50,020 nucleotides of DNA from Alphaproteobacteria bacterium (GCA_013289145.1 JABDAM010000005.1:21448-71467), one strand, 5' to 3'. Counted from the stretch's first letter, positions 1 to 50,020 are shown. Made by a program: numbers and translations. The notes: generated by a model not told the origin, from the letters alone.

Positions 1-16
1 ATCATAACCCCAGCTC

Positions 17-694
17 TTGGACCGGCTGATGCATGATGAAATATTCTTCGACCGGTTTTTAAAGTATATGTCTGTGACGGTGACGGAAATGTTCCGTGAT
101 CCGGATTTCTATCGCGCGGTGCGCGAAAAAGTCATTCCAGTTCTAAAAACTTTTCCCTTTGTTAAAATTTGGCATGCGGGCTGTGCGACGGGTGAAGAAG
201 TTTATTCCATGGCTATTTTGCTGCATGAGGAAAATTTTCTAGACCGTGCGCGGATTTATGCCACCGATTTCAACAAGCATTCGTTGGCCGCTGCTGAAGC
301 GGGCATTTATCCCGAAGAACGCATGCCTAATTATATCGCCAATTATCTAGCTGGCGGCGGCAGTCGCGATTTTTCCGATTATTACAGTGCCGGTTACGGT
401 TTGGCGAAAATGAAAGATTTCTTGAAGGAGCGCATTACCTTTTCCTATCATAATCTGGTCACAGACGGCGTATTCGGCGAAATGAATTTTATCGCCTGCC
501 GCAACGTGATGATTTATTTTGACAAGGTTTTGCAAAGCCGCGTTTTAACGCTCTTTACCGACAGTTTGCGCCACGGTGGATTCTTATGCCTGGGTAACCG
601 CGAAACACTGAATTTTTCTAATGTCAAAAACCATTATCAGGCAGCGGACGTCAAACAAAAAATTTACCGCAAAATAGGGGCGGCGCATGTTTGA
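17..694 (+). CDS. cheR: CheR-type chemotaxis protein methyltransferase, N-terminally incomplete
   Basis: This is an S-adenosylmethionine-dependent glutamate O-methyltransferase of the CheR family. The open frame begins inside the N-terminal helical domain, at the family segment that here reads SVTVTEMFRDPDFY. It continues through the SAM-binding motif WHAGCATGEEVYS (about residues 53-65) and the typical NFIACRNVMIYF stretch to a normal C-terminus. About 225 residues are visible against 270-290 for the family, so roughly 45 N-terminal residues are missing. The TTG at 17 is only the first possible start; codons back to position 8 are open and an in-frame TAA lies at 5-7. The gene may therefore be frameshifted or joined wrongly at the window edge. 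It overlaps cheB by 8 bases. No receptor or cheA/cheW is visible, so a role outside classical chemotaxis is possible. Confidence 0.85.
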   Translation: MDRLMHDEIFFDRFLKYMSVTVTEMFRDPDFYRAVREKVIPVLKTFPFVKIWHAGCATGEEVYSMAILLHEENFLDRARIYATDFNKHSLAAAEAGIYPEERMPNYIANYLAGGGSRDFSDYYSAGYGLAKMKDFLKERITFSYHNLVTDGVFGEMNFIACRNVMIYFDKVLQSRVLTLFTDSLRHGGFLCLGNRETLNFSNVKNHYQAADVKQKIYRKIGAAHV

Positions 695-1277
695 TGCGGT
701 CGTCATCGGTGCATCGTCAGGCGGCATGCAGGCGCTGAAAACACTGCTTTCGGCGTTGCCCGCATCGTTTTTACTGCCGATTGTGATTGTGCAGCATATC
801 CATGAGCATTCCGATGCCTATTTGGCGGAATACTTATCCCGTGCCGGTGCCCTTGCCGTTAAGGATGCAGAAGATAAAGAGACGCCGCAACCAGGTATGG
901 CTTACCTCGCGCCAGCCGGTTATCATTTATTGATCGAGCCGGATGGCAGTTTCAGTCTTTCTATGGACGAAAAAGTAAATTACTGCCGCCCGTCGATTGA
1001 TATGTTATTTGAAAGCGCAGCAGATGCTTTCGGCGATCGCCTGATCGGTGTGGTGCTGACGGGCGCCAATGCGGACGGCGCCGCAGGATTGAAAATCATC
1101 CGGCAGCGCGGCGGTATGGCCATCGTGCAAAATCCCAAAACGGCGGAAAGTCCCTATATGCCGCAAGCCGCCATGCAATGCGCTCAACCGGATCATGTTC
1201 TGGATTTGGAAAAGATCGCACCCTTATTGATCAAACTTAATGAAAGGATCTCGTATGGCACAGGCACTGCGAGCTGA
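687..1277 (+). CDS. cheB: Stand-alone CheB methylesterase domain (no receiver)
   Basis: This is the protein-glutamate methylesterase/deamidase catalytic domain, which removes methyl groups added by CheR. The triad residues are readable: Ser10 in GASSGG, His37 in VQHIH and Asp130 in LTGANADGAAG. The conserved RPSID segment is at about 101-105. At 196 residues it lacks the N-terminal receiver domain of classical CheB, so phosphorylation cannot act on it in cis. The neighbouring receiver proteins could act in trans (inference). The ATG at 687 lies inside the end of cheR, and the 3' end overlaps the kinase gene, so the four genes are probably translated together. Confidence 0.9.
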   Translation: MFDAVVIGASSGGMQALKTLLSALPASFLLPIVIVQHIHEHSDAYLAEYLSRAGALAVKDAEDKETPQPGMAYLAPAGYHLLIEPDGSFSLSMDEKVNYCRPSIDMLFESAADAFGDRLIGVVLTGANADGAAGLKIIRQRGGMAIVQNPKTAESPYMPQAAMQCAQPDHVLDLEKIAPLLIKLNERISYGTGTAS

Positions 1278-2433
1278 GGATTTTTTTCAGGCACAAATGC
1301 GCCAAGCATCCGGCCAGGAAGTAACGCCGAATATCTTGATCGTGGACGACCGCAAGGAAAATCTGCTGGCCACGGAAAAAGTTTTGCGGCCGCTTTATGC
1401 GAATATCTTTAAGGCTGCATCAGGCAATGAAGCCTTATCGCTGTTGCTGCGTCACCGTTTTGCCGTTGTGCTGTTGGATGTGCAGATGCCGGAGATGGAT
1501 GGATTTGAAACGGCGATGCTGATGCAGGAACATGAATCCATGCATGGTGTGCCGATTATTTTTGTTACTGCGATTAGCAAAGAAGAAAAATATGCCAGTC
1601 AAGCCGCCGAAATCGGCGCAGTGGATTATATTTTTAAGCCCATCAATCCAGATATTCTGAAAAGCAAAGTGAAGGTTTATCTGGATATCTATATGCAGCA
1701 TGAACAGATCATGAAACTCAACGCTGTGTTGCAGCAATCCAATGAAGAGCTGGAGCGTTTCGCCTATATCTGTTCACACGACATGCAGGAACCGGTGCGT
1801 ATGATGAATTCTTATGCCGGGCTCCTCGAGGAGCAATCGGCGAATGTGCTGGATGCGGAAAGCCGGAAATATTTACATCAGATTATCAGCAACGCACAGC
1901 GCATGCAGAAAATGATCCAAGATATTTTAACCTTCTCGCGCGTCGGGCGAGAGGAAATCAAGGCCGAACGCGTGGACGTAAATGACATTGCGCGCGAAGT
2001 GCTGGCCGAATTTGAGGACGTTATCAAAAAAACCGGCGCGCATATTCATTATAATGATCTGCCGGTGTTACAGACCAGCCCAACTTTGATGCGTGTGCTG
2101 CTGCAGAATCTGGTTGGCAATGCATTGAAATTTCAGGATGGCCGCCAACCGCCGGAAATCACCGTATCGGCGGAACGCGTGGAAAACGGTTGGCGTTTTG
2201 CCGTGCGCGACAACGGCATTGGTATCGATCCAAGATTTCATGATAGAATTTTTACAATTTTTCAGCGGTTGCATCGTAAAGAAGATTACCCTGGTACGGG
2301 TATTGGCCTTTCCACCTGCCGCAAATTCATTCGGCTGTGCGGCGGCGATATCTGGTTTGAATCCGCGCCAGGCCAGGGCGCCACCTTTTTCTTTAACCTG
2401 CCGCAAGGAGCATCCCATGACGATACCCTTTGA
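1255..2433 (+). CDS. Receiver-histidine kinase (REC-HisKA-HATPase)
   Basis: This is a soluble signalling protein with a receiver domain first (about residues 26-143, phosphoacceptor Asp75 in LLDVQMPEMDG, Lys128 in FKP). A short helical linker leads to a HisKA domain with His175 in CSHDMQEPVR, then a HATPase domain with DNGIGIDP and the GTGIGLS G2 box. There are no membrane segments. The SHDxxEP form of the H-box also occurs in the kinases at 7375 and 9407 and is common in bacteriophytochrome-like kinases. An upstream in-frame ATG exists at 1240, but AAAGGA sits just upstream of the ATG at 1255, so 1255 is preferred. It overlaps cheB by 23 bases and the next regulator by 17. It probably takes phosphate on its receiver and passes phosphate to the single-domain regulator that follows (inference). 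Confidence 0.88.
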   Translation: MAQALRAEDFFQAQMRQASGQEVTPNILIVDDRKENLLATEKVLRPLYANIFKAASGNEALSLLLRHRFAVVLLDVQMPEMDGFETAMLMQEHESMHGVPIIFVTAISKEEKYASQAAEIGAVDYIFKPINPDILKSKVKVYLDIYMQHEQIMKLNAVLQQSNEELERFAYICSHDMQEPVRMMNSYAGLLEEQSANVLDAESRKYLHQIISNAQRMQKMIQDILTFSRVGREEIKAERVDVNDIAREVLAEFEDVIKKTGAHIHYNDLPVLQTSPTLMRVLLQNLVGNALKFQDGRQPPEITVSAERVENGWRFAVRDNGIGIDPRFHDRIFTIFQRLHRKEDYPGTGIGLSTCRKFIRLCGGDIWFESAPGQGATFFFNLPQGASHDDTL

Positions 2434-2851
2434 AATTCTGTTGATCGAAGACAATGAAGGTGATGTGGAAATGACCCGCCGCGCTTTTCGTGATATTCAG
2501 CCGGCCTGTAATCTTTCGGTCGTAAACGACGGTGCGGAGGCATTGGACTTTCTGAATAAACAGAAGAATTTTGACGGTGCGCCGACACCATCTTTAATGC
2601 TGCTGGATTTAAATATGCCGCGAATGGGCGGTTTGGAATTTCTGGAAAACGTCAAAACCGATGCGGCGCTCAAAGTTGTTCCGGTCGTGATGTTTACTAG
2701 CTCACAATCACCCGGTGATATCCGTAATTGCTATGATCATCACGCCAGTGCCTATGTGGTAAAGCCTTTCAGTGGCAAAGAATTTACCAAAGCCTTGCAG
2801 GATATCGTGCATTTCTGGACGAGCCTTGGTCAATTGCCGCAAGTAGTCTAA
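2417..2851 (+). CDS. Single-domain response regulator, Rcp1-like
   Basis: This is a 144-residue CheY-like receiver of the Rcp1 subtype. It has the acidic pair Glu11-Asp12, phosphoacceptor Asp64 in LLDLNMPRMGG, a Thr/Ser at the MFTSSQ switch and Lys in VVKPF. There is no output domain, so it must act by protein contact or as a phosphate shuttle. The frame is open further upstream, but that part is shadow of the kinase. The ATG at 2417 follows AAGGAG with good spacing and sits inside the kinase's 3' end, so translational coupling is likely. It is the last gene of the cheR-cheB-kinase-regulator cluster. Confidence 0.9.
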   Translation: MTIPFEILLIEDNEGDVEMTRRAFRDIQPACNLSVVNDGAEALDFLNKQKNFDGAPTPSLMLLDLNMPRMGGLEFLENVKTDAALKVVPVVMFTSSQSPGDIRNCYDHHASAYVVKPFSGKEFTKALQDIVHFWTSLGQLPQVV

Positions 2852-2930
2852 TCCACTTGCCCGGTATATGGAAATAACCATACTATGATATGAAAAACAA
2901 ATCTGTTATGTTGCAATTGGGGTAGGTGAA

Positions 2931-3626
2931 ATGCGCGGGTTTTTTCGTCTTTTGATAGGGGCGATGGTGTTTGTCTCGTGGGAACCTATGCTTGCCCATG
3001 CGGCGGATTTTTCTATTAATTCAGCAATTATTGAGTTCAATAAAGACGGCCCGCGCCAGCAGGATGTTATCATCAGCAGTCATTCGTCGGACAGCAATTA
3101 CATCATTACGGAAATCAATGAAGTCATCAATCCGGGCCGACCGGATGAAACGCGACATCTGATCACCGATCCAGCGCAGAGCGGATTGTTGGTGGTGCCG
3201 GACAAAGTGGTTCTCGCGCCCGGGGGTGAAAAAGTTTTGCGTTTTGTTTTGCTGCATGAGCCGGATGCGCAGGAACATATTTACCGTGTTGCTATTAAGC
3301 CTATCGTGAAAGGCATTGATGACAGCAACCGCCTTGGCCTGAAAATTCTGATCGGTTATGAAGTTTTAGTTATTGTCCGGCCTGCTGCGTCCGTGCCGTC
3401 TTATCAAGCAGGGCGGCAGGGCAACAATTTCTCCGTCATCAATAATGGCAATACCGATATTCTTTTCCAAAACGGCCAGCAATGTTTGGCGCCTGGGAAT
3501 TGCAAACCGTCACGGTTAATGCGCGTTTATCCGGGAACCAGTGCGCAGGTCACTCTACCGCTGAACGCGCCGGTGACTTATTCCGTTTGGGACGGCGCGC
3601 GGACTATTGAGAAGCGATTTGATTAA
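2931..3626 (+). CDS. Periplasmic pilus-assembly chaperone (PapD-like fold)
   Basis: This 231-residue protein has a signal peptide ending near LAHA-A (about residue 24) and two immunoglobulin-like halves. The first half contains the strand pattern seen in fimbrial chaperones (SINSAIIEFNKDGPRQQDV, then VPDKVVLAPGGEKVLRFVL near 90-105). The C-terminal half carries two cysteines (CLAPGNC). It resembles chaperones of the alternate (CS1/alpha-type) chaperone-usher systems, and the adjoining usher supports this. Its role would be to fold and cap the pilin-like subunits encoded at 6046-7137. A GGGGTAGGTG stretch precedes the ATG. The gene runs opposite to the usher and its 3' end overlaps the usher's by 23 bases. 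Subtype assignment is tentative. Confidence 0.72.
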   Translation: MRGFFRLLIGAMVFVSWEPMLAHAADFSINSAIIEFNKDGPRQQDVIISSHSSDSNYIITEINEVINPGRPDETRHLITDPAQSGLLVVPDKVVLAPGGEKVLRFVLLHEPDAQEHIYRVAIKPIVKGIDDSNRLGLKILIGYEVLVIVRPAASVPSYQAGRQGNNFSVINNGNTDILFQNGQQCLAPGNCKPSRLMRVYPGTSAQVTLPLNAPVTYSVWDGARTIEKRFD

Positions 3627-6015
3627 TCGGCGCACAAACTAAATCGTCGTGGTATAACAATACGCCGTTCACCGGCGCTGCATCCGGCAAATGCACCTGG
3701 CAATTGCCGCCATCCGCAGTGGCGAAAGTCATGGTATGCGGCGCGGATAGTTCCGCTTGCACGCGGCCCGTATCATCGGTGGCGGTTTGCGCATGGCCTT
3801 CTTGCAATACGCCGCCGGCCAGAGCTGTGCCGCCGGGCGTCACAATGCGCCCCGCCACGACGTAAAATTTATTCGCATCCCAAACCAGTTTCACCACATT
3901 GCCGGGATAAAGCGTTACTTTGCGTTCCATCGCGTCATAATCTACGAGGCCAGTTTTCGCGGGCGCAATTCGGATGCGGTAGGTGTGGAAAGGCGAGAGG
4001 TAAATCATCTGACGGTCGCCGACGCTGACGCTGCTGCGTTCAATGCCGTTGACGAAAATTTTCATGGGCATATCGGCATCGCCGCTGGTTTCGATAATCA
4101 CCGCGCTTTTATCATTTTCATCGCCGCCCAGATGGAATTCATCCGCCAATTCCGCAGCGTTAAAGGAGAAATTGCCGCCGTAGCTGAACATAGATTGCCC
4201 CTGGCCGAATGAATCCTGTACGCTGCCGCTGGCCTGGCCGAAATCTCCGCGCAGATCGGCATCACCGCTGATGGTGCGGCGGTCTTTGTCATGGCTGATC
4301 TCCGCGCCTTCGATTTCATGATTGCCTGGTGTGGAACCGTCGTGCCAAACGCGCAAACTGCCCAGTGCGCCGTCGGTGCCGTTGCCCATATCCATGCCGC
4401 CGGTGGCGGTGACGCCGTAATCGCCGAAGCGCGTGGAAAAATAAAGCAGCATGCTGCCTTCGCCGCGCCCGCCGGTATTGGCGGCGTTGGCGGTAAGGCG
4501 CAAAATGCTTTCATTCCGCTGCCAAATGCGCCATTCCGCATAAGGTCCGGCAGAAGTGATGGCGGGGGAATTTTCATTCTTCGTATAACTCGCGCGCAGA
4601 CCGAGATTGAAAGTCGGGCTGGCCGCATAAGTTGCCGTTGCAGTGCCCTGCGTATTCGTTTGCACGGCGTTTTGAAAACCGGGGACGTTATCATTGCTCA
4701 TCCATAATTGCCGTACATCAATATCGGCACTCCATTTGCCGACGTTATAAAGATAACCCGCCTGCGTGCCAAAATCGCCATGCGTGGAAGTCAGCAGCGT
4801 GCCTTCGGCTTGCCCGCTGGGGCGCAGCCAGAATAATCCGCTTTCCATAAAGACGCGGTTCGACACGCCGAGCAGGCTGAGGTTCAAGCCCAAATTATCA
4901 TCAATCCGCCGCACGGTTCCCGCACGCAAAATGGGATTGGATGTGATGACCGGCACGGTTCGGTCGTTGATCGCAGGTGCACGGATCAGGCCGCCTTGCA
5001 GATAATAAATGGGCGCGTCGGTGGGCGGAATTTCCTGATGTTTGGCAAAGAAATGCTGTTCTTCGCGCACGGAGCCGTCGGAATCCCGAATCTTCAACGT
5101 GATATTATAAGCGCCATCTGGCAGGACGCTGGTGTCAATGCGCTGATTGCCTGCTTCATAACTGCGTGAGGAATAGAGGCGGCCTTCACGATAAATCGAA
5201 ACAAAAGCGCGGCGCGGCAGATAGACGATAATATCATTGCCCTCGGTTTTATATTGATCCAGCCACGTACGCATCGAAGTGGCATATGAAACCCCCGCGA
5301 TATCGCGGTCAGTGATCAACGCCATCGGATTGCTGCGGAACAATCCACCGGATGCATCCCAACCTTGGCTTTCATCATGTCCCGCGAGTGTGTCAAATCG
5401 CAAACCCTGGTTGGCATAGGTGGTTTGTATGTCAAGGCGTTTTTCGCCGGATGAGAAAGTGGAATTATTGCCGAAAGCGAAATTGGGCGTAGCGCCGCTC
5501 GTGCCGTTAATCGCGCCGTTGAAAGAAGCGATGGAGGAAAAAGAACGGTCACCCGGCAGGGGCAAGAAATGATCGCCTGTTTCGTCCGTGACGGATAAGT
5601 CGTTTTTATTGATGAATAATTCCGCACTCAAATGATCTTCATCAAAAATCACGCCGATAACGTCGGGCTGCAGCTTACCGCAGTTATCTTGGTGTTTCGT
5701 CGTGCAAAGCAATTCAGCATGCGCGGGCAGTGGGCGGCTAAGCGCGTATAACGTGTGCGTTTTATCCTTGATATTCGGCAACGCGGCGATAACCGCTTCC
5801 GGTTTATCAAGCTGAACAACCCCCGGCGCAAAATGGACAGCAAAACGCCCCAACGCCTCGCCGCCGTAGGATAAGGATATCAAAGCAAAACGCGGCTCAT
5901 CCAGTTTTTCAAATCCCTGCGGTGCGCCACGCACAGTCTTTACCGCCGCGCAAGCGGGCATGGCCCACGCGCCGATCAAAATCCATACCAAGATTAACTT
6001 CCGCCAGAGAGGCAC
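3604..6015 (-). CDS. Outer-membrane fimbrial usher, alternate chaperone-usher class (TcfC/CfaC-like)
   Basis: This 803-residue outer-membrane protein is expected to form the secretion pore for pilus subunits. It has an N-terminal signal segment (about residues 1-24). An N-terminal substrate-binding region with a Cys pair follows (LLCTTKHQDNCGK). Then comes a long barrel region, with a plug-like immunoglobulin segment around VSIYREGRLYSSRSYEAGNQ and LPDGAYNITLKIRD. The C-terminal domain has a final Cys pair (GNCQVHLP and DLVCAPI), as in many ushers. The start is GTG at 6015, preceded by the very strong AGGAGGAA. Two pilin-like genes lie immediately upstream on the same strand, while the chaperone is convergent at its 3' end. 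Ushers of the alpha class typically run 800-880 residues, so the length fits. Confidence 0.82.
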   Translation of the reverse strand: MPLWRKLILVWILIGAWAMPACAAVKTVRGAPQGFEKLDEPRFALISLSYGGEALGRFAVHFAPGVVQLDKPEAVIAALPNIKDKTHTLYALSRPLPAHAELLCTTKHQDNCGKLQPDVIGVIFDEDHLSAELFINKNDLSVTDETGDHFLPLPGDRSFSSIASFNGAINGTSGATPNFAFGNNSTFSSGEKRLDIQTTYANQGLRFDTLAGHDESQGWDASGGLFRSNPMALITDRDIAGVSYATSMRTWLDQYKTEGNDIIVYLPRRAFVSIYREGRLYSSRSYEAGNQRIDTSVLPDGAYNITLKIRDSDGSVREEQHFFAKHQEIPPTDAPIYYLQGGLIRAPAINDRTVPVITSNPILRAGTVRRIDDNLGLNLSLLGVSNRVFMESGLFWLRPSGQAEGTLLTSTHGDFGTQAGYLYNVGKWSADIDVRQLWMSNDNVPGFQNAVQTNTQGTATATYAASPTFNLGLRASYTKNENSPAITSAGPYAEWRIWQRNESILRLTANAANTGGRGEGSMLLYFSTRFGDYGVTATGGMDMGNGTDGALGSLRVWHDGSTPGNHEIEGAEISHDKDRRTISGDADLRGDFGQASGSVQDSFGQGQSMFSYGGNFSFNAAELADEFHLGGDENDKSAVIIETSGDADMPMKIFVNGIERSSVSVGDRQMIYLSPFHTYRIRIAPAKTGLVDYDAMERKVTLYPGNVVKLVWDANKFYVVAGRIVTPGGTALAGGVLQEGHAQTATDDTGRVQAELSAPHTMTFATADGGNCQVHLPDAAPVNGVLLYHDDLVCAPINQIASQ

Positions 6016-6045
6016 CCAATTCCTCCTGCTCTATCGATTTCAGTA

Positions 6046-6561
6046 TCAAGTCGGGCTGACTAATAACGTAATCGTTCCCGTATAATTCCCTGCCAAAGCG
6101 TTCGTCATATCTTGTGTCGTAATCTTAATCGTCAGGCGCGCGTTCGGTCCGCTCGGATTTCCTAACGCGCAGGAAGTTGAAAGAATATTTGCCTTCATCT
6201 GGCCCGTCAGTGCCACATTGTTACTAAGCTGTGTGCCGTTCGTCGAACCCAAGTTCCCAGCGCCGGAATCGTCCCAATAAAGCGAATAGGGGATCTGATG
6301 CGATCCACTGGTGAGGATATAACCGCCCGGACTGCTGATCGTAATGGAATAACTCGTCAGCGGCACCGTCACGAGCGCGTAAATGCATAAATCCATATGC
6401 GCAACAATGGCCGGATCGCCGATGCCCCAGGTGCCCAAATTAAAATCGCTTATATTACTGATCTCAACCGGGCCGACGCCAAGTATCTGTGCCGTCGCAG
6501 GTTGATTTGCCGTAGCAATTAAAACCGCCAAGATAATCAAAAAACGCCGCATGTCGCACAT
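6046..6561 (-). CDS. Secreted pilin-like subunit B
   Basis: This small protein of 171 residues (168 if the second ATG at 6552 is used) has a signal peptide ending near ATAQ. The mature part is a beta-rich domain with two cysteines (MDLCIYA and STSCALG), a GTWGIGDPA segment near its start and GTITLLVSPT at the very end. It is clearly related to its upstream neighbour, which shares the SIGDG/GIGDP turn, a Cys after about 12 residues, a SGG/SGSH..IPYS strand and the closing GTI-L/M-L strand. A final hydrophobic strand and position next to an usher suggest subunits assembled by strand exchange. It could also be related to spore-coat U-type pilins. The gap to the upstream gene is 3 bases and to the usher 30 bases. 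Confidence 0.65.
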   Translation of the reverse strand: MCDMRRFLIILAVLIATANQPATAQILGVGPVEISNISDFNLGTWGIGDPAIVAHMDLCIYALVTVPLTSYSITISSPGGYILTSGSHQIPYSLYWDDSGAGNLGSTNGTQLSNNVALTGQMKANILSTSCALGNPSGPNARLTIKITTQDMTNALAGNYTGTITLLVSPT

Positions 6562-6564
6562 CCA

Positions 6565-7137
6565 TCAAAACGGCGTAATCAGCATAGTAATCGTGCCGCT
6601 ATAAGGCGTCGAGCTCGCCATCGCGGCGGTCATATCGGCATCGGTGATATTGATAATAACGCGCGCCGTATCATTACCCGCGCCACCGTGATTACAATCT
6701 GCCGTGGTCGTAGCGGCATTGGAAAAATCAGTGGATTGCATATTGCTGCCGAGCGGTGTGCCATTGTTATCCAATGCGCCCGTACCGTTGCTATTCCACG
6801 TCACACTATAAGGAATATCATTGCCGCCACTGCTCAACGTAAAGGCATTGCCTGCGCCGCTGCCTGTCGCCGTGACTTTATAACTGCCAGTCGAGGAATA
6901 AACGCAAATGTTGGAATAAAGCGTCACATCGCCATCGCCGATGCTCCAGCTGGGCAGCGTCATATCGCTAATATCGGTGATCTGTGCCTCAACAACTTTT
7001 GTCACGCTGATATTCACGCTGCCGGTGGAGGTGGGACCCAGAGTCCCTTGTGTTGCGGCATGCCCCGGCAGCGGAGAATTTATTTCCGCCAGCAATAATA
7101 TCAATAAATACATTCTGACATTATGAAATTTAAACAT
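6565..7137 (-). CDS. Secreted pilin-like subunit A
   Basis: This is a 190-residue exported protein with a signal peptide ending near PGHA-A. The mature domain contains SWSIGDGD, a Cys pair (SNICVY and TADCNH), NDIPYSVTWN and a C-terminal YSGTITMLITPF strand, so it parallels the next gene along most of its length. The ATG at 7137 was chosen because AAAGG lies about 8-9 bases upstream; an earlier in-frame ATG at 7161 has no comparable signal. As first gene of the pilin-pilin-usher unit it could be the major shaft subunit (inference). No separate, larger tip-adhesin gene is present in the locus. Confidence 0.65.
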   Translation of the reverse strand: MFKFHNVRMYLLILLLAEINSPLPGHAATQGTLGPTSTGSVNISVTKVVEAQITDISDMTLPSWSIGDGDVTLYSNICVYSSTGSYKVTATGSGAGNAFTLSSGGNDIPYSVTWNSNGTGALDNNGTPLGSNMQSTDFSNAATTTADCNHGGAGNDTARVIINITDADMTAAMASSTPYSGTITMLITPF

Positions 7138-7374
7138 GCTGCAAACCTTTGGTTGACACATGTAAAATCACAACAACCTTATCGTGTATTTTATGATAAC
7201 CTTTATGAAAAAGCGGTTTACTATCCGTGATGAAACGGAAAACTTTTCATCATTTTTTGATTATCTTTTTGTAAAATTATTGGCTTATTCAGCGAGTATT
7301 TTAAGCAAAATTTATGTTTCCTGCTCATGTCCATAAGACTTTGATTTCAAACAATTTTTTTGGTTGCAAGGCAC

Positions 7375-8940
7375 TCAACCCGTGCGTAACAGGGCATAAC
7401 CACCATTAGCAGTCTGCAAGTTCAGACAGGGTATTTGTTCAATAAAAGGCTTTAATTTATCCAGTCCCGCAGGCTTATTCATATAACCCACCGCTCCCAG
7501 GGATTTTGCACGCGCTATATCTTTGTCATCATTAGAAGTAGTGCACATGACGACTGGGATCCCGCGTAATTCATCCTGGTCACGCATTCTTTCCAGCAAT
7601 TCAAAGCCGCTCATGCGCGGCATATTGATATCAAGTAGTAAGAGATCTGGTTTCCCCTGAGTATTGATTTCGGATTGGAGTATTTCTAGCGCTTCGGTGC
7701 CGTCGCGCGCTATGGTCAAATGACATTGTAGATTCACACGATCGATTAAAAGAATTTTGGCCAGCTTAATATCGGCCTCATTATCGTCTACCAGCATGAT
7801 ACGCGCGATGGATTCAGGTTTGCCTTGCAGGGCAGCTTCTGGCTGTATGGTTGGAGTGGCAGTAAGGGATGAAGTATCAGTTGTATCTTGTGGCAGGGTA
7901 AAAAAGAACATCGTGCCTTTGCCCGGCGTGGATTCATACCAGATCTTGCCACCGTAAGACTCCACAATCTTTTTACAAATTGCAAGACCAAGACCAAGGC
8001 CTTGTTCTTTTTGATGGTTCATGCGGCGGAAAGGTTCAAACACCTGCGCGCCGTAATGATCTGCAATACCGATGCCGTTATCCGCGATTCGTAAAATCCA
8101 TTTGTCATCCTGGCGTGCTGCATCAATATGAATTTCAGGCTTTTTGTCCGAATGGCGGATGGCGTTGCAAATCAAATTTTGTAAAATCTGTATTAAGTGC
8201 ATGTGATTAATATAGACCCGCGGCAAAGAGCCATGCGTGATGGCGGCACCGCTATCGCGGATCAATTGTGCAATATTGTCCTTCACTTCTTCCAGCACAG
8301 CCGCGATGTCACAATGTTCGCGTGCGATTTGTTCCGGCGAAGTATCAAGGCGCGTATAGAAATAAACTGTTTCCACCAAATTGCCCATGCGCTCGGCAGC
8401 CTTTTGGATATATTGCGTATATTCTTTCCCACTTTCCGAAAAGATTTCGCCTTCAATTAGCAGATCGAGGAAGGATTTGATTGTGCGTACCGGCTCTTTC
8501 AAATCATGTGCCAGAGCGCGCGTGAAGATTTCTAATGCCGTACGTTGTTCGTGAATACGTTTTTCCATCGCGCAATGTTCCACTGCGCTGCGCACAATAC
8601 GTTGAATCGCTTCAGGTGTGACAGCAGACTTCGTGATATAATTTTGTGCGCCTTCATGCATTGCGGTGACGGCAATGGATTCATTTCCCTGACCGGTTAG
8701 CATCACCACCGATACAAAAGGCTGCGCCGCGCGAATGCGTTTTAAGATTTCGATACCGTTATAGCCTGGCAGCGAATAATCCAGTAAAACACAATCGGGC
8801 GGGGCAACTTGAATTTGTTGTAGGCCTTTTTCACCGTCATCCGATTCAACAATATCATAAATTTCATACGCATCCTTTTGCAGACAACGGCGATAAAGCA
8901 GCCGGTCATCCTCATTGTCATCGATGATGAGGATCTTCAT
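7375..8940 (-). CDS. Receiver-kinase-receiver hybrid (REC-HisKA-HATPase-REC)
   Basis: This 521-residue soluble hybrid kinase has four parts. The N-terminal receiver has Asp54 in LLDYSLPGYNG. The HisKA domain has the H-box in LAHDLKEPVR (about residue 145). A HATPase domain follows with ADNGIGI and the GLGLGLA G2 box. The C-terminal receiver (about residues 385-505) has the acceptor in LLLDINMPRMSG and Lys in NKP. The start overlaps the end of the upstream regulator in an ATGA arrangement. It is the last gene of the TonB receptor operon. With receivers at both ends, it could take phosphate from the transmembrane kinase or the Rcp1-like regulator upstream and relay it onward (inference). No DNA-binding output domain exists in the operon. 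Confidence 0.88.
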   Translation of the reverse strand: MKILIIDDNEDDRLLYRRCLQKDAYEIYDIVESDDGEKGLQQIQVAPPDCVLLDYSLPGYNGIEILKRIRAAQPFVSVVMLTGQGNESIAVTAMHEGAQNYITKSAVTPEAIQRIVRSAVEHCAMEKRIHEQRTALEIFTRALAHDLKEPVRTIKSFLDLLIEGEIFSESGKEYTQYIQKAAERMGNLVETVYFYTRLDTSPEQIAREHCDIAAVLEEVKDNIAQLIRDSGAAITHGSLPRVYINHMHLIQILQNLICNAIRHSDKKPEIHIDAARQDDKWILRIADNGIGIADHYGAQVFEPFRRMNHQKEQGLGLGLAICKKIVESYGGKIWYESTPGKGTMFFFTLPQDTTDTSSLTATPTIQPEAALQGKPESIARIMLVDDNEADIKLAKILLIDRVNLQCHLTIARDGTEALEILQSEINTQGKPDLLLLDINMPRMSGFELLERMRDQDELRGIPVVMCTTSNDDKDIARAKSLGAVGYMNKPAGLDKLKPFIEQIPCLNLQTANGGYALLRTG

Positions 8941-9404
8941 GCTATATTCTCGGACAGGCTGTTTTTAGGCAGCAGCGCGATTTCAAACCAGTATTCTTTG
9001 AGCCGCTTGATGGCCTCAATCAGCCCGTCAAAACTGACTGGTTTTTGCACATAGGTATTAGCCCCCAATTGATAACAGGCCTGCACATCCCGTTCATCGC
9101 TGGAAGTGGTTAGAATAATCACCGGAATGCGTTTTAACATGTCGTTGGCTTTGATCATTTCGAGCGTTTTACGCCCATCAAGGCCTGGCATGTTTAGATC
9201 CAGTAAAATTAATCCCGGTTTCGCGGTTTCTTGGCTCCTGTATTTGCCTTCGTGTTTCAGATAATCCAATGCTTCTTGGCCTGACGCGCACCAATGAATC
9301 GGGTTGCGCAAATTAACTTTTTTAAAAGCGCGTAGTGTCGCTTCATAATCATCTTCGCTGTCCTCCACGATTAGGATGGATTGAGTTGCCATGGTCTCGC
9401 TCAT
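8937..9404 (-). CDS. Single-domain response regulator, Rcp1-like
   Basis: This 155-residue receiver has the acidic pair Glu14-Asp15, phosphoacceptor Asp69 in LLDLNMPGLDG, Thr in ILTTSS and Lys in VQKPV. There is no output domain. The ATG at 9404 is preceded by GGGAG with 6-base spacing; a second in-frame ATG four codons later is less likely. It lies 2 bases after the transmembrane kinase stop and overlaps the hybrid kinase by 4 bases, so all three are co-translated. By position it is the natural shuttle between the two kinases. Confidence 0.9.
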   Translation of the reverse strand: MSETMATQSILIVEDSEDDYEATLRAFKKVNLRNPIHWCASGQEALDYLKHEGKYRSQETAKPGLILLDLNMPGLDGRKTLEMIKANDMLKRIPVIILTTSSDERDVQACYQLGANTYVQKPVSFDGLIEAIKRLKEYWFEIALLPKNSLSENIA

Positions 9405-9406
9405 AT

Positions 9407-11689
9407 TTATCTCCCTAGAGTGAAATAAAACACAGTGCCTTGGCCCGGGATGGATTCCAGCCAGATGCGGCCTTTATGACGTTCGATAATTTTCTTCACG
9501 AACGTTAAACCGACACCAGTGCCTTCTTCTTTACTGCCGTCTGCGGGCTGCAAGCGTTTGAAGATACGAAAGATTTCTTGGTGAAAGCCAGGCTCAATCC
9601 CGACCCCATTATCCTTGACGTAGAATACACCATTTTCTGGTCCTTGAGGAGTCTCGGCGCGGTCCAAAAAGCCGATTTCTACGATACGTTCGGGCTTGTC
9701 ATTATATTTAACAGCATTGGTGATGAGATTACGGAAAACCTCCGTAATCCTGGGTTTATCACAGACAATTTTGGGCAGTTTTTTTGGTACAATAATATGT
9801 GCATTGCGCTCATGCAGAAAGGACTCCATCATTTCTTCGATATCCGAAATAATCTGATGAACATTAGTTTCCTGGATCGCTAGTTCTGCGCGACCCAGGC
9901 GTGAGAAATAGAGCAAATCATTCACCAGGTGTTCCATACGCCGCGATAGATGGGCAAGACGATGGAGTCGCTTTACGCCATCTTCGTCCAATTTTCCTTC
10001 ATAATCCTCTAACAAAAATGACGCATGATTAAATAGTCCGCGTAGCGGTTCTTTCAAATCATGCGAAGCAATATAAGCGAAATCATCTAATTCCTGATTA
10101 CTGCGTTCTAAATCACGCATATAGCGCAGCAGCTGGGCTTCAGCTTGTTTGCGTTCGGTGATGTCGCGTGCGGTTTTGGATGCACCAATGATTTCTCCTG
10201 CTGCATTTCGGATGGGTGAAACAGCCAACGAAATATCAATTAGCCGGCCGCCTTTCGCCATGCGCACAGTCTCGAAATGATCCACTGATTTTCCTTCATG
10301 AATTTGCGCGATGATTTGATTTTCTTCATTCATATACTTTGGCGGAATGATAAGATTAATATACTGACCGATGGCCTCCGCCGCGCTATAGTCAAACAGA
10401 TGTTCTGCTCCACGGTTCCAGGACAGAATTTTGCCATCCAGTGTTTTGCTGATGATCGCATCTTCTGAGGATTCCACCACGGCGGCGAGCAGCAGTGCTG
10501 CTTCGACATTTCTCTGTAAGGCGTTCATAATCTGCATTAAATTACCGATTTCCGCGAGTTGTCTGCGCTGCGGCGGCACGAACGCGCCCGGCTTGCCGTT
10601 TGCTATACTGAGTAAAGCATCAATCATATAATTAATCGGATGCACAACGCGATTTGTAACAAGGTGAAAAGTATAGATGCAAAGTGTTAAGGCAATCATC
10701 AAAATCAAACCATGAAAAAGAATGGCTTGTTGTGCTTTGACTCGGAAGTTCATCACATAGCGCACTATTTCTTTATGCGACGCTGCTTTTAAATCATCTA
10801 GAGAGTCTCCCAGTTCGCTGGACAATTCCAGCCATATATCCGCGCCGATGGGATAGGTGCCGCTGTGTGCGTCAGGCAAATAGAAAATATTCTCGGTCAT
10901 ATCCTGCAGGGTTTCGTAATGGCTTTTTGCATCGGAAAATTCCGCGCTAATGATGGGGAAGAGGCCGCTTTGCGCTGCTAAGATTTCAGCGGTTTTCCAA
11001 CTGAGATCGACGGCGCCTCGGTTGTGCCATAGTTCTGCGGATTGCTGCGGCGTAGGGGCAGCGTTGGTTGAAATCAATTCCGCAATTGCGGCGCGCTCGT
11101 GACCTGTATTATCCATGATGATGCGTAAACAATGCCAGTAGCGCATGTGCAGGGTTGCGGTGGGGTCAATATCAGAAAAATGCCCTGCAAAGCCAAGCCA
11201 TAGATCTTCAGTCTGCTCTGTGAGCGCCGTAACAGTGTCATACCATTTTTTCTCAAGAGTTGGGGATGTTGCGCGATCTGAAACGGTCCGGCTGATCTGC
11301 TGGCGCAGTTTTTCAATTTCCGTGCGGTAGGATAGAGTTTTTTGTTGCAATTGATCGAGTTCAGGAAACCGGTATTGCCGCAAAGATCCCATGGCGTCAT
11401 TCATTGCCGCATCTGCTGCCATGCGGCTTTCTGTCAAGCGTGGCTGGAGTGTTTCCAACGTTTCCGGCGCGTGTAGAATGGTCAGTGCGATATCGCGCTC
11501 GATGGAAAACTTTTCTGTTGCATCGAATAATTTCTCGCTGATCACTGTCGCATTTTTAAGTTGTGTGATTTTATTCAGCCGCTGCCATTCGCTATAAACA
11601 TCACCGCCTGCTAATCCGGCAATAAGCAACGCCAAAACCGCAAAAGCCGACAATAAAACCGTACGGATGGAGTTGGCGCACCATTTCAT
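9407..11689 (-). CDS. Transmembrane sensor histidine kinase with PAS domain
   Basis: This 760-residue inner-membrane kinase has a first membrane helix at about residues 10-30. A largely helical periplasmic domain of about 280 residues follows; its long amphipathic helices resemble NIT or four-helix-bundle sensors, but this is tentative. The second helix is at about 318-340 and is followed by a HAMP-like linker. A PAS domain begins with VVESSEDAIISKTLDGKI and contains the typical W-NRGAE turn. The HisKA H-box reads ASHDLKEPLRG. The HATPase ends with GTGVGLTFVKK and LESIPGQGTVFYF. The start codon overlaps the stop of the YfiR-like gene by one base (TAATG). It probably reads the state of that periplasmic protein or of the receptor (inference). 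Confidence 0.88.
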   Translation of the reverse strand: MKWCANSIRTVLLSAFAVLALLIAGLAGGDVYSEWQRLNKITQLKNATVISEKLFDATEKFSIERDIALTILHAPETLETLQPRLTESRMAADAAMNDAMGSLRQYRFPELDQLQQKTLSYRTEIEKLRQQISRTVSDRATSPTLEKKWYDTVTALTEQTEDLWLGFAGHFSDIDPTATLHMRYWHCLRIIMDNTGHERAAIAELISTNAAPTPQQSAELWHNRGAVDLSWKTAEILAAQSGLFPIISAEFSDAKSHYETLQDMTENIFYLPDAHSGTYPIGADIWLELSSELGDSLDDLKAASHKEIVRYVMNFRVKAQQAILFHGLILMIALTLCIYTFHLVTNRVVHPINYMIDALLSIANGKPGAFVPPQRRQLAEIGNLMQIMNALQRNVEAALLLAAVVESSEDAIISKTLDGKILSWNRGAEHLFDYSAAEAIGQYINLIIPPKYMNEENQIIAQIHEGKSVDHFETVRMAKGGRLIDISLAVSPIRNAAGEIIGASKTARDITERKQAEAQLLRYMRDLERSNQELDDFAYIASHDLKEPLRGLFNHASFLLEDYEGKLDEDGVKRLHRLAHLSRRMEHLVNDLLYFSRLGRAELAIQETNVHQIISDIEEMMESFLHERNAHIIVPKKLPKIVCDKPRITEVFRNLITNAVKYNDKPERIVEIGFLDRAETPQGPENGVFYVKDNGVGIEPGFHQEIFRIFKRLQPADGSKEEGTGVGLTFVKKIIERHKGRIWLESIPGQGTVFYFTLGR

Positions 11690-12228
11690 TAATTGTCTCC
11701 ATGCACAATGGTGACGAGGCGTAACAGGCGGTCTTCAATATGCAATCCAGCATGATCCACAGCATCTAGATCCAAATTGGCATTGATGTGATCGTTTTGG
11801 TGGCTGAATTCAATCATGCCGCCTGCGGCTGCGAAGCCAGGAAAATCACTGACCGTTAAAATGCTTTTTCCAACCAACGCGCGATGCAGATTGGGCCACG
11901 CGGATTGTTCGTTCTGATTCACAAAAAGCATTTGGCAATTCGTTATTTCGCCCGCGCCCTGCACATAGCGGATTGCGATTTGATGCTGATTCACCGTGCG
12001 CCCCTGGATGGGATTGAGGCTACCGCTAAAAGGGTCATCACCGAAAATACAAATATTAAGGGTTGCGCCAGTCAGGCTTGCTGCGGGCCAGTCCGTATAT
12101 TTCAGAAAATTATACAGCAGACCGGCTTTGATTTGTTGTTCCTGAAGTTGCACAACTTCCGCGTGTGCTGTTACGGAAAGCCCGCACAGCAGCGCAAGCG
12201 CAAAAAGAAGGCGTATTAAAATCTGCAC
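11689..12228 (-). CDS. YfiR-like periplasmic protein (DUF4154 family)
   Basis: This is a 179-residue exported protein with a signal peptide ending at VTAHA. The mature part follows the DUF4154/YfiR pattern. It starts with QIKAGLLYNFLKYTDWP and then LNICIFGDDPF, a GRTVNQHQIAIRYV block, CQMLFVNQNE, and a C-terminal stretch ILTVSDFPGFAAAGGMIEF. In Pseudomonas YfiR is a periplasmic repressor of a membrane diguanylate cyclase; here the partner gene downstream is a histidine kinase instead. It overlaps the TonB receptor gene by 13 bases and the kinase by 1. A role as periplasmic adaptor between receptor and kinase is inferred from this order. Confidence 0.85.
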   Translation of the reverse strand: MQILIRLLFALALLCGLSVTAHAEVVQLQEQQIKAGLLYNFLKYTDWPAASLTGATLNICIFGDDPFSGSLNPIQGRTVNQHQIAIRYVQGAGEITNCQMLFVNQNEQSAWPNLHRALVGKSILTVSDFPGFAAAGGMIEFSHQNDHINANLDLDAVDHAGLHIEDRLLRLVTIVHGDN

Positions 12229-14282
12229 GTGATTTTTCCATAAACGCTGCGGCCAATATAGGCTGCCATGGTTTGCGGGTTGGTTGCGGAAAGGAATTCA
12301 GGATGTTCAGGTTCCAATAAATTTTGCCCGACCAGATCGAATTCCAATCCGTCCGCGATGCGCCAGCCCAGGCGCATATCAAGCCGAGTGTAACCCGGAA
12401 GACCGAAATCTTGCAAATGGTCGACACGGTATAAAATCGTATCAAACGAAACATCGCGCGTAATATCCCATTCGGCGTGTAGATTACCTTGGAAACTTGG
12501 CGATTGGTTTTCCGCATTTTCGCCGACGCTATTAGGACTCCATAATTTCATTTCCAGTAAACTGCCTGAAGCAGACAGGCGCAGATTATTAAGCGCACGC
12601 CAATCGAGTGTGGTTTCCAGTCCGTGGCTTTCACCCTTCATGCTATTGTTCGGCGTTAAGCCTTCAAAGACATGGTCGAAAGGCAGGATGGAAACGGTAT
12701 AGGATTCCAGTTCAGAATAATCATTATAAAAAGCCGCCACATCGACTGAGGCGGTCGGCGTCAATTGCCGCCTGTAACCAAGTTCATAGGCTACCAAATC
12801 TTCACTATATAAATTCGGATTGGAAAGTGTATCAACCGTATAAACCGTGCTGGCAATCTTGGCCGCAGCCTGTACCAGTGTCAGATCATCATCCAACCGG
12901 CTTGGCGTGCGTACGGCGCGCGACACTGCGCCCCAGATCATTTGTTGATCATCTGGATGATATTGCAACCGCGCGCTAGGTTGAATTTCGATGCCGGTAT
13001 AATTATTGTCTTCGAACTTGCTGCCCAATGTCAGGTACCAACGGTTCGGATCCAACGTGATTTTGTCCTGAATAAAACTGTTCAAAATCTGATCATGCGC
13101 ACGCGCGTGGAGCGCTGTCACATCAGGGGATAAACCCAGCTTATCCTCACTATAGCGGTAATGTGCCCCGACCGTAAATTTGTTCCAAGCCATTTGCGGC
13201 GCTTCATATTGTGTGTCGAAATCAAAGGATGTGCGCGTATCATCGAGGTATTCCTGACTGCGGTAAACGTAATCCACATAGCTTTGTACCGTCAGTCGGG
13301 AATCCGAACTGTAATTACGCGTCCAGCGGGTGAGCAAATTCGAGCCGCGCGCATCGATATATTCATCTGTCAGAGGGTTAGTGCCGGCCGTGAGGTTCGG
13401 GTAAAACCGTAATTGTCCGGCGGAACTTTGGTATGTATCGCCTTGTACCGTCAAACTGTCATTATTCACGCCGATTTTGTCCCAATCGGTGCGAAAACCA
13501 CCACGCCCTTCGGCCCAACCGTCATGATCCGTCGTGCCAAAACCGCTGGTTGCTGAGTTGTGTGTGCCGCCACCTTGCACGGCTGGCTCGGGGCCGCGAT
13601 CGGTATATTTGCCGTAAACGCGCCAGGCGCCGCCGTCATCAAGCCGGCCGCCGTAACGCGCTTCGCCAATCGCTTTTTCATGATTACCCACTGCTAGGCT
13701 GGTCAGGCCGCCTTGCGTCTCCCCCGCCTTTTTCGTGATGATGTTGATGACACCGTCGACCGCATTATCACCCCATAATGTACCGCCTGGGCCGCGCACC
13801 ACTTCAATCCGGTCAACGTCCTCCAGTACTGTATCTTGCGCATCCCAATAGACGCCGGAAAAAAGCGGATCATAAACTTCGCGCCCATCGATCAGTACCA
13901 GCAGTTTATTGCCCAAGCCCGTGCTGGCGAAACCGCGCACGGAAATCGCCCAGTTGTTCGCATTGACCTGCGCGACCTGTACGCCGGGCACTAGCCGCAG
14001 CGCCTCGGGAATTGAAGTCGCGCCCGATCGCATAATGTCTTTATCTGTTAAAACATAGATCGCTGCTGGCGCATCCATGACTTTTTCCGGCGTTTTGGAA
14101 ACTGAAATCACCGTGGCATTGAAAAGTTGCTCAGGCGAGAGTGCGAAACTGTCCAGTGTATCATCTGCATAAGCAGAGGATACAGGTATCATCAAACAGG
14201 GAGTCAACAATAAGCCTGCTAGCGCCGCGCGCACTGACCGATTGCAAAAGCAAAACTTATTTGTTGAAGATAGCAGAGCCAT
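12216..14282 (-). CDS. TonB-dependent outer-membrane receptor
   Basis: This is a 688-residue TonB-dependent receptor with a signal peptide ending near SAYA-DD. The plug domain has the sequence type SVSKTPEKVMDAPAAIYVLT, followed by RSGATSIPEALRLVPGVQV, SVRGFAS and VEVVRGPGGTLWGDNAVDGV. A 22-strand barrel ends in a terminal Phe (ITCRF). From family knowledge, plugs of this type are often encoded beside YfiR-like proteins and two-component genes. No obvious TonB box or siderophore genes are seen, so the ligand is unknown. No Shine-Dalgarno sequence precedes the ATG at 14282; a TATAAT lies only 9 bases upstream, so the mRNA could be nearly leaderless. It is the first gene of the five-gene operon. 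Confidence 0.9.
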   Translation of the reverse strand: MALLSSTNKFCFCNRSVRAALAGLLLTPCLMIPVSSAYADDTLDSFALSPEQLFNATVISVSKTPEKVMDAPAAIYVLTDKDIMRSGATSIPEALRLVPGVQVAQVNANNWAISVRGFASTGLGNKLLVLIDGREVYDPLFSGVYWDAQDTVLEDVDRIEVVRGPGGTLWGDNAVDGVINIITKKAGETQGGLTSLAVGNHEKAIGEARYGGRLDDGGAWRVYGKYTDRGPEPAVQGGGTHNSATSGFGTTDHDGWAEGRGGFRTDWDKIGVNNDSLTVQGDTYQSSAGQLRFYPNLTAGTNPLTDEYIDARGSNLLTRWTRNYSSDSRLTVQSYVDYVYRSQEYLDDTRTSFDFDTQYEAPQMAWNKFTVGAHYRYSEDKLGLSPDVTALHARAHDQILNSFIQDKITLDPNRWYLTLGSKFEDNNYTGIEIQPSARLQYHPDDQQMIWGAVSRAVRTPSRLDDDLTLVQAAAKIASTVYTVDTLSNPNLYSEDLVAYELGYRRQLTPTASVDVAAFYNDYSELESYTVSILPFDHVFEGLTPNNSMKGESHGLETTLDWRALNNLRLSASGSLLEMKLWSPNSVGENAENQSPSFQGNLHAEWDITRDVSFDTILYRVDHLQDFGLPGYTRLDMRLGWRIADGLEFDLVGQNLLEPEHPEFLSATNPQTMAAYIGRSVYGKITCRF

Positions 14283-14291
14283 GAAATCGAA

Positions 14292-14297
14292 ATTATA
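14292..14297 (-). promoter_or_regulatory. Candidate -10 box of the TonB receptor operon
   Basis: A perfect TATAAT on the minus strand ends 9 bases before the receptor ATG. A transcript from it would begin about 3-4 bases before the start codon. No good -35 hexamer is seen at 16-18 bases, and the whole 14283-14500 gap is very AT-rich, so chance occurrence is possible. Confidence 0.35.
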
Positions 14298-14500
14298 ATG
14301 CCAAAGATTAAAATTATAATCACAATTTTAAGTTGTATAACTTATAGTAATTATTATTGAAAGTTTATAATTCATTTTAAAGGCAAGGTGCCTCTGCATA
14401 ACTGATTGAATTCCCATCCGTTATATTTCTGATAATCTTTATTTATAATTTTCTAACGTCTTGCAGTATTTGAAGTTAAAACCAAATTGGATGCTGTTAT

Positions 14501-16636
14501 TTATGGTGCCGGTGAAACAAAGGCGGTTTTTATAATCTGGCCCAGATCTTCGGGTTGTACAGGTTTGACGAGGTGATAATCAAAACCTGCGGCCTTGGAT
14601 TTGTTAAGATGTTCAGTTTGGCCCCAGCCGGTTTGCGCGATGAAAACGGTGTTTTTCAAATGGGGATTTTGCTTCAGAACTTGGCAAACTTCATAGCCGT
14701 TCATCACGGGCATGCCGATGTCCAGTAAAATGAAATCCGGCCGGATGCGTTCGGCAAGCGCAATGGCGCTAGAACTATCATAGGCTGAGTGTGCTTCATG
14801 TCCTAGTAATTCCAGCATCCAGACCAGTGTTTGGGCGGAATCTTTATTATCGTCCACAACCAGCATGCGGTATAGCGACTCCGACTCTGCCCCCTTGTTT
14901 GGCAGTTCTTTAACCTCGGGTTGTGATAAAGCGGCTTCATCATCGGCCGTTAACAGTGGCAGGCGGACAATAAATTCACTACCCTTGCCCAGGCCCTCGC
15001 TTTTCGCCGTAATCGTGCCATCGTGCAGTGTCAAAAGATTTCTTGCCAGGGTCAAACCGATACCCAGCCCGCCCTGGGAGCGTTCATAAGTATGATCGAC
15101 CTGTGCAAACAATCCGAAAATGTGCGTGAGCATATCCAGTGGAATGCCGATGCCATTATCATGTACGCAAATGGTTGCGTGAGTTTTGTCCGCTTCAGCT
15201 TTCAAAATGATATGCCCGCCGTTTTCGGTATATTTTGCCGCGTTATTCAGTAAATTTGTAAAAACCTGAGCCAGGCGTGTGGCATCGCCTTTCAGCCAGA
15301 TAGGATCATCGGGCAATTGCAGGGTTAAAAGGTGCTTATGCATTTTGATTTGTAGTTGCGTTGTTTCAACCGCGTTACGAATTACATCTCCCAACAGAAC
15401 TTTTTCCATGCGAACGTCGATCTTGCCGCGTGTGATGCGCGAAACGTCCAGCAAATCATCTACCAGCCGCACCAATTGTCGTGCCTGTTTTTCCACCAAA
15501 TGATGTACATCATAAGACGCGCCGCTGATTTTTCTGGATAGATGTGTGACATTCAACGCGTTGCAAATGGTGGCCAGGGGATTGCGCAATTCGTGCGCGA
15601 GGACCGCCAGGAATTCATCTTTGTAGCGGTCTGCTTCACGAATTTGCGCGATCAGGCGTTCATTTTCACGCGCTTCTTCTTTTAGGTTTAGCACAAGCTT
15701 TTTATTTTCTTTATCAATTTGTTTGGAAGCGCTTAGGCACAGGCCTGTGGTTGCCACGATGGCCATAAAACTTTGTAGTAACATCAAACTTGCATCCAAA
15801 GAATCCACCTTGAATGGCCCTATGTTATGAAGGGTTGCCCAAATTGCGATGCCTGATGCGATTAAAGTTATCAGACTGGTTCCTTGCTGGCCAAAACGCA
15901 GCGCCGCCCAGATCACAAAGGGGAAAACCACATAAATAAAAGCTGGCCCGACCTGACCAGTGGCGGTAGGTTCCACAAAAATGCCGATCAATGCAATCAG
16001 CAAGCCTATCAGTAGTACGGCGCCTTCGGCCAATTTGTCAGCAGACCAAGAGTTGCGCAAAGCGTTAGCCCAGGCGAGCAAAAACGGCGCAACTGTGATT
16101 GCTCCCACCGCATCACCTGTCCACCACAGCAGCCAGAGTTTGGGAAAAACATGCCAGCCTTGCAATCCGCCCAAACAGAGACTGGCTACGCCTACAGTTG
16201 CGCTGATCATGGTGGAAAGAATGGCGCTTAAGAATACCAGGCCTAAAACATCGCGAAACCGGCCCATGCCGTTGTCAAAATTCACCAGCCGCTGCAGCAT
16301 CCAAGCGCCCGCAACGGCTTCAAGCGTATTACCGCAGGCAATGCCCATAGCTGTCAGAATAGGTTCATGTGCGGTTGCATTAGTAAAAAAAGCGCCCAGA
16401 GCAATCGCGGGCCAAACGCGAAAACCAAAAAGCAAAATCGCGGCGAGCGCAATGCCTGTCGGCGGCCAGACCGCCGTAATTTGTTCGGCGGTAAAGGCCA
16501 TGGTAAAGCCCAGCTTGGAAGTAGCCACATAACCGCCAGCCAGAATGAAAAAGAGTAAAATATCCTTCAGCGGCTTTCTTAAAAATCTAAGCCGACCTTC
16601 TTCAACCGGAATAAACGCATCAGATCGAGATTCCAT
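14501..16636 (-). CDS. MASE1-domain hybrid histidine kinase
   Basis: This is a 711-residue membrane kinase. The first 300 or so residues form about eight hydrophobic helices with MASE1 hallmarks (ITAVWPPTGIALAAILLFG, then ALGAFFTN and GNTLEAVAGAWML). MASE1 is an integral-membrane sensory domain of unknown ligand. A coiled linker follows, then HisKA with LAHELRNPL. The HATPase has NGIGIP and GGLGIGLTLAR. The C-terminal receiver has VVDDNKDSA, acceptor Asp in LLDIGMPVMNG and Lys in VKP. It stands alone, with no partner regulator or HPt protein adjacent, so its own receiver probably feeds a relay elsewhere. No strong ribosome-binding site precedes the ATG at 16636. Confidence 0.87.
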   Translation of the reverse strand: MESRSDAFIPVEEGRLRFLRKPLKDILLFFILAGGYVATSKLGFTMAFTAEQITAVWPPTGIALAAILLFGFRVWPAIALGAFFTNATAHEPILTAMGIACGNTLEAVAGAWMLQRLVNFDNGMGRFRDVLGLVFLSAILSTMISATVGVASLCLGGLQGWHVFPKLWLLWWTGDAVGAITVAPFLLAWANALRNSWSADKLAEGAVLLIGLLIALIGIFVEPTATGQVGPAFIYVVFPFVIWAALRFGQQGTSLITLIASGIAIWATLHNIGPFKVDSLDASLMLLQSFMAIVATTGLCLSASKQIDKENKKLVLNLKEEARENERLIAQIREADRYKDEFLAVLAHELRNPLATICNALNVTHLSRKISGASYDVHHLVEKQARQLVRLVDDLLDVSRITRGKIDVRMEKVLLGDVIRNAVETTQLQIKMHKHLLTLQLPDDPIWLKGDATRLAQVFTNLLNNAAKYTENGGHIILKAEADKTHATICVHDNGIGIPLDMLTHIFGLFAQVDHTYERSQGGLGIGLTLARNLLTLHDGTITAKSEGLGKGSEFIVRLPLLTADDEAALSQPEVKELPNKGAESESLYRMLVVDDNKDSAQTLVWMLELLGHEAHSAYDSSSAIALAERIRPDFILLDIGMPVMNGYEVCQVLKQNPHLKNTVFIAQTGWGQTEHLNKSKAAGFDYHLVKPVQPEDLGQIIKTAFVSPAP

Positions 16637-16975
16637 GGCTCATGGCAAGGTTGTTAGGAGACCTTTTTATACAATATTCTGCCCTGCAAAGCCATAGCCT
16701 AGCATTACCTTGATTCCTAACGAACTAATGAACTCCGATGTCTTAGAACTGGTTGCATTGTTAATGCTACAGAAATTACCCATTATTACCCCCACTTCCG
16801 GAATCTGGAAAATATCCGACGGCAGAGCAGCAAAAGTATTGATTCTTCCTATCAAGAATGGCTGGAACAGGTTCGAGTTTAAGTATTTCTGGCAGGGCGT
16901 CATTTTTTCTTGTAAAGTTGCCCCGTTGTGTCTAAAGCATAGCTACATCTGGAACATATTTTGAGGGAGATTCTA
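16637..16975. other. Intergenic region, no gene recognised
   Basis: About 340 bases lie between the divergent MASE1 kinase and the sugar-nucleotide decarboxylase gene. Short overlapping frames on both strands show no recognisable domain or credible start site. A weak stem with a T-run (AAGGT-9-ACCTTTTT, near 16641-16664) lies near the left end. It probably holds the two divergent promoters, but none could be assigned with confidence. Confidence 0.5.
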
Positions 16976-18004
16976 ATGCCTCTGCGCTCTTTGGCCAATG
17001 ACTCACCTATTTGTATCGTAACTGGGGGCGCGGGCTTTTTAGGCAGCCACCTTTGTCACAGGCTGCTCAAAAATGGCTATAATGTTTTATGCATCGATAA
17101 TTTCTATACTGGTAATCTAGATAATATCCAGGAATTTACGAATAATTCGCGCTTCCAACTCATGGAAGCAGATGTTGTTGACCCCGGCACTCTTAATCAG
17201 ATTAAGGCATCAGGTATTGTGCCTGCTTATATTTTCAATTTGGCCTGTCCGGCGTCGCCGCCAGCATATCAAAAGGATCCTCGTTATACCCTGAGGACGG
17301 CTATTTACGGTACAGATAATTTTCTTGCCCTGGCACAGGAAACAGGCGCGACATTTTTCCAAGCCTCTACCAGTGAAGTTTACGGCGATCCTGCCATTCA
17401 TCCGCAACCAGAAAACTATTGGGGAAATGTAAATCCGGATGGTGAGCGCTCTTGTTATGATGAGGGCAAACGCGTGGGTGAAACCTTTTGCGTTGCTTAC
17501 GAAAAAGAAGGGGTGGACGTTCGTATTGCTCGGTTTTTTAACACTTATGGCCCAAACATGGATCCGAAAGATGGGAGGGTTGTGTCAAACATGATTTGCC
17601 AAGCTTTAAAAGGTGATAATATCACCATTTACGGTGATGGAACGCAAACACGTTCATTTTGTTACGTTGATGATTTAATCGAAGGCATCACACGATTGGT
17701 TTTTGATAGCAATTATCATGGGCCTGTGAATTTGGGTAATCCCGGCGAATTTACTATGCGGGAGTTGGCAGATTTGATCAAAGCATTAACAGAGTCAAAG
17801 TCTGACATTGTTTTTCTTTCATTGCCTGGGGACGATCCGAAAAAACGTCAGCCGGATACGACACTGGCAAAGGAATTATTGAAAGGTTGGACTGCGCAGG
17901 TCCCATTGGAGGCGGGATTAAGAAAAACTATTCCCTATTTTGCGCATAAGCTCAGAGTTCCCAATCCTATCAAACCCGGAAATGCCGTAATATTGGCTGC
18001 TTAA
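16976..18004 (+). CDS. NAD-dependent UDP-glucuronate decarboxylase-like epimerase/dehydratase
   Basis: This is an extended short-chain dehydrogenase of 342 residues. It has the NAD-binding VTGGAGFLGSH motif (about residues 15-25), the TSEVYGD serine region and a catalytic Tyr-x3-Lys in CYDEGKR. The context PDGERSCYDEGKR and RFFNTYGPNMDPKDGRVVSN is characteristic of UDP-xylose synthases, which oxidise and decarboxylate UDP-glucuronate to UDP-xylose. A dTDP-glucose dehydratase is a less likely alternative. The ATG at 16976 follows GAGGGAG with 6-base spacing; an upstream TTG at 16961 in frame would overlap that signal. No other polysaccharide genes are adjacent, so the product's use (capsule or lipopolysaccharide) cannot be told. 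Confidence 0.82.
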   Translation: MPLRSLANDSPICIVTGGAGFLGSHLCHRLLKNGYNVLCIDNFYTGNLDNIQEFTNNSRFQLMEADVVDPGTLNQIKASGIVPAYIFNLACPASPPAYQKDPRYTLRTAIYGTDNFLALAQETGATFFQASTSEVYGDPAIHPQPENYWGNVNPDGERSCYDEGKRVGETFCVAYEKEGVDVRIARFFNTYGPNMDPKDGRVVSNMICQALKGDNITIYGDGTQTRSFCYVDDLIEGITRLVFDSNYHGPVNLGNPGEFTMRELADLIKALTESKSDIVFLSLPGDDPKKRQPDTTLAKELLKGWTAQVPLEAGLRKTIPYFAHKLRVPNPIKPGNAVILAA

Positions 18005-18129
18005 ACGGTTTAAATGGAGTTTTGGCCCCTAGATTTAATTATTCTTTATTGGATATAGATGCGTTTAAGTTGTTAATGCTTAGAAGATCTGTGTAAAAAC
18101 ACCCCTCATACGATCAGAAGGAATAAATG

Positions 18130-18640
18130 ATGTCAGTTTTTAATTCACGTGTTTCATTAGCGGCGGCTTTGACGGCGTTTTTATTTTCTGCGGCGCTTGG
18201 CGCAGGCGGGCGGGCGCAGCGGCAAGTCCGCTTGAGGAGGGCAAGATTACCTATGAAACATCCGCAAAACCGGTAAGCGGGATATTAAAACAAGTGTCAT
18301 CGGTTTTTGGGAAAAAATAACGGTGTCTCCAGAGGTTGGCAGGCAAATTGTGGCTATTCGGGTTCAAAACATGTTGCCGGATGTTTTTACAAAAAATCTG
18401 GCGGATACTCTGCATGCGAAAGTTGTCAGGACTAGCGCTGGGCTACGATTTGAAACTTCGGAAAAAGAGTGGAAACAAACGCATATGGAAATGCGCGCTC
18501 GCGATGTCCTTTTCCATTTCCGGCGATCAGGATCTATGATGAAAACGGCGGGATGCCACAGGGCAGGCGACAGGATCTAAACCGCCGCTTGAGCCAAAGT
18601 AGTCTTGATTTAAGCTTAAGCCAGATTGAGAATAATTCTC
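18130..18640 (+). pseudogene. Frameshifted exported protein with STN-like domain
   Basis: A start at 18130 has a good AAGGA 7 bases upstream and begins a signal peptide (MSVFNSRVSLAAALTAFLF). The frame is then lost near 18215. A second frame continues with SPLEEGKITYETSAKPVSG up to about 18319, and a third from about 18320 with TVSPEVGRQIVAIRVQNM through AGLRFETSEKEWKQ. A fourth (near 18530) reads PAIRIYDENGGMPQGRRQ and ends at a TGA close to 18647. Put together, the middle resembles the short secretin/TonB N-terminal (STN) fold: a GKK-TVSPEV strand, a LADTLHAKV helix, then AGLRFE. At least three frame changes make it a relic, unless the sequence is poor here. The original function is unknown. 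Confidence 0.55.
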
Positions 18641-18641
18641 A

Positions 18642-19573
18642 TTGACAGGTGGCATCAGGGCATTTATGGGAATGATAATCATTCTCAGAAGCGATCTAAT
18701 GCCAACCGCCTCCTTACCACTTTATGCCGGAACGCCAAAATCTCAGGATAAAGGCGCAATTTTGAGGCTTTTGGGCCTTTTGCCGCGTGAGGCACACTAC
18801 CTGCGCATCGCTGAGGGGTATGGATCGCCGGAAGACATCATTCAGGCCGCTGCTGCCCAATTACAAAACTTTGGCGTGCAGCAAGGATTGGCGGATTCAC
18901 TGGAGCCAGTTTTTGCCGCATTGCGCCAATACCAGAATGATCACGGCACAGCTCAGGTGAACGTGGCCTTGGGCATTCTGCCAGCCGGATTCTCGCCCCC
19001 CTTGGTTACGGGTAAGGGCGAACGTCACATCATTTTCTATCCTGAAAATACCGGTCAGCCGCGGAAAATAGCGCTGCGCCACGAATTGAGTCTGGCTATT
19101 CACGCGCCGCAGGGAGCAGGGCACAGACTTGCTGGCGTATTTCCACGCCAGCAACAGCGCGGTCTGATGCTGCAAATCGCGCGTCCAGCACAAAGTGACA
19201 ATGCGCAATTGGCATCGTGCGCCGTGAAACGATCCGCTTTAAAAACGGGCACGTTGCAATTCCTGTGGAGCCTACAACAGAAATCTGTGGGCATGCTAAC
19301 AAACCGGACAGCTTGCTGTGCAAAGCCATCTGTATTGCGGCGCAAACCGCCTTGCCGGAAGATTTGCAAGCGACACTGGAAATTAAGCATGGTGTTTATC
19401 CTTTGCATGTCAACCAACATCAAGCATGGAAGGACTTAGACAGTGTGCGCCAAGCTTACCGCAACGATCCCTCGCGCCTCGTCAATGTAATCAGTTTTAT
19501 GCTTGTTATGGGTATGAAGTTTGGAGGACGTAATCATACTTCAGATTTTCATTTACACGGGGCACAACCATAA
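18642..19573 (+). pseudogene. Frameshifted gene of unknown function
   Basis: One frame (from about 18699) reads MPTASLPLYAGTPKSQDKG, then LRLLGLLPREAHYLRIAEG, and stays protein-like to about 19100. Its composition then becomes odd. A second frame, from about 19190 to a TAA at 19571-19573, reads IVRRETIRFKNGHVAIPVEP and later LVNVISFMLVMGMKFGGRN. The two frames overlap, and neither alone has a normal end or beginning. This is best explained by one gene with one or two indels near 19100-19220. It follows the STN-like relic directly, and the two may have been one operon. No family was recognised. Confidence 0.5.
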
Positions 19574-19619
19574 CTTAATCTTATGTCTAAATGGGTTATT
19601 GAGTGTGATTTAAACCAGT

Positions 19620-21236
19620 TTAACCCATTAATTTCATTTGAAAATCAAGGGGTTTATAAGGTTTCGTCAAGTAATCGTCCATTCCTGCTGCTAGGCAAAG
19701 TTCGCGATCGCTTATCATGGCGTTCGCCGTAAGGCCAATGATGCGTATGCGATTTCCGGTGCCGGACTGCAACTCCCGCTCGCGGATCATTCGCGTGGTT
19801 TCGAGGCCGTCGATGCCCTGCATCTGCACATCCATCAAGATTGCGTGGTAGTTTTTCTGGCTAATTTTTTCCAGCGCTTCATGGCCGCTTTCTGCGATGT
19901 CGTAGTCGTAACCGAATTCTTCCAGATAAAGCGCCGCGACCATAGCGTTGGCGGCATAATCTTCCACTACCAGAATGCGTGGCTTGTCCGATGGCAATGA
20001 TTGCAGCGGTGCCCGGGAAGAAGAAATAGCATTCGTCTGCGCTTCAGAATTTGTTGTTTGAATAATTTTCAACGGCAGTATAACCGTAAAAACAGATCCC
20101 GTGGCGGGTTTGCTGCTGACGGTAATGCTGCCCCCCATTAATTCGATAAGTCTTTTCGTAATCGCGAGTCCTAAGCCAGTTCCTCCATAACGCCGAGTGA
20201 TGGAACTATCCGCTTGAGTAAATTTATCAAATATTTTGTCCAGCTTTTCGGGCTGAATTCCAACGCCGGTGTCGCGCACAATGATTTCAATATTGGCTGT
20301 ATTCTGGCTGCCATCAAATGGCTTAACTGTTAAACTCACACCACCTGTTTCGGTAAATTTAATGGCATTACTGCATAGATTCATTACAATCTGAGAAATT
20401 TTGGTTGGATCGCCTTCAAATGCATAATCTGCGCTTGCTGCAATATCGAGATGGAAGTCTAAACGCTTTTCCTGAATGCGCATCTCCATCATGCTGGAGA
20501 TTTCTTGCAAGATTTTATTTAATTCAAATGGGATGCTTTCCAATTCCATGCTTTGCGCTTCGATTTTTGAAAGATCAAGCAGGTCATTAATCAGCATCAA
20601 CAGCGTATCGGCGCTGCTTTTTAAAGTTTCAATATAGGTTCTTTGTTTCTCGCCTAAACCCAGTTGGCGCGATAGGATATGTGAGATGCCAATAATCGCG
20701 TTCATTGGCGTGCGTAATTCGTGGCTCATGTTCGCCAGAAATTCTGATTTGGCTACATTCGCCGCTTCGGCTTTGTCCTTCTCCACGCGAAGGCTTTTTT
20801 CGTTCTTCTGAAGCTGCTTTTCCAATTTATGACGTTCGGTCATGTCAATAATGACGCCAACCCAACCTAAAACACGATTAGCTTTCCCAAAAATTGGATT
20901 ATAAATACATTGTACGTATCGCACGCCAATCGGCATACTTAATTCGGTTTCATAAACTACTCGCTCCCCCTGGAGCGCGCGTTTATAATAAGGAAGGGAG
21001 GTTTCATAGGCCGCTGACCCAATAACCTCAATAATCTGCCGGCTGATAATTTGATCAGGTGTCAGGCCATGAATGGCGGCATAGGTTTTATTCGCAAAAA
21101 CAATAGTAAAATCCGCTGAACAATAGTTAATGGCCACTTCGGCCGCATCAATAATGAATTGCGTCAAATTGCCGGCTTGCGGCAAATTATCAACCAGAAG
21201 CTGGGCGGCTTCATTTAGGTGCGGCGTTGTGATCAT
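19620..21236 (-). CDS. PAS-domain hybrid histidine kinase
   Basis: This is a 538-residue soluble hybrid kinase. An N-terminal PAS domain (about residues 25-135) ends in the typical GWVGVIIDMTERHKLE. A short coiled coil follows, then HisKA with [18 protein letters not shown]. The HATPase has NAIKFTETGG, DTGVGIQPEKL and [12 protein letters not shown]-terminal receiver follows with VVEDYAANAM, acceptor Asp in LMDVQMQGIDG and Lys in TKPYKP. This is the BarA/ArcB-like kinase core. It is transcribed alone, divergent from the FAD oxidoreductase. No HPt domain is fused, so a separate HPt protein such as the one at 25610 could serve it (inference). Confidence 0.88.
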   Translation of the reverse strand: MITTPHLNEAAQLLVDNLPQAGNLTQFIIDAAEVAINYCSADFTIVFANKTYAAIHGLTPDQIISRQIIEVIGSAAYETSLPYYKRALQGERVVYETELSMPIGVRYVQCIYNPIFGKANRVLGWVGVIIDMTERHKLEKQLQKNEKSLRVEKDKAEAANVAKSEFLANMSHELRTPMNAIIGISHILSRQLGLGEKQRTYIETLKSSADTLLMLINDLLDLSKIEAQSMELESIPFELNKILQEISSMMEMRIQEKRLDFHLDIAASADYAFEGDPTKISQIVMNLCSNAIKFTETGGVSLTVKPFDGSQNTANIEIIVRDTGVGIQPEKLDKIFDKFTQADSSITRRYGGTGLGLAITKRLIELMGGSITVSSKPATGSVFTVILPLKIIQTTNSEAQTNAISSSRAPLQSLPSDKPRILVVEDYAANAMVAALYLEEFGYDYDIAESGHEALEKISQKNYHAILMDVQMQGIDGLETTRMIRERELQSGTGNRIRIIGLTANAMISDRELCLAAGMDDYLTKPYKPLDFQMKLMG

Positions 21237-21339
21237 TGAAATAACGAATAAGCGGGGTTATCAGCCATTTTTCAAGTTAAAAAGCAATAAATTAAAAACT
21301 TTTCTTTATTATTTTCCCATCAATTGCTAGAATAACACC

Positions 21340-22908
21340 ATGAAACGAATTGGGATTGTTGGCGCCGGCATCTCTGGAACCTTGAAGGCCCTGGTGTTTT
21401 CGCGCCTTCGCTGTCCTGACGGTGGCAAGATGTTCCAAGTTGAACTTCTTGAGGCTGCGGACAGACCCTATCCAGGCGCCAGCCTTTTTATGCCGCATTG
21501 TCATTTAGGCGAACAATATATTCTGGATGCTAAATCTGCTACCGTTCGTGTGCCCAACAGTTCTTTACTTAAAATTTGTTCGCCTGATTATGCTTTCACC
21601 GATAAAAAAACAAGATGTGCCATCACGGAGCAAACTAGAGAGAGTGGACGTTTCACAGCTAACCATTATGATTGGTATAACGCTACTATCCGGCCGGAAT
21701 ACGAACAGGTTTGCCAATCCGTTGCGAGCTTATTGAATGTTCCTTTGGAAGTAGCTGAAGGTCTTTTGTTCGGTTCATCCAAGGAGGGTGAGTTTTGCCG
21801 TTCCCTGACTCCCAGAGAACTTGAGCCCTATCATAGCAGTAAAATGGGAAGGATAACCGACGGTACGTTGACTCCTGCAGTTGGCCTGAACATTTCTGAA
21901 ATGCAAGCCGCAATTATGCAAGCGCTTGAGTCCGCGGATAATGTTAAGATTCGCTACAAATATTCTATAAAATCAATCAAAACAGATCGTGAGAATAAAA
22001 AATATTTACTTACAACCCATCGCAAAGATAGTGCAGTCATTGAAAATTTAGATGGCGTGGTTTTAGCTGCGGGGGCTGGAAGTCATGCAATTGAGGGGTT
22101 GCCGACGCGCCCGGCGTTAAAAGCCTATCGCCGCGCCATGGTTCGACTGGATATTTCCAGAATTTCGCCTGAGCTGCAAGAAACCATTTATTTAATGTTG
22201 GAAACCAAAGGCGCGATTTTTTCGTGTTATAATAACAACAAGGCCGTCGCGGCTATGCAAGATTTCTCTTACCTGCCAGGAGATCAAATTATAACAAGCG
22301 AACAGCCTTATTTGGATCAGAGATGGCGCCGTAAGGTCAATACCAAAGCACGCAGAGAATTTGCCCTGGAATGTCTTCAAGACCGGTTTGAGTTCTTAGG
22401 TGAATTAGAACCGGAAAATGTTGAAAGTATTCATGGCGCCTATAGTTTTAATACTGCCGAGGGTGATATTTCTGAGCGCGTTTATATGCCTGTTTCCGAG
22501 CCCATGCCTGGATGCTTCGCCGATTATCTGATGAAAGGCAGCGATGTCATGCGCAGCACCATTGAATGTGTCGAAATGGCCTTGGCTCGCCTGGCACAGC
22601 CTAATATGGACTTGCAAACTGCTCCTAGCATATCTGAAATTTATCAGCTTGTTGTACCTGGGCTCACGGACCCTGATTATCATTATAATCTAAAGAATCT
22701 AGCTGCGGTGGATGCTACCCCTCACAAGCTGCGGATAGGATTTATGGGGGCCGCCGAATGGCAAAACTTGGAAGCTGACTTTATAGCAAATCAAATATTC
22801 AATGGAATAGGGCTTAGAGAAAAAGCATCAGACTTTAATAACGTTCCGCCAGAATTAAAACGCAGGCTTGAAAGAGGATTGGAAAGTCGAGGTATAGATA
22901 TGATTTAA
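21340..22908 (+). CDS. FAD-dependent oxidoreductase, DAO-like
   Basis: This 522-residue flavoprotein has an N-terminal dinucleotide-binding fingerprint GIVGAGISG (Gly8, Gly10, Gly13). A second nucleotide-contact region sits in the middle, GVVLAAGAGSHAIEGLPTRP (about residues 245-265). The overall layout resembles D-amino-acid-dehydrogenase-type enzymes, but it is about 100 residues longer than DadA and its substrate cannot be told. There is no signal peptide or membrane helix. No ribosome-binding site is evident before the ATG at 21340, and the first codons give the canonical beta-strand, so the start is still believable. It is divergent from the PAS kinase. Base use looks AT-richer than in the efflux genes further right. 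Confidence 0.72.
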   Translation: MKRIGIVGAGISGTLKALVFSRLRCPDGGKMFQVELLEAADRPYPGASLFMPHCHLGEQYILDAKSATVRVPNSSLLKICSPDYAFTDKKTRCAITEQTRESGRFTANHYDWYNATIRPEYEQVCQSVASLLNVPLEVAEGLLFGSSKEGEFCRSLTPRELEPYHSSKMGRITDGTLTPAVGLNISEMQAAIMQALESADNVKIRYKYSIKSIKTDRENKKYLLTTHRKDSAVIENLDGVVLAAGAGSHAIEGLPTRPALKAYRRAMVRLDISRISPELQETIYLMLETKGAIFSCYNNNKAVAAMQDFSYLPGDQIITSEQPYLDQRWRRKVNTKARREFALECLQDRFEFLGELEPENVESIHGAYSFNTAEGDISERVYMPVSEPMPGCFADYLMKGSDVMRSTIECVEMALARLAQPNMDLQTAPSISEIYQLVVPGLTDPDYHYNLKNLAAVDATPHKLRIGFMGAAEWQNLEADFIANQIFNGIGLREKASDFNNVPPELKRRLERGLESRGIDMI

Positions 22909-23218
22909 CGAAGGTAGCTTATCAACTGGATGCAGCTTACTTCTTTCCTGTTAAGGATGATAAAGACCTGCCAGCCGAACTGCGCACAGCACGGAAGGTC
23001 TTATTAACTTGGCTTTTGACAAAGAACCGAAAGTTAAGATGGTTGCGGGGGCTGCAACGGTTCAAACTTTAAGTCGGCGGGGCCGGTGGGGGTCGTAGAA
23101 ATTGCCTTATCAAGGGCGGCAGGCAAAGGCTTTTGTGCAGCAGGAACGTAATTCCATGCTCATTTTGGCTTAGATTTTACGTGGGTTAATTGCTTCTGTT
23201 TTTGGAAAGTCACAAAAT
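22909..23218. other. Intergenic relic region
   Basis: These 310 bases follow the oxidoreductase stop and precede the convergent beta-helix gene's 3' end. A short open stretch without a start (about 22914-23072) ends exactly in the repeat at 23040-23072. No intact gene is recognised. The material looks like decayed sequence associated with the repeat family. Confidence 0.45.
23040..23072. repeat. Dispersed direct repeat, copy 1 (tRNA-fMet 3'-end-like)
   Basis: It begins with tggttgcgggggc, identical to 13 bases at the 3' end of the initiator tRNA gene as read on the plus strand (30085-30097). After a few divergent bases it continues with ggttcaaactttaa, shared with the copy at 25078-25111. 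It has the same orientation as the tRNA copy. Confidence 0.6.
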
Positions 23219-24556
23219 CTAAAGATGAACGTCCGTTTGCCAGGTATTTCCGCCCTTATCGGGTGCTGGCAGCCTGACAACTCGGCGGCTTTCAGGATGC
23301 GGGTGTGTATCCAAAACCGTATTGCCGGATAGAATGCCATTCGTATAACCATCGATGGCACAAATCCCGATTGCTTCGCCAATCTGTGCCGCCAATAGCT
23401 TTGATTGATCGCCGTAATCCTGGATAAAATTGCCGATGACATGCGCCTGATTTCCTTGAATGCGGATTGCCGTTTCCCAGCAGTTTATCAAGCGGTTATT
23501 CTGCAATGTGATATCATTATACCTAACCCATAAACAACGCCGGGAACCGATAATTTCATTTCCGGTAATAGTCGCTTGACCGTGTGTCGCTGAAATTCCC
23601 ATGAACCCACCTTGAATATGATTATTCTTTACGACAGTATTGGTGCTGGAGCAATCGATGTGAATGCCTTCAAAATCATTGACGTTCTGGGGTTCCCGCG
23701 TCGCGTTGCTCGGCACGGAGATTTTATTGCCCTCAATCAGAATATTTGATGCGCTACGGATAACGCTGATTCCTGTACGACTTGAATCAATAACATTATT
23801 TGTCAGTGTGATGTTCGTGCATATATCGGTATCATTATTTGGTTCAATATCGATACCGTCCAGCGGCGTGCCGGACATTTTATTGCCATCGATTTTAATG
23901 TTCGAGCCTGCGGTGACGCTGATCTGGTTCCGGCCATTGTGCAAGAATATGGACTTTGAAATCGTTACGTTCGACGGAACCGTGCCATCCGGTAGAGGGC
24001 CACCGATATAAACACCATCGCCAGAAAGACCGCCGCGCCCAGTATCATCAGGAAAATCCTGAAACGTGACGCCTTCAACCGTAATATTATCGGATGCCCC
24101 CAGGATGCCTATCCCGCCGTGAATGCCATGCGGATTATCGTGCGCATCACCTTCGAGTGCGCCACCATTTCCCTGAATATGCACGTTTTTTACCGATTGC
24201 AGACGAAAAAGAAATTTTCTGGGAATATTCGTATGAAATTGGAGGACTGTGTGCGGCGACAGGGTTATGTTGCTGCCGTCTGGAATATTTAGTTCCTGTG
24301 TAATTAGATAAATTCCGTCGGGAATAACAATAGACTGGCTTGAATTAAGGGCTGCTTTAAACGTGGCGGTATCGTCATCTGTCCCATTGCCATGAGCGCC
24401 AAAGGTACGGACGCTCACAGGTGTGGGATCGGATGCGAAGGTCAAATCCGCCGCGGTACCTGAACAGAATATGCAGCATAGAATGAAATAAATGGCCTTA
24501 TAAGTTTTCGGCACAGTCCCCGATTTCGCATGCTTCAAGATAATGGCATTGTGCAA
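23219..24556 (-). CDS. Secreted right-handed beta-helix protein (pectate-lyase-3-like)
   Basis: This protein of about 445 residues has a hydrophobic export segment (IYFILCCIFCSGTAADLTFA). It is followed by the hallmark VSVRTFGAHGNGTDDDTATF of the pectate-lyase-3/glycosyl-hydrolase-28 superfamily entry strand. The rest is a series of about 22-residue coils with repeated N-I-x-I/V-x-G/N-N patterns (for example SNIKIDGNKMSG, SNILIEGNKIS, TVVKNNHIQGG, ATITGNEIIG). Such folds bind or cleave polysaccharide, but no catalytic set could be assigned. A longer frame to 24634 exists; the TTG at 24556 is preferred because GGAGG stands 6 bases before it and the signal peptide then has a better length. It lies alone between two repeat copies. 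Confidence 0.7.
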   Translation of the reverse strand: MHNAIILKHAKSGTVPKTYKAIYFILCCIFCSGTAADLTFASDPTPVSVRTFGAHGNGTDDDTATFKAALNSSQSIVIPDGIYLITQELNIPDGSNITLSPHTVLQFHTNIPRKFLFRLQSVKNVHIQGNGGALEGDAHDNPHGIHGGIGILGASDNITVEGVTFQDFPDDTGRGGLSGDGVYIGGPLPDGTVPSNVTISKSIFLHNGRNQISVTAGSNIKIDGNKMSGTPLDGIDIEPNNDTDICTNITLTNNVIDSSRTGISVIRSASNILIEGNKISVPSNATREPQNVNDFEGIHIDCSSTNTVVKNNHIQGGFMGISATHGQATITGNEIIGSRRCLWVRYNDITLQNNRLINCWETAIRIQGNQAHVIGNFIQDYGDQSKLLAAQIGEAIGICAIDGYTNGILSGNTVLDTHPHPESRRVVRLPAPDKGGNTWQTDVHL

Positions 24557-24702
24557 GTCAATCCTCCGGTCACGTAGAATTTTATGATAGTGGTGTACTA
24601 CACAAATTGTAAAATACAAAAACGTTTTACACACTCAAATCGAAATTTAAACCAAATCGGGTTTTAGGACTTAACTTTAACGCATTGATTTTATTATATA
24701 TT

Positions 24703-24735
24703 TGGATGTGGGGGCCAGATTTTGTTCAAACTTTA
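24703..24735. repeat. Dispersed direct repeat, copy 2 (degenerate)
   Basis: It reads tggatgtgggggccagattt then tgttcaaacttta. It shares gggggccagattt (13 bases) with the plus-strand reading of the tRNA-fMet 3' end and gttcaaacttta with the other copies. It has two mismatches in the first ten bases relative to the tRNA. Confidence 0.5.
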
Positions 24736-25077
24736 GGTCGTAACTGCCGCTGGTGATGATTACGGTGCTGTCGGGATCGAAAATAATAGGGGGGCAAACC
24801 CACTTCGGTAGCGTGTGACGTACTTACGCAGATGTGCAGGCGCCGCAGCGCGCCAATTATAAACCATTTTCTACGAGATCAAAATCGGAGGATTTTGGGT
24901 TTGCGGTATCCCAAGGTATCCGCGAACTTTCTTTGGATTTTCAGATTCTCAGGAAACCGTTGATTTTATTGGTTGTGGAGACGGGATTTATGACTAAATT
25001 AACTCGGGCGGCGGCAGAATTCCAAGATGATAATTCTGGACAGCTTTCCCTCACTGAAAAGCAAAGTAAATTAAGTC

Positions 25078-25111
25078 TGGTTGCGGGGGCCCGATTAGGT
25101 TCAAACTTTAA
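25078..25111. repeat. Direct copy of tRNA-fMet 3' end; candidate distal attachment site
   Basis: tggttgcgggggcc here (25078-25091) is identical to 30085-30098, which is the acceptor-stem and CCA end of the tRNA-fMet gene on the plus-strand reading. It is followed by cgattaggttcaaactttaa. It lies about 5.0 kb from the tRNA in direct orientation, next to an integrase remnant. The geometry fits a tRNA-targeted integrative element lying between 25.08 and 30.09 kb. Confidence 0.6.
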
Positions 25112-25359
25112 CTCAGATAAAGCCGATTTGGTCTTGGAAATTAGGAATATGGGCAACCGGAGGGAGGTTGTTGTGCATAACGAGCGCAGGGCAGCATATG
25201 CGATTTTAATACTGATAGAGTGATTGGACTGCTAAGATCGGCGGCATAATAAAAATTTACGACCTTGGCAGGTCATCAATATTCTCTGCAATGGCATAGT
25301 TTTCTAAAACACCAATACTAGTTAAAGCACTATTCTCTGATCGATAAAATAAGAGCACG

Positions 25360-25434
25360 CTATCCGCGCAAACGTACTTTAACACGGAAATTTGGTTCGC
25401 CGTCTGTGCCTATGCGTTTTTCAATTGTTGCCAT
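25360..25434 (-). pseudogene. Truncated N-terminus of a tyrosine site-specific integrase
   Basis: The minus strand encodes 24 residues starting MATIEKRIGTDGEPN and continuing RVKVRLRG before a TAG at 25360-25362. This start is characteristic of a family of phage-type tyrosine integrases that begin MASIxKR...YRVxVRLKG. The remaining 300 or more residues, including the catalytic Arg-His-Arg-Tyr set, are absent. A 26-base palindrome sits immediately upstream, as expected of an autoregulated promoter. Recognition rests on a short stretch, so confidence is moderate. Confidence 0.55.
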
Positions 25435-25436
25435 GA

Positions 25437-25462
25437 GTGTTGTCTACCGCTACTGACAACAC
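25437..25462. promoter_or_regulatory. Palindrome upstream of the integrase remnant
   Basis: The arms gtgttgtc and gacaacac are perfect 8-base inverted repeats separated by 10 bases. It starts 2 bases before the integrase ATG on the minus strand. It could be an operator or integrase-binding site (inference). Confidence 0.45.
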
Positions 25463-25549
25463 TGTACAATATAGACTATCAGTTTGAAACACTGAGCAAT
25501 AAAAATAAATAATATATAATAATCAATTGGTTATGATGCGCTTATATTA

Positions 25550-25562
25550 TTTTGGGACACTT
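25550..25562. repeat. Inverted repeat, left arm (ttttgggacactt)
   Basis: These 13 bases are the exact reverse complement of 30016-30028. The two arms enclose the HPt-regulator-MHYT kinase genes. GGGACA-type repeats of this kind are often found as arm sites near tyrosine integrases, although that comparison is from memory. Confidence 0.5.
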
Positions 25563-25609
25563 ATGGGCAATCAGGTGATTTTTGTAACTTAATTTGGAAA
25601 TTGTAATGA

Positions 25610-25939
25610 CTAGAGATTTGTTAGAAATCCCTCAACGCGCATGTGCTCAGCCTCGATATCGGCAAGCATAGCCTGTTTCTTATCTTGCATTGCAGTGGCA
25701 CTGTCCTGTGCTTCCTCGCATAATTTGCCCAGACCTTCGGCGCCAAGATTAAGGCTGATCCCCTTTAGGGCGTGAGCAGCTTTTCGCCATGCTTCGGTGG
25801 CATCCGGCTCGCAGCTATTGCGTAGAATTGTGATGGATTCAGCCGCCGTGATGAGAAAAATATTAAATAGCTCCTTTTCTAAAGCAGCGTCATTGCCCGT
25901 CATCTCACGCAAATTGGTTAGATCAACGGATGTATTCAC
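25610..25939 (-). CDS. HPt phosphotransfer protein
   Basis: This 109-residue histidine phosphotransfer protein forms a four-helix bundle. The phosphorylated residue is His56 in KAAHALKGISLNLGA, the canonical HPt signature, followed by GLGKLCEEAQDSA in the next helix. It is a stand-alone phosphate shuttle of the kind needed by hybrid kinases that lack a fused HPt. The start overlaps the stop of the upstream response regulator by 4 bases. It is the last gene of the three-gene phosphorelay unit and could serve the MHYT kinase and the regulator next to it. Confidence 0.88.
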   Translation of the reverse strand: MNTSVDLTNLREMTGNDAALEKELFNIFLITAAESITILRNSCEPDATEAWRKAAHALKGISLNLGAEGLGKLCEEAQDSATAMQDKKQAMLADIEAEHMRVEGFLTNL

Positions 25940-26820
25940 GATGAGCTTACCTTTGCCAACATGGCTGGGCGTACGGATAGGTATTTATCCAGACAAGTTT
26001 GAATTTTCTGATTGCTAAAGGGTTTTGCGATAAAACCGTCCACATGATTTTGCTTCGCCTGCTGCACATCATTTAAGCCATGATTGGCGGTGACCATCAC
26101 TACGTACGTCGAAGGCGCCAACGTCTTAATTTGCTGCGCCAATGTATGCCCATTCCCATCGGCGAGTTCGATATCCAGAAAAACAATATCCGGCGCATGC
26201 TCGAGGAAAAGTTTCCAAGCATCTTTTAGATTTGGGGAAGCTTCAACCATATAGGTGCCGCGTAAAACCTCATAAAGCAGTTGGCGTGAGAATAATTGAT
26301 CCTCAACGATTAAAACTTTGAACATCGTTCGCTTTGATTGCAATTGCTGCTGCTGCCTGAATTTTTGCATTTCAACATCACTTGGCATAAAAAGAACCTC
26401 AGCAGCAGCTTTATGGGAATCTTCTGCTGGCTTATCCTTAGGCTTTGATCGCAGCATTGCAATAATTTCGTTGCCCTGCAGTTTAGGGTCGTAATATTGC
26501 ATCATATCAACTGCGGGGGACGCAATATCAGCCCGCAAAAGCGATTTGGTAATGACATTGGTTAGTTGCTGTAGAACTGTCTTTTGTACGCCGGACCATA
26601 AAATATAGATTTCTGTATCACCGGCGAAGAAAACTTTGGCACCCGTGGCATCTTCCAGCGCGGGTTTAATAAATATGATGAATTTATCCTGGGTCATGGT
26701 TTCCAGATTTGCGCGCTGAACTGCCAATAATCCCCATACGCCCGTAGGTTTATGATTAAGTTCTTCAATGTAGGCGATGAGCGAAGCAACCGCTTGCTGA
26801 TCCTCTATTTTAATGAGCAT
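25936..26820 (-). CDS. Response regulator with unusual N-terminal domain
   Basis: This 294-residue protein has its receiver at the C-terminus (about residues 168-285). The receiver shows KVLIVEDQLFSRQ, acceptor Asp in VFLDIELADGNG, Thr in MVTAN and Lys in AKPF. The N-terminal 120 residues match no family I can name. The stretch AKVFFAGDTEIYILWSG, preceded by a WGLLAVQR strand and followed by a helix, is reminiscent of a GGDEF fold that has lost its signature. A Gln-rich linker (about 150-162) joins the halves. It lies 2 bases after the MHYT kinase and overlaps the HPt gene. It is the probable output or branch point of this relay, with no DNA-binding motif visible. Confidence 0.8.
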   Translation of the reverse strand: MLIKIEDQQAVASLIAYIEELNHKPTGVWGLLAVQRANLETMTQDKFIIFIKPALEDATGAKVFFAGDTEIYILWSGVQKTVLQQLTNVITKSLLRADIASPAVDMMQYYDPKLQGNEIIAMLRSKPKDKPAEDSHKAAAEVLFMPSDVEMQKFRQQQQLQSKRTMFKVLIVEDQLFSRQLLYEVLRGTYMVEASPNLKDAWKLFLEHAPDIVFLDIELADGNGHTLAQQIKTLAPSTYVVMVTANHGLNDVQQAKQNHVDGFIAKPFSNQKIQTCLDKYLSVRPAMLAKVSSS

Positions 26821-26822
26821 AA

Positions 26823-29900
<3,078 letters not shown>

Positions 29901-29996
29901 AGCTTTCTGCCTCTGAATCTGTTGTGCGCGTTGCACTATCGCAGGTATTCCAAGAACTGCGAAGCTGGAAATAAATCAGAAAAATTGTTGCAATTT

Positions 29997-30026
29997 ATTG
30001 TAGTCGTTTTTCTAGAAGTGTCCCAA
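29997..30026 (-). promoter_or_regulatory. Candidate promoter of the MHYT kinase operon
   Basis: On the minus strand TTGGGA (30026-30021) is followed after 18 bases by TACAAT (30002-29997), a fair sigma-70-type promoter about 95 bases before the kinase ATG. The -35 box overlaps the GGGACA inverted repeat, so any protein bound there could control transcription. Confidence 0.4.
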
Positions 30027-30028
30027 AA
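30016..30028. repeat. Inverted repeat, right arm (aagtgtcccaaaa)
   Basis: Exact reverse complement of 25550-25562. It is followed after one base by a second tgtcccat unit, so tgtccc occurs twice at an 11-base interval here, one helical turn apart. It is placed between the kinase operon and the tRNA terminator. Confidence 0.5.
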
Positions 30029-30043
30029 ATGTCCCATAAAACG

Positions 30044-30065
30044 AAAAAGCCACCTTGCGGTGGCT
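30044..30065 (-). terminator. Rho-independent terminator of tRNA-fMet
   Basis: On the minus strand agccacc-gcaa-ggtggct forms a 7-bp perfect stem with a stable GCAA tetraloop, followed by a T-run. It begins 20 bases after the tRNA CCA end, so it probably ends the tRNA transcript. Confidence 0.85.
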
Positions 30066-30084
30066 CGTAAGTCATTGATTTAAT

Positions 30085-30161
<77 letters not shown>

Positions 30162-30223
30162 TTACCATAATATGTTTGAAAGATGCAGCAGATGCTGTAA
30201 TTTTTCAATTCAGGAGGCGGAAT

Positions 30224-30277
30224 ATGTTGCCCAATCCCATTTTTGTCAAGCAAAAAGACGTGATTTCCCTCGAATAA
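30224..30277 (+). CDS. Possible 17-residue leader peptide upstream of the RND operon
   Basis: An ATG at 30224 is preceded by a perfect AGGAGG with 6-base spacing, the best ribosome-binding site in the region. It opens a short frame, MLPNPIFVKQKDVISLE, ended by TAA at 30275-30277. It lies about 100 bases before the RND permease start in a different frame. A GC-rich hairpin (30330-30344) separates the two. It could be a translated leader controlling the efflux genes. The peptide resembles nothing I know, so a chance frame is possible. Confidence 0.4.
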   Translation: MLPNPIFVKQKDVISLE

Positions 30278-30329
30278 ACAAATATTTAAGCATCTTGCCT
30301 TTTGGCGGCCTGAAAATACATATATGCAA

Positions 30330-30344
30330 CGCGGCGGTGCCGCG
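30330..30344 (+). promoter_or_regulatory. GC-rich hairpin in the RND leader
   Basis: cgcggc-ggt-gccgcg makes a perfect 6-bp G/C stem with a 3-base loop, 31 bases before the permease start. There is no long T-run after it, so it is more likely to influence translation or ribosome progress than to be a plain terminator. Confidence 0.4.
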
Positions 30345-30375
30345 CGTTTCCTCTGCTGGCCTAAGGTTTTTTCCC

Positions 30376-33300
30376 ATGTGGATTGTGCGAATTGCGCTTG
30401 AACGTCCCTATACCTTTGTGGTGTTGGCGCTGCTGCTGTTGATTTTAGGCCCCTTGACGATTTTTAATACGCCTAAGGATATCTTCCCTAATATCGGCAT
30501 TCCGGTAGTGAGTGTGGTTTGGAGTTATTCCGGTCTGCCGCCCGATGAAATGAACAACCGCATTACCGCGGTGTTTGAACGTGCCGTGACGACAACGGTG
30601 AATGATATCGAACATATTGAATCACAGTCCCTGACAGGCGTAGCAGTGACCAAGTTGTTCTTTCAGCCGAATGTAAATATCGATATCGCCTTGGCGCAGG
30701 TGACGGGGATCTCGCAAACTATGCTGCGCGCGCTGCCGCCGGGCACTACGCCGCCGCTGATCATCAGCTACAACGCTTCAAGCGTGCCGATCATGCAGCT
30801 AGCCTTGTCCAGCACCAAATTATCCGAACAAGAATTATTTGATGCAGGGAATAATTTTATCCGTACGCAATTGGCGACGGTGCAGGGGGCGGCGCTGCCT
30901 TATCCCTATGGCGGAAAAGTCCGGCAAATCCAAGTGGATTTGGATATGCCGAAAATGCAGGCCTTGGGCATTTCGGCACAGGATGTCAGCAATGCTATCG
31001 GCGCGCAAAACCTGATCCTGCCCGCCGGAACAGAAAAAATCGGGCAATACGAATATAACGTGAAACTGAACGCCAGCCCTGTGACGGTGGATGAATTAAA
31101 CGATTTGCCTATTAGAACGGTGAATGGCGCGACAATTTTTATTCGCGATGTCGCGCACGTGCGGGATGGTTTTTCACCGCAAACCAATATTGTGCGCGTG
31201 AACGGCACCCGCGCGGTTTTGATGACGGTGTTGAAAACCGGTGCGGCTTCGACGCTTGATATTATCAACCGCGTTAAAGCAACCTTGCCGAAAATCAAGG
31301 CCAGCCTGCCTGATACGCTGGACATGAAGGCCATCGGCGACCAATCTATTTTCGTCGAAGCCGCCATCGGCGGCGTGATCCGTGAAGGTGTGATCGCGGC
31401 CGCGCTGACCGCGCTGATGATTTTGCTGTTCCTGGGTTCCTGGCGCAGCACCTTGATTATTGTGGTTTCGATTCCGCTTTCGGTGCTGGCTTCGATTATC
31501 GCGCTTTCGGCGCTGGGGCAGACCATTAATATTATGACGTTGGGCGGCCTGGCGCTGGCGGTAGGGATATTGGTGGATGACGCCACGGTGGCAATTGAAA
31601 ATATCAATTCGCATCTGGAAGAGGGCAAGGATGTTGAGCCCGCCATTCTAGACGGCGCGAAGCAGATCGCCATTCCCGCACTGGTTTCGACGCTGTGTAT
31701 TTGTATTGTTTTCGTGCCGATGTTTTTTCTGACCGGCGTGGCGAAATATCTCTTTGTGCCGATGGCTGAAGCCGTCGTGTTCGCGATGATGGCGTCTTAT
31801 TTTCTGTCGCGGACGCTGGTGCCGACGATGGCGAAATATTTACTGCATAAACATGAAGCGCATAATAAATACGGCGGCGAAAAACGGCCGCGTCATATTT
31901 TTGAATCCATTCAAATACGTTTTGAAAAATCCTTTAGTAATTTGCGCGACGGTTACGGTGATTTACTCTCAGGCGTTTTGAAGCATCGCCGCGTTTTCAT
32001 TATTGTCTTTTTATGCTTTGTCGGCGCGTCGATGTTGCTGAGTTTCGGACTCGGTTCAAACTTTTTCCCTGAGGTTGACTCCGGTCAAATGAAAATCCAC
32101 CTGCGCGCGCCGACCGGCACGCGCGTAGAGGAAACCGCCGCGATTTGCGATAACGCCGATCGCATCGTGCGCGAAGTTATTCCCGATAAAGAACTCGACA
32201 GTGTCGTGCATAACATCGGCCTGCCGAACAGCGGAATTAACCTGTCTTACAGCAACTCCGCGCCCATCGGGCCAGAGGATGCGGATGTGATGGTATCGTT
32301 AAAAGGAGGCCATGGTCCCACCGCCGATTACATCCACAAACTCCGTGTAAAATTTGCCGATGAATTGCCGGGCATGACCGTGTCGTTCCAGCCTGCCGAC
32401 ATCGTTAGCCAGATTCTGAATTTCGGCTTGCCTGCGCCGATTGATGTCCAGGTGGTGGGCAATAATCTGACCGCCAACCATCAATATGCAAATGAATTAT
32501 TCAATAAAATCCGTCATATTCCGGGCATTGCCGATGTGCATATTCAACAGGCCTTTGACGATCCGGAATTTCACGTCGTCGTTGATCGCGCACGCGCACA
32601 GGAACTCGGCATCCAGCAGCGCGATATCGCGAATGACCTGTTGATTACCCTCAGCGGTTCATTCCAGACTGCCCCGACTTATTGGCTGGATCCCAAAAGC
32701 GGCGTGCCTTATTCCATCGTCACGCAGGCGCCGCAATATCACATGACCTCATTGGATGATCTGCGCAATCTGCCCATCACGCCCGCATCCGGCGGCAATC
32801 CGCAAATTCTTGGCGCGCTTAGCACCATCAATCGCAGCGTGGGGCAGGGTGTGGTGTCACACTATAACGTTCAGCCTGTGATTGATATTTACGCCGCTAT
32901 CCAGGGGCGTGATCTAGGCGGCGTCGCGGGCGACATTCAAAAAATCATCAATCAAGATAAAAAGAACCTGCCCAAAGGTTCCAACATCATCGCACGCGGC
33001 CAGATGCAAACCATGAATGATTCCTTCATTGGCTTGTTCGGCGGATTGCTTGGCGCGATTGTGCTGGTTTATTTCCTGATTGTTGTGAATTTTCAATCCT
33101 GGACCGATCCCTTTATCATTATTACCGCACTGCCTGGTGCGATTGCTGGTATTGTTTGGATGCTTTTCATTACGCACACAACGCTATCCGTGCCTGCACT
33201 CACCGGCGCAATTATGTGCATGGGCGTGGCGACGGCGAATAGCATTTTGATCGTTTCTTTCGCGCGCGAGCGTATGGATGAGCACGGGGATAACGCCTTT

Positions 33301-33570
33301 CAGGCTGCTCTGACGGCTGGTTTCGGTCGCTTGCGGCCCGTGTTAATGACGGCGCTGGCGATGATTATCGGCATGGTGCCGATGGCGCTGGGCCTGGGCG
33401 AGGGCGGGGAACAAAACGCGCCGCTGGGCCGCGCCGTAATCGGCGGATTGTCGTTCGCGACTTTCGCGACATTATTTTTTGTGCCTGCGGTTTTTTGCCT
33501 GATCCACAACGCGTCATCCCAAAGCCCGCATGAACAATTGCACGAGGGAATAGAGGAACAGCACGCATGA
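30376..33570 (+). CDS. RND-family efflux permease
   Basis: This 1064-residue inner-membrane transporter has 12 helices: helix 1 in the first 30 residues, then a large periplasmic loop, helices 2-6, a second loop and helices 7-12. Helix 4 holds the proton-relay Asp pair in GILVDDATVAIENI. The sequence type (WIVRIALERPYTF, PNIGIPVVSVVW, TVNDIEHIESQS) belongs to a subgroup of multidrug-type RND pumps distinct from AcrB/MdtB. An earlier in-frame codon at 30172 would add about 68 unrelated residues; the ATG at 30376 with AAGG upstream is preferred. The adaptor gene follows with a 4-base overlap. Substrate is unknown. Confidence 0.9.
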   Translation: MWIVRIALERPYTFVVLALLLLILGPLTIFNTPKDIFPNIGIPVVSVVWSYSGLPPDEMNNRITAVFERAVTTTVNDIEHIESQSLTGVAVTKLFFQPNVNIDIALAQVTGISQTMLRALPPGTTPPLIISYNASSVPIMQLALSSTKLSEQELFDAGNNFIRTQLATVQGAALPYPYGGKVRQIQVDLDMPKMQALGISAQDVSNAIGAQNLILPAGTEKIGQYEYNVKLNASPVTVDELNDLPIRTVNGATIFIRDVAHVRDGFSPQTNIVRVNGTRAVLMTVLKTGAASTLDIINRVKATLPKIKASLPDTLDMKAIGDQSIFVEAAIGGVIREGVIAAALTALMILLFLGSWRSTLIIVVSIPLSVLASIIALSALGQTINIMTLGGLALAVGILVDDATVAIENINSHLEEGKDVEPAILDGAKQIAIPALVSTLCICIVFVPMFFLTGVAKYLFVPMAEAVVFAMMASYFLSRTLVPTMAKYLLHKHEAHNKYGGEKRPRHIFESIQIRFEKSFSNLRDGYGDLLSGVLKHRRVFIIVFLCFVGASMLLSFGLGSNFFPEVDSGQMKIHLRAPTGTRVEETAAICDNADRIVREVIPDKELDSVVHNIGLPNSGINLSYSNSAPIGPEDADVMVSLKGGHGPTADYIHKLRVKFADELPGMTVSFQPADIVSQILNFGLPAPIDVQVVGNNLTANHQYANELFNKIRHIPGIADVHIQQAFDDPEFHVVVDRARAQELGIQQRDIANDLLITLSGSFQTAPTYWLDPKSGVPYSIVTQAPQYHMTSLDDLRNLPITPASGGNPQILGALSTINRSVGQGVVSHYNVQPVIDIYAAIQGRDLGGVAGDIQKIINQDKKNLPKGSNIIARGQMQTMNDSFIGLFGGLLGAIVLVYFLIVVNFQSWTDPFIIITALPGAIAGIVWMLFITHTTLSVPALTGAIMCMGVATANSILIVSFARERMDEHGDNAFQAALTAGFGRLRPVLMTALAMIIGMVPMALGLGEGGEQNAPLGRAVIGGLSFATFATLFFVPAVFCLIHNASSQSPHEQLHEGIEEQHA

Positions 33571-34700
33571 AATTCACTTTTCGTTTGATCATCGGCATTA
33601 TCATCCTGGCGGCGATTATCGCTTGGGGCATAATGACGCGTTTGCATGACGCGGAAGCGGCCAAGGATGTTACCAACCGCGCTGCCATCCCAACCGTAAA
33701 TGTTTTAAAAGTCGACGCAGGCATGGCAGGCGAAGACGTTACGCTGCCCGGCACGGTGCGCCCCGATCACGAAGCGGGATTATTTGCGCGCACAAACGGT
33801 TACGTTAAAACCTGGCATACTGATATCGGCGCGCGGGTCCGCGCAGGTGATTTGCTCGCGGAAATCGATACGCCGGATGTGGAGGCGCAGTTGCATCAAG
33901 CTGAAGCGGACCTGAAAACCGCCGAAGCGAATAACGCGCAAGCGCAAATCACCGCTGAACGTTTCCAATCCGTGACGAACAAAGAAGCCGTATCAAAACA
34001 AGAAGTCGATCAGGCCGTGAATGCGGCCTCAGCCGCGGCCTCGGCGGTTGCCTCGGCGCGCGCTAATATGGATCGTTTGCACGAAATGGCAGGCTTTCGC
34101 CGCATTGTCGCGCCGTTTGATGGTGTGATCAGTGCGCGGAATACGGATAACGGGGCTTTGATCAATGCCGGTTCTGGCGCTGCGCCGATGGAATTATTCC
34201 ACATTGTCGATGCCCGCAAACTTCGAGTCGATATCGATGTACCGGAAAGTTATGCCGCAGACATCACGCCCGACATGGTGGCGGAATTGCATTTTGCTGA
34301 ATATCCCGACCGCACTTTTCCCGCCGCCTTGGCGCGCACGGCGGACGCGTTAAATCCCTCAACGCGCACCTTGATGGTGGAATTTGAAATGGATAACAGC
34401 AATGGCGAATTAAAATCCGGCGGATTTACCAAGGCGCATTTGCGTTTCGGTTCAGCGGGCGGCAACATTCATTTACCTGTTAACACGTTATTGTTCCGCG
34501 ATAAAACGCAGGTGGCTGTCGTGGATGATCAAGATCGCGTTCAACTCAAAGACATCACCATCGGTCGCGATTATGGTAAAGCAGTCGAAGTTTTAACGGG
34601 ACTGCAACCCGGTGAAACGGTGATCGTCAACCCGCCGGATTCTCTTGAGTCTGGCCAGCAGGTGAACATCGCAAAGGCCGCGGCGCCGACGCAGAAATAA
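33567..34700 (+). CDS. RND efflux periplasmic adaptor (membrane fusion protein)
   Basis: This 377-residue adaptor has an N-terminal membrane anchor (about residues 3-24). The barrel-sandwich segment (ARTNGYVKTWHTDIGARVRAG) is followed by a long alpha-hairpin (AQLHQAEADLKTAEA to DRLHEMAG). The second lipoyl half is VAPFDGVISARNTDNGALI. The beta-barrel and membrane-proximal domains close the protein. It links the permease at 30376 to an outer-membrane channel in the tripartite pump. Unusually the permease gene comes first. No channel gene is on this strand; the convergent NodT-like gene 15 bases away could supply it. Confidence 0.88.
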   Translation: MKFTFRLIIGIIILAAIIAWGIMTRLHDAEAAKDVTNRAAIPTVNVLKVDAGMAGEDVTLPGTVRPDHEAGLFARTNGYVKTWHTDIGARVRAGDLLAEIDTPDVEAQLHQAEADLKTAEANNAQAQITAERFQSVTNKEAVSKQEVDQAVNAASAAASAVASARANMDRLHEMAGFRRIVAPFDGVISARNTDNGALINAGSGAAPMELFHIVDARKLRVDIDVPESYAADITPDMVAELHFAEYPDRTFPAALARTADALNPSTRTLMVEFEMDNSNGELKSGGFTKAHLRFGSAGGNIHLPVNTLLFRDKTQVAVVDDQDRVQLKDITIGRDYGKAVEVLTGLQPGETVIVNPPDSLESGQQVNIAKAAAPTQK

Positions 34701-34714
34701 TTTTTCTCCACACG

Positions 34715-36106
34715 CTAGAGGGATTTATTTTTGAACCCCCACCCGCCGCCGAGCGAGGTATAGACACTCACGGCCGCCTGCAAACGCGCGAGCTGTGCCT
34801 GCGCCAAACTGTCCTGCGCGGAAAATAACGAGCGCTGCGTATTTAATACCGTCGTAATGTCAACAATGCCCGCATTAAATTGCTGTTGCGACAGATCATA
34901 GGCGTGCTGTGCGGTTTGCGTGACCTGCACATTGTCCTTCAACTGCTCAGTATTTTGCGTGTTGGCGGCCAGCGAATTTTCCGTATCGGCAAAAGCGGAA
35001 ATCACGGCCTTGCCGTAGTTCTGCATTTGCTCATCATAAAGCGCTTTTTCCAATTGAATCGCGCCCGTCAATGCACCTGCATGAAAAATCGGCTGCGTTA
35101 AATCGGCGCCCAAATTGAAAAATTCGCCGCCGGGTTTAAACAGGCCGGACAGCACCGCACTCGCATAGCCACCCTCAACGGTCAAAGTGATGTCGGGAAA
35201 CAACGCCGCGCGCGCGGCATTAATATTTTCATGCGCGGAAATCAAATTCGCTTCGGCCTCCGCCACATCCGGACGGCGGCGCAGCAGTTCGGATGGCAAA
35301 CCCGGCACGACATTCGGCGCGATCATATTCGCCAGATTCGTTTCCGCATCCGGAATATTCAGTGCCTCCGGCAAACGCCCCACCAAAACCGCTAGCGCGT
35401 TTTTATCCTGCTGCGCGCGTAGCACGAGCGGCGGAACAGCGGCACCCTGTGTTGCGACGAGATTTTCCTGCTGCGCCACATCCAAATCGGACGCCAAACC
35501 TTCTTGTTGCCGGTGTTGGTAGGACTGCAACAGCCGCTGTGACGCCGCCAGATTATCCTGCGCGATTTTCACCCGCGCCGTCGTCGCCAGCCAATCCAGA
35601 TAGGTATTCGCAACACTCGCCGTCACCGTCAAATCAATCGCGGCTTTGTCATAACGGCTGGCATTGGCCAGCGCCTGATCCGATGCGATGATCGATTGAT
35701 TTTTGCCCCAAATATCCAGTTCATAACTCGCCGCCAAGGCAACACTGTTGCTATTCACGACGGATTTTTTACTGCCGCTTTTCGCCGGACTCTGCGCCCG
35801 CCCGCTGCTTGCATCTAAATCGACCGACGGAAACAAACTCGCCCCCGCGATTTGCAGTTGCGCGTCGGCCTGACGGATGCGCGCGGCGGCGGCCTTGATG
35901 TCATAATTATTCGCGCGTGCTTCTGTGATCAGCGCCGATAGCTGCGGCGAATTAAACGATTTCCACCAATCCGCATCCGGCCAGTTTTGCGAAACCGCCG
36001 CGGCGCTCGACCAAGCCTGCGGCACCGGCGTTGGCGGCTTTTGATAAGGCGTGCCGACGCAAGCTGTCAAAGACAAGCAGATGAGCAGAACGGAGCGGAA
36101 TTTCAT
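34715..36106 (-). CDS. Outer-membrane efflux lipoprotein, NodT family
   Basis: This 463-residue TolC-like channel has a lipoprotein signal with lipobox LTAC (Cys16) followed by VGTPYQKPPTPVPQAW, typical for the NodT/OprM group. Two outer-membrane-efflux repeats follow, each ending in a long helix pair (LLSALITEARANNYDIKAAA type, and DVAEAEANLISAHENINAAR). It is the last gene of the MarR-controlled operon and overlaps the second permease by 4 bases. It would provide the outer-membrane duct for the mdtABC-like pump and perhaps for the convergent RND pair too. Confidence 0.9.
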   Translation of the reverse strand: MKFRSVLLICLSLTACVGTPYQKPPTPVPQAWSSAAAVSQNWPDADWWKSFNSPQLSALITEARANNYDIKAAAARIRQADAQLQIAGASLFPSVDLDASSGRAQSPAKSGSKKSVVNSNSVALAASYELDIWGKNQSIIASDQALANASRYDKAAIDLTVTASVANTYLDWLATTARVKIAQDNLAASQRLLQSYQHRQQEGLASDLDVAQQENLVATQGAAVPPLVLRAQQDKNALAVLVGRLPEALNIPDAETNLANMIAPNVVPGLPSELLRRRPDVAEAEANLISAHENINAARAALFPDITLTVEGGYASAVLSGLFKPGGEFFNLGADLTQPIFHAGALTGAIQLEKALYDEQMQNYGKAVISAFADTENSLAANTQNTEQLKDNVQVTQTAQHAYDLSQQQFNAGIVDITTVLNTQRSLFSAQDSLAQAQLARLQAAVSVYTSLGGGWGFKNKSL

Positions 36107-39100
36107 GCGTAATTCTCCTGAATTTTCGTGCGGCGGTTTTTATTAAAACGCTCCATGGCCAGATAAACCACCGGCGTCGTAAACAACGTCAACATCTGGC
36201 TGATCAATAACCCGCCGACAATCGCAACGCCCAGCGGACGTCGCAATTCACCGCCGTTACCCAGCGACAGTGCAAGCGGCAGGGCGCCCAACACCGCCGC
36301 GATCGTCGTCATCATAATAGGGCGAAACCGTTTGCGGCAGGCATCGACGATGGCATCCTGCGGCGACGCGCCGTCACGCTCCGCCATCAGTGCGAAATCG
36401 ACAAGCATAATGCCATTCTTTTTCACAATGCCCATCAATAAAATCATGCCGATAATACTAATTAACGACAAATCATTCCCCGTGATCCGCAGCGCCAAGA
36501 GCGCGCCCACACCCGCCGACGGCAAAGTGGAAATAATCGTCACCGGATGTAGCGTACTTTCATACAAAACCCCCAGCACGATATAAATTGAAAACAGCGC
36601 CGCCAAAATCAACAGCGGTTCGTCACGCATCGACTGTGCAAAGGCCTTGGCATTCCCTGCGAATTCCGTGTAAATGGACGCGGGCATGCCGATGCTCGCG
36701 CCGACCTTGGCAATCTGATCCGCTGCATCTCCCAGGCTCGCGCCCGGCGGTAAATTAAAACTCAGCGTCGCCGCCGGGAATTGCCCCTGGTGCCGCACGG
36801 AAATCGGTGCGGTACCCATATCGAAATGCGCGATGGCGGACAGCCGAACCTGCGCGCCGCCCGCGGACTTGATAAAAATATGATCCAGCGCACCGGCGTC
36901 GCGCAGATATTGCGGGCTGACCTCCATCACCACATGATATTCATTGCGCGGCGTATACATGACGGAAATTTGCCGCTGCGCAAAAGCGTCCTGCAAAATC
37001 TGATCGATCGTTTCCATATCCACGCCCAATTGCGCCGCACGGTCGCGGTCGACGGTGATGTTCATCTGTTGTCCTGCCGCGTCCTGATCGCTCGAAACAT
37101 CCGTAATCCCCGGCGCGGCGCGCATTTTATTGATGAACTTTGCCGACCAATGCTGCAGATCTTCCAGCGATTCACTCCACAGCACAAATTGATATTGCGC
37201 GCGTGTCGAGCGGCCGCCGATGTTGATATCCTGCGCCGCTTGCAAAAAACTCGCGACGCCTTCCACATGCGCCAGCTTTGGCCGCAGCCGCGCGATCACC
37301 TGTTCCGCCGTATCTTTGCGCTGGTTCAGTGGTTTCAGCGTGATGAACATCCGCCCTTCTGCGCCGGTCGAAATCCCTGTGCCAGAACCGACAAACGAAC
37401 CCATGCCCTCAACCGCGGGATCGGCTAACACGATTTTATTCACCTGCAATTGTTTGACCGACAGCGCCTCAAACGAAATATCCGTGCGCGCCTGGGTCGA
37501 TCCCATCAGTAATCCAGTATCCTGCTGTGGAAAAAATCCCTTCGGCACAAAAATATAAAGCACAACCGTCAGCACAATCGTAATCAACGTCATCAATAAC
37601 ATCAAACGCTGATGCCGCATCACCCAATGCAATCCGCGCGCGTAATGATTTTCCAGCCATTCAAAGGCACGCTCGCCGAAATTCTGGCCGGCGTCCGTGT
37701 TCATGTTGCGTTTGCGTTGCCATTCCATCAGGTGTGCGTATAGCGTTGGCGTGACGGTTAGCGACACAATCATCGAAACCATAATCGCGATCGTCAGCGT
37801 CACCGCGAATTCACGGAACAGCCGTCCGATAATGCCGCCCATGAACAGCAGCGGAATAAACACTGCCACCAATGAAATGCTGATGGATATAACGGTAAAC
37901 GTAATTTCCTTTGCACCTTTTGCGGCAGCCTCCAGCGGCCCATCGCCATTTTCCAAATGCCGCGTGATATTTTCAATCATCACAATCGCATCATCCACCA
38001 CAAAGCCGACGGAAACCGTCAAAGCCATCAACGAAATATTATCCAGGCTGTAACCCAGCAAATACATCGCCGCGAACGTCCCCGCCAGCGCCAGCGGAAC
38101 CGTCACAATCGTCGCAAAGGTCGGCGTAAAACGCCCCAGCGTCAAATAAACCACCGCAATCACCAGCGCGACGGAAATCAACAATGTCATCTGCACGTCC
38201 CGCACACTCGCGCGGATGGTTTGCGTGCGGTCGGCCAGGATGGAAATTTTCGTCCCGGCGGGCATCCAGCGTTCCAGTTGCGGAAACAGCGTCTTAATCC
38301 GGTTGACGACATCAATCACATTCGCATTGGGTTGCTTTTGAATAATCACAATCACTGCTTTGCCCATGTTAAACCAACCGGCCTGCAAATTATTTTCCAC
38401 GCTGTCTTTCACACCCGCGATATCGGACAGACGCAGCGCCGTGCCATTGCCTGTACGCAAAACAATCGGCGAATATTTATCCGCCTCGTTCACCTGATCG
38501 TTCGCGCCGATGGCGATGTGTTGTAACGGGCCGTCAAACATACCCTTAGGCACGTTCACATTCGATTGGCTGATCGTCGTGCGCACATCCTCCAAACTCA
38601 AGCCCGTCGCGGCCAGCGCTTGCGGATCCACCTGCACGCGTACAGCGGGTTTGTCCGCGCCTGACAGCGTGACTTGCGCTACGCCATAAACCTGGGAAAT
38701 CGCCGGATTCATGATGGAATCGCAGGCGTCGTACAAATGCGATCCCGACAGCGTGTCCGACGTCACCGCCAAAATCAAAATCGGCGTGTCGGCCGGATTC
38801 ACTTTGCGGTATGTCGGCGGATTGGGCAGGTCGACGGGCAAATCGCTGCCTGCTGCGTTAATGGCGGCCTGAATATCATGCGCGGCGCCTTCGATGTCGC
38901 GGTTCAGATCGAATTGCGCGATGATATTCGCCGAACCTTGCGAAGACGTCGAAGTCAATTCATCCACGCCCGCGATCGTCCCGATGCGCCGCTCTAGCGG
39001 TGCGGCGACGGTTTCCGACATCGTCACCGGATCCGCGCCCGGCAACCTTGCCGACACCGCGACAGTCGGGAAATCCACATGCGGCAAAGGCGCAACGGGC

Positions 39101-39195
39101 AAGTAAAAATAAGCCACACTGCCCGCAAGGAATACACCAATCGCCAGCAGCATCACCGCAATCGGCCGCGAAATGCAAAGCCGCGCGAGGTTCAT
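36103..39195 (-). CDS. RND multidrug permease, MdtC/MuxC-like
   Basis: This is a 1030-residue RND permease with the standard 12-helix, two-loop plan. It starts MNLARLCISRPIAVMLLA and has LPHVDFPTVAVSARLPGADP near residue 40, the signature of the MdtB/MdtC branch. Helix 4 has VSVGFVVDDAIVMIENI, including the Asp pair for proton relay. The C-terminal half repeats the pattern (GMILLMGIVKKNGIMLVDFAL). MdtB- and MdtC-type subunits form a heterotrimer in Escherichia coli; the two adjacent genes suggest the same here. It overlaps both neighbours by 4 bases. Confidence 0.9.
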   Translation of the reverse strand: MNLARLCISRPIAVMLLAIGVFLAGSVAYFYLPVAPLPHVDFPTVAVSARLPGADPVTMSETVAAPLERRIGTIAGVDELTSTSSQGSANIIAQFDLNRDIEGAAHDIQAAINAAGSDLPVDLPNPPTYRKVNPADTPILILAVTSDTLSGSHLYDACDSIMNPAISQVYGVAQVTLSGADKPAVRVQVDPQALAATGLSLEDVRTTISQSNVNVPKGMFDGPLQHIAIGANDQVNEADKYSPIVLRTGNGTALRLSDIAGVKDSVENNLQAGWFNMGKAVIVIIQKQPNANVIDVVNRIKTLFPQLERWMPAGTKISILADRTQTIRASVRDVQMTLLISVALVIAVVYLTLGRFTPTFATIVTVPLALAGTFAAMYLLGYSLDNISLMALTVSVGFVVDDAIVMIENITRHLENGDGPLEAAAKGAKEITFTVISISISLVAVFIPLLFMGGIIGRLFREFAVTLTIAIMVSMIVSLTVTPTLYAHLMEWQRKRNMNTDAGQNFGERAFEWLENHYARGLHWVMRHQRLMLLMTLITIVLTVVLYIFVPKGFFPQQDTGLLMGSTQARTDISFEALSVKQLQVNKIVLADPAVEGMGSFVGSGTGISTGAEGRMFITLKPLNQRKDTAEQVIARLRPKLAHVEGVASFLQAAQDINIGGRSTRAQYQFVLWSESLEDLQHWSAKFINKMRAAPGITDVSSDQDAAGQQMNITVDRDRAAQLGVDMETIDQILQDAFAQRQISVMYTPRNEYHVVMEVSPQYLRDAGALDHIFIKSAGGAQVRLSAIAHFDMGTAPISVRHQGQFPAATLSFNLPPGASLGDAADQIAKVGASIGMPASIYTEFAGNAKAFAQSMRDEPLLILAALFSIYIVLGVLYESTLHPVTIISTLPSAGVGALLALRITGNDLSLISIIGMILLMGIVKKNGIMLVDFALMAERDGASPQDAIVDACRKRFRPIMMTTIAAVLGALPLALSLGNGGELRRPLGVAIVGGLLISQMLTLFTTPVVYLAMERFNKNRRTKIQENYA

Positions 39196-42100
39196 GTTTC
39201 TTGTTCCTTTGGCGCCTCGTCACGCGGCGCCCCTCGCTTGGCGCTTGCGCCGAGCGCAAACTTCGGACGCTGTTTAAATTTCTCCATCGCCAAATAAATC
39301 ACCGGCGTAGTGTAAAGCGTTAACAACTGGCTCACCAACAACCCGCCCACAATCGAAATCCCCAATGGCCGCCGCAATTCCGAACCCATACCCTGGTCAA
39401 ACGCCAACGGAATAGCGCCCAGCAGCGCCGCCATTGTCGTCATCATAATCGGCCGGAAACGCAACAGGCACGCCTTAAAAATAGAATCGTGCGGCGACAG
39501 ATTTTCTTCGCGCTCGGCCACCAACGCAAAATCGATCATCATAATCGCATTTTTCTTTACAATCCCCATCAGCAATACGATGCCGATAATGGCGACGAGC
39601 GACAAATCCTGCCCTGTCAGCATCAGCGCCAGCAACGCACCCACACCCGCCGACGGCAGCGTGGATAAAATCGTCACGGGATGAATGGTGCTCTCATACA
39701 AAACGCCGAGGACGATATAAATCACCACCACCGCAGCCAAAATCAACAGCGGCTCACTCGCCAACGACGTCTGAAATTCCGCCGCGTCGCCGGAATAGAT
39801 GCCGATGATGGTATCCGGCATACCGAGTTCTTTTTCCGCGCGGTCAATTTCCTTCACTGCCGTACCGAGCGACGCGCCATGCGCCAGATTAAAACTGAGT
39901 GTCACCGCCGGGAATGCGCCCTGGTGGCTGACGGACAGCGGCGCGGCAATCGTCGCGACTTTCGCAAAGGCGCCAACCGGCACCATTCCACCATTCGACG
40001 CATGCACATATAAACTCTGCAACGCTTTCGGATCCTGCTGATATTCCGGCGTCACTTCCAAAATCACGTGATACTGGTTGGACTGCGCATAGATCGTTGA
40101 AATCTGTCGCTGGCCGAACGCGTCATACAACGTGTCGTCAATCGCCTGCGGCAAGACGCCCAAACGCGCGGCCTGGTCGCGGTCGATTTCGATATCCGCT
40201 TTCAACCCGCCGTTTTCCGCATCCGTTGCAACGTCGGTAAAAATGTTGACGCTCTGCAACTTCGCCACCAGTTTATTTGTCCAATCCGCCAGCTCCGCTG
40301 GGTCCAGATCGGCCAAAGTATATTGATACTGCGTCCGGCTCATGCGCGCGCCGATTTGGATGTCTTGCGCCGCCTGCATATGCACCGTCACGCCCGCGAC
40401 GTTTTGCAGCTGCCGGTTCAAATCGTTGATAATGTCTTCCGCGCTGCGGTGACGTTTGGCATTGGCCTTCAGCATAATCGTAATATGCCCGCTGTTCGGC
40501 GTCGCGTTCACTGTGCCGACACCCAGGAACGACGCGACCGCCGTCACATCCGGATCTTTTTGTATCACGCCCGCAACCTGTTCCTGTAATCGCGACATCT
40601 CCGTAAACGAAACCGTCTCCGGCGCATCGGTCGTTGCGATAATCTGTCCCGTATCCTCCAGCGGCAAAAAGCCCTTGGGCACAATAATATAAAGCCCGAT
40701 TGTCGCGACCAGGGTAATCACAACAACGATCAGCGTCAGCGCCTGATGCTCCAGCACCCATTCCAAACTGTGCTGATATTGCCGCGTCAGCCAGCCGAAA
40801 AAACCTTTGTCTTCTTCCTTTTCATGATCTTTCAGCGCATCCGCCTTCAAAATATGCCCGCACATCATCGGCGTGAGCGTCAATGAAATGACAGCCGAAG
40901 CCAGCACCGCAATCGTCAGCGTCAGCGCGAATTCACTAAATAACCGCCCAACAATCCCCGTCATAAATAACAGCGGAATAAACACCGCGATCAACGATAC
41001 CGTCAGCGACACAATCGTAAATCCGATTTCTTTCGCGCCTTTGAATGCGGCTTCCAGCGGCTTCATGCCGCCTTCGATATGACGCACGATATTTTCAATC
41101 ATCACAATCGCGTCGTCCACCACAAACCCCGATGCAATCGTCAAAGCCATCAACGACAGGTTATCCAAACTAAACCCGCACAGCGACATTACGCCCAACG
41201 TCGCAATCAGCGATAGCGGCAATGCCACCCCCGGAATAATCGTCGCGCGGAACGACCGCAGGAAAAAATAAATCACGATCACAACCAATAAAACGGTGAT
41301 CATCAACGTAAATTGCACATCCGCCACGCTCGCGCGCACCGTCTGCGTCCGGTCGGACAGGACGGCGAGTTTTATCCCCGCCGGGATCGCCGTTTTCAAC
41401 TGCGGCAGCGCGGCCTTTACCGCGTCCGCCGTCTTCACCACATTCGCGCCGGGCTGACGCTGGACATCCACAATCACCGCTGGATGGCCGCCGACCCAAC
41501 CGCCGACACGCACGTCTTCGACGCCTTGCACCACATTGCCGACATCGCGCACGCGCACCGCCGTGCCATTATGAATGCCGATAATCAGCGAGGCATAACT
41601 ATCCGCATCCGCGATCTGATCGTTCACGCCAACCGTAATTGATTGCAGCGCACCATTAAAACTACCCTTGGGCAAATTCACATTCGCCTTGCCCAGCGCC
41701 GTGCGCACATCTTCCAACCCCATGCCGTAAGCCGACAGGCGTGACGGATCGATTTGAATCCGCACCGCCGGACGCTGGCCGCCTTCGTTCAACACGCGCC
41801 CCACGCCCGTGATTTGCGACAGTTTTTGCGCCAGCAGCGTATCCGCCACATCATTCACCTGCGTCATCGGCAGCGTATCCGACGTCAGCGCCAATTCCAA
41901 AATCGGCGGATCCGCCGGATTAACCTTGGAATAGGCGGGTGGGTAGGGCAGGTTTTGCGGCAGCACGCCTTTCGCCGCGTCGATGGCGGCCTGAACGTCT
42001 TCCGCCGCCGTGTCCAGATTTTCGTTCAAATCGAATTGCAGCGTAATCGCGCTGAGGCCTTCGGATGATGTCGACAACATCGATGTCAAACCGGGGATCA

Positions 42101-42317
42101 AACCCAACTGGCGCTCCAGCGGCGCGGTGACCAAACTCGCAATCGTCTCCGAACTCGCGCCGGGTAATTGTGTGGTTACCTGGATCGTCGGAAAATCCAC
42201 CTGCGGCAGCGCCGATACCGGCAGCAAATGATACCCAAAGGCTCCGCCCAGCAGCACCGCCAGCGCCAGCAGCCAAGTCGCAATCGGCCGCGCAATAAAT
42301 GGCGCGGAGATGTTCAT
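39192..42317 (-). CDS. RND multidrug permease, MdtB/MuxB-like
   Basis: This 1041-residue RND permease is closely similar to the next gene throughout, and probably arose with it by duplication. It begins MNISAPFIARPIATWLLALA and continues LPQVDFPTIQVTTQLPGAS. Helix 4 has IASGFVVDDAIVMIENIV with the proton-relay Asp pair, and helix 10 has GIVLLMGIVKKNAIMMIDFAL. By family knowledge it would pair with the MdtC-like subunit and the adaptor upstream. It overlaps the adaptor and the second permease by 4 bases each, so expression is tightly coupled. The C-terminal tail is charged (KRGAPRDEAPKEQET). Confidence 0.9.
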   Translation of the reverse strand: MNISAPFIARPIATWLLALAVLLGGAFGYHLLPVSALPQVDFPTIQVTTQLPGASSETIASLVTAPLERQLGLIPGLTSMLSTSSEGLSAITLQFDLNENLDTAAEDVQAAIDAAKGVLPQNLPYPPAYSKVNPADPPILELALTSDTLPMTQVNDVADTLLAQKLSQITGVGRVLNEGGQRPAVRIQIDPSRLSAYGMGLEDVRTALGKANVNLPKGSFNGALQSITVGVNDQIADADSYASLIIGIHNGTAVRVRDVGNVVQGVEDVRVGGWVGGHPAVIVDVQRQPGANVVKTADAVKAALPQLKTAIPAGIKLAVLSDRTQTVRASVADVQFTLMITVLLVVIVIYFFLRSFRATIIPGVALPLSLIATLGVMSLCGFSLDNLSLMALTIASGFVVDDAIVMIENIVRHIEGGMKPLEAAFKGAKEIGFTIVSLTVSLIAVFIPLLFMTGIVGRLFSEFALTLTIAVLASAVISLTLTPMMCGHILKADALKDHEKEEDKGFFGWLTRQYQHSLEWVLEHQALTLIVVVITLVATIGLYIIVPKGFLPLEDTGQIIATTDAPETVSFTEMSRLQEQVAGVIQKDPDVTAVASFLGVGTVNATPNSGHITIMLKANAKRHRSAEDIINDLNRQLQNVAGVTVHMQAAQDIQIGARMSRTQYQYTLADLDPAELADWTNKLVAKLQSVNIFTDVATDAENGGLKADIEIDRDQAARLGVLPQAIDDTLYDAFGQRQISTIYAQSNQYHVILEVTPEYQQDPKALQSLYVHASNGGMVPVGAFAKVATIAAPLSVSHQGAFPAVTLSFNLAHGASLGTAVKEIDRAEKELGMPDTIIGIYSGDAAEFQTSLASEPLLILAAVVVIYIVLGVLYESTIHPVTILSTLPSAGVGALLALMLTGQDLSLVAIIGIVLLMGIVKKNAIMMIDFALVAEREENLSPHDSIFKACLLRFRPIMMTTMAALLGAIPLAFDQGMGSELRRPLGISIVGGLLVSQLLTLYTTPVIYLAMEKFKQRPKFALGASAKRGAPRDEAPKEQET

Positions 42318-43636
42318 TGCGCGGAACCTTTATCATCATGTTTATGATGATGCTTCTCACCATCATCTTTTTTATCACTGGATTGATCACCATCTTTTTG
42401 ATCCGGCTTTTGCTCCCCCGGCAACGTCACCTTGCTACCATCCTGTAATTTAATCATCCCATCCGTCACAACCTGTTCATTATCCTGCAAACCATCGCTA
42501 ATCACGGATAAATTATCTTGCGCCATCGCGACCGTCACGGGGCGGATTTTCACCGTGTGATCCGGCTGCAGGACGAAAACATAGGTGCCCTGCGGTCCGC
42601 GCTGCACCGCCACAGACGGCACGACCAATACATTCTGCTGCGTCTTCACCAGCAAACGCATATTGGAAAACCCGCCGGGCCACAGCATATGATCTTTGTT
42701 CGGAAACGTCGCCTTGAGTTTAATCGTCCCCGTCGTCTGATCGATCTGGTTATCTACCAACTCCAGCATGCCGTTATCCACCACCGTCTTGCCGTCCTGC
42801 CCCATCGCCAGCACGGCCAGTTTCTGGCTGCCAGACGCATTCATCTGCGCCATAATCTCCTGCAAATCCTGTTGCGGCAAACTAAAGATCGACGAAATCG
42901 GCTGCAATTGCGTCAGCACGACAATCCCATTCGCATCGCCGGGCTGAATTAAATTGCCAGCGTCCACCTGGCGGATGCCCGTGCGCCCGTCGATCGGCGC
43001 GGTGATATGCGTATAACTCAGTTGCGCTTTGGCGTTTTCAATCGCTGCTTCGTCGGCTTGCACGGTGGCTTCTAATTGCGCGACGGTCGCGCGCTGGGTA
43101 TCCAAGATTTGTTGCGCGATATCGGAACCTAAATTGGTGTAACGCGTCAAATCGCGGCGCGCGTTATCCAAATTCGCCGTATCTTTGTTGCGCGCCGCCA
43201 CCGCGCTGTCATATTGCGCCTGATAAGGGCGCGGATCGACGATCGCGAGCAAATCGCCCGCATGCACATCTTGTCCCTCATTAAACAAAATCTTGTCGAG
43301 ATGGCCCGTCACCTGCGTATGAACGGTAACGGTGTTGTAAGCCTGTATGGTTCCCAAGCCGTCCAGATAAACCGGCATGTCCTGGCGCACCGCCGCGGCG
43401 GTTTGAATGACGGCGGGCGGTTGTTTGCGGTTTTTATCTTGTTCTTTCGGCCAGAAATACCAGCCCGCCACGCCCGCCAGAATTAAAATCAAAATAAAAA
43501 TCACCGGCGTGCGCCCAGAATTTTTTAAGGTTGAACGCCGATGCGTTTTATATCCTCGCGCTTGCGGATAGGCATCCGGATATTGATCCGTCATGTCATA
43601 GTGATTTGGATCTTGCGGTTCTTGATCGTCGGCCAT
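42314..43636 (-). CDS. RND adaptor, MdtA-like, with histidine-rich tail
   Basis: This 440-residue periplasmic adaptor has a cytoplasmic, acidic and Tyr-rich N-terminus of about 40 residues, then a membrane helix (about 44-62, TPVIFILILILAGVAGWYFW). The barrel-sandwich half VHTQVTGHLDKILFNEGQDV and the hairpin follow, with the second half ITAPIDGRTGIRQVDAGNLI. The C-terminus is an unusual tail rich in Lys, Asp and His (KKDDGEKHHHKHDDKG), which could bind divalent metal. The ATG at 43636 shares one base with the MarR stop (TAATG) and follows GGAAG; a longer frame to 43684 is unlikely. It is the first structural gene of the mdtABC-like operon. Confidence 0.88.
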   Translation of the reverse strand: MADDQEPQDPNHYDMTDQYPDAYPQARGYKTHRRSTLKNSGRTPVIFILILILAGVAGWYFWPKEQDKNRKQPPAVIQTAAAVRQDMPVYLDGLGTIQAYNTVTVHTQVTGHLDKILFNEGQDVHAGDLLAIVDPRPYQAQYDSAVAARNKDTANLDNARRDLTRYTNLGSDIAQQILDTQRATVAQLEATVQADEAAIENAKAQLSYTHITAPIDGRTGIRQVDAGNLIQPGDANGIVVLTQLQPISSIFSLPQQDLQEIMAQMNASGSQKLAVLAMGQDGKTVVDNGMLELVDNQIDQTTGTIKLKATFPNKDHMLWPGGFSNMRLLVKTQQNVLVVPSVAVQRGPQGTYVFVLQPDHTVKIRPVTVAMAQDNLSVISDGLQDNEQVVTDGMIKLQDGSKVTLPGEQKPDQKDGDQSSDKKDDGEKHHHKHDDKGSAQ

Positions 43637-44079
43637 TAGCGTTCTTCCTGTGCCAGGTTGTCTTTTACCTTCTCCAGCATCCATCGCAACTTTTGCAAAT
43701 CCTGTGAAGGGATGCCGTTAAAAGCCTTTTTACGCACGTCGCGCGCGACCTCGCGCATTTTGTCGGTATGCGGCCGCGCTTTGGGCGTCAGATACAATAA
43801 CCACATGCGCCGGTCGGTGGGGTGGGCGCGTCGCTCCACCCAGCTTTTTTCCACCAGGCGGTCAATAATGCGCGTCAGGGTAATCGGGCGGATATCCATC
43901 AGGGCCGCGAGTTCAGTCTGCGACAGACCTTCTTGATTCCTTATACGCGCAAGCGCCACGTATTGCGCGCGCGTCGCGTCGGTTCTTTTGCCGCGCCGGT
44001 CGAACTCGCGGCGCAGCAGGCGCGCGACGTCGTGGATTAAAAATCCCATCTGGCGGGTTTCGTCGGGTTCGTCAGTCAT
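43636..44079 (-). CDS. MarR-family transcriptional regulator
   Basis: This is a 147-residue winged-helix regulator. The central domain has TRAQYVALARIRNQEGLSQ, then ELAALMDIRPITLTRIIDRLV (helix-turn-helix) and the wing RRAHPTDRRMWLLYLTPKA, matching MarR proteins closely. N- and C-terminal helices would form the dimer interface. It is the first gene of an efflux operon and its own promoter contains a perfect palindrome (44101-44114), so it probably represses itself and the pump until an effector binds. The operon runs MarR, adaptor, two permeases, outer-membrane channel. Confidence 0.9.
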   Translation of the reverse strand: MTDEPDETRQMGFLIHDVARLLRREFDRRGKRTDATRAQYVALARIRNQEGLSQTELAALMDIRPITLTRIIDRLVEKSWVERRAHPTDRRMWLLYLTPKARPHTDKMREVARDVRKKAFNGIPSQDLQKLRWMLEKVKDNLAQEER

Positions 44080-44097
44080 GTTATTATCAGCTTAGGT

Positions 44098-44125
44098 ATT
44101 ATAAGCTAGCTTATCATATTGGCAA
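44098..44125 (-). promoter_or_regulatory. MarR operon promoter with embedded operator
   Basis: On the minus strand TTGCCA (44125-44120), a 16-base spacer and a perfect TATAAT (44103-44098) form a good sigma-70-type promoter 18 bases before the marR ATG. The perfect palindrome ATAAGCTAGCTTAT (44101-44114) covers half the spacer and half the -10 box. A partial half-site (CAGCTTA, about 44088-44094) lies near the expected start of transcription. A bound MarR dimer would block polymerase directly. Confidence 0.75.
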
Positions 44126-44163
44126 TGCTGTGCGAAATGAATTCGTTGTAATTTATCATTTCT

Positions 44164-44784
44164 TTATTTTTGCCAGGCCAGATGGCCCAAACACTCCGCA
44201 CCGCTGAAATCCAAAATGGTTTGGATATTGTCTGGGTTTTCCAGGCCGGAAAAGATAATACCGGCCAGCGGTAGGTTACGCGCGCGGACCGCTTCAATAG
44301 ATAATAAGGTGTGATTAATTGTCCCTAAACCCGTCCGTGCGACCAAAATCAGCGGGGCGGGCGCGACGGTCTGCATTTGCGCCATGAAATCAACGAATAA
44401 TAACTGACGCGTCAAAGGCACCAGCAGACCGCCAGGTGTTTCGATCAAAAGCGGAGTAGGATCGGCGACAACATATTTTTGATAATCCGCCAAGATTTTT
44501 TCCGGTTCAATAACGATGCCATCCAGCTCCGCCGCGCGGTGGGGTGAAAGTGGCTCAGTCAGGTAATAGGTTTCCGGCAAAAAATGCGCATCGCCCAAAC
44601 CCGTCACGGCGCGCATGGTTTGCGTATCCGTCCGGCCCGTGGCCGGATCCAGGCCTGATTGCACGGGTTTCCAATAACGTCCCTGGCTGGCCCGCAATAA
44701 CGCCGCCGCCACGGTGGTTTTTCCCACATCCGTATCGGTTCCGGTGACAATATAGGCAGAAGAGGGGGGTAAGTGGCGGATCAT
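44164..44784 (-). CDS. bioD: Dethiobiotin synthetase
   Basis: This ATP-dependent enzyme forms the ureido ring of biotin from 7,8-diaminopelargonate and CO2. The P-loop GTDTDVGKT is at about residues 15-23, Lys and Pro in YWKPVQSG follow, then the metal and substrate segments ETPGGLLVPL and VARTGLGTINHTLL. A shorter start at 44784 gives about 206 residues, near the family's 220. The frame is open to 44880 but that part is made of a 10-base tandem repeat. No other biotin genes are adjacent, so the pathway must be completed elsewhere. It lies just upstream of the MarR promoter on the same strand. Confidence 0.85.
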   Translation of the reverse strand: MIRHLPPSSAYIVTGTDTDVGKTTVAAALLRASQGRYWKPVQSGLDPATGRTDTQTMRAVTGLGDAHFLPETYYLTEPLSPHRAAELDGIVIEPEKILADYQKYVVADPTPLLIETPGGLLVPLTRQLLFVDFMAQMQTVAPAPLILVARTGLGTINHTLLSIEAVRARNLPLAGIIFSGLENPDNIQTILDFSGAECLGHLAWQK

Positions 44785-44840
44785 CCCGGTCACCATAAAG
44801 CATTGCGCGCGGCGCAAAACAGGATAATTTTCCTGCATCG

Positions 44841-44880
44841 TCCCGGACAGTCCCTGAAAATCCCTGAATATCCCTGACAT
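44841..44880. repeat. Four phased 10-bp direct repeats upstream of bioD
   Basis: Four consecutive 10-base units read tcccggacag, tccctgaaaa, tccctgaata, tccctgacat. The constant core is tccc-g-a. The period equals about one helical turn, so a protein binding several units would sit on one face. The array lies 57 bases before the preferred bioD start and within the longer possible frame. Confidence 0.6.
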
Positions 44881-44963
44881 GAATGTAATAAAATCAATGA
44901 GTTAAGCGAAATTGGTTGTCGCAAGCCGCCGCCCGGAAAATTTCATAAACAGGAAAATAATCC

Positions 44964-44992
44964 TTGACAACAAAAACAAACACAGATATAGT
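44964..44992 (+). promoter_or_regulatory. Near-consensus sigma-70 promoter facing into an opposing gene
   Basis: TTGACA (44964-44969), a 17-base spacer and TATAGT (44987-44992) make a nearly ideal plus-strand promoter. Transcription would start near 44998 and run antisense through the minus-strand gene at 45001-45597. A perfect hairpin agacaa-tgc-ttgtct (45006-45020) follows at once. No plus-strand gene is seen for over 800 bases. Confidence 0.5.
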
Positions 44993-45000
44993 ATATAGAA

Positions 45001-45597
45001 CTAAGCAGACAATGCTTGTCTAATCGGCGCGTGGAGCATCAGATTTTGATTGCCGCCGCCAATTCGCCAAATGTCCCGCGCGAAAATTTGCGACAATAAT
45101 TTCTCTGCATAAGGTTTGCTGAAATCGCTGAGCGGGACATATTGCATCACCTCAAGTTCTTCAAGCGATTTTGTAGTTTTATTACGCAGCGCATTTTCAA
45201 TGTTTTTTTCATACTCTATGCGCGTTATAATATTCAGTCTTTGCGGATAGGGGATTGAATCCGTGCGATGAACGTAAATGACATCCGATTCAGGCGAAAT
45301 TCTGGCATTGGTAAAAATTTTCCACAGAATAATTTCCTGAAATCTTAGTTGTGACGGTGTTGTTTTTGCCTCACCGGATTGCGGAGCCCCGCTTGTTTGC
45401 GTTTCGCCGTTATGGCTGGAGGAAAGGTAACCATTCCGGGTCGCTTCGATCAGCGATTGCTTCACGGCTGTTGCAAAATCCACTAAATTAACGAATTCAC
45501 CGTCATTGCGCGCTTCTGCGGCCTTGGGTTCCGGTACGGTTTTTTCGTCGGGTTCCAATATGGCGAGGCCGCCTTTTATTCTGTCTAGAACTGCCAT
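45001..45597 (-). CDS. Conserved-looking protein of unknown function
   Basis: This is a 198-residue protein that I do not recognise. The first 85 residues are low in order (Glu/Ala/Ser/Thr/Gly-rich, EPKAAEARNDGE and SHNGETQTSGAPQSGEAKTT). The second half looks globular, with LRFQEIILWKIFTNARI, YVHRTDSIPYPQRLNIITR and LEVMQYVPLSDFSKPYAEKL. It has no signal peptide, membrane helix or cysteine-rich motif. Codon use resembles neighbouring genes, so it is probably real. Its 3' end is met by a strong opposing promoter. Its upstream side faces the rpmI promoter region, divergently. Confidence 0.6.
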   Translation of the reverse strand: MAVLDRIKGGLAILEPDEKTVPEPKAAEARNDGEFVNLVDFATAVKQSLIEATRNGYLSSSHNGETQTSGAPQSGEAKTTPSQLRFQEIILWKIFTNARISPESDVIYVHRTDSIPYPQRLNIITRIEYEKNIENALRNKTTKSLEELEVMQYVPLSDFSKPYAEKLLSQIFARDIWRIGGGNQNLMLHAPIRQALSA

Positions 45598-45776
45598 AAA
45601 GCTTGTTATTCCCAGTTTTATTCAATTTTCTAGGCTCCAGTAGACCATTTTTCATTGATAAATCAAGATTTTAATTTTTTCTTATAATCCAGTCTGCAAG
45701 AATGTTTCTCCCGATGCGGCCAAATATAATAAAATCAGATATTTTGACCCTAGGCGCAAAAAGTTTAAGTTTTCCC

Positions 45777-45806
45777 TTGCATTCCGCCCTGCGGGTCCGC
45801 TATAAA
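45777..45806 (+). promoter_or_regulatory. Candidate promoter of rpmI-rplT
   Basis: TTGCAT (45777-45782), an 18-base spacer and TATAAA (45801-45806) lie 74 bases before the rpmI start. The position and the lack of infC upstream make this the likely promoter of the ribosomal-protein pair. The leader between holds a short imperfect stem, not clearly a leader-binding site. Confidence 0.5.
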
Positions 45807-45879
45807 CCGCCTTCCTTGGTGGCAGGGCAGGGCATGCCTATCCACCTCAGACAACTTTCACGTGCAAACGGAGACTGAA

Positions 45880-46089
45880 ATGCCCAAGATGAAGACCAAA
45901 TCGGGCGCGAAAAAGCGCTTTAAACTGACAGCGACCGGCAAGGTGGTGTTTAAACAAGCCCACGCCCGCCACCGCCTGATCAGCAAGCCCAAACAAATGA
46001 AACGCAAAGCCCGCGGCACCGCCGTGATCAATGAAAGCGATGCAAAAATCATCAAGGGCTGGATGCCTTACAGCGGAAAGGGCGCATAA
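45880..46089 (+). CDS. rpmI: Ribosomal protein L35
   Basis: This 69-residue basic protein of the large ribosomal subunit starts [14 protein letters not shown] and has [17 protein letters not shown], both typical of L35. The ATG at 45880 follows GGAG with 7-base spacing; an earlier in-frame ATG at 45862 lacks such a signal. rplT follows after 3 bases. infC, which precedes rpmI in many bacteria, is not here. Confidence 0.95.
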
Positions 46090-46092
46090 ACC

Positions 46093-46440
46093 ATGACACG
46101 TTCATTGCCCAAAGTCGCCGGCGCGCGCAAAAAGAATAAACTGCTGAAAGCGGCAAAGGGCTATTACGGCCGCCGCAAAAACACCATCCGCACCGGCCGC
46201 CAGGCGGTGGAAAAAGCGGGCCAGTACGCCTACCGCGACCGCCGCAACAAAAAACGCGATTTCCGCGGTCTGTGGATTCAGCGCATCAACGCGGGCGTCC
46301 GCCAGCACGGCCTGACCTATTCCAAATTCATGGGCCTGCTGATCAAAGCTGGCATCACACTGGACCGCAAGGTCCTGTCCGACATGGCCATCCATGATGC
46401 GGCGGCGTTTGAAGCCCTGGTAAAACAGGTGGCGGCGTAA
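46093..46440 (+). CDS. rplT: Ribosomal protein L20
   Basis: This is a 115-residue protein that binds 23S rRNA early in large-subunit assembly. The N-terminal basic extension ([20 protein letters not shown]) and the globular part ([19 protein letters not shown], then [13 protein letters not shown]) match L20 end to end. It is 3 bases after rpmI and followed by a likely terminator. In some bacteria L20 represses its own operon; nothing in the leader proves that here. Confidence 0.96.
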
Positions 46441-46460
46441 CCGCGATTGTCTTAACGAAG

Positions 46461-46496
46461 GCTGGGTCCAGTTGTATTTTCTGGATTCCAGCTTTT
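46461..46496 (+). terminator. Probable terminator after rplT, REP-like
   Basis: gctgg-g-tccag, a 9-base loop, then ctgga-tt-ccagc and a tttt run form a stem of ten pairs with an internal mismatch. It starts 20 bases after the rplT stop. The ctggattccagc sequence also resembles dispersed extragenic palindromes in related bacteria, so it may be a repeat recruited as terminator. Confidence 0.6.
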
Positions 46497-46526
46497 GGAT
46501 AATGCCATTCCAATAAAACCTGCCCG

Positions 46527-47564
46527 ATGAATCTCATTAAGCCACGCAAACTGAATCCGGGCGATACAATTGCTGTTGTGTCGCCGTCCTGGGGCGGGCC
46601 TGGCAAGTTTCCATATCGGTATAACGCCGGTAAACGGCAATTGATTGAAGAATTCAATGTGCGTGTGGTTGAAATGCCGCATGCGCTGAAATCGCCTGAA
46701 TGGGTTCATGCCAATCCAAAAGCGCGAGCGGAAGATTTAATGGCAGCTTTCGCAGATCCGTCTATCAATGGCATTATCGCCAGCATAGGCGGGGATGATT
46801 CAATCCGTTTATTGCCGTATTTGGATTTTGAAATCATCCGGAATAATCCGAAATGCTTTATGGGTTATTCAGATACAACCGTTCTGCATTTCGCCTGTTT
46901 AAAAGCCGGTTTAGGCAGCTTTTACGGGCCGTCCATTATGGCGGGATTTGGCGAAAATTGCGGTGTGCAGCCCTATACCAAAGCATCGGTTTTTAAAACA
47001 GTATTTTCCAATCAGATCATCGGTGAAATTGACGAAGCTGATGAATGGACGGTTGAGCATTTAGAATGGGAAGACCCATCAAATCAAACGCGCAAACGTA
47101 AAATGGAAAGCCCCTTGGGCCGTGCTTTTTTACAGGGCGCTGGCATCAAATGCGGCCCTTTAATCGGCGGCTGCGTCGATGTTTTTCCAATGCTATTGGG
47201 GACAGCATTATGGCCGGACAAACCAGCATTTAAGGGGGCAATCCTGTTCCTGGAAACGTCCGAAGACGCTCCTCCTGTTGATGATATTAAACGCATTTTG
47301 CGGAATCTGGGCGTGCAAGGTGTTTTGACCGACCTGAATGGCATTTTAATTGGCCGTCCAGGCGGAAACGTTGCAGACTTGCGTCAATATGACGCCGCTA
47401 TTCAAAGTGTTATAAAAGAAGAATTCGGCCTGACCGAAATTCCGATTATTGCGCAAATGGATTTCGGTCATACGGAACCGATGTTCACAATTCCCTATGG
47501 CGTCCAAATGGAAATTAATTGCGATACCCAAAAAATTACTATTTTAGAGGCTGCATGCGTCTAG
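46527..47564 (+). CDS. S66-family serine peptidase (LD-carboxypeptidase / MccF-like)
   Basis: This 345-residue cytoplasmic enzyme has the S66 triad: Ser115 in MGYSDTT, Glu243 in FLETSED and His315 in FGHTEP. The N-terminal PGDTIAVVSPS and GIIASIGGDDS loops fit the family. Members either trim murein tetrapeptides (LD-carboxypeptidase) or cleave microcin C-like aminoacyl-nucleotides (MccF). The length and the SIGGDDS...FMGYSDTTVLHFA pattern favour the MccF-like branch, which could give self-protection against toxic nucleotide-peptides. It has no signal peptide. It stands between rplT and pheS without other biosynthetic genes. Confidence 0.85.
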   Translation: MNLIKPRKLNPGDTIAVVSPSWGGPGKFPYRYNAGKRQLIEEFNVRVVEMPHALKSPEWVHANPKARAEDLMAAFADPSINGIIASIGGDDSIRLLPYLDFEIIRNNPKCFMGYSDTTVLHFACLKAGLGSFYGPSIMAGFGENCGVQPYTKASVFKTVFSNQIIGEIDEADEWTVEHLEWEDPSNQTRKRKMESPLGRAFLQGAGIKCGPLIGGCVDVFPMLLGTALWPDKPAFKGAILFLETSEDAPPVDDIKRILRNLGVQGVLTDLNGILIGRPGGNVADLRQYDAAIQSVIKEEFGLTEIPIIAQMDFGHTEPMFTIPYGVQMEINCDTQKITILEAACV

Positions 47565-47648
47565 AACGGACCGTTTTTGAATGCCGTGCTAAGGCTAGCT
47601 CTTATTAGAGTCTTGCAGACATTCCCCATGATCTGGCATACATAGCCG

Positions 47649-48227
47649 ATGCGTATTCCTTTCGCTTTCGTTGTCGCCTTGCTGCTTGGCATCACCGCCG
47701 CGCATGCCGAGGAGCTGACCGCGCCCACGCTGGTGGGCTGGTGCCAGGATGCGCGCGCCATGGTGACGGGGCTGAAAGTCATGCCCGTCGCGCAGGTCAG
47801 CCAGATCCAAAGCAATGCGACATCTTGTGTCGGTTACTTGCGCGGTTATCTGGATAGTGAGTTTCATATCCGTTCCCTGGTGCCGCAAATGGGGTCTTGT
47901 GCGGCTGAGCCCGGCAACGAAAAGCTCGTCGCCATATTTTTACAATTAGCTGAAAGCCCCGGTTGGCGCGCCATGCCGCTACGTGATTTAATGGTGGCCT
48001 ATAGCAATCAATTTTGTCCTGTCGCCCCGCCGACCGTGAAAACGACTGTTCAATTACAACCCGCGCCTACGGCTGTACCTATGATCCCACAAACGGTTGT
48101 TCAGCCCGTTATGGTGCAACAACCTGCGCCGACCGCGCCAGCGCCGACAGTGCAATATCAGCCTGTTGCGGTTAAGACGCCTGTCACTCGCCAACAACCC
48201 CGCAGCAACAATACTTACGGCCCTTGA
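47649..48227 (+). CDS. Secreted Rap1a/Tai-like protein with Pro/Gln-rich tail
   Basis: This is a 192-residue exported protein with a signal peptide (MRIPFAFVVALLLGITAAHA). The domain at about residues 22-125 has four cysteines in the pattern WCQDA, CVGYLRGYLD, GSCAAEP and QFCPVAPP. That spacing and the C-GYL-G-LD motif fit Rap1a/Tai immunity-type domains. The last 65 residues are Pro, Gln, Thr and Val-rich, a probable flexible periplasmic tether. Its stop overlaps the pheS start (TGATG), which is unusual partnering and probably just translational coupling. No matching effector gene is nearby. Confidence 0.65.
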   Translation: MRIPFAFVVALLLGITAAHAEELTAPTLVGWCQDARAMVTGLKVMPVAQVSQIQSNATSCVGYLRGYLDSEFHIRSLVPQMGSCAAEPGNEKLVAIFLQLAESPGWRAMPLRDLMVAYSNQFCPVAPPTVKTTVQLQPAPTAVPMIPQTVVQPVMVQQPAPTAPAPTVQYQPVAVKTPVTRQQPRSNNTYGP

Positions 48228-49275
48228 TGAATTTGCAGCAGTTACAAAATGAATTAAGCGCGCAAATCGCCGCCGCCGCAGATGTCGCGGCGCTGGAAGC
48301 GGTGCGCGTGCATGCGCTCGGTAAAAAAGGCGTGATTACAGAGCAACTAAAGTCTTTGGGCGCCATGGATGCCGATACGCGCAAGGCTGCGGGCGCCGCG
48401 ATTAACGAATTAAAAGACCAAATTACCGCTGCACTGGAAGCGCGCAAAAGCGAATTACAAAAATCCGAATTATCCGCGCGCCTGGCCAGCGAACAAACGG
48501 ATGTCACGCTGCCGCCGCGTCCGATTAACGATGGCCGCGTTCATCCGATTTCGCAAACGATTGAGGAAATCATCCAGATTTTTGCCCAAATGGGTTTCAC
48601 GCTGGCGGACGGGCCGAATATCGACGATGATTTCCATAATTTCAGCGCCCTGAATTTCCCCGACGACCACCCCGCGCGGGAAATGCATGATACGTTTTAT
48701 TTGCCGGATGCGGACGGCAAAAAGATGCTTCTCCGCACGCATACCTCCACCGTGCAAGTCCGCACGATGATGAAACAAAAACCGCCGCTACGCATTATTG
48801 CCGCCGGCCGCACCTATCGCAGCGATTACGATATGACGCATACGCCCATGTTCCATCAATGCGAAGGCTTGATTGTTGATAAAAATATCCACATGGGCCA
48901 CCTGAAAGGTTGCCTCCAGGATTTCCTGCGCGCCTTTTTTCGGTGTGGATGATTTGCCGATCCGTTTGCGCCCATCGTTTTTTCCGTTTGTTGAGCCTTG
49001 GTTGCCTGCGCCGCGGCGGAGAACTCAAAATCGGCAATTACGGCGACTGGCTGGAAATCCTCGGCTGCGGCATGGTGCATCCGAACGTCCTCACGGCCTG
49101 CGGCATCGACCCAAATGAATACCAAGGTTTCGCATTTGGCATGGGCGTCGAACGCCTCGCCATGCTGAAATACGGCATCCCCGATCTGCGCACTTTCTTC
49201 GAAGGCGACGCGCGCTGGCTGAAACATTACGGTTTCGGCGCATTTGAAATCCCCAACACAGCGGTGGGGGCATGA
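48227..49275 (+). pseudogene. pheS: Phenylalanyl-tRNA synthetase alpha subunit, frame disrupted twice
   Basis: PheS forms the catalytic half of the alpha2-beta2 enzyme that charges tRNA-Phe. The N-terminal coiled coil, [15 protein letters not shown] (motif 2) and [14 protein letters not shown] (motif 3) are all present, but in different frames. Frame is first lost in a run of six T at 48935-48940; with five T it would read [20 protein letters not shown]. After FFPFVEP the conserved segment of about six residues (normally SAEVD-type) is missing near 48999, and the frame then resumes with [17 protein letters not shown]. So one extra base and a deletion of about 17 bases are inferred. Because pheS is essential, sequence error or a second copy are likely explanations. 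Confidence 0.85.
48422..48462. repeat. Internal pheS segment duplicated in inverted form at window end
   Basis: These 41 bases of pheS occur as an exact reverse complement at 49980-50020. See the entry there. Confidence 0.9.
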
Positions 49276-49715
49276 ACATCATCAGCAAAGCATTTCATGA
49301 CCTTTCCGCCAAGGAATTATATGCGGCCCTGCGCTTGCGCAGCGCGGTTTTCGTCGTGGAACAAAAATGCGCCTATCAGGATGCGGATAACCATGATCAA
49401 TCCGCGCAGCATTTATTGATGATGCAGGGCGATGCATTAATCGCCTATGCGCGCATTCTGCCGCCTGGCGGCAAATATCCGCAATGCTCCATTGGACGCA
49501 TTGCCGTCGGCGCCGCGCATCGCGGCAAGAATTACGGGCGGCAATTGATGGATTTCGCGTTGGCCGAAGCGCGGCGGCTGTATCCCCGCAGCAAATTAAT
49601 GGTGCAGGCGCAAACGTATCTCGCGCCCTTTTATCAATCCTATGGCTTTCAATCTTGTACCGATGAATATGACGAAGACGGCGTGATGCACGTGGATATG
49701 GAGATGGCGGCATGA
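49272..49715 (+). CDS. GNAT acetyltransferase, ElaA family
   Basis: This is a 147-residue GNAT-fold acetyltransferase. The N-terminal [21 protein letters not shown] with [11 protein letters not shown] is the ElaA signature. The acetyl-CoA loop is [18 protein letters not shown], and the last strand has [19 protein letters not shown]. The natural substrate of ElaA-like enzymes is not known. It sits between pheS and pheT, which are usually adjacent, and overlaps each by 4 bases, so it is translated with them. Confidence 0.88.
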
Positions 49716-49987
49716 AATTCACGCTGTCATGGCTGAAACGCCATCTCGATACAAATGCAAGCGTTGATGAAATCGCGCAAACACTGACGCGCGTGGGATT
49801 GGAAGTGGAAAGCGTTTCCGATCCGGCAGAAAAGCTACGTGGTTTCGTCGTCGCCGAAGTGCGCGAAGCCGTGCAACATCCCAACGCCGACCGCCTGAAG
49901 GTTTGCAAAGTTTGGGATGGCCAAAAAGAATTGAACATCGTCTGCGGCGGCGCGAATGCCCGCACCGGAATAAAAGTGGTTTTGTAA
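49712..49987 (+). CDS. pheT: Phenylalanyl-tRNA synthetase beta subunit, N-terminal fragment
   Basis: This is the first 90 residues of PheT, normally about 800. It starts [14 protein letters not shown] and enters the tRNA-binding (EMAP/OB-fold) domain with [20 protein letters not shown] and [16 protein letters not shown]. After Val the frame runs into foreign sequence and stops at 49985-49987. From 49980 onward the DNA is an inverted copy of pheS, so the truncation is a sequence junction and not a natural end. Confidence 0.85.
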
Positions 49988-50020
49988 TTCGCTTTTGCGC
50001 GCTTCCAGTGCAGCGGTAAT
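49980..50020. repeat. 41-base inverted copy of pheS at the window end
   Basis: The last 41 bases are the exact reverse complement of 48422-48462. The junction lies in a run of four T that both parents share, a microhomology. This fold-back pattern is typical of chimeric reads or amplification artefacts at contig ends; a real inversion is less likely. Confidence 0.85.

Follow-up and report, generated by a model that had tools for sequence, protein, structure and literature searches.

A conserved arrangement of TonB receptor, YfiR-like protein and sensor kinase suggests a trans-envelope signalling pathway in an alphaproteobacterial operon

In this work we analyzed a DNA stretch of 50,020 nt from an Alphaproteobacteria bacterium (GCA_013289145.1 JABDAM010000005.1:21448-71467), in its full length referred to as the window, with a focus on an operon of five genes on the minus strand (7375-14282). 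Judging from sequence comparison, our analyses support the view that three of its products, a TonB receptor, a YfiR-like periplasmic protein and an inner-membrane sensor kinase, constitute a conserved trans-envelope unit. We consider it moderately probable that the operon encodes a trans-envelope pathway, in which a signal would pass from the receptor via the YfiR-like protein as a go-between to a phosphorelay. A distinct pathway across the envelope had been proposed in a preliminary description of the operon; the conserved unit argues for this proposal, and overall it found partial support.

Results

Layout and conservation of the operon

The operon and its upstream flank showed the following features.

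14283..14500, minus strand: AT-rich gap of 218 bases upstream of the receptor gene, probable promoter region
12216..14282, minus strand: TonB receptor, 688 aa, with signal peptide, Plug and barrel
11689..12228, minus strand: YfiR-like periplasmic protein, 179 aa, GTG start, DUF4154
9407..11689, minus strand: inner-membrane sensor kinase, 760 aa, PAS-HisKA-HATPase (Pfam)
10724..11602, minus strand: NIT-like all-helical periplasmic sensor of this kinase (residues ~30-322), replacing the usual CHASE8
8937..9404, minus strand: single-domain response regulator, 155 aa, one Response_reg (Pfam), of the Rcp1/RcpB kind
7375..8940, minus strand: receiver-HisKA-HATPase-receiver hybrid, 521 aa, HisKA-HATPase between two Response_reg (Pfam)

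A re-check of the open reading frames exactly matched the five abutting or overlapping genes of the preliminary description. From the receptor onwards, neighbouring genes overlap by 13 bases and by 1 base, are separated by 2 bases, and overlap again by 4 bases; these overlaps imply that the five genes are co-transcribed. Promoter and terminator scanning gave results no better than in shuffled sequence, and a promoter-like match at 14381-14353 lay within the shuffled expectation. A Pfam search of the five proteins agreed that the operon contains neither a sigma/anti-sigma pair nor a DNA-binding domain, and it found no domains in the hybrid beyond receiver, HisKA, HATPase and receiver.

The preliminary description had named a gene order confined to the source strain as a reason to reject the pathway; the order is conserved beyond this strain. 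Scanning genome contigs for the YfiR-like protein yielded a single relative, an Alphaproteobacteria MAG (L002), in which all five genes occur in the same order and with the same 13-base receptor/YfiR overlap. A third exact copy of the five-gene operon, again with this 13-base overlap, came from a different family of the class (L051) and was found in a tally of about 100 fetched neighbourhoods. Judged by the shared order and the identical overlap, the five-gene arrangement is not a product of chance. Per-protein identities among the window, L002 and L051 were 47-79%, while the flanking genes shared no order, so the five genes move together as a unit. Catalytic motifs of kinase and hybrid were intact in all three operons. 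Close to the source genome the family occurs sporadically: among 41 searched relatives, DUF4154 was present in a single one, the window's own genome; it was not found in the genome of a genus-mate (75% complete). Close homologues of the hybrid gene, the fifth of the operon (E up to 1e-100), were found only in the window within 289 genomes of the class, a draw that left L051's genome outside.

The receptor, YfiR and kinase across Proteobacteria

In a phylum sample of 397 genomes, for which genes were called by a simple script, 88 contained DUF4154. The wider receptor-YfiR-kinase arrangement is a common module. Of 50 loci in which YfiR is followed by a separately encoded kinase, a count that covers window, L002 and L051, receptor genes adjoined YfiR in 34, and in 29 of these 34 directly upstream. 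By comparison, a receptor adjoined YfiR in 4 of 20 YfiR-GGDEF loci (Fisher p 4e-4, with phylogeny ignored). As a background, 3 receptors were counted in 638 kb of fetched DNA lying more than 5.5 kb from YfiR. Starting from the receptor side, YfiR followed immediately downstream for 35 of 64 family receptors, lay within 6 kb for 16 and elsewhere in the genome for 9; the remaining 4 were from genomes without YfiR. DUF4154 was present in 51 of 54 receptor-bearing genomes versus 12 expected. Because the sequences are non-independent, all P values of the survey serve as guides only.

In six genomes, DUF4154, a coiled-coil-like stretch, a transmembrane segment and a kinase were fused in a single chain. 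These natural fusions argue strongly for an ability of YfiR domains to act on kinases. They also bear on the idea that a kinase in place of a cyclase is peculiar to this operon, which we have to abandon: Malone et al. 2012 described kinases replacing the GGDEF domain of YfiN, as well as YfiR systems without YfiB (PMC3375315), and we count 50 separate and 6 fused YfiR-kinase pairs. The main text of Malone et al. contains no mention of TonB (PMC3375315).

Evolutionary distances of receptor and YfiR correlated with 0.45, and those of each with the kinase core with 0.28. Among distant loci, the receptor-YfiR correlation was 0.24, versus 0.03-0.04 for the pairs with the kinase core. Since receptor and YfiR distances correlate best and alone continue to do so among distant loci, a link between these two proteins is favoured, although the correlations may reflect mere co-inheritance.

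The kinase and its periplasmic sensor

The kinase comprises a transmembrane segment at residues ~11-29, a periplasmic part (~30-322), a second transmembrane segment (~323-341), PAS (401-515), HisKA (534-599) and HATPase (644-758), and a HAMP-like region that scored below cutoff. Its periplasmic domain spans ~290-310 residues in the window, L002 and L051, versus ~130-145 residues in other YfiR-linked kinases. With the Pfam NIT profile (PF08376, cutoff 24.9 bits) the window sensor gave no match, and those of L002 and L051 scored 14.4 and 23.4 bits (8.8e-5 for the latter); a kinase of the same family, L137, exceeded the cutoff with 34 bits. In a Foldseek search with the AlphaFold model of the sensor (pLDDT 64.8; like the model of the YfiR-like protein, built on two sequences), the top match was NasR 4akk with E 2.6e-4 and prob 1.00, but with a TM score of only 0.35-0.38. 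When PDB sequences were searched with a sensor profile, the matches were all spurious helical-repeat proteins and did not include NasR. A TorS-like sensor, also considered as a candidate, was not among the fold matches shown, in which NasR/NIT ranked first.

CHASE8 is the domain type of the periplasmic part of YfiN. In our set, it was present in 41 of 54 YfiR-linked kinases, and a strict AAVVF-like motif pattern was matched by 38 of 47 standard YfiR-linked kinases. The AAVVF stretch is the YfiR-binding site proposed from Pseudomonas genetics (PMC3375315). Neither CHASE8 nor an AAVVF-like motif was found in the kinases of the window, L002 and L051. That a kinase sits where a cyclase is found in Pseudomonas is hence true of the gene order only, as this kinase lacks both the periplasmic domain of YfiN and the motif for YfiR contact.

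The sensor family was present in 30 of 385 class genomes; chemoreceptors made up most of the members inspected. Within the short flanks retrieved, YfiR and receptor genes stood beside family members only at the window and L051 loci. As the NIT-like family thus occurs in chemoreceptors and kinases without YfiR or receptor in the flanks, the kinase may be a sensor in its own right.

The YfiR-like protein

The YfiR-like protein matched PF13689 (DUF4154/YfiR) with 138 bits (gathering cutoff 24.9, E 2.4e-40); its signal peptide probably ends at AHA-EV. Its predicted fold (pLDDT 68.5) agreed in Foldseek with the YfiR crystal structure 5eb1 (E 4e-10, TM 0.76 by target), and substrate-binding proteins also matched, ranked below the YfiR hits. 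Against the NCBIfam TOL_0243 family (NF053591) the protein scored 110.4 bits, short of the curated cutoff of 125. Of the cysteines in P. aeruginosa YfiR, Cys71 and Cys110 are kept as Cys60 and Cys98. The Cys145/Cys152 pair is absent (Ala133 and Glu140), as it is in most other kinase-linked members.

Phe162 is the conserved centre, or hot spot, of the proposed YfiN-binding surface in Pseudomonas YfiR. At this position the window protein has Ala150, and the residues in the window, L002 and L051 are A, V and V. F, L or I stands here in each of the 39 CHASE8-motif loci in which the position is occupied, and F in all six DUF4154-kinase fusions. In our tree, P. aeruginosa YfiR fell into a clade of 17 rows (support 100) and the window protein into its own clade of 3 rows (support 99). 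Because the window, L002 and L051 proteins form one clade, Phe162 was maybe lost in one evolutionary event rather than three. Clade membership, the missing Phe162 and Cys145/Cys152, and a kinase partner without CHASE8 rule out that the protein is the canonical YfiR of a YfiBNR system.

A standard c-di-GMP system of the YfiBNR type, with the kinase substituted for YfiN, would account for the DUF4154 membership and the YfiR fold, and GGDEF proteins are present in the source genome, where nothing ties them to the operon. We nevertheless regard such a system as highly improbable, since the operon has no YfiB, GGDEF, CHASE8 or AAVVF motif and its YfiR-like protein lies outside the supported canonical clade and lacks the residues named above.

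With CHASE8 and the AAVVF-like motif missing from the kinase, and Phe162 from the YfiR-like protein, the only genetically known contact between YfiR and a partner is absent. Both of its sides are lost in exactly the window, L002 and L051 operons, which could mean that the genes are no more than co-expressed: receptor and YfiR would be an ancestral pair, and the NIT-type kinase, receiver and hybrid an independent phosphorelay for sensing small molecules, placed behind this pair and with a kinase on which YfiR has ceased to act. The NIT-like sensor family indeed works without YfiR elsewhere. However, three lineages have kept the five genes side by side, overlapping or separated by minimal gaps, and the 289 class genomes, drawn without that of L051, provided no close homologue of the hybrid gene (E up to 1e-100) outside such an operon; we deem simple co-expression unlikely and retain the single pathway as our preferred reading.

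The TonB receptor

Pfam placed the receptor Plug at residues 68-178 and the barrel at residues 211-655. An STN (signalling) domain was found neither in the receptor by Pfam nor in the source genome (70% complete). Against the NCBIfam TOL_0244 family (NF053590, curated cutoff 645 bits) the receptor scored 626 bits; its orthologues in L002 and L051 reached 629 bits, below the cutoff, and 659 bits, above it. The N-terminal motif before the plug, LsleeLm..evtsasrk, is conserved. As a contact motif specific to YfiR-linked receptors it was discarded, for it looks family-wide.

The main alternative to our preferred reading is import followed by sensing. The receptor would import its substrate, which would then be bound by the YfiR-like protein or the NIT-like domain, with no contact between receptor and YfiR. 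In other proteins, NIT domains are small-molecule binders, and the YfiR fold is akin to a single lobe of binding proteins, in line with the lower-ranked Foldseek matches. A receptor without a signalling domain and the ExbB-like genes found in the source genome also fit uptake. TOL_0244 of Thalassolituus oleivorans, which defines the family matched by the operon receptor, rises sevenfold on the long alkane C28 and was discussed as an uptake receptor (PMC6304351). On the other side, divergence of YfiR is coupled more closely to that of the receptor than to that of the kinase, which favours a receptor-YfiR link. We rate import followed by sensing as rather unlikely; simple co-expression ranks next after it. 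TOL_0244 and OmpS of Alcanivorax dieselolei are receptors for alkane sensing or uptake, and for the window receptor alkanes are at most a candidate substrate.

Discussion

In the pathway that we prefer, the receptor would bind a substrate outside the cell, and its occupancy would bring the YfiR-like protein into a different state, contact at the periplasmic face being the most likely means. The receptor would thereby assume the outer-membrane role of YfiB. A single surface was proposed to serve Pseudomonas YfiR for both of its partners, in the inner and in the outer membrane (PMC4655355), which makes a receptor in YfiB's place the simplest model. The YfiR-like protein might then repress or tune the kinase via the large periplasmic domain. 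As neither side of the classical YfiR-YfiN contact has persisted, we propose that this would occur through a rebuilt contact. The kinase would phosphorylate the Rcp1-like receiver, and the hybrid could either pass the phosphate on or drain it. Since none of the operon's genes provides an output domain, the final effect would have to come from contact between proteins or from regulators whose genes lie elsewhere.

The steps of this model differ in how firmly we hold them. It is likely that the five proteins form one pathway. The YfiR-like protein probably acts on the operon's kinase, and repression rather than activation seems the likelier effect. Direct contact of receptor and YfiR-like protein, by contrast, has in our estimate slightly less than an even chance.

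TonB receptors signal mainly through sigma/anti-sigma pairs. The FecA and FpvA systems of cell-surface signalling resemble the operon in having a TonB receptor as the first member of a signalling unit that spans the envelope; however, they use an anti-sigma factor and an ECF sigma factor, both of which the operon lacks, and the operon receptor has no STN domain. With YfiBNR of P. aeruginosa and its kinase-bearing relatives, the operon shares a YfiR-fold periplasmic protein placed between outer- and inner-membrane partners. Yet the outer-membrane member of YfiBNR is the YfiB lipoprotein instead of a TonB receptor, and CHASE8 in YfiN as well as Phe162 and Cys145-Cys152 in YfiR are all missing from the operon proteins. 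The NCBIfam families TOL_0244 (receptor) and TOL_0243 (YfiR-like) name the receptor-YfiR pair, and the window proteins are similar to both while falling just under both cutoffs; NF053590 and NF053591 do not cover the kinase or a mechanism.

In the open-licence papers searched, we found no description of a receptor-YfiR-kinase pathway and no paper that treats DUF4154 together with a TonB-dependent receptor; judged by title and abstract, wider searches of these papers likewise yielded nothing relevant. The parts and, to some degree, the YfiR-kinase pairing are known, and it is the receptor input that looks undescribed. The interface swap, i.e., a NIT-like sensor together with loss of Phe162, appears to be new here. 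We may tentatively speculate about a second widespread mode of TonB signalling, running from receptor to YfiR-like protein to kinase or cyclase without sigma and anti-sigma factors. In the present operon its interface would be rebuilt on a NIT-like sensor with a matching change in YfiR, and it would drive an Rcp1-type phosphorelay. If the YfiR route were common, it would point to a role for many orphan receptors and an input for the widespread relatives of YfiR, and uptake at the outer membrane would be connected with kinases and c-di-GMP enzymes. With the interface swap, evolution has performed an experiment from which one could learn which YfiR residues choose the partner.

On the output side, the single receiver has one domain and 155 aa, and its nearest solved relatives are Rcp1, RcpA and RcpB, as in Rcp1-type regulators; among solved structures RcpB 1k66 was nearest (1e-38), and 1i3c also matched (3e-25). 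The kinase core was nearest to bacteriophytochromes among solved structures (1e-55). This twofold likeness was absent from the preliminary description. Bacteriophytochrome-Rcp1 modules thus resemble the kinase core and single receiver of the operon; their input, however, is a bilin photoreceptor, whereas the operon kinase has a transmembrane NIT-like and PAS sensor.

DUF4154-kinase fusions and a variant gene order

DUF4154 and a histidine kinase also occur in single-chain natural fusions, in which a coiled-coil-like stretch and a transmembrane segment lie between the two (surveyed loci L104, L114, L116, L118, L119 and L120). The equivalent of Phe162, the hot spot of P. aeruginosa YfiR, is kept in these fusions.

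A different gene order is seen at L048 (G053:C4), where the YfiR-like gene is followed by a PAS kinase, single receiver and hybrid kinase, and the TonB receptor comes last. Genome G137 carries seven DUF4154 genes, several of which adjoin TonB receptors, and one is fused to a kinase. The NIT-like sensor domain was seen in tandem copies within one protein at L136 (1486-3393) and L138 (429-2342).

Genomic surroundings of the operon

Two loci lie downstream of the operon and one lies upstream:
17-2433, plus strand, consecutive CheR, CheB and receiver-kinase genes
2931-7161, chaperone, CS1/TcfC-like usher and spore-coat-U-like protein
14501-16636, minus strand, MASE1 hybrid sensor kinase

The chaperone-usher pilus locus adjoins the operon, and the CheR-CheB-receiver-kinase row resembles a CheB/CheR sensory complex. 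Its receiver-kinase shares 40% identity with a kinase ORF (15854-16648) adjoining the operon of L002, an exact five-gene relative. The MASE1 kinase shares its strand with the receptor and precedes it by 218 bases; it does not lie upstream of the operon in L002 or L051.

Further loci of the window are:
25936-29936, minus strand, MHYT-domain hybrid kinase with two receivers and an adjoining 294-aa protein with a C-terminal receiver
30172-34700 and 34715-43684, three RND (AcrB-type)-sized ORFs with likely adaptor genes

Two of the three RND-sized ORFs were confirmed by Pfam, and the third resembles an RND protein.
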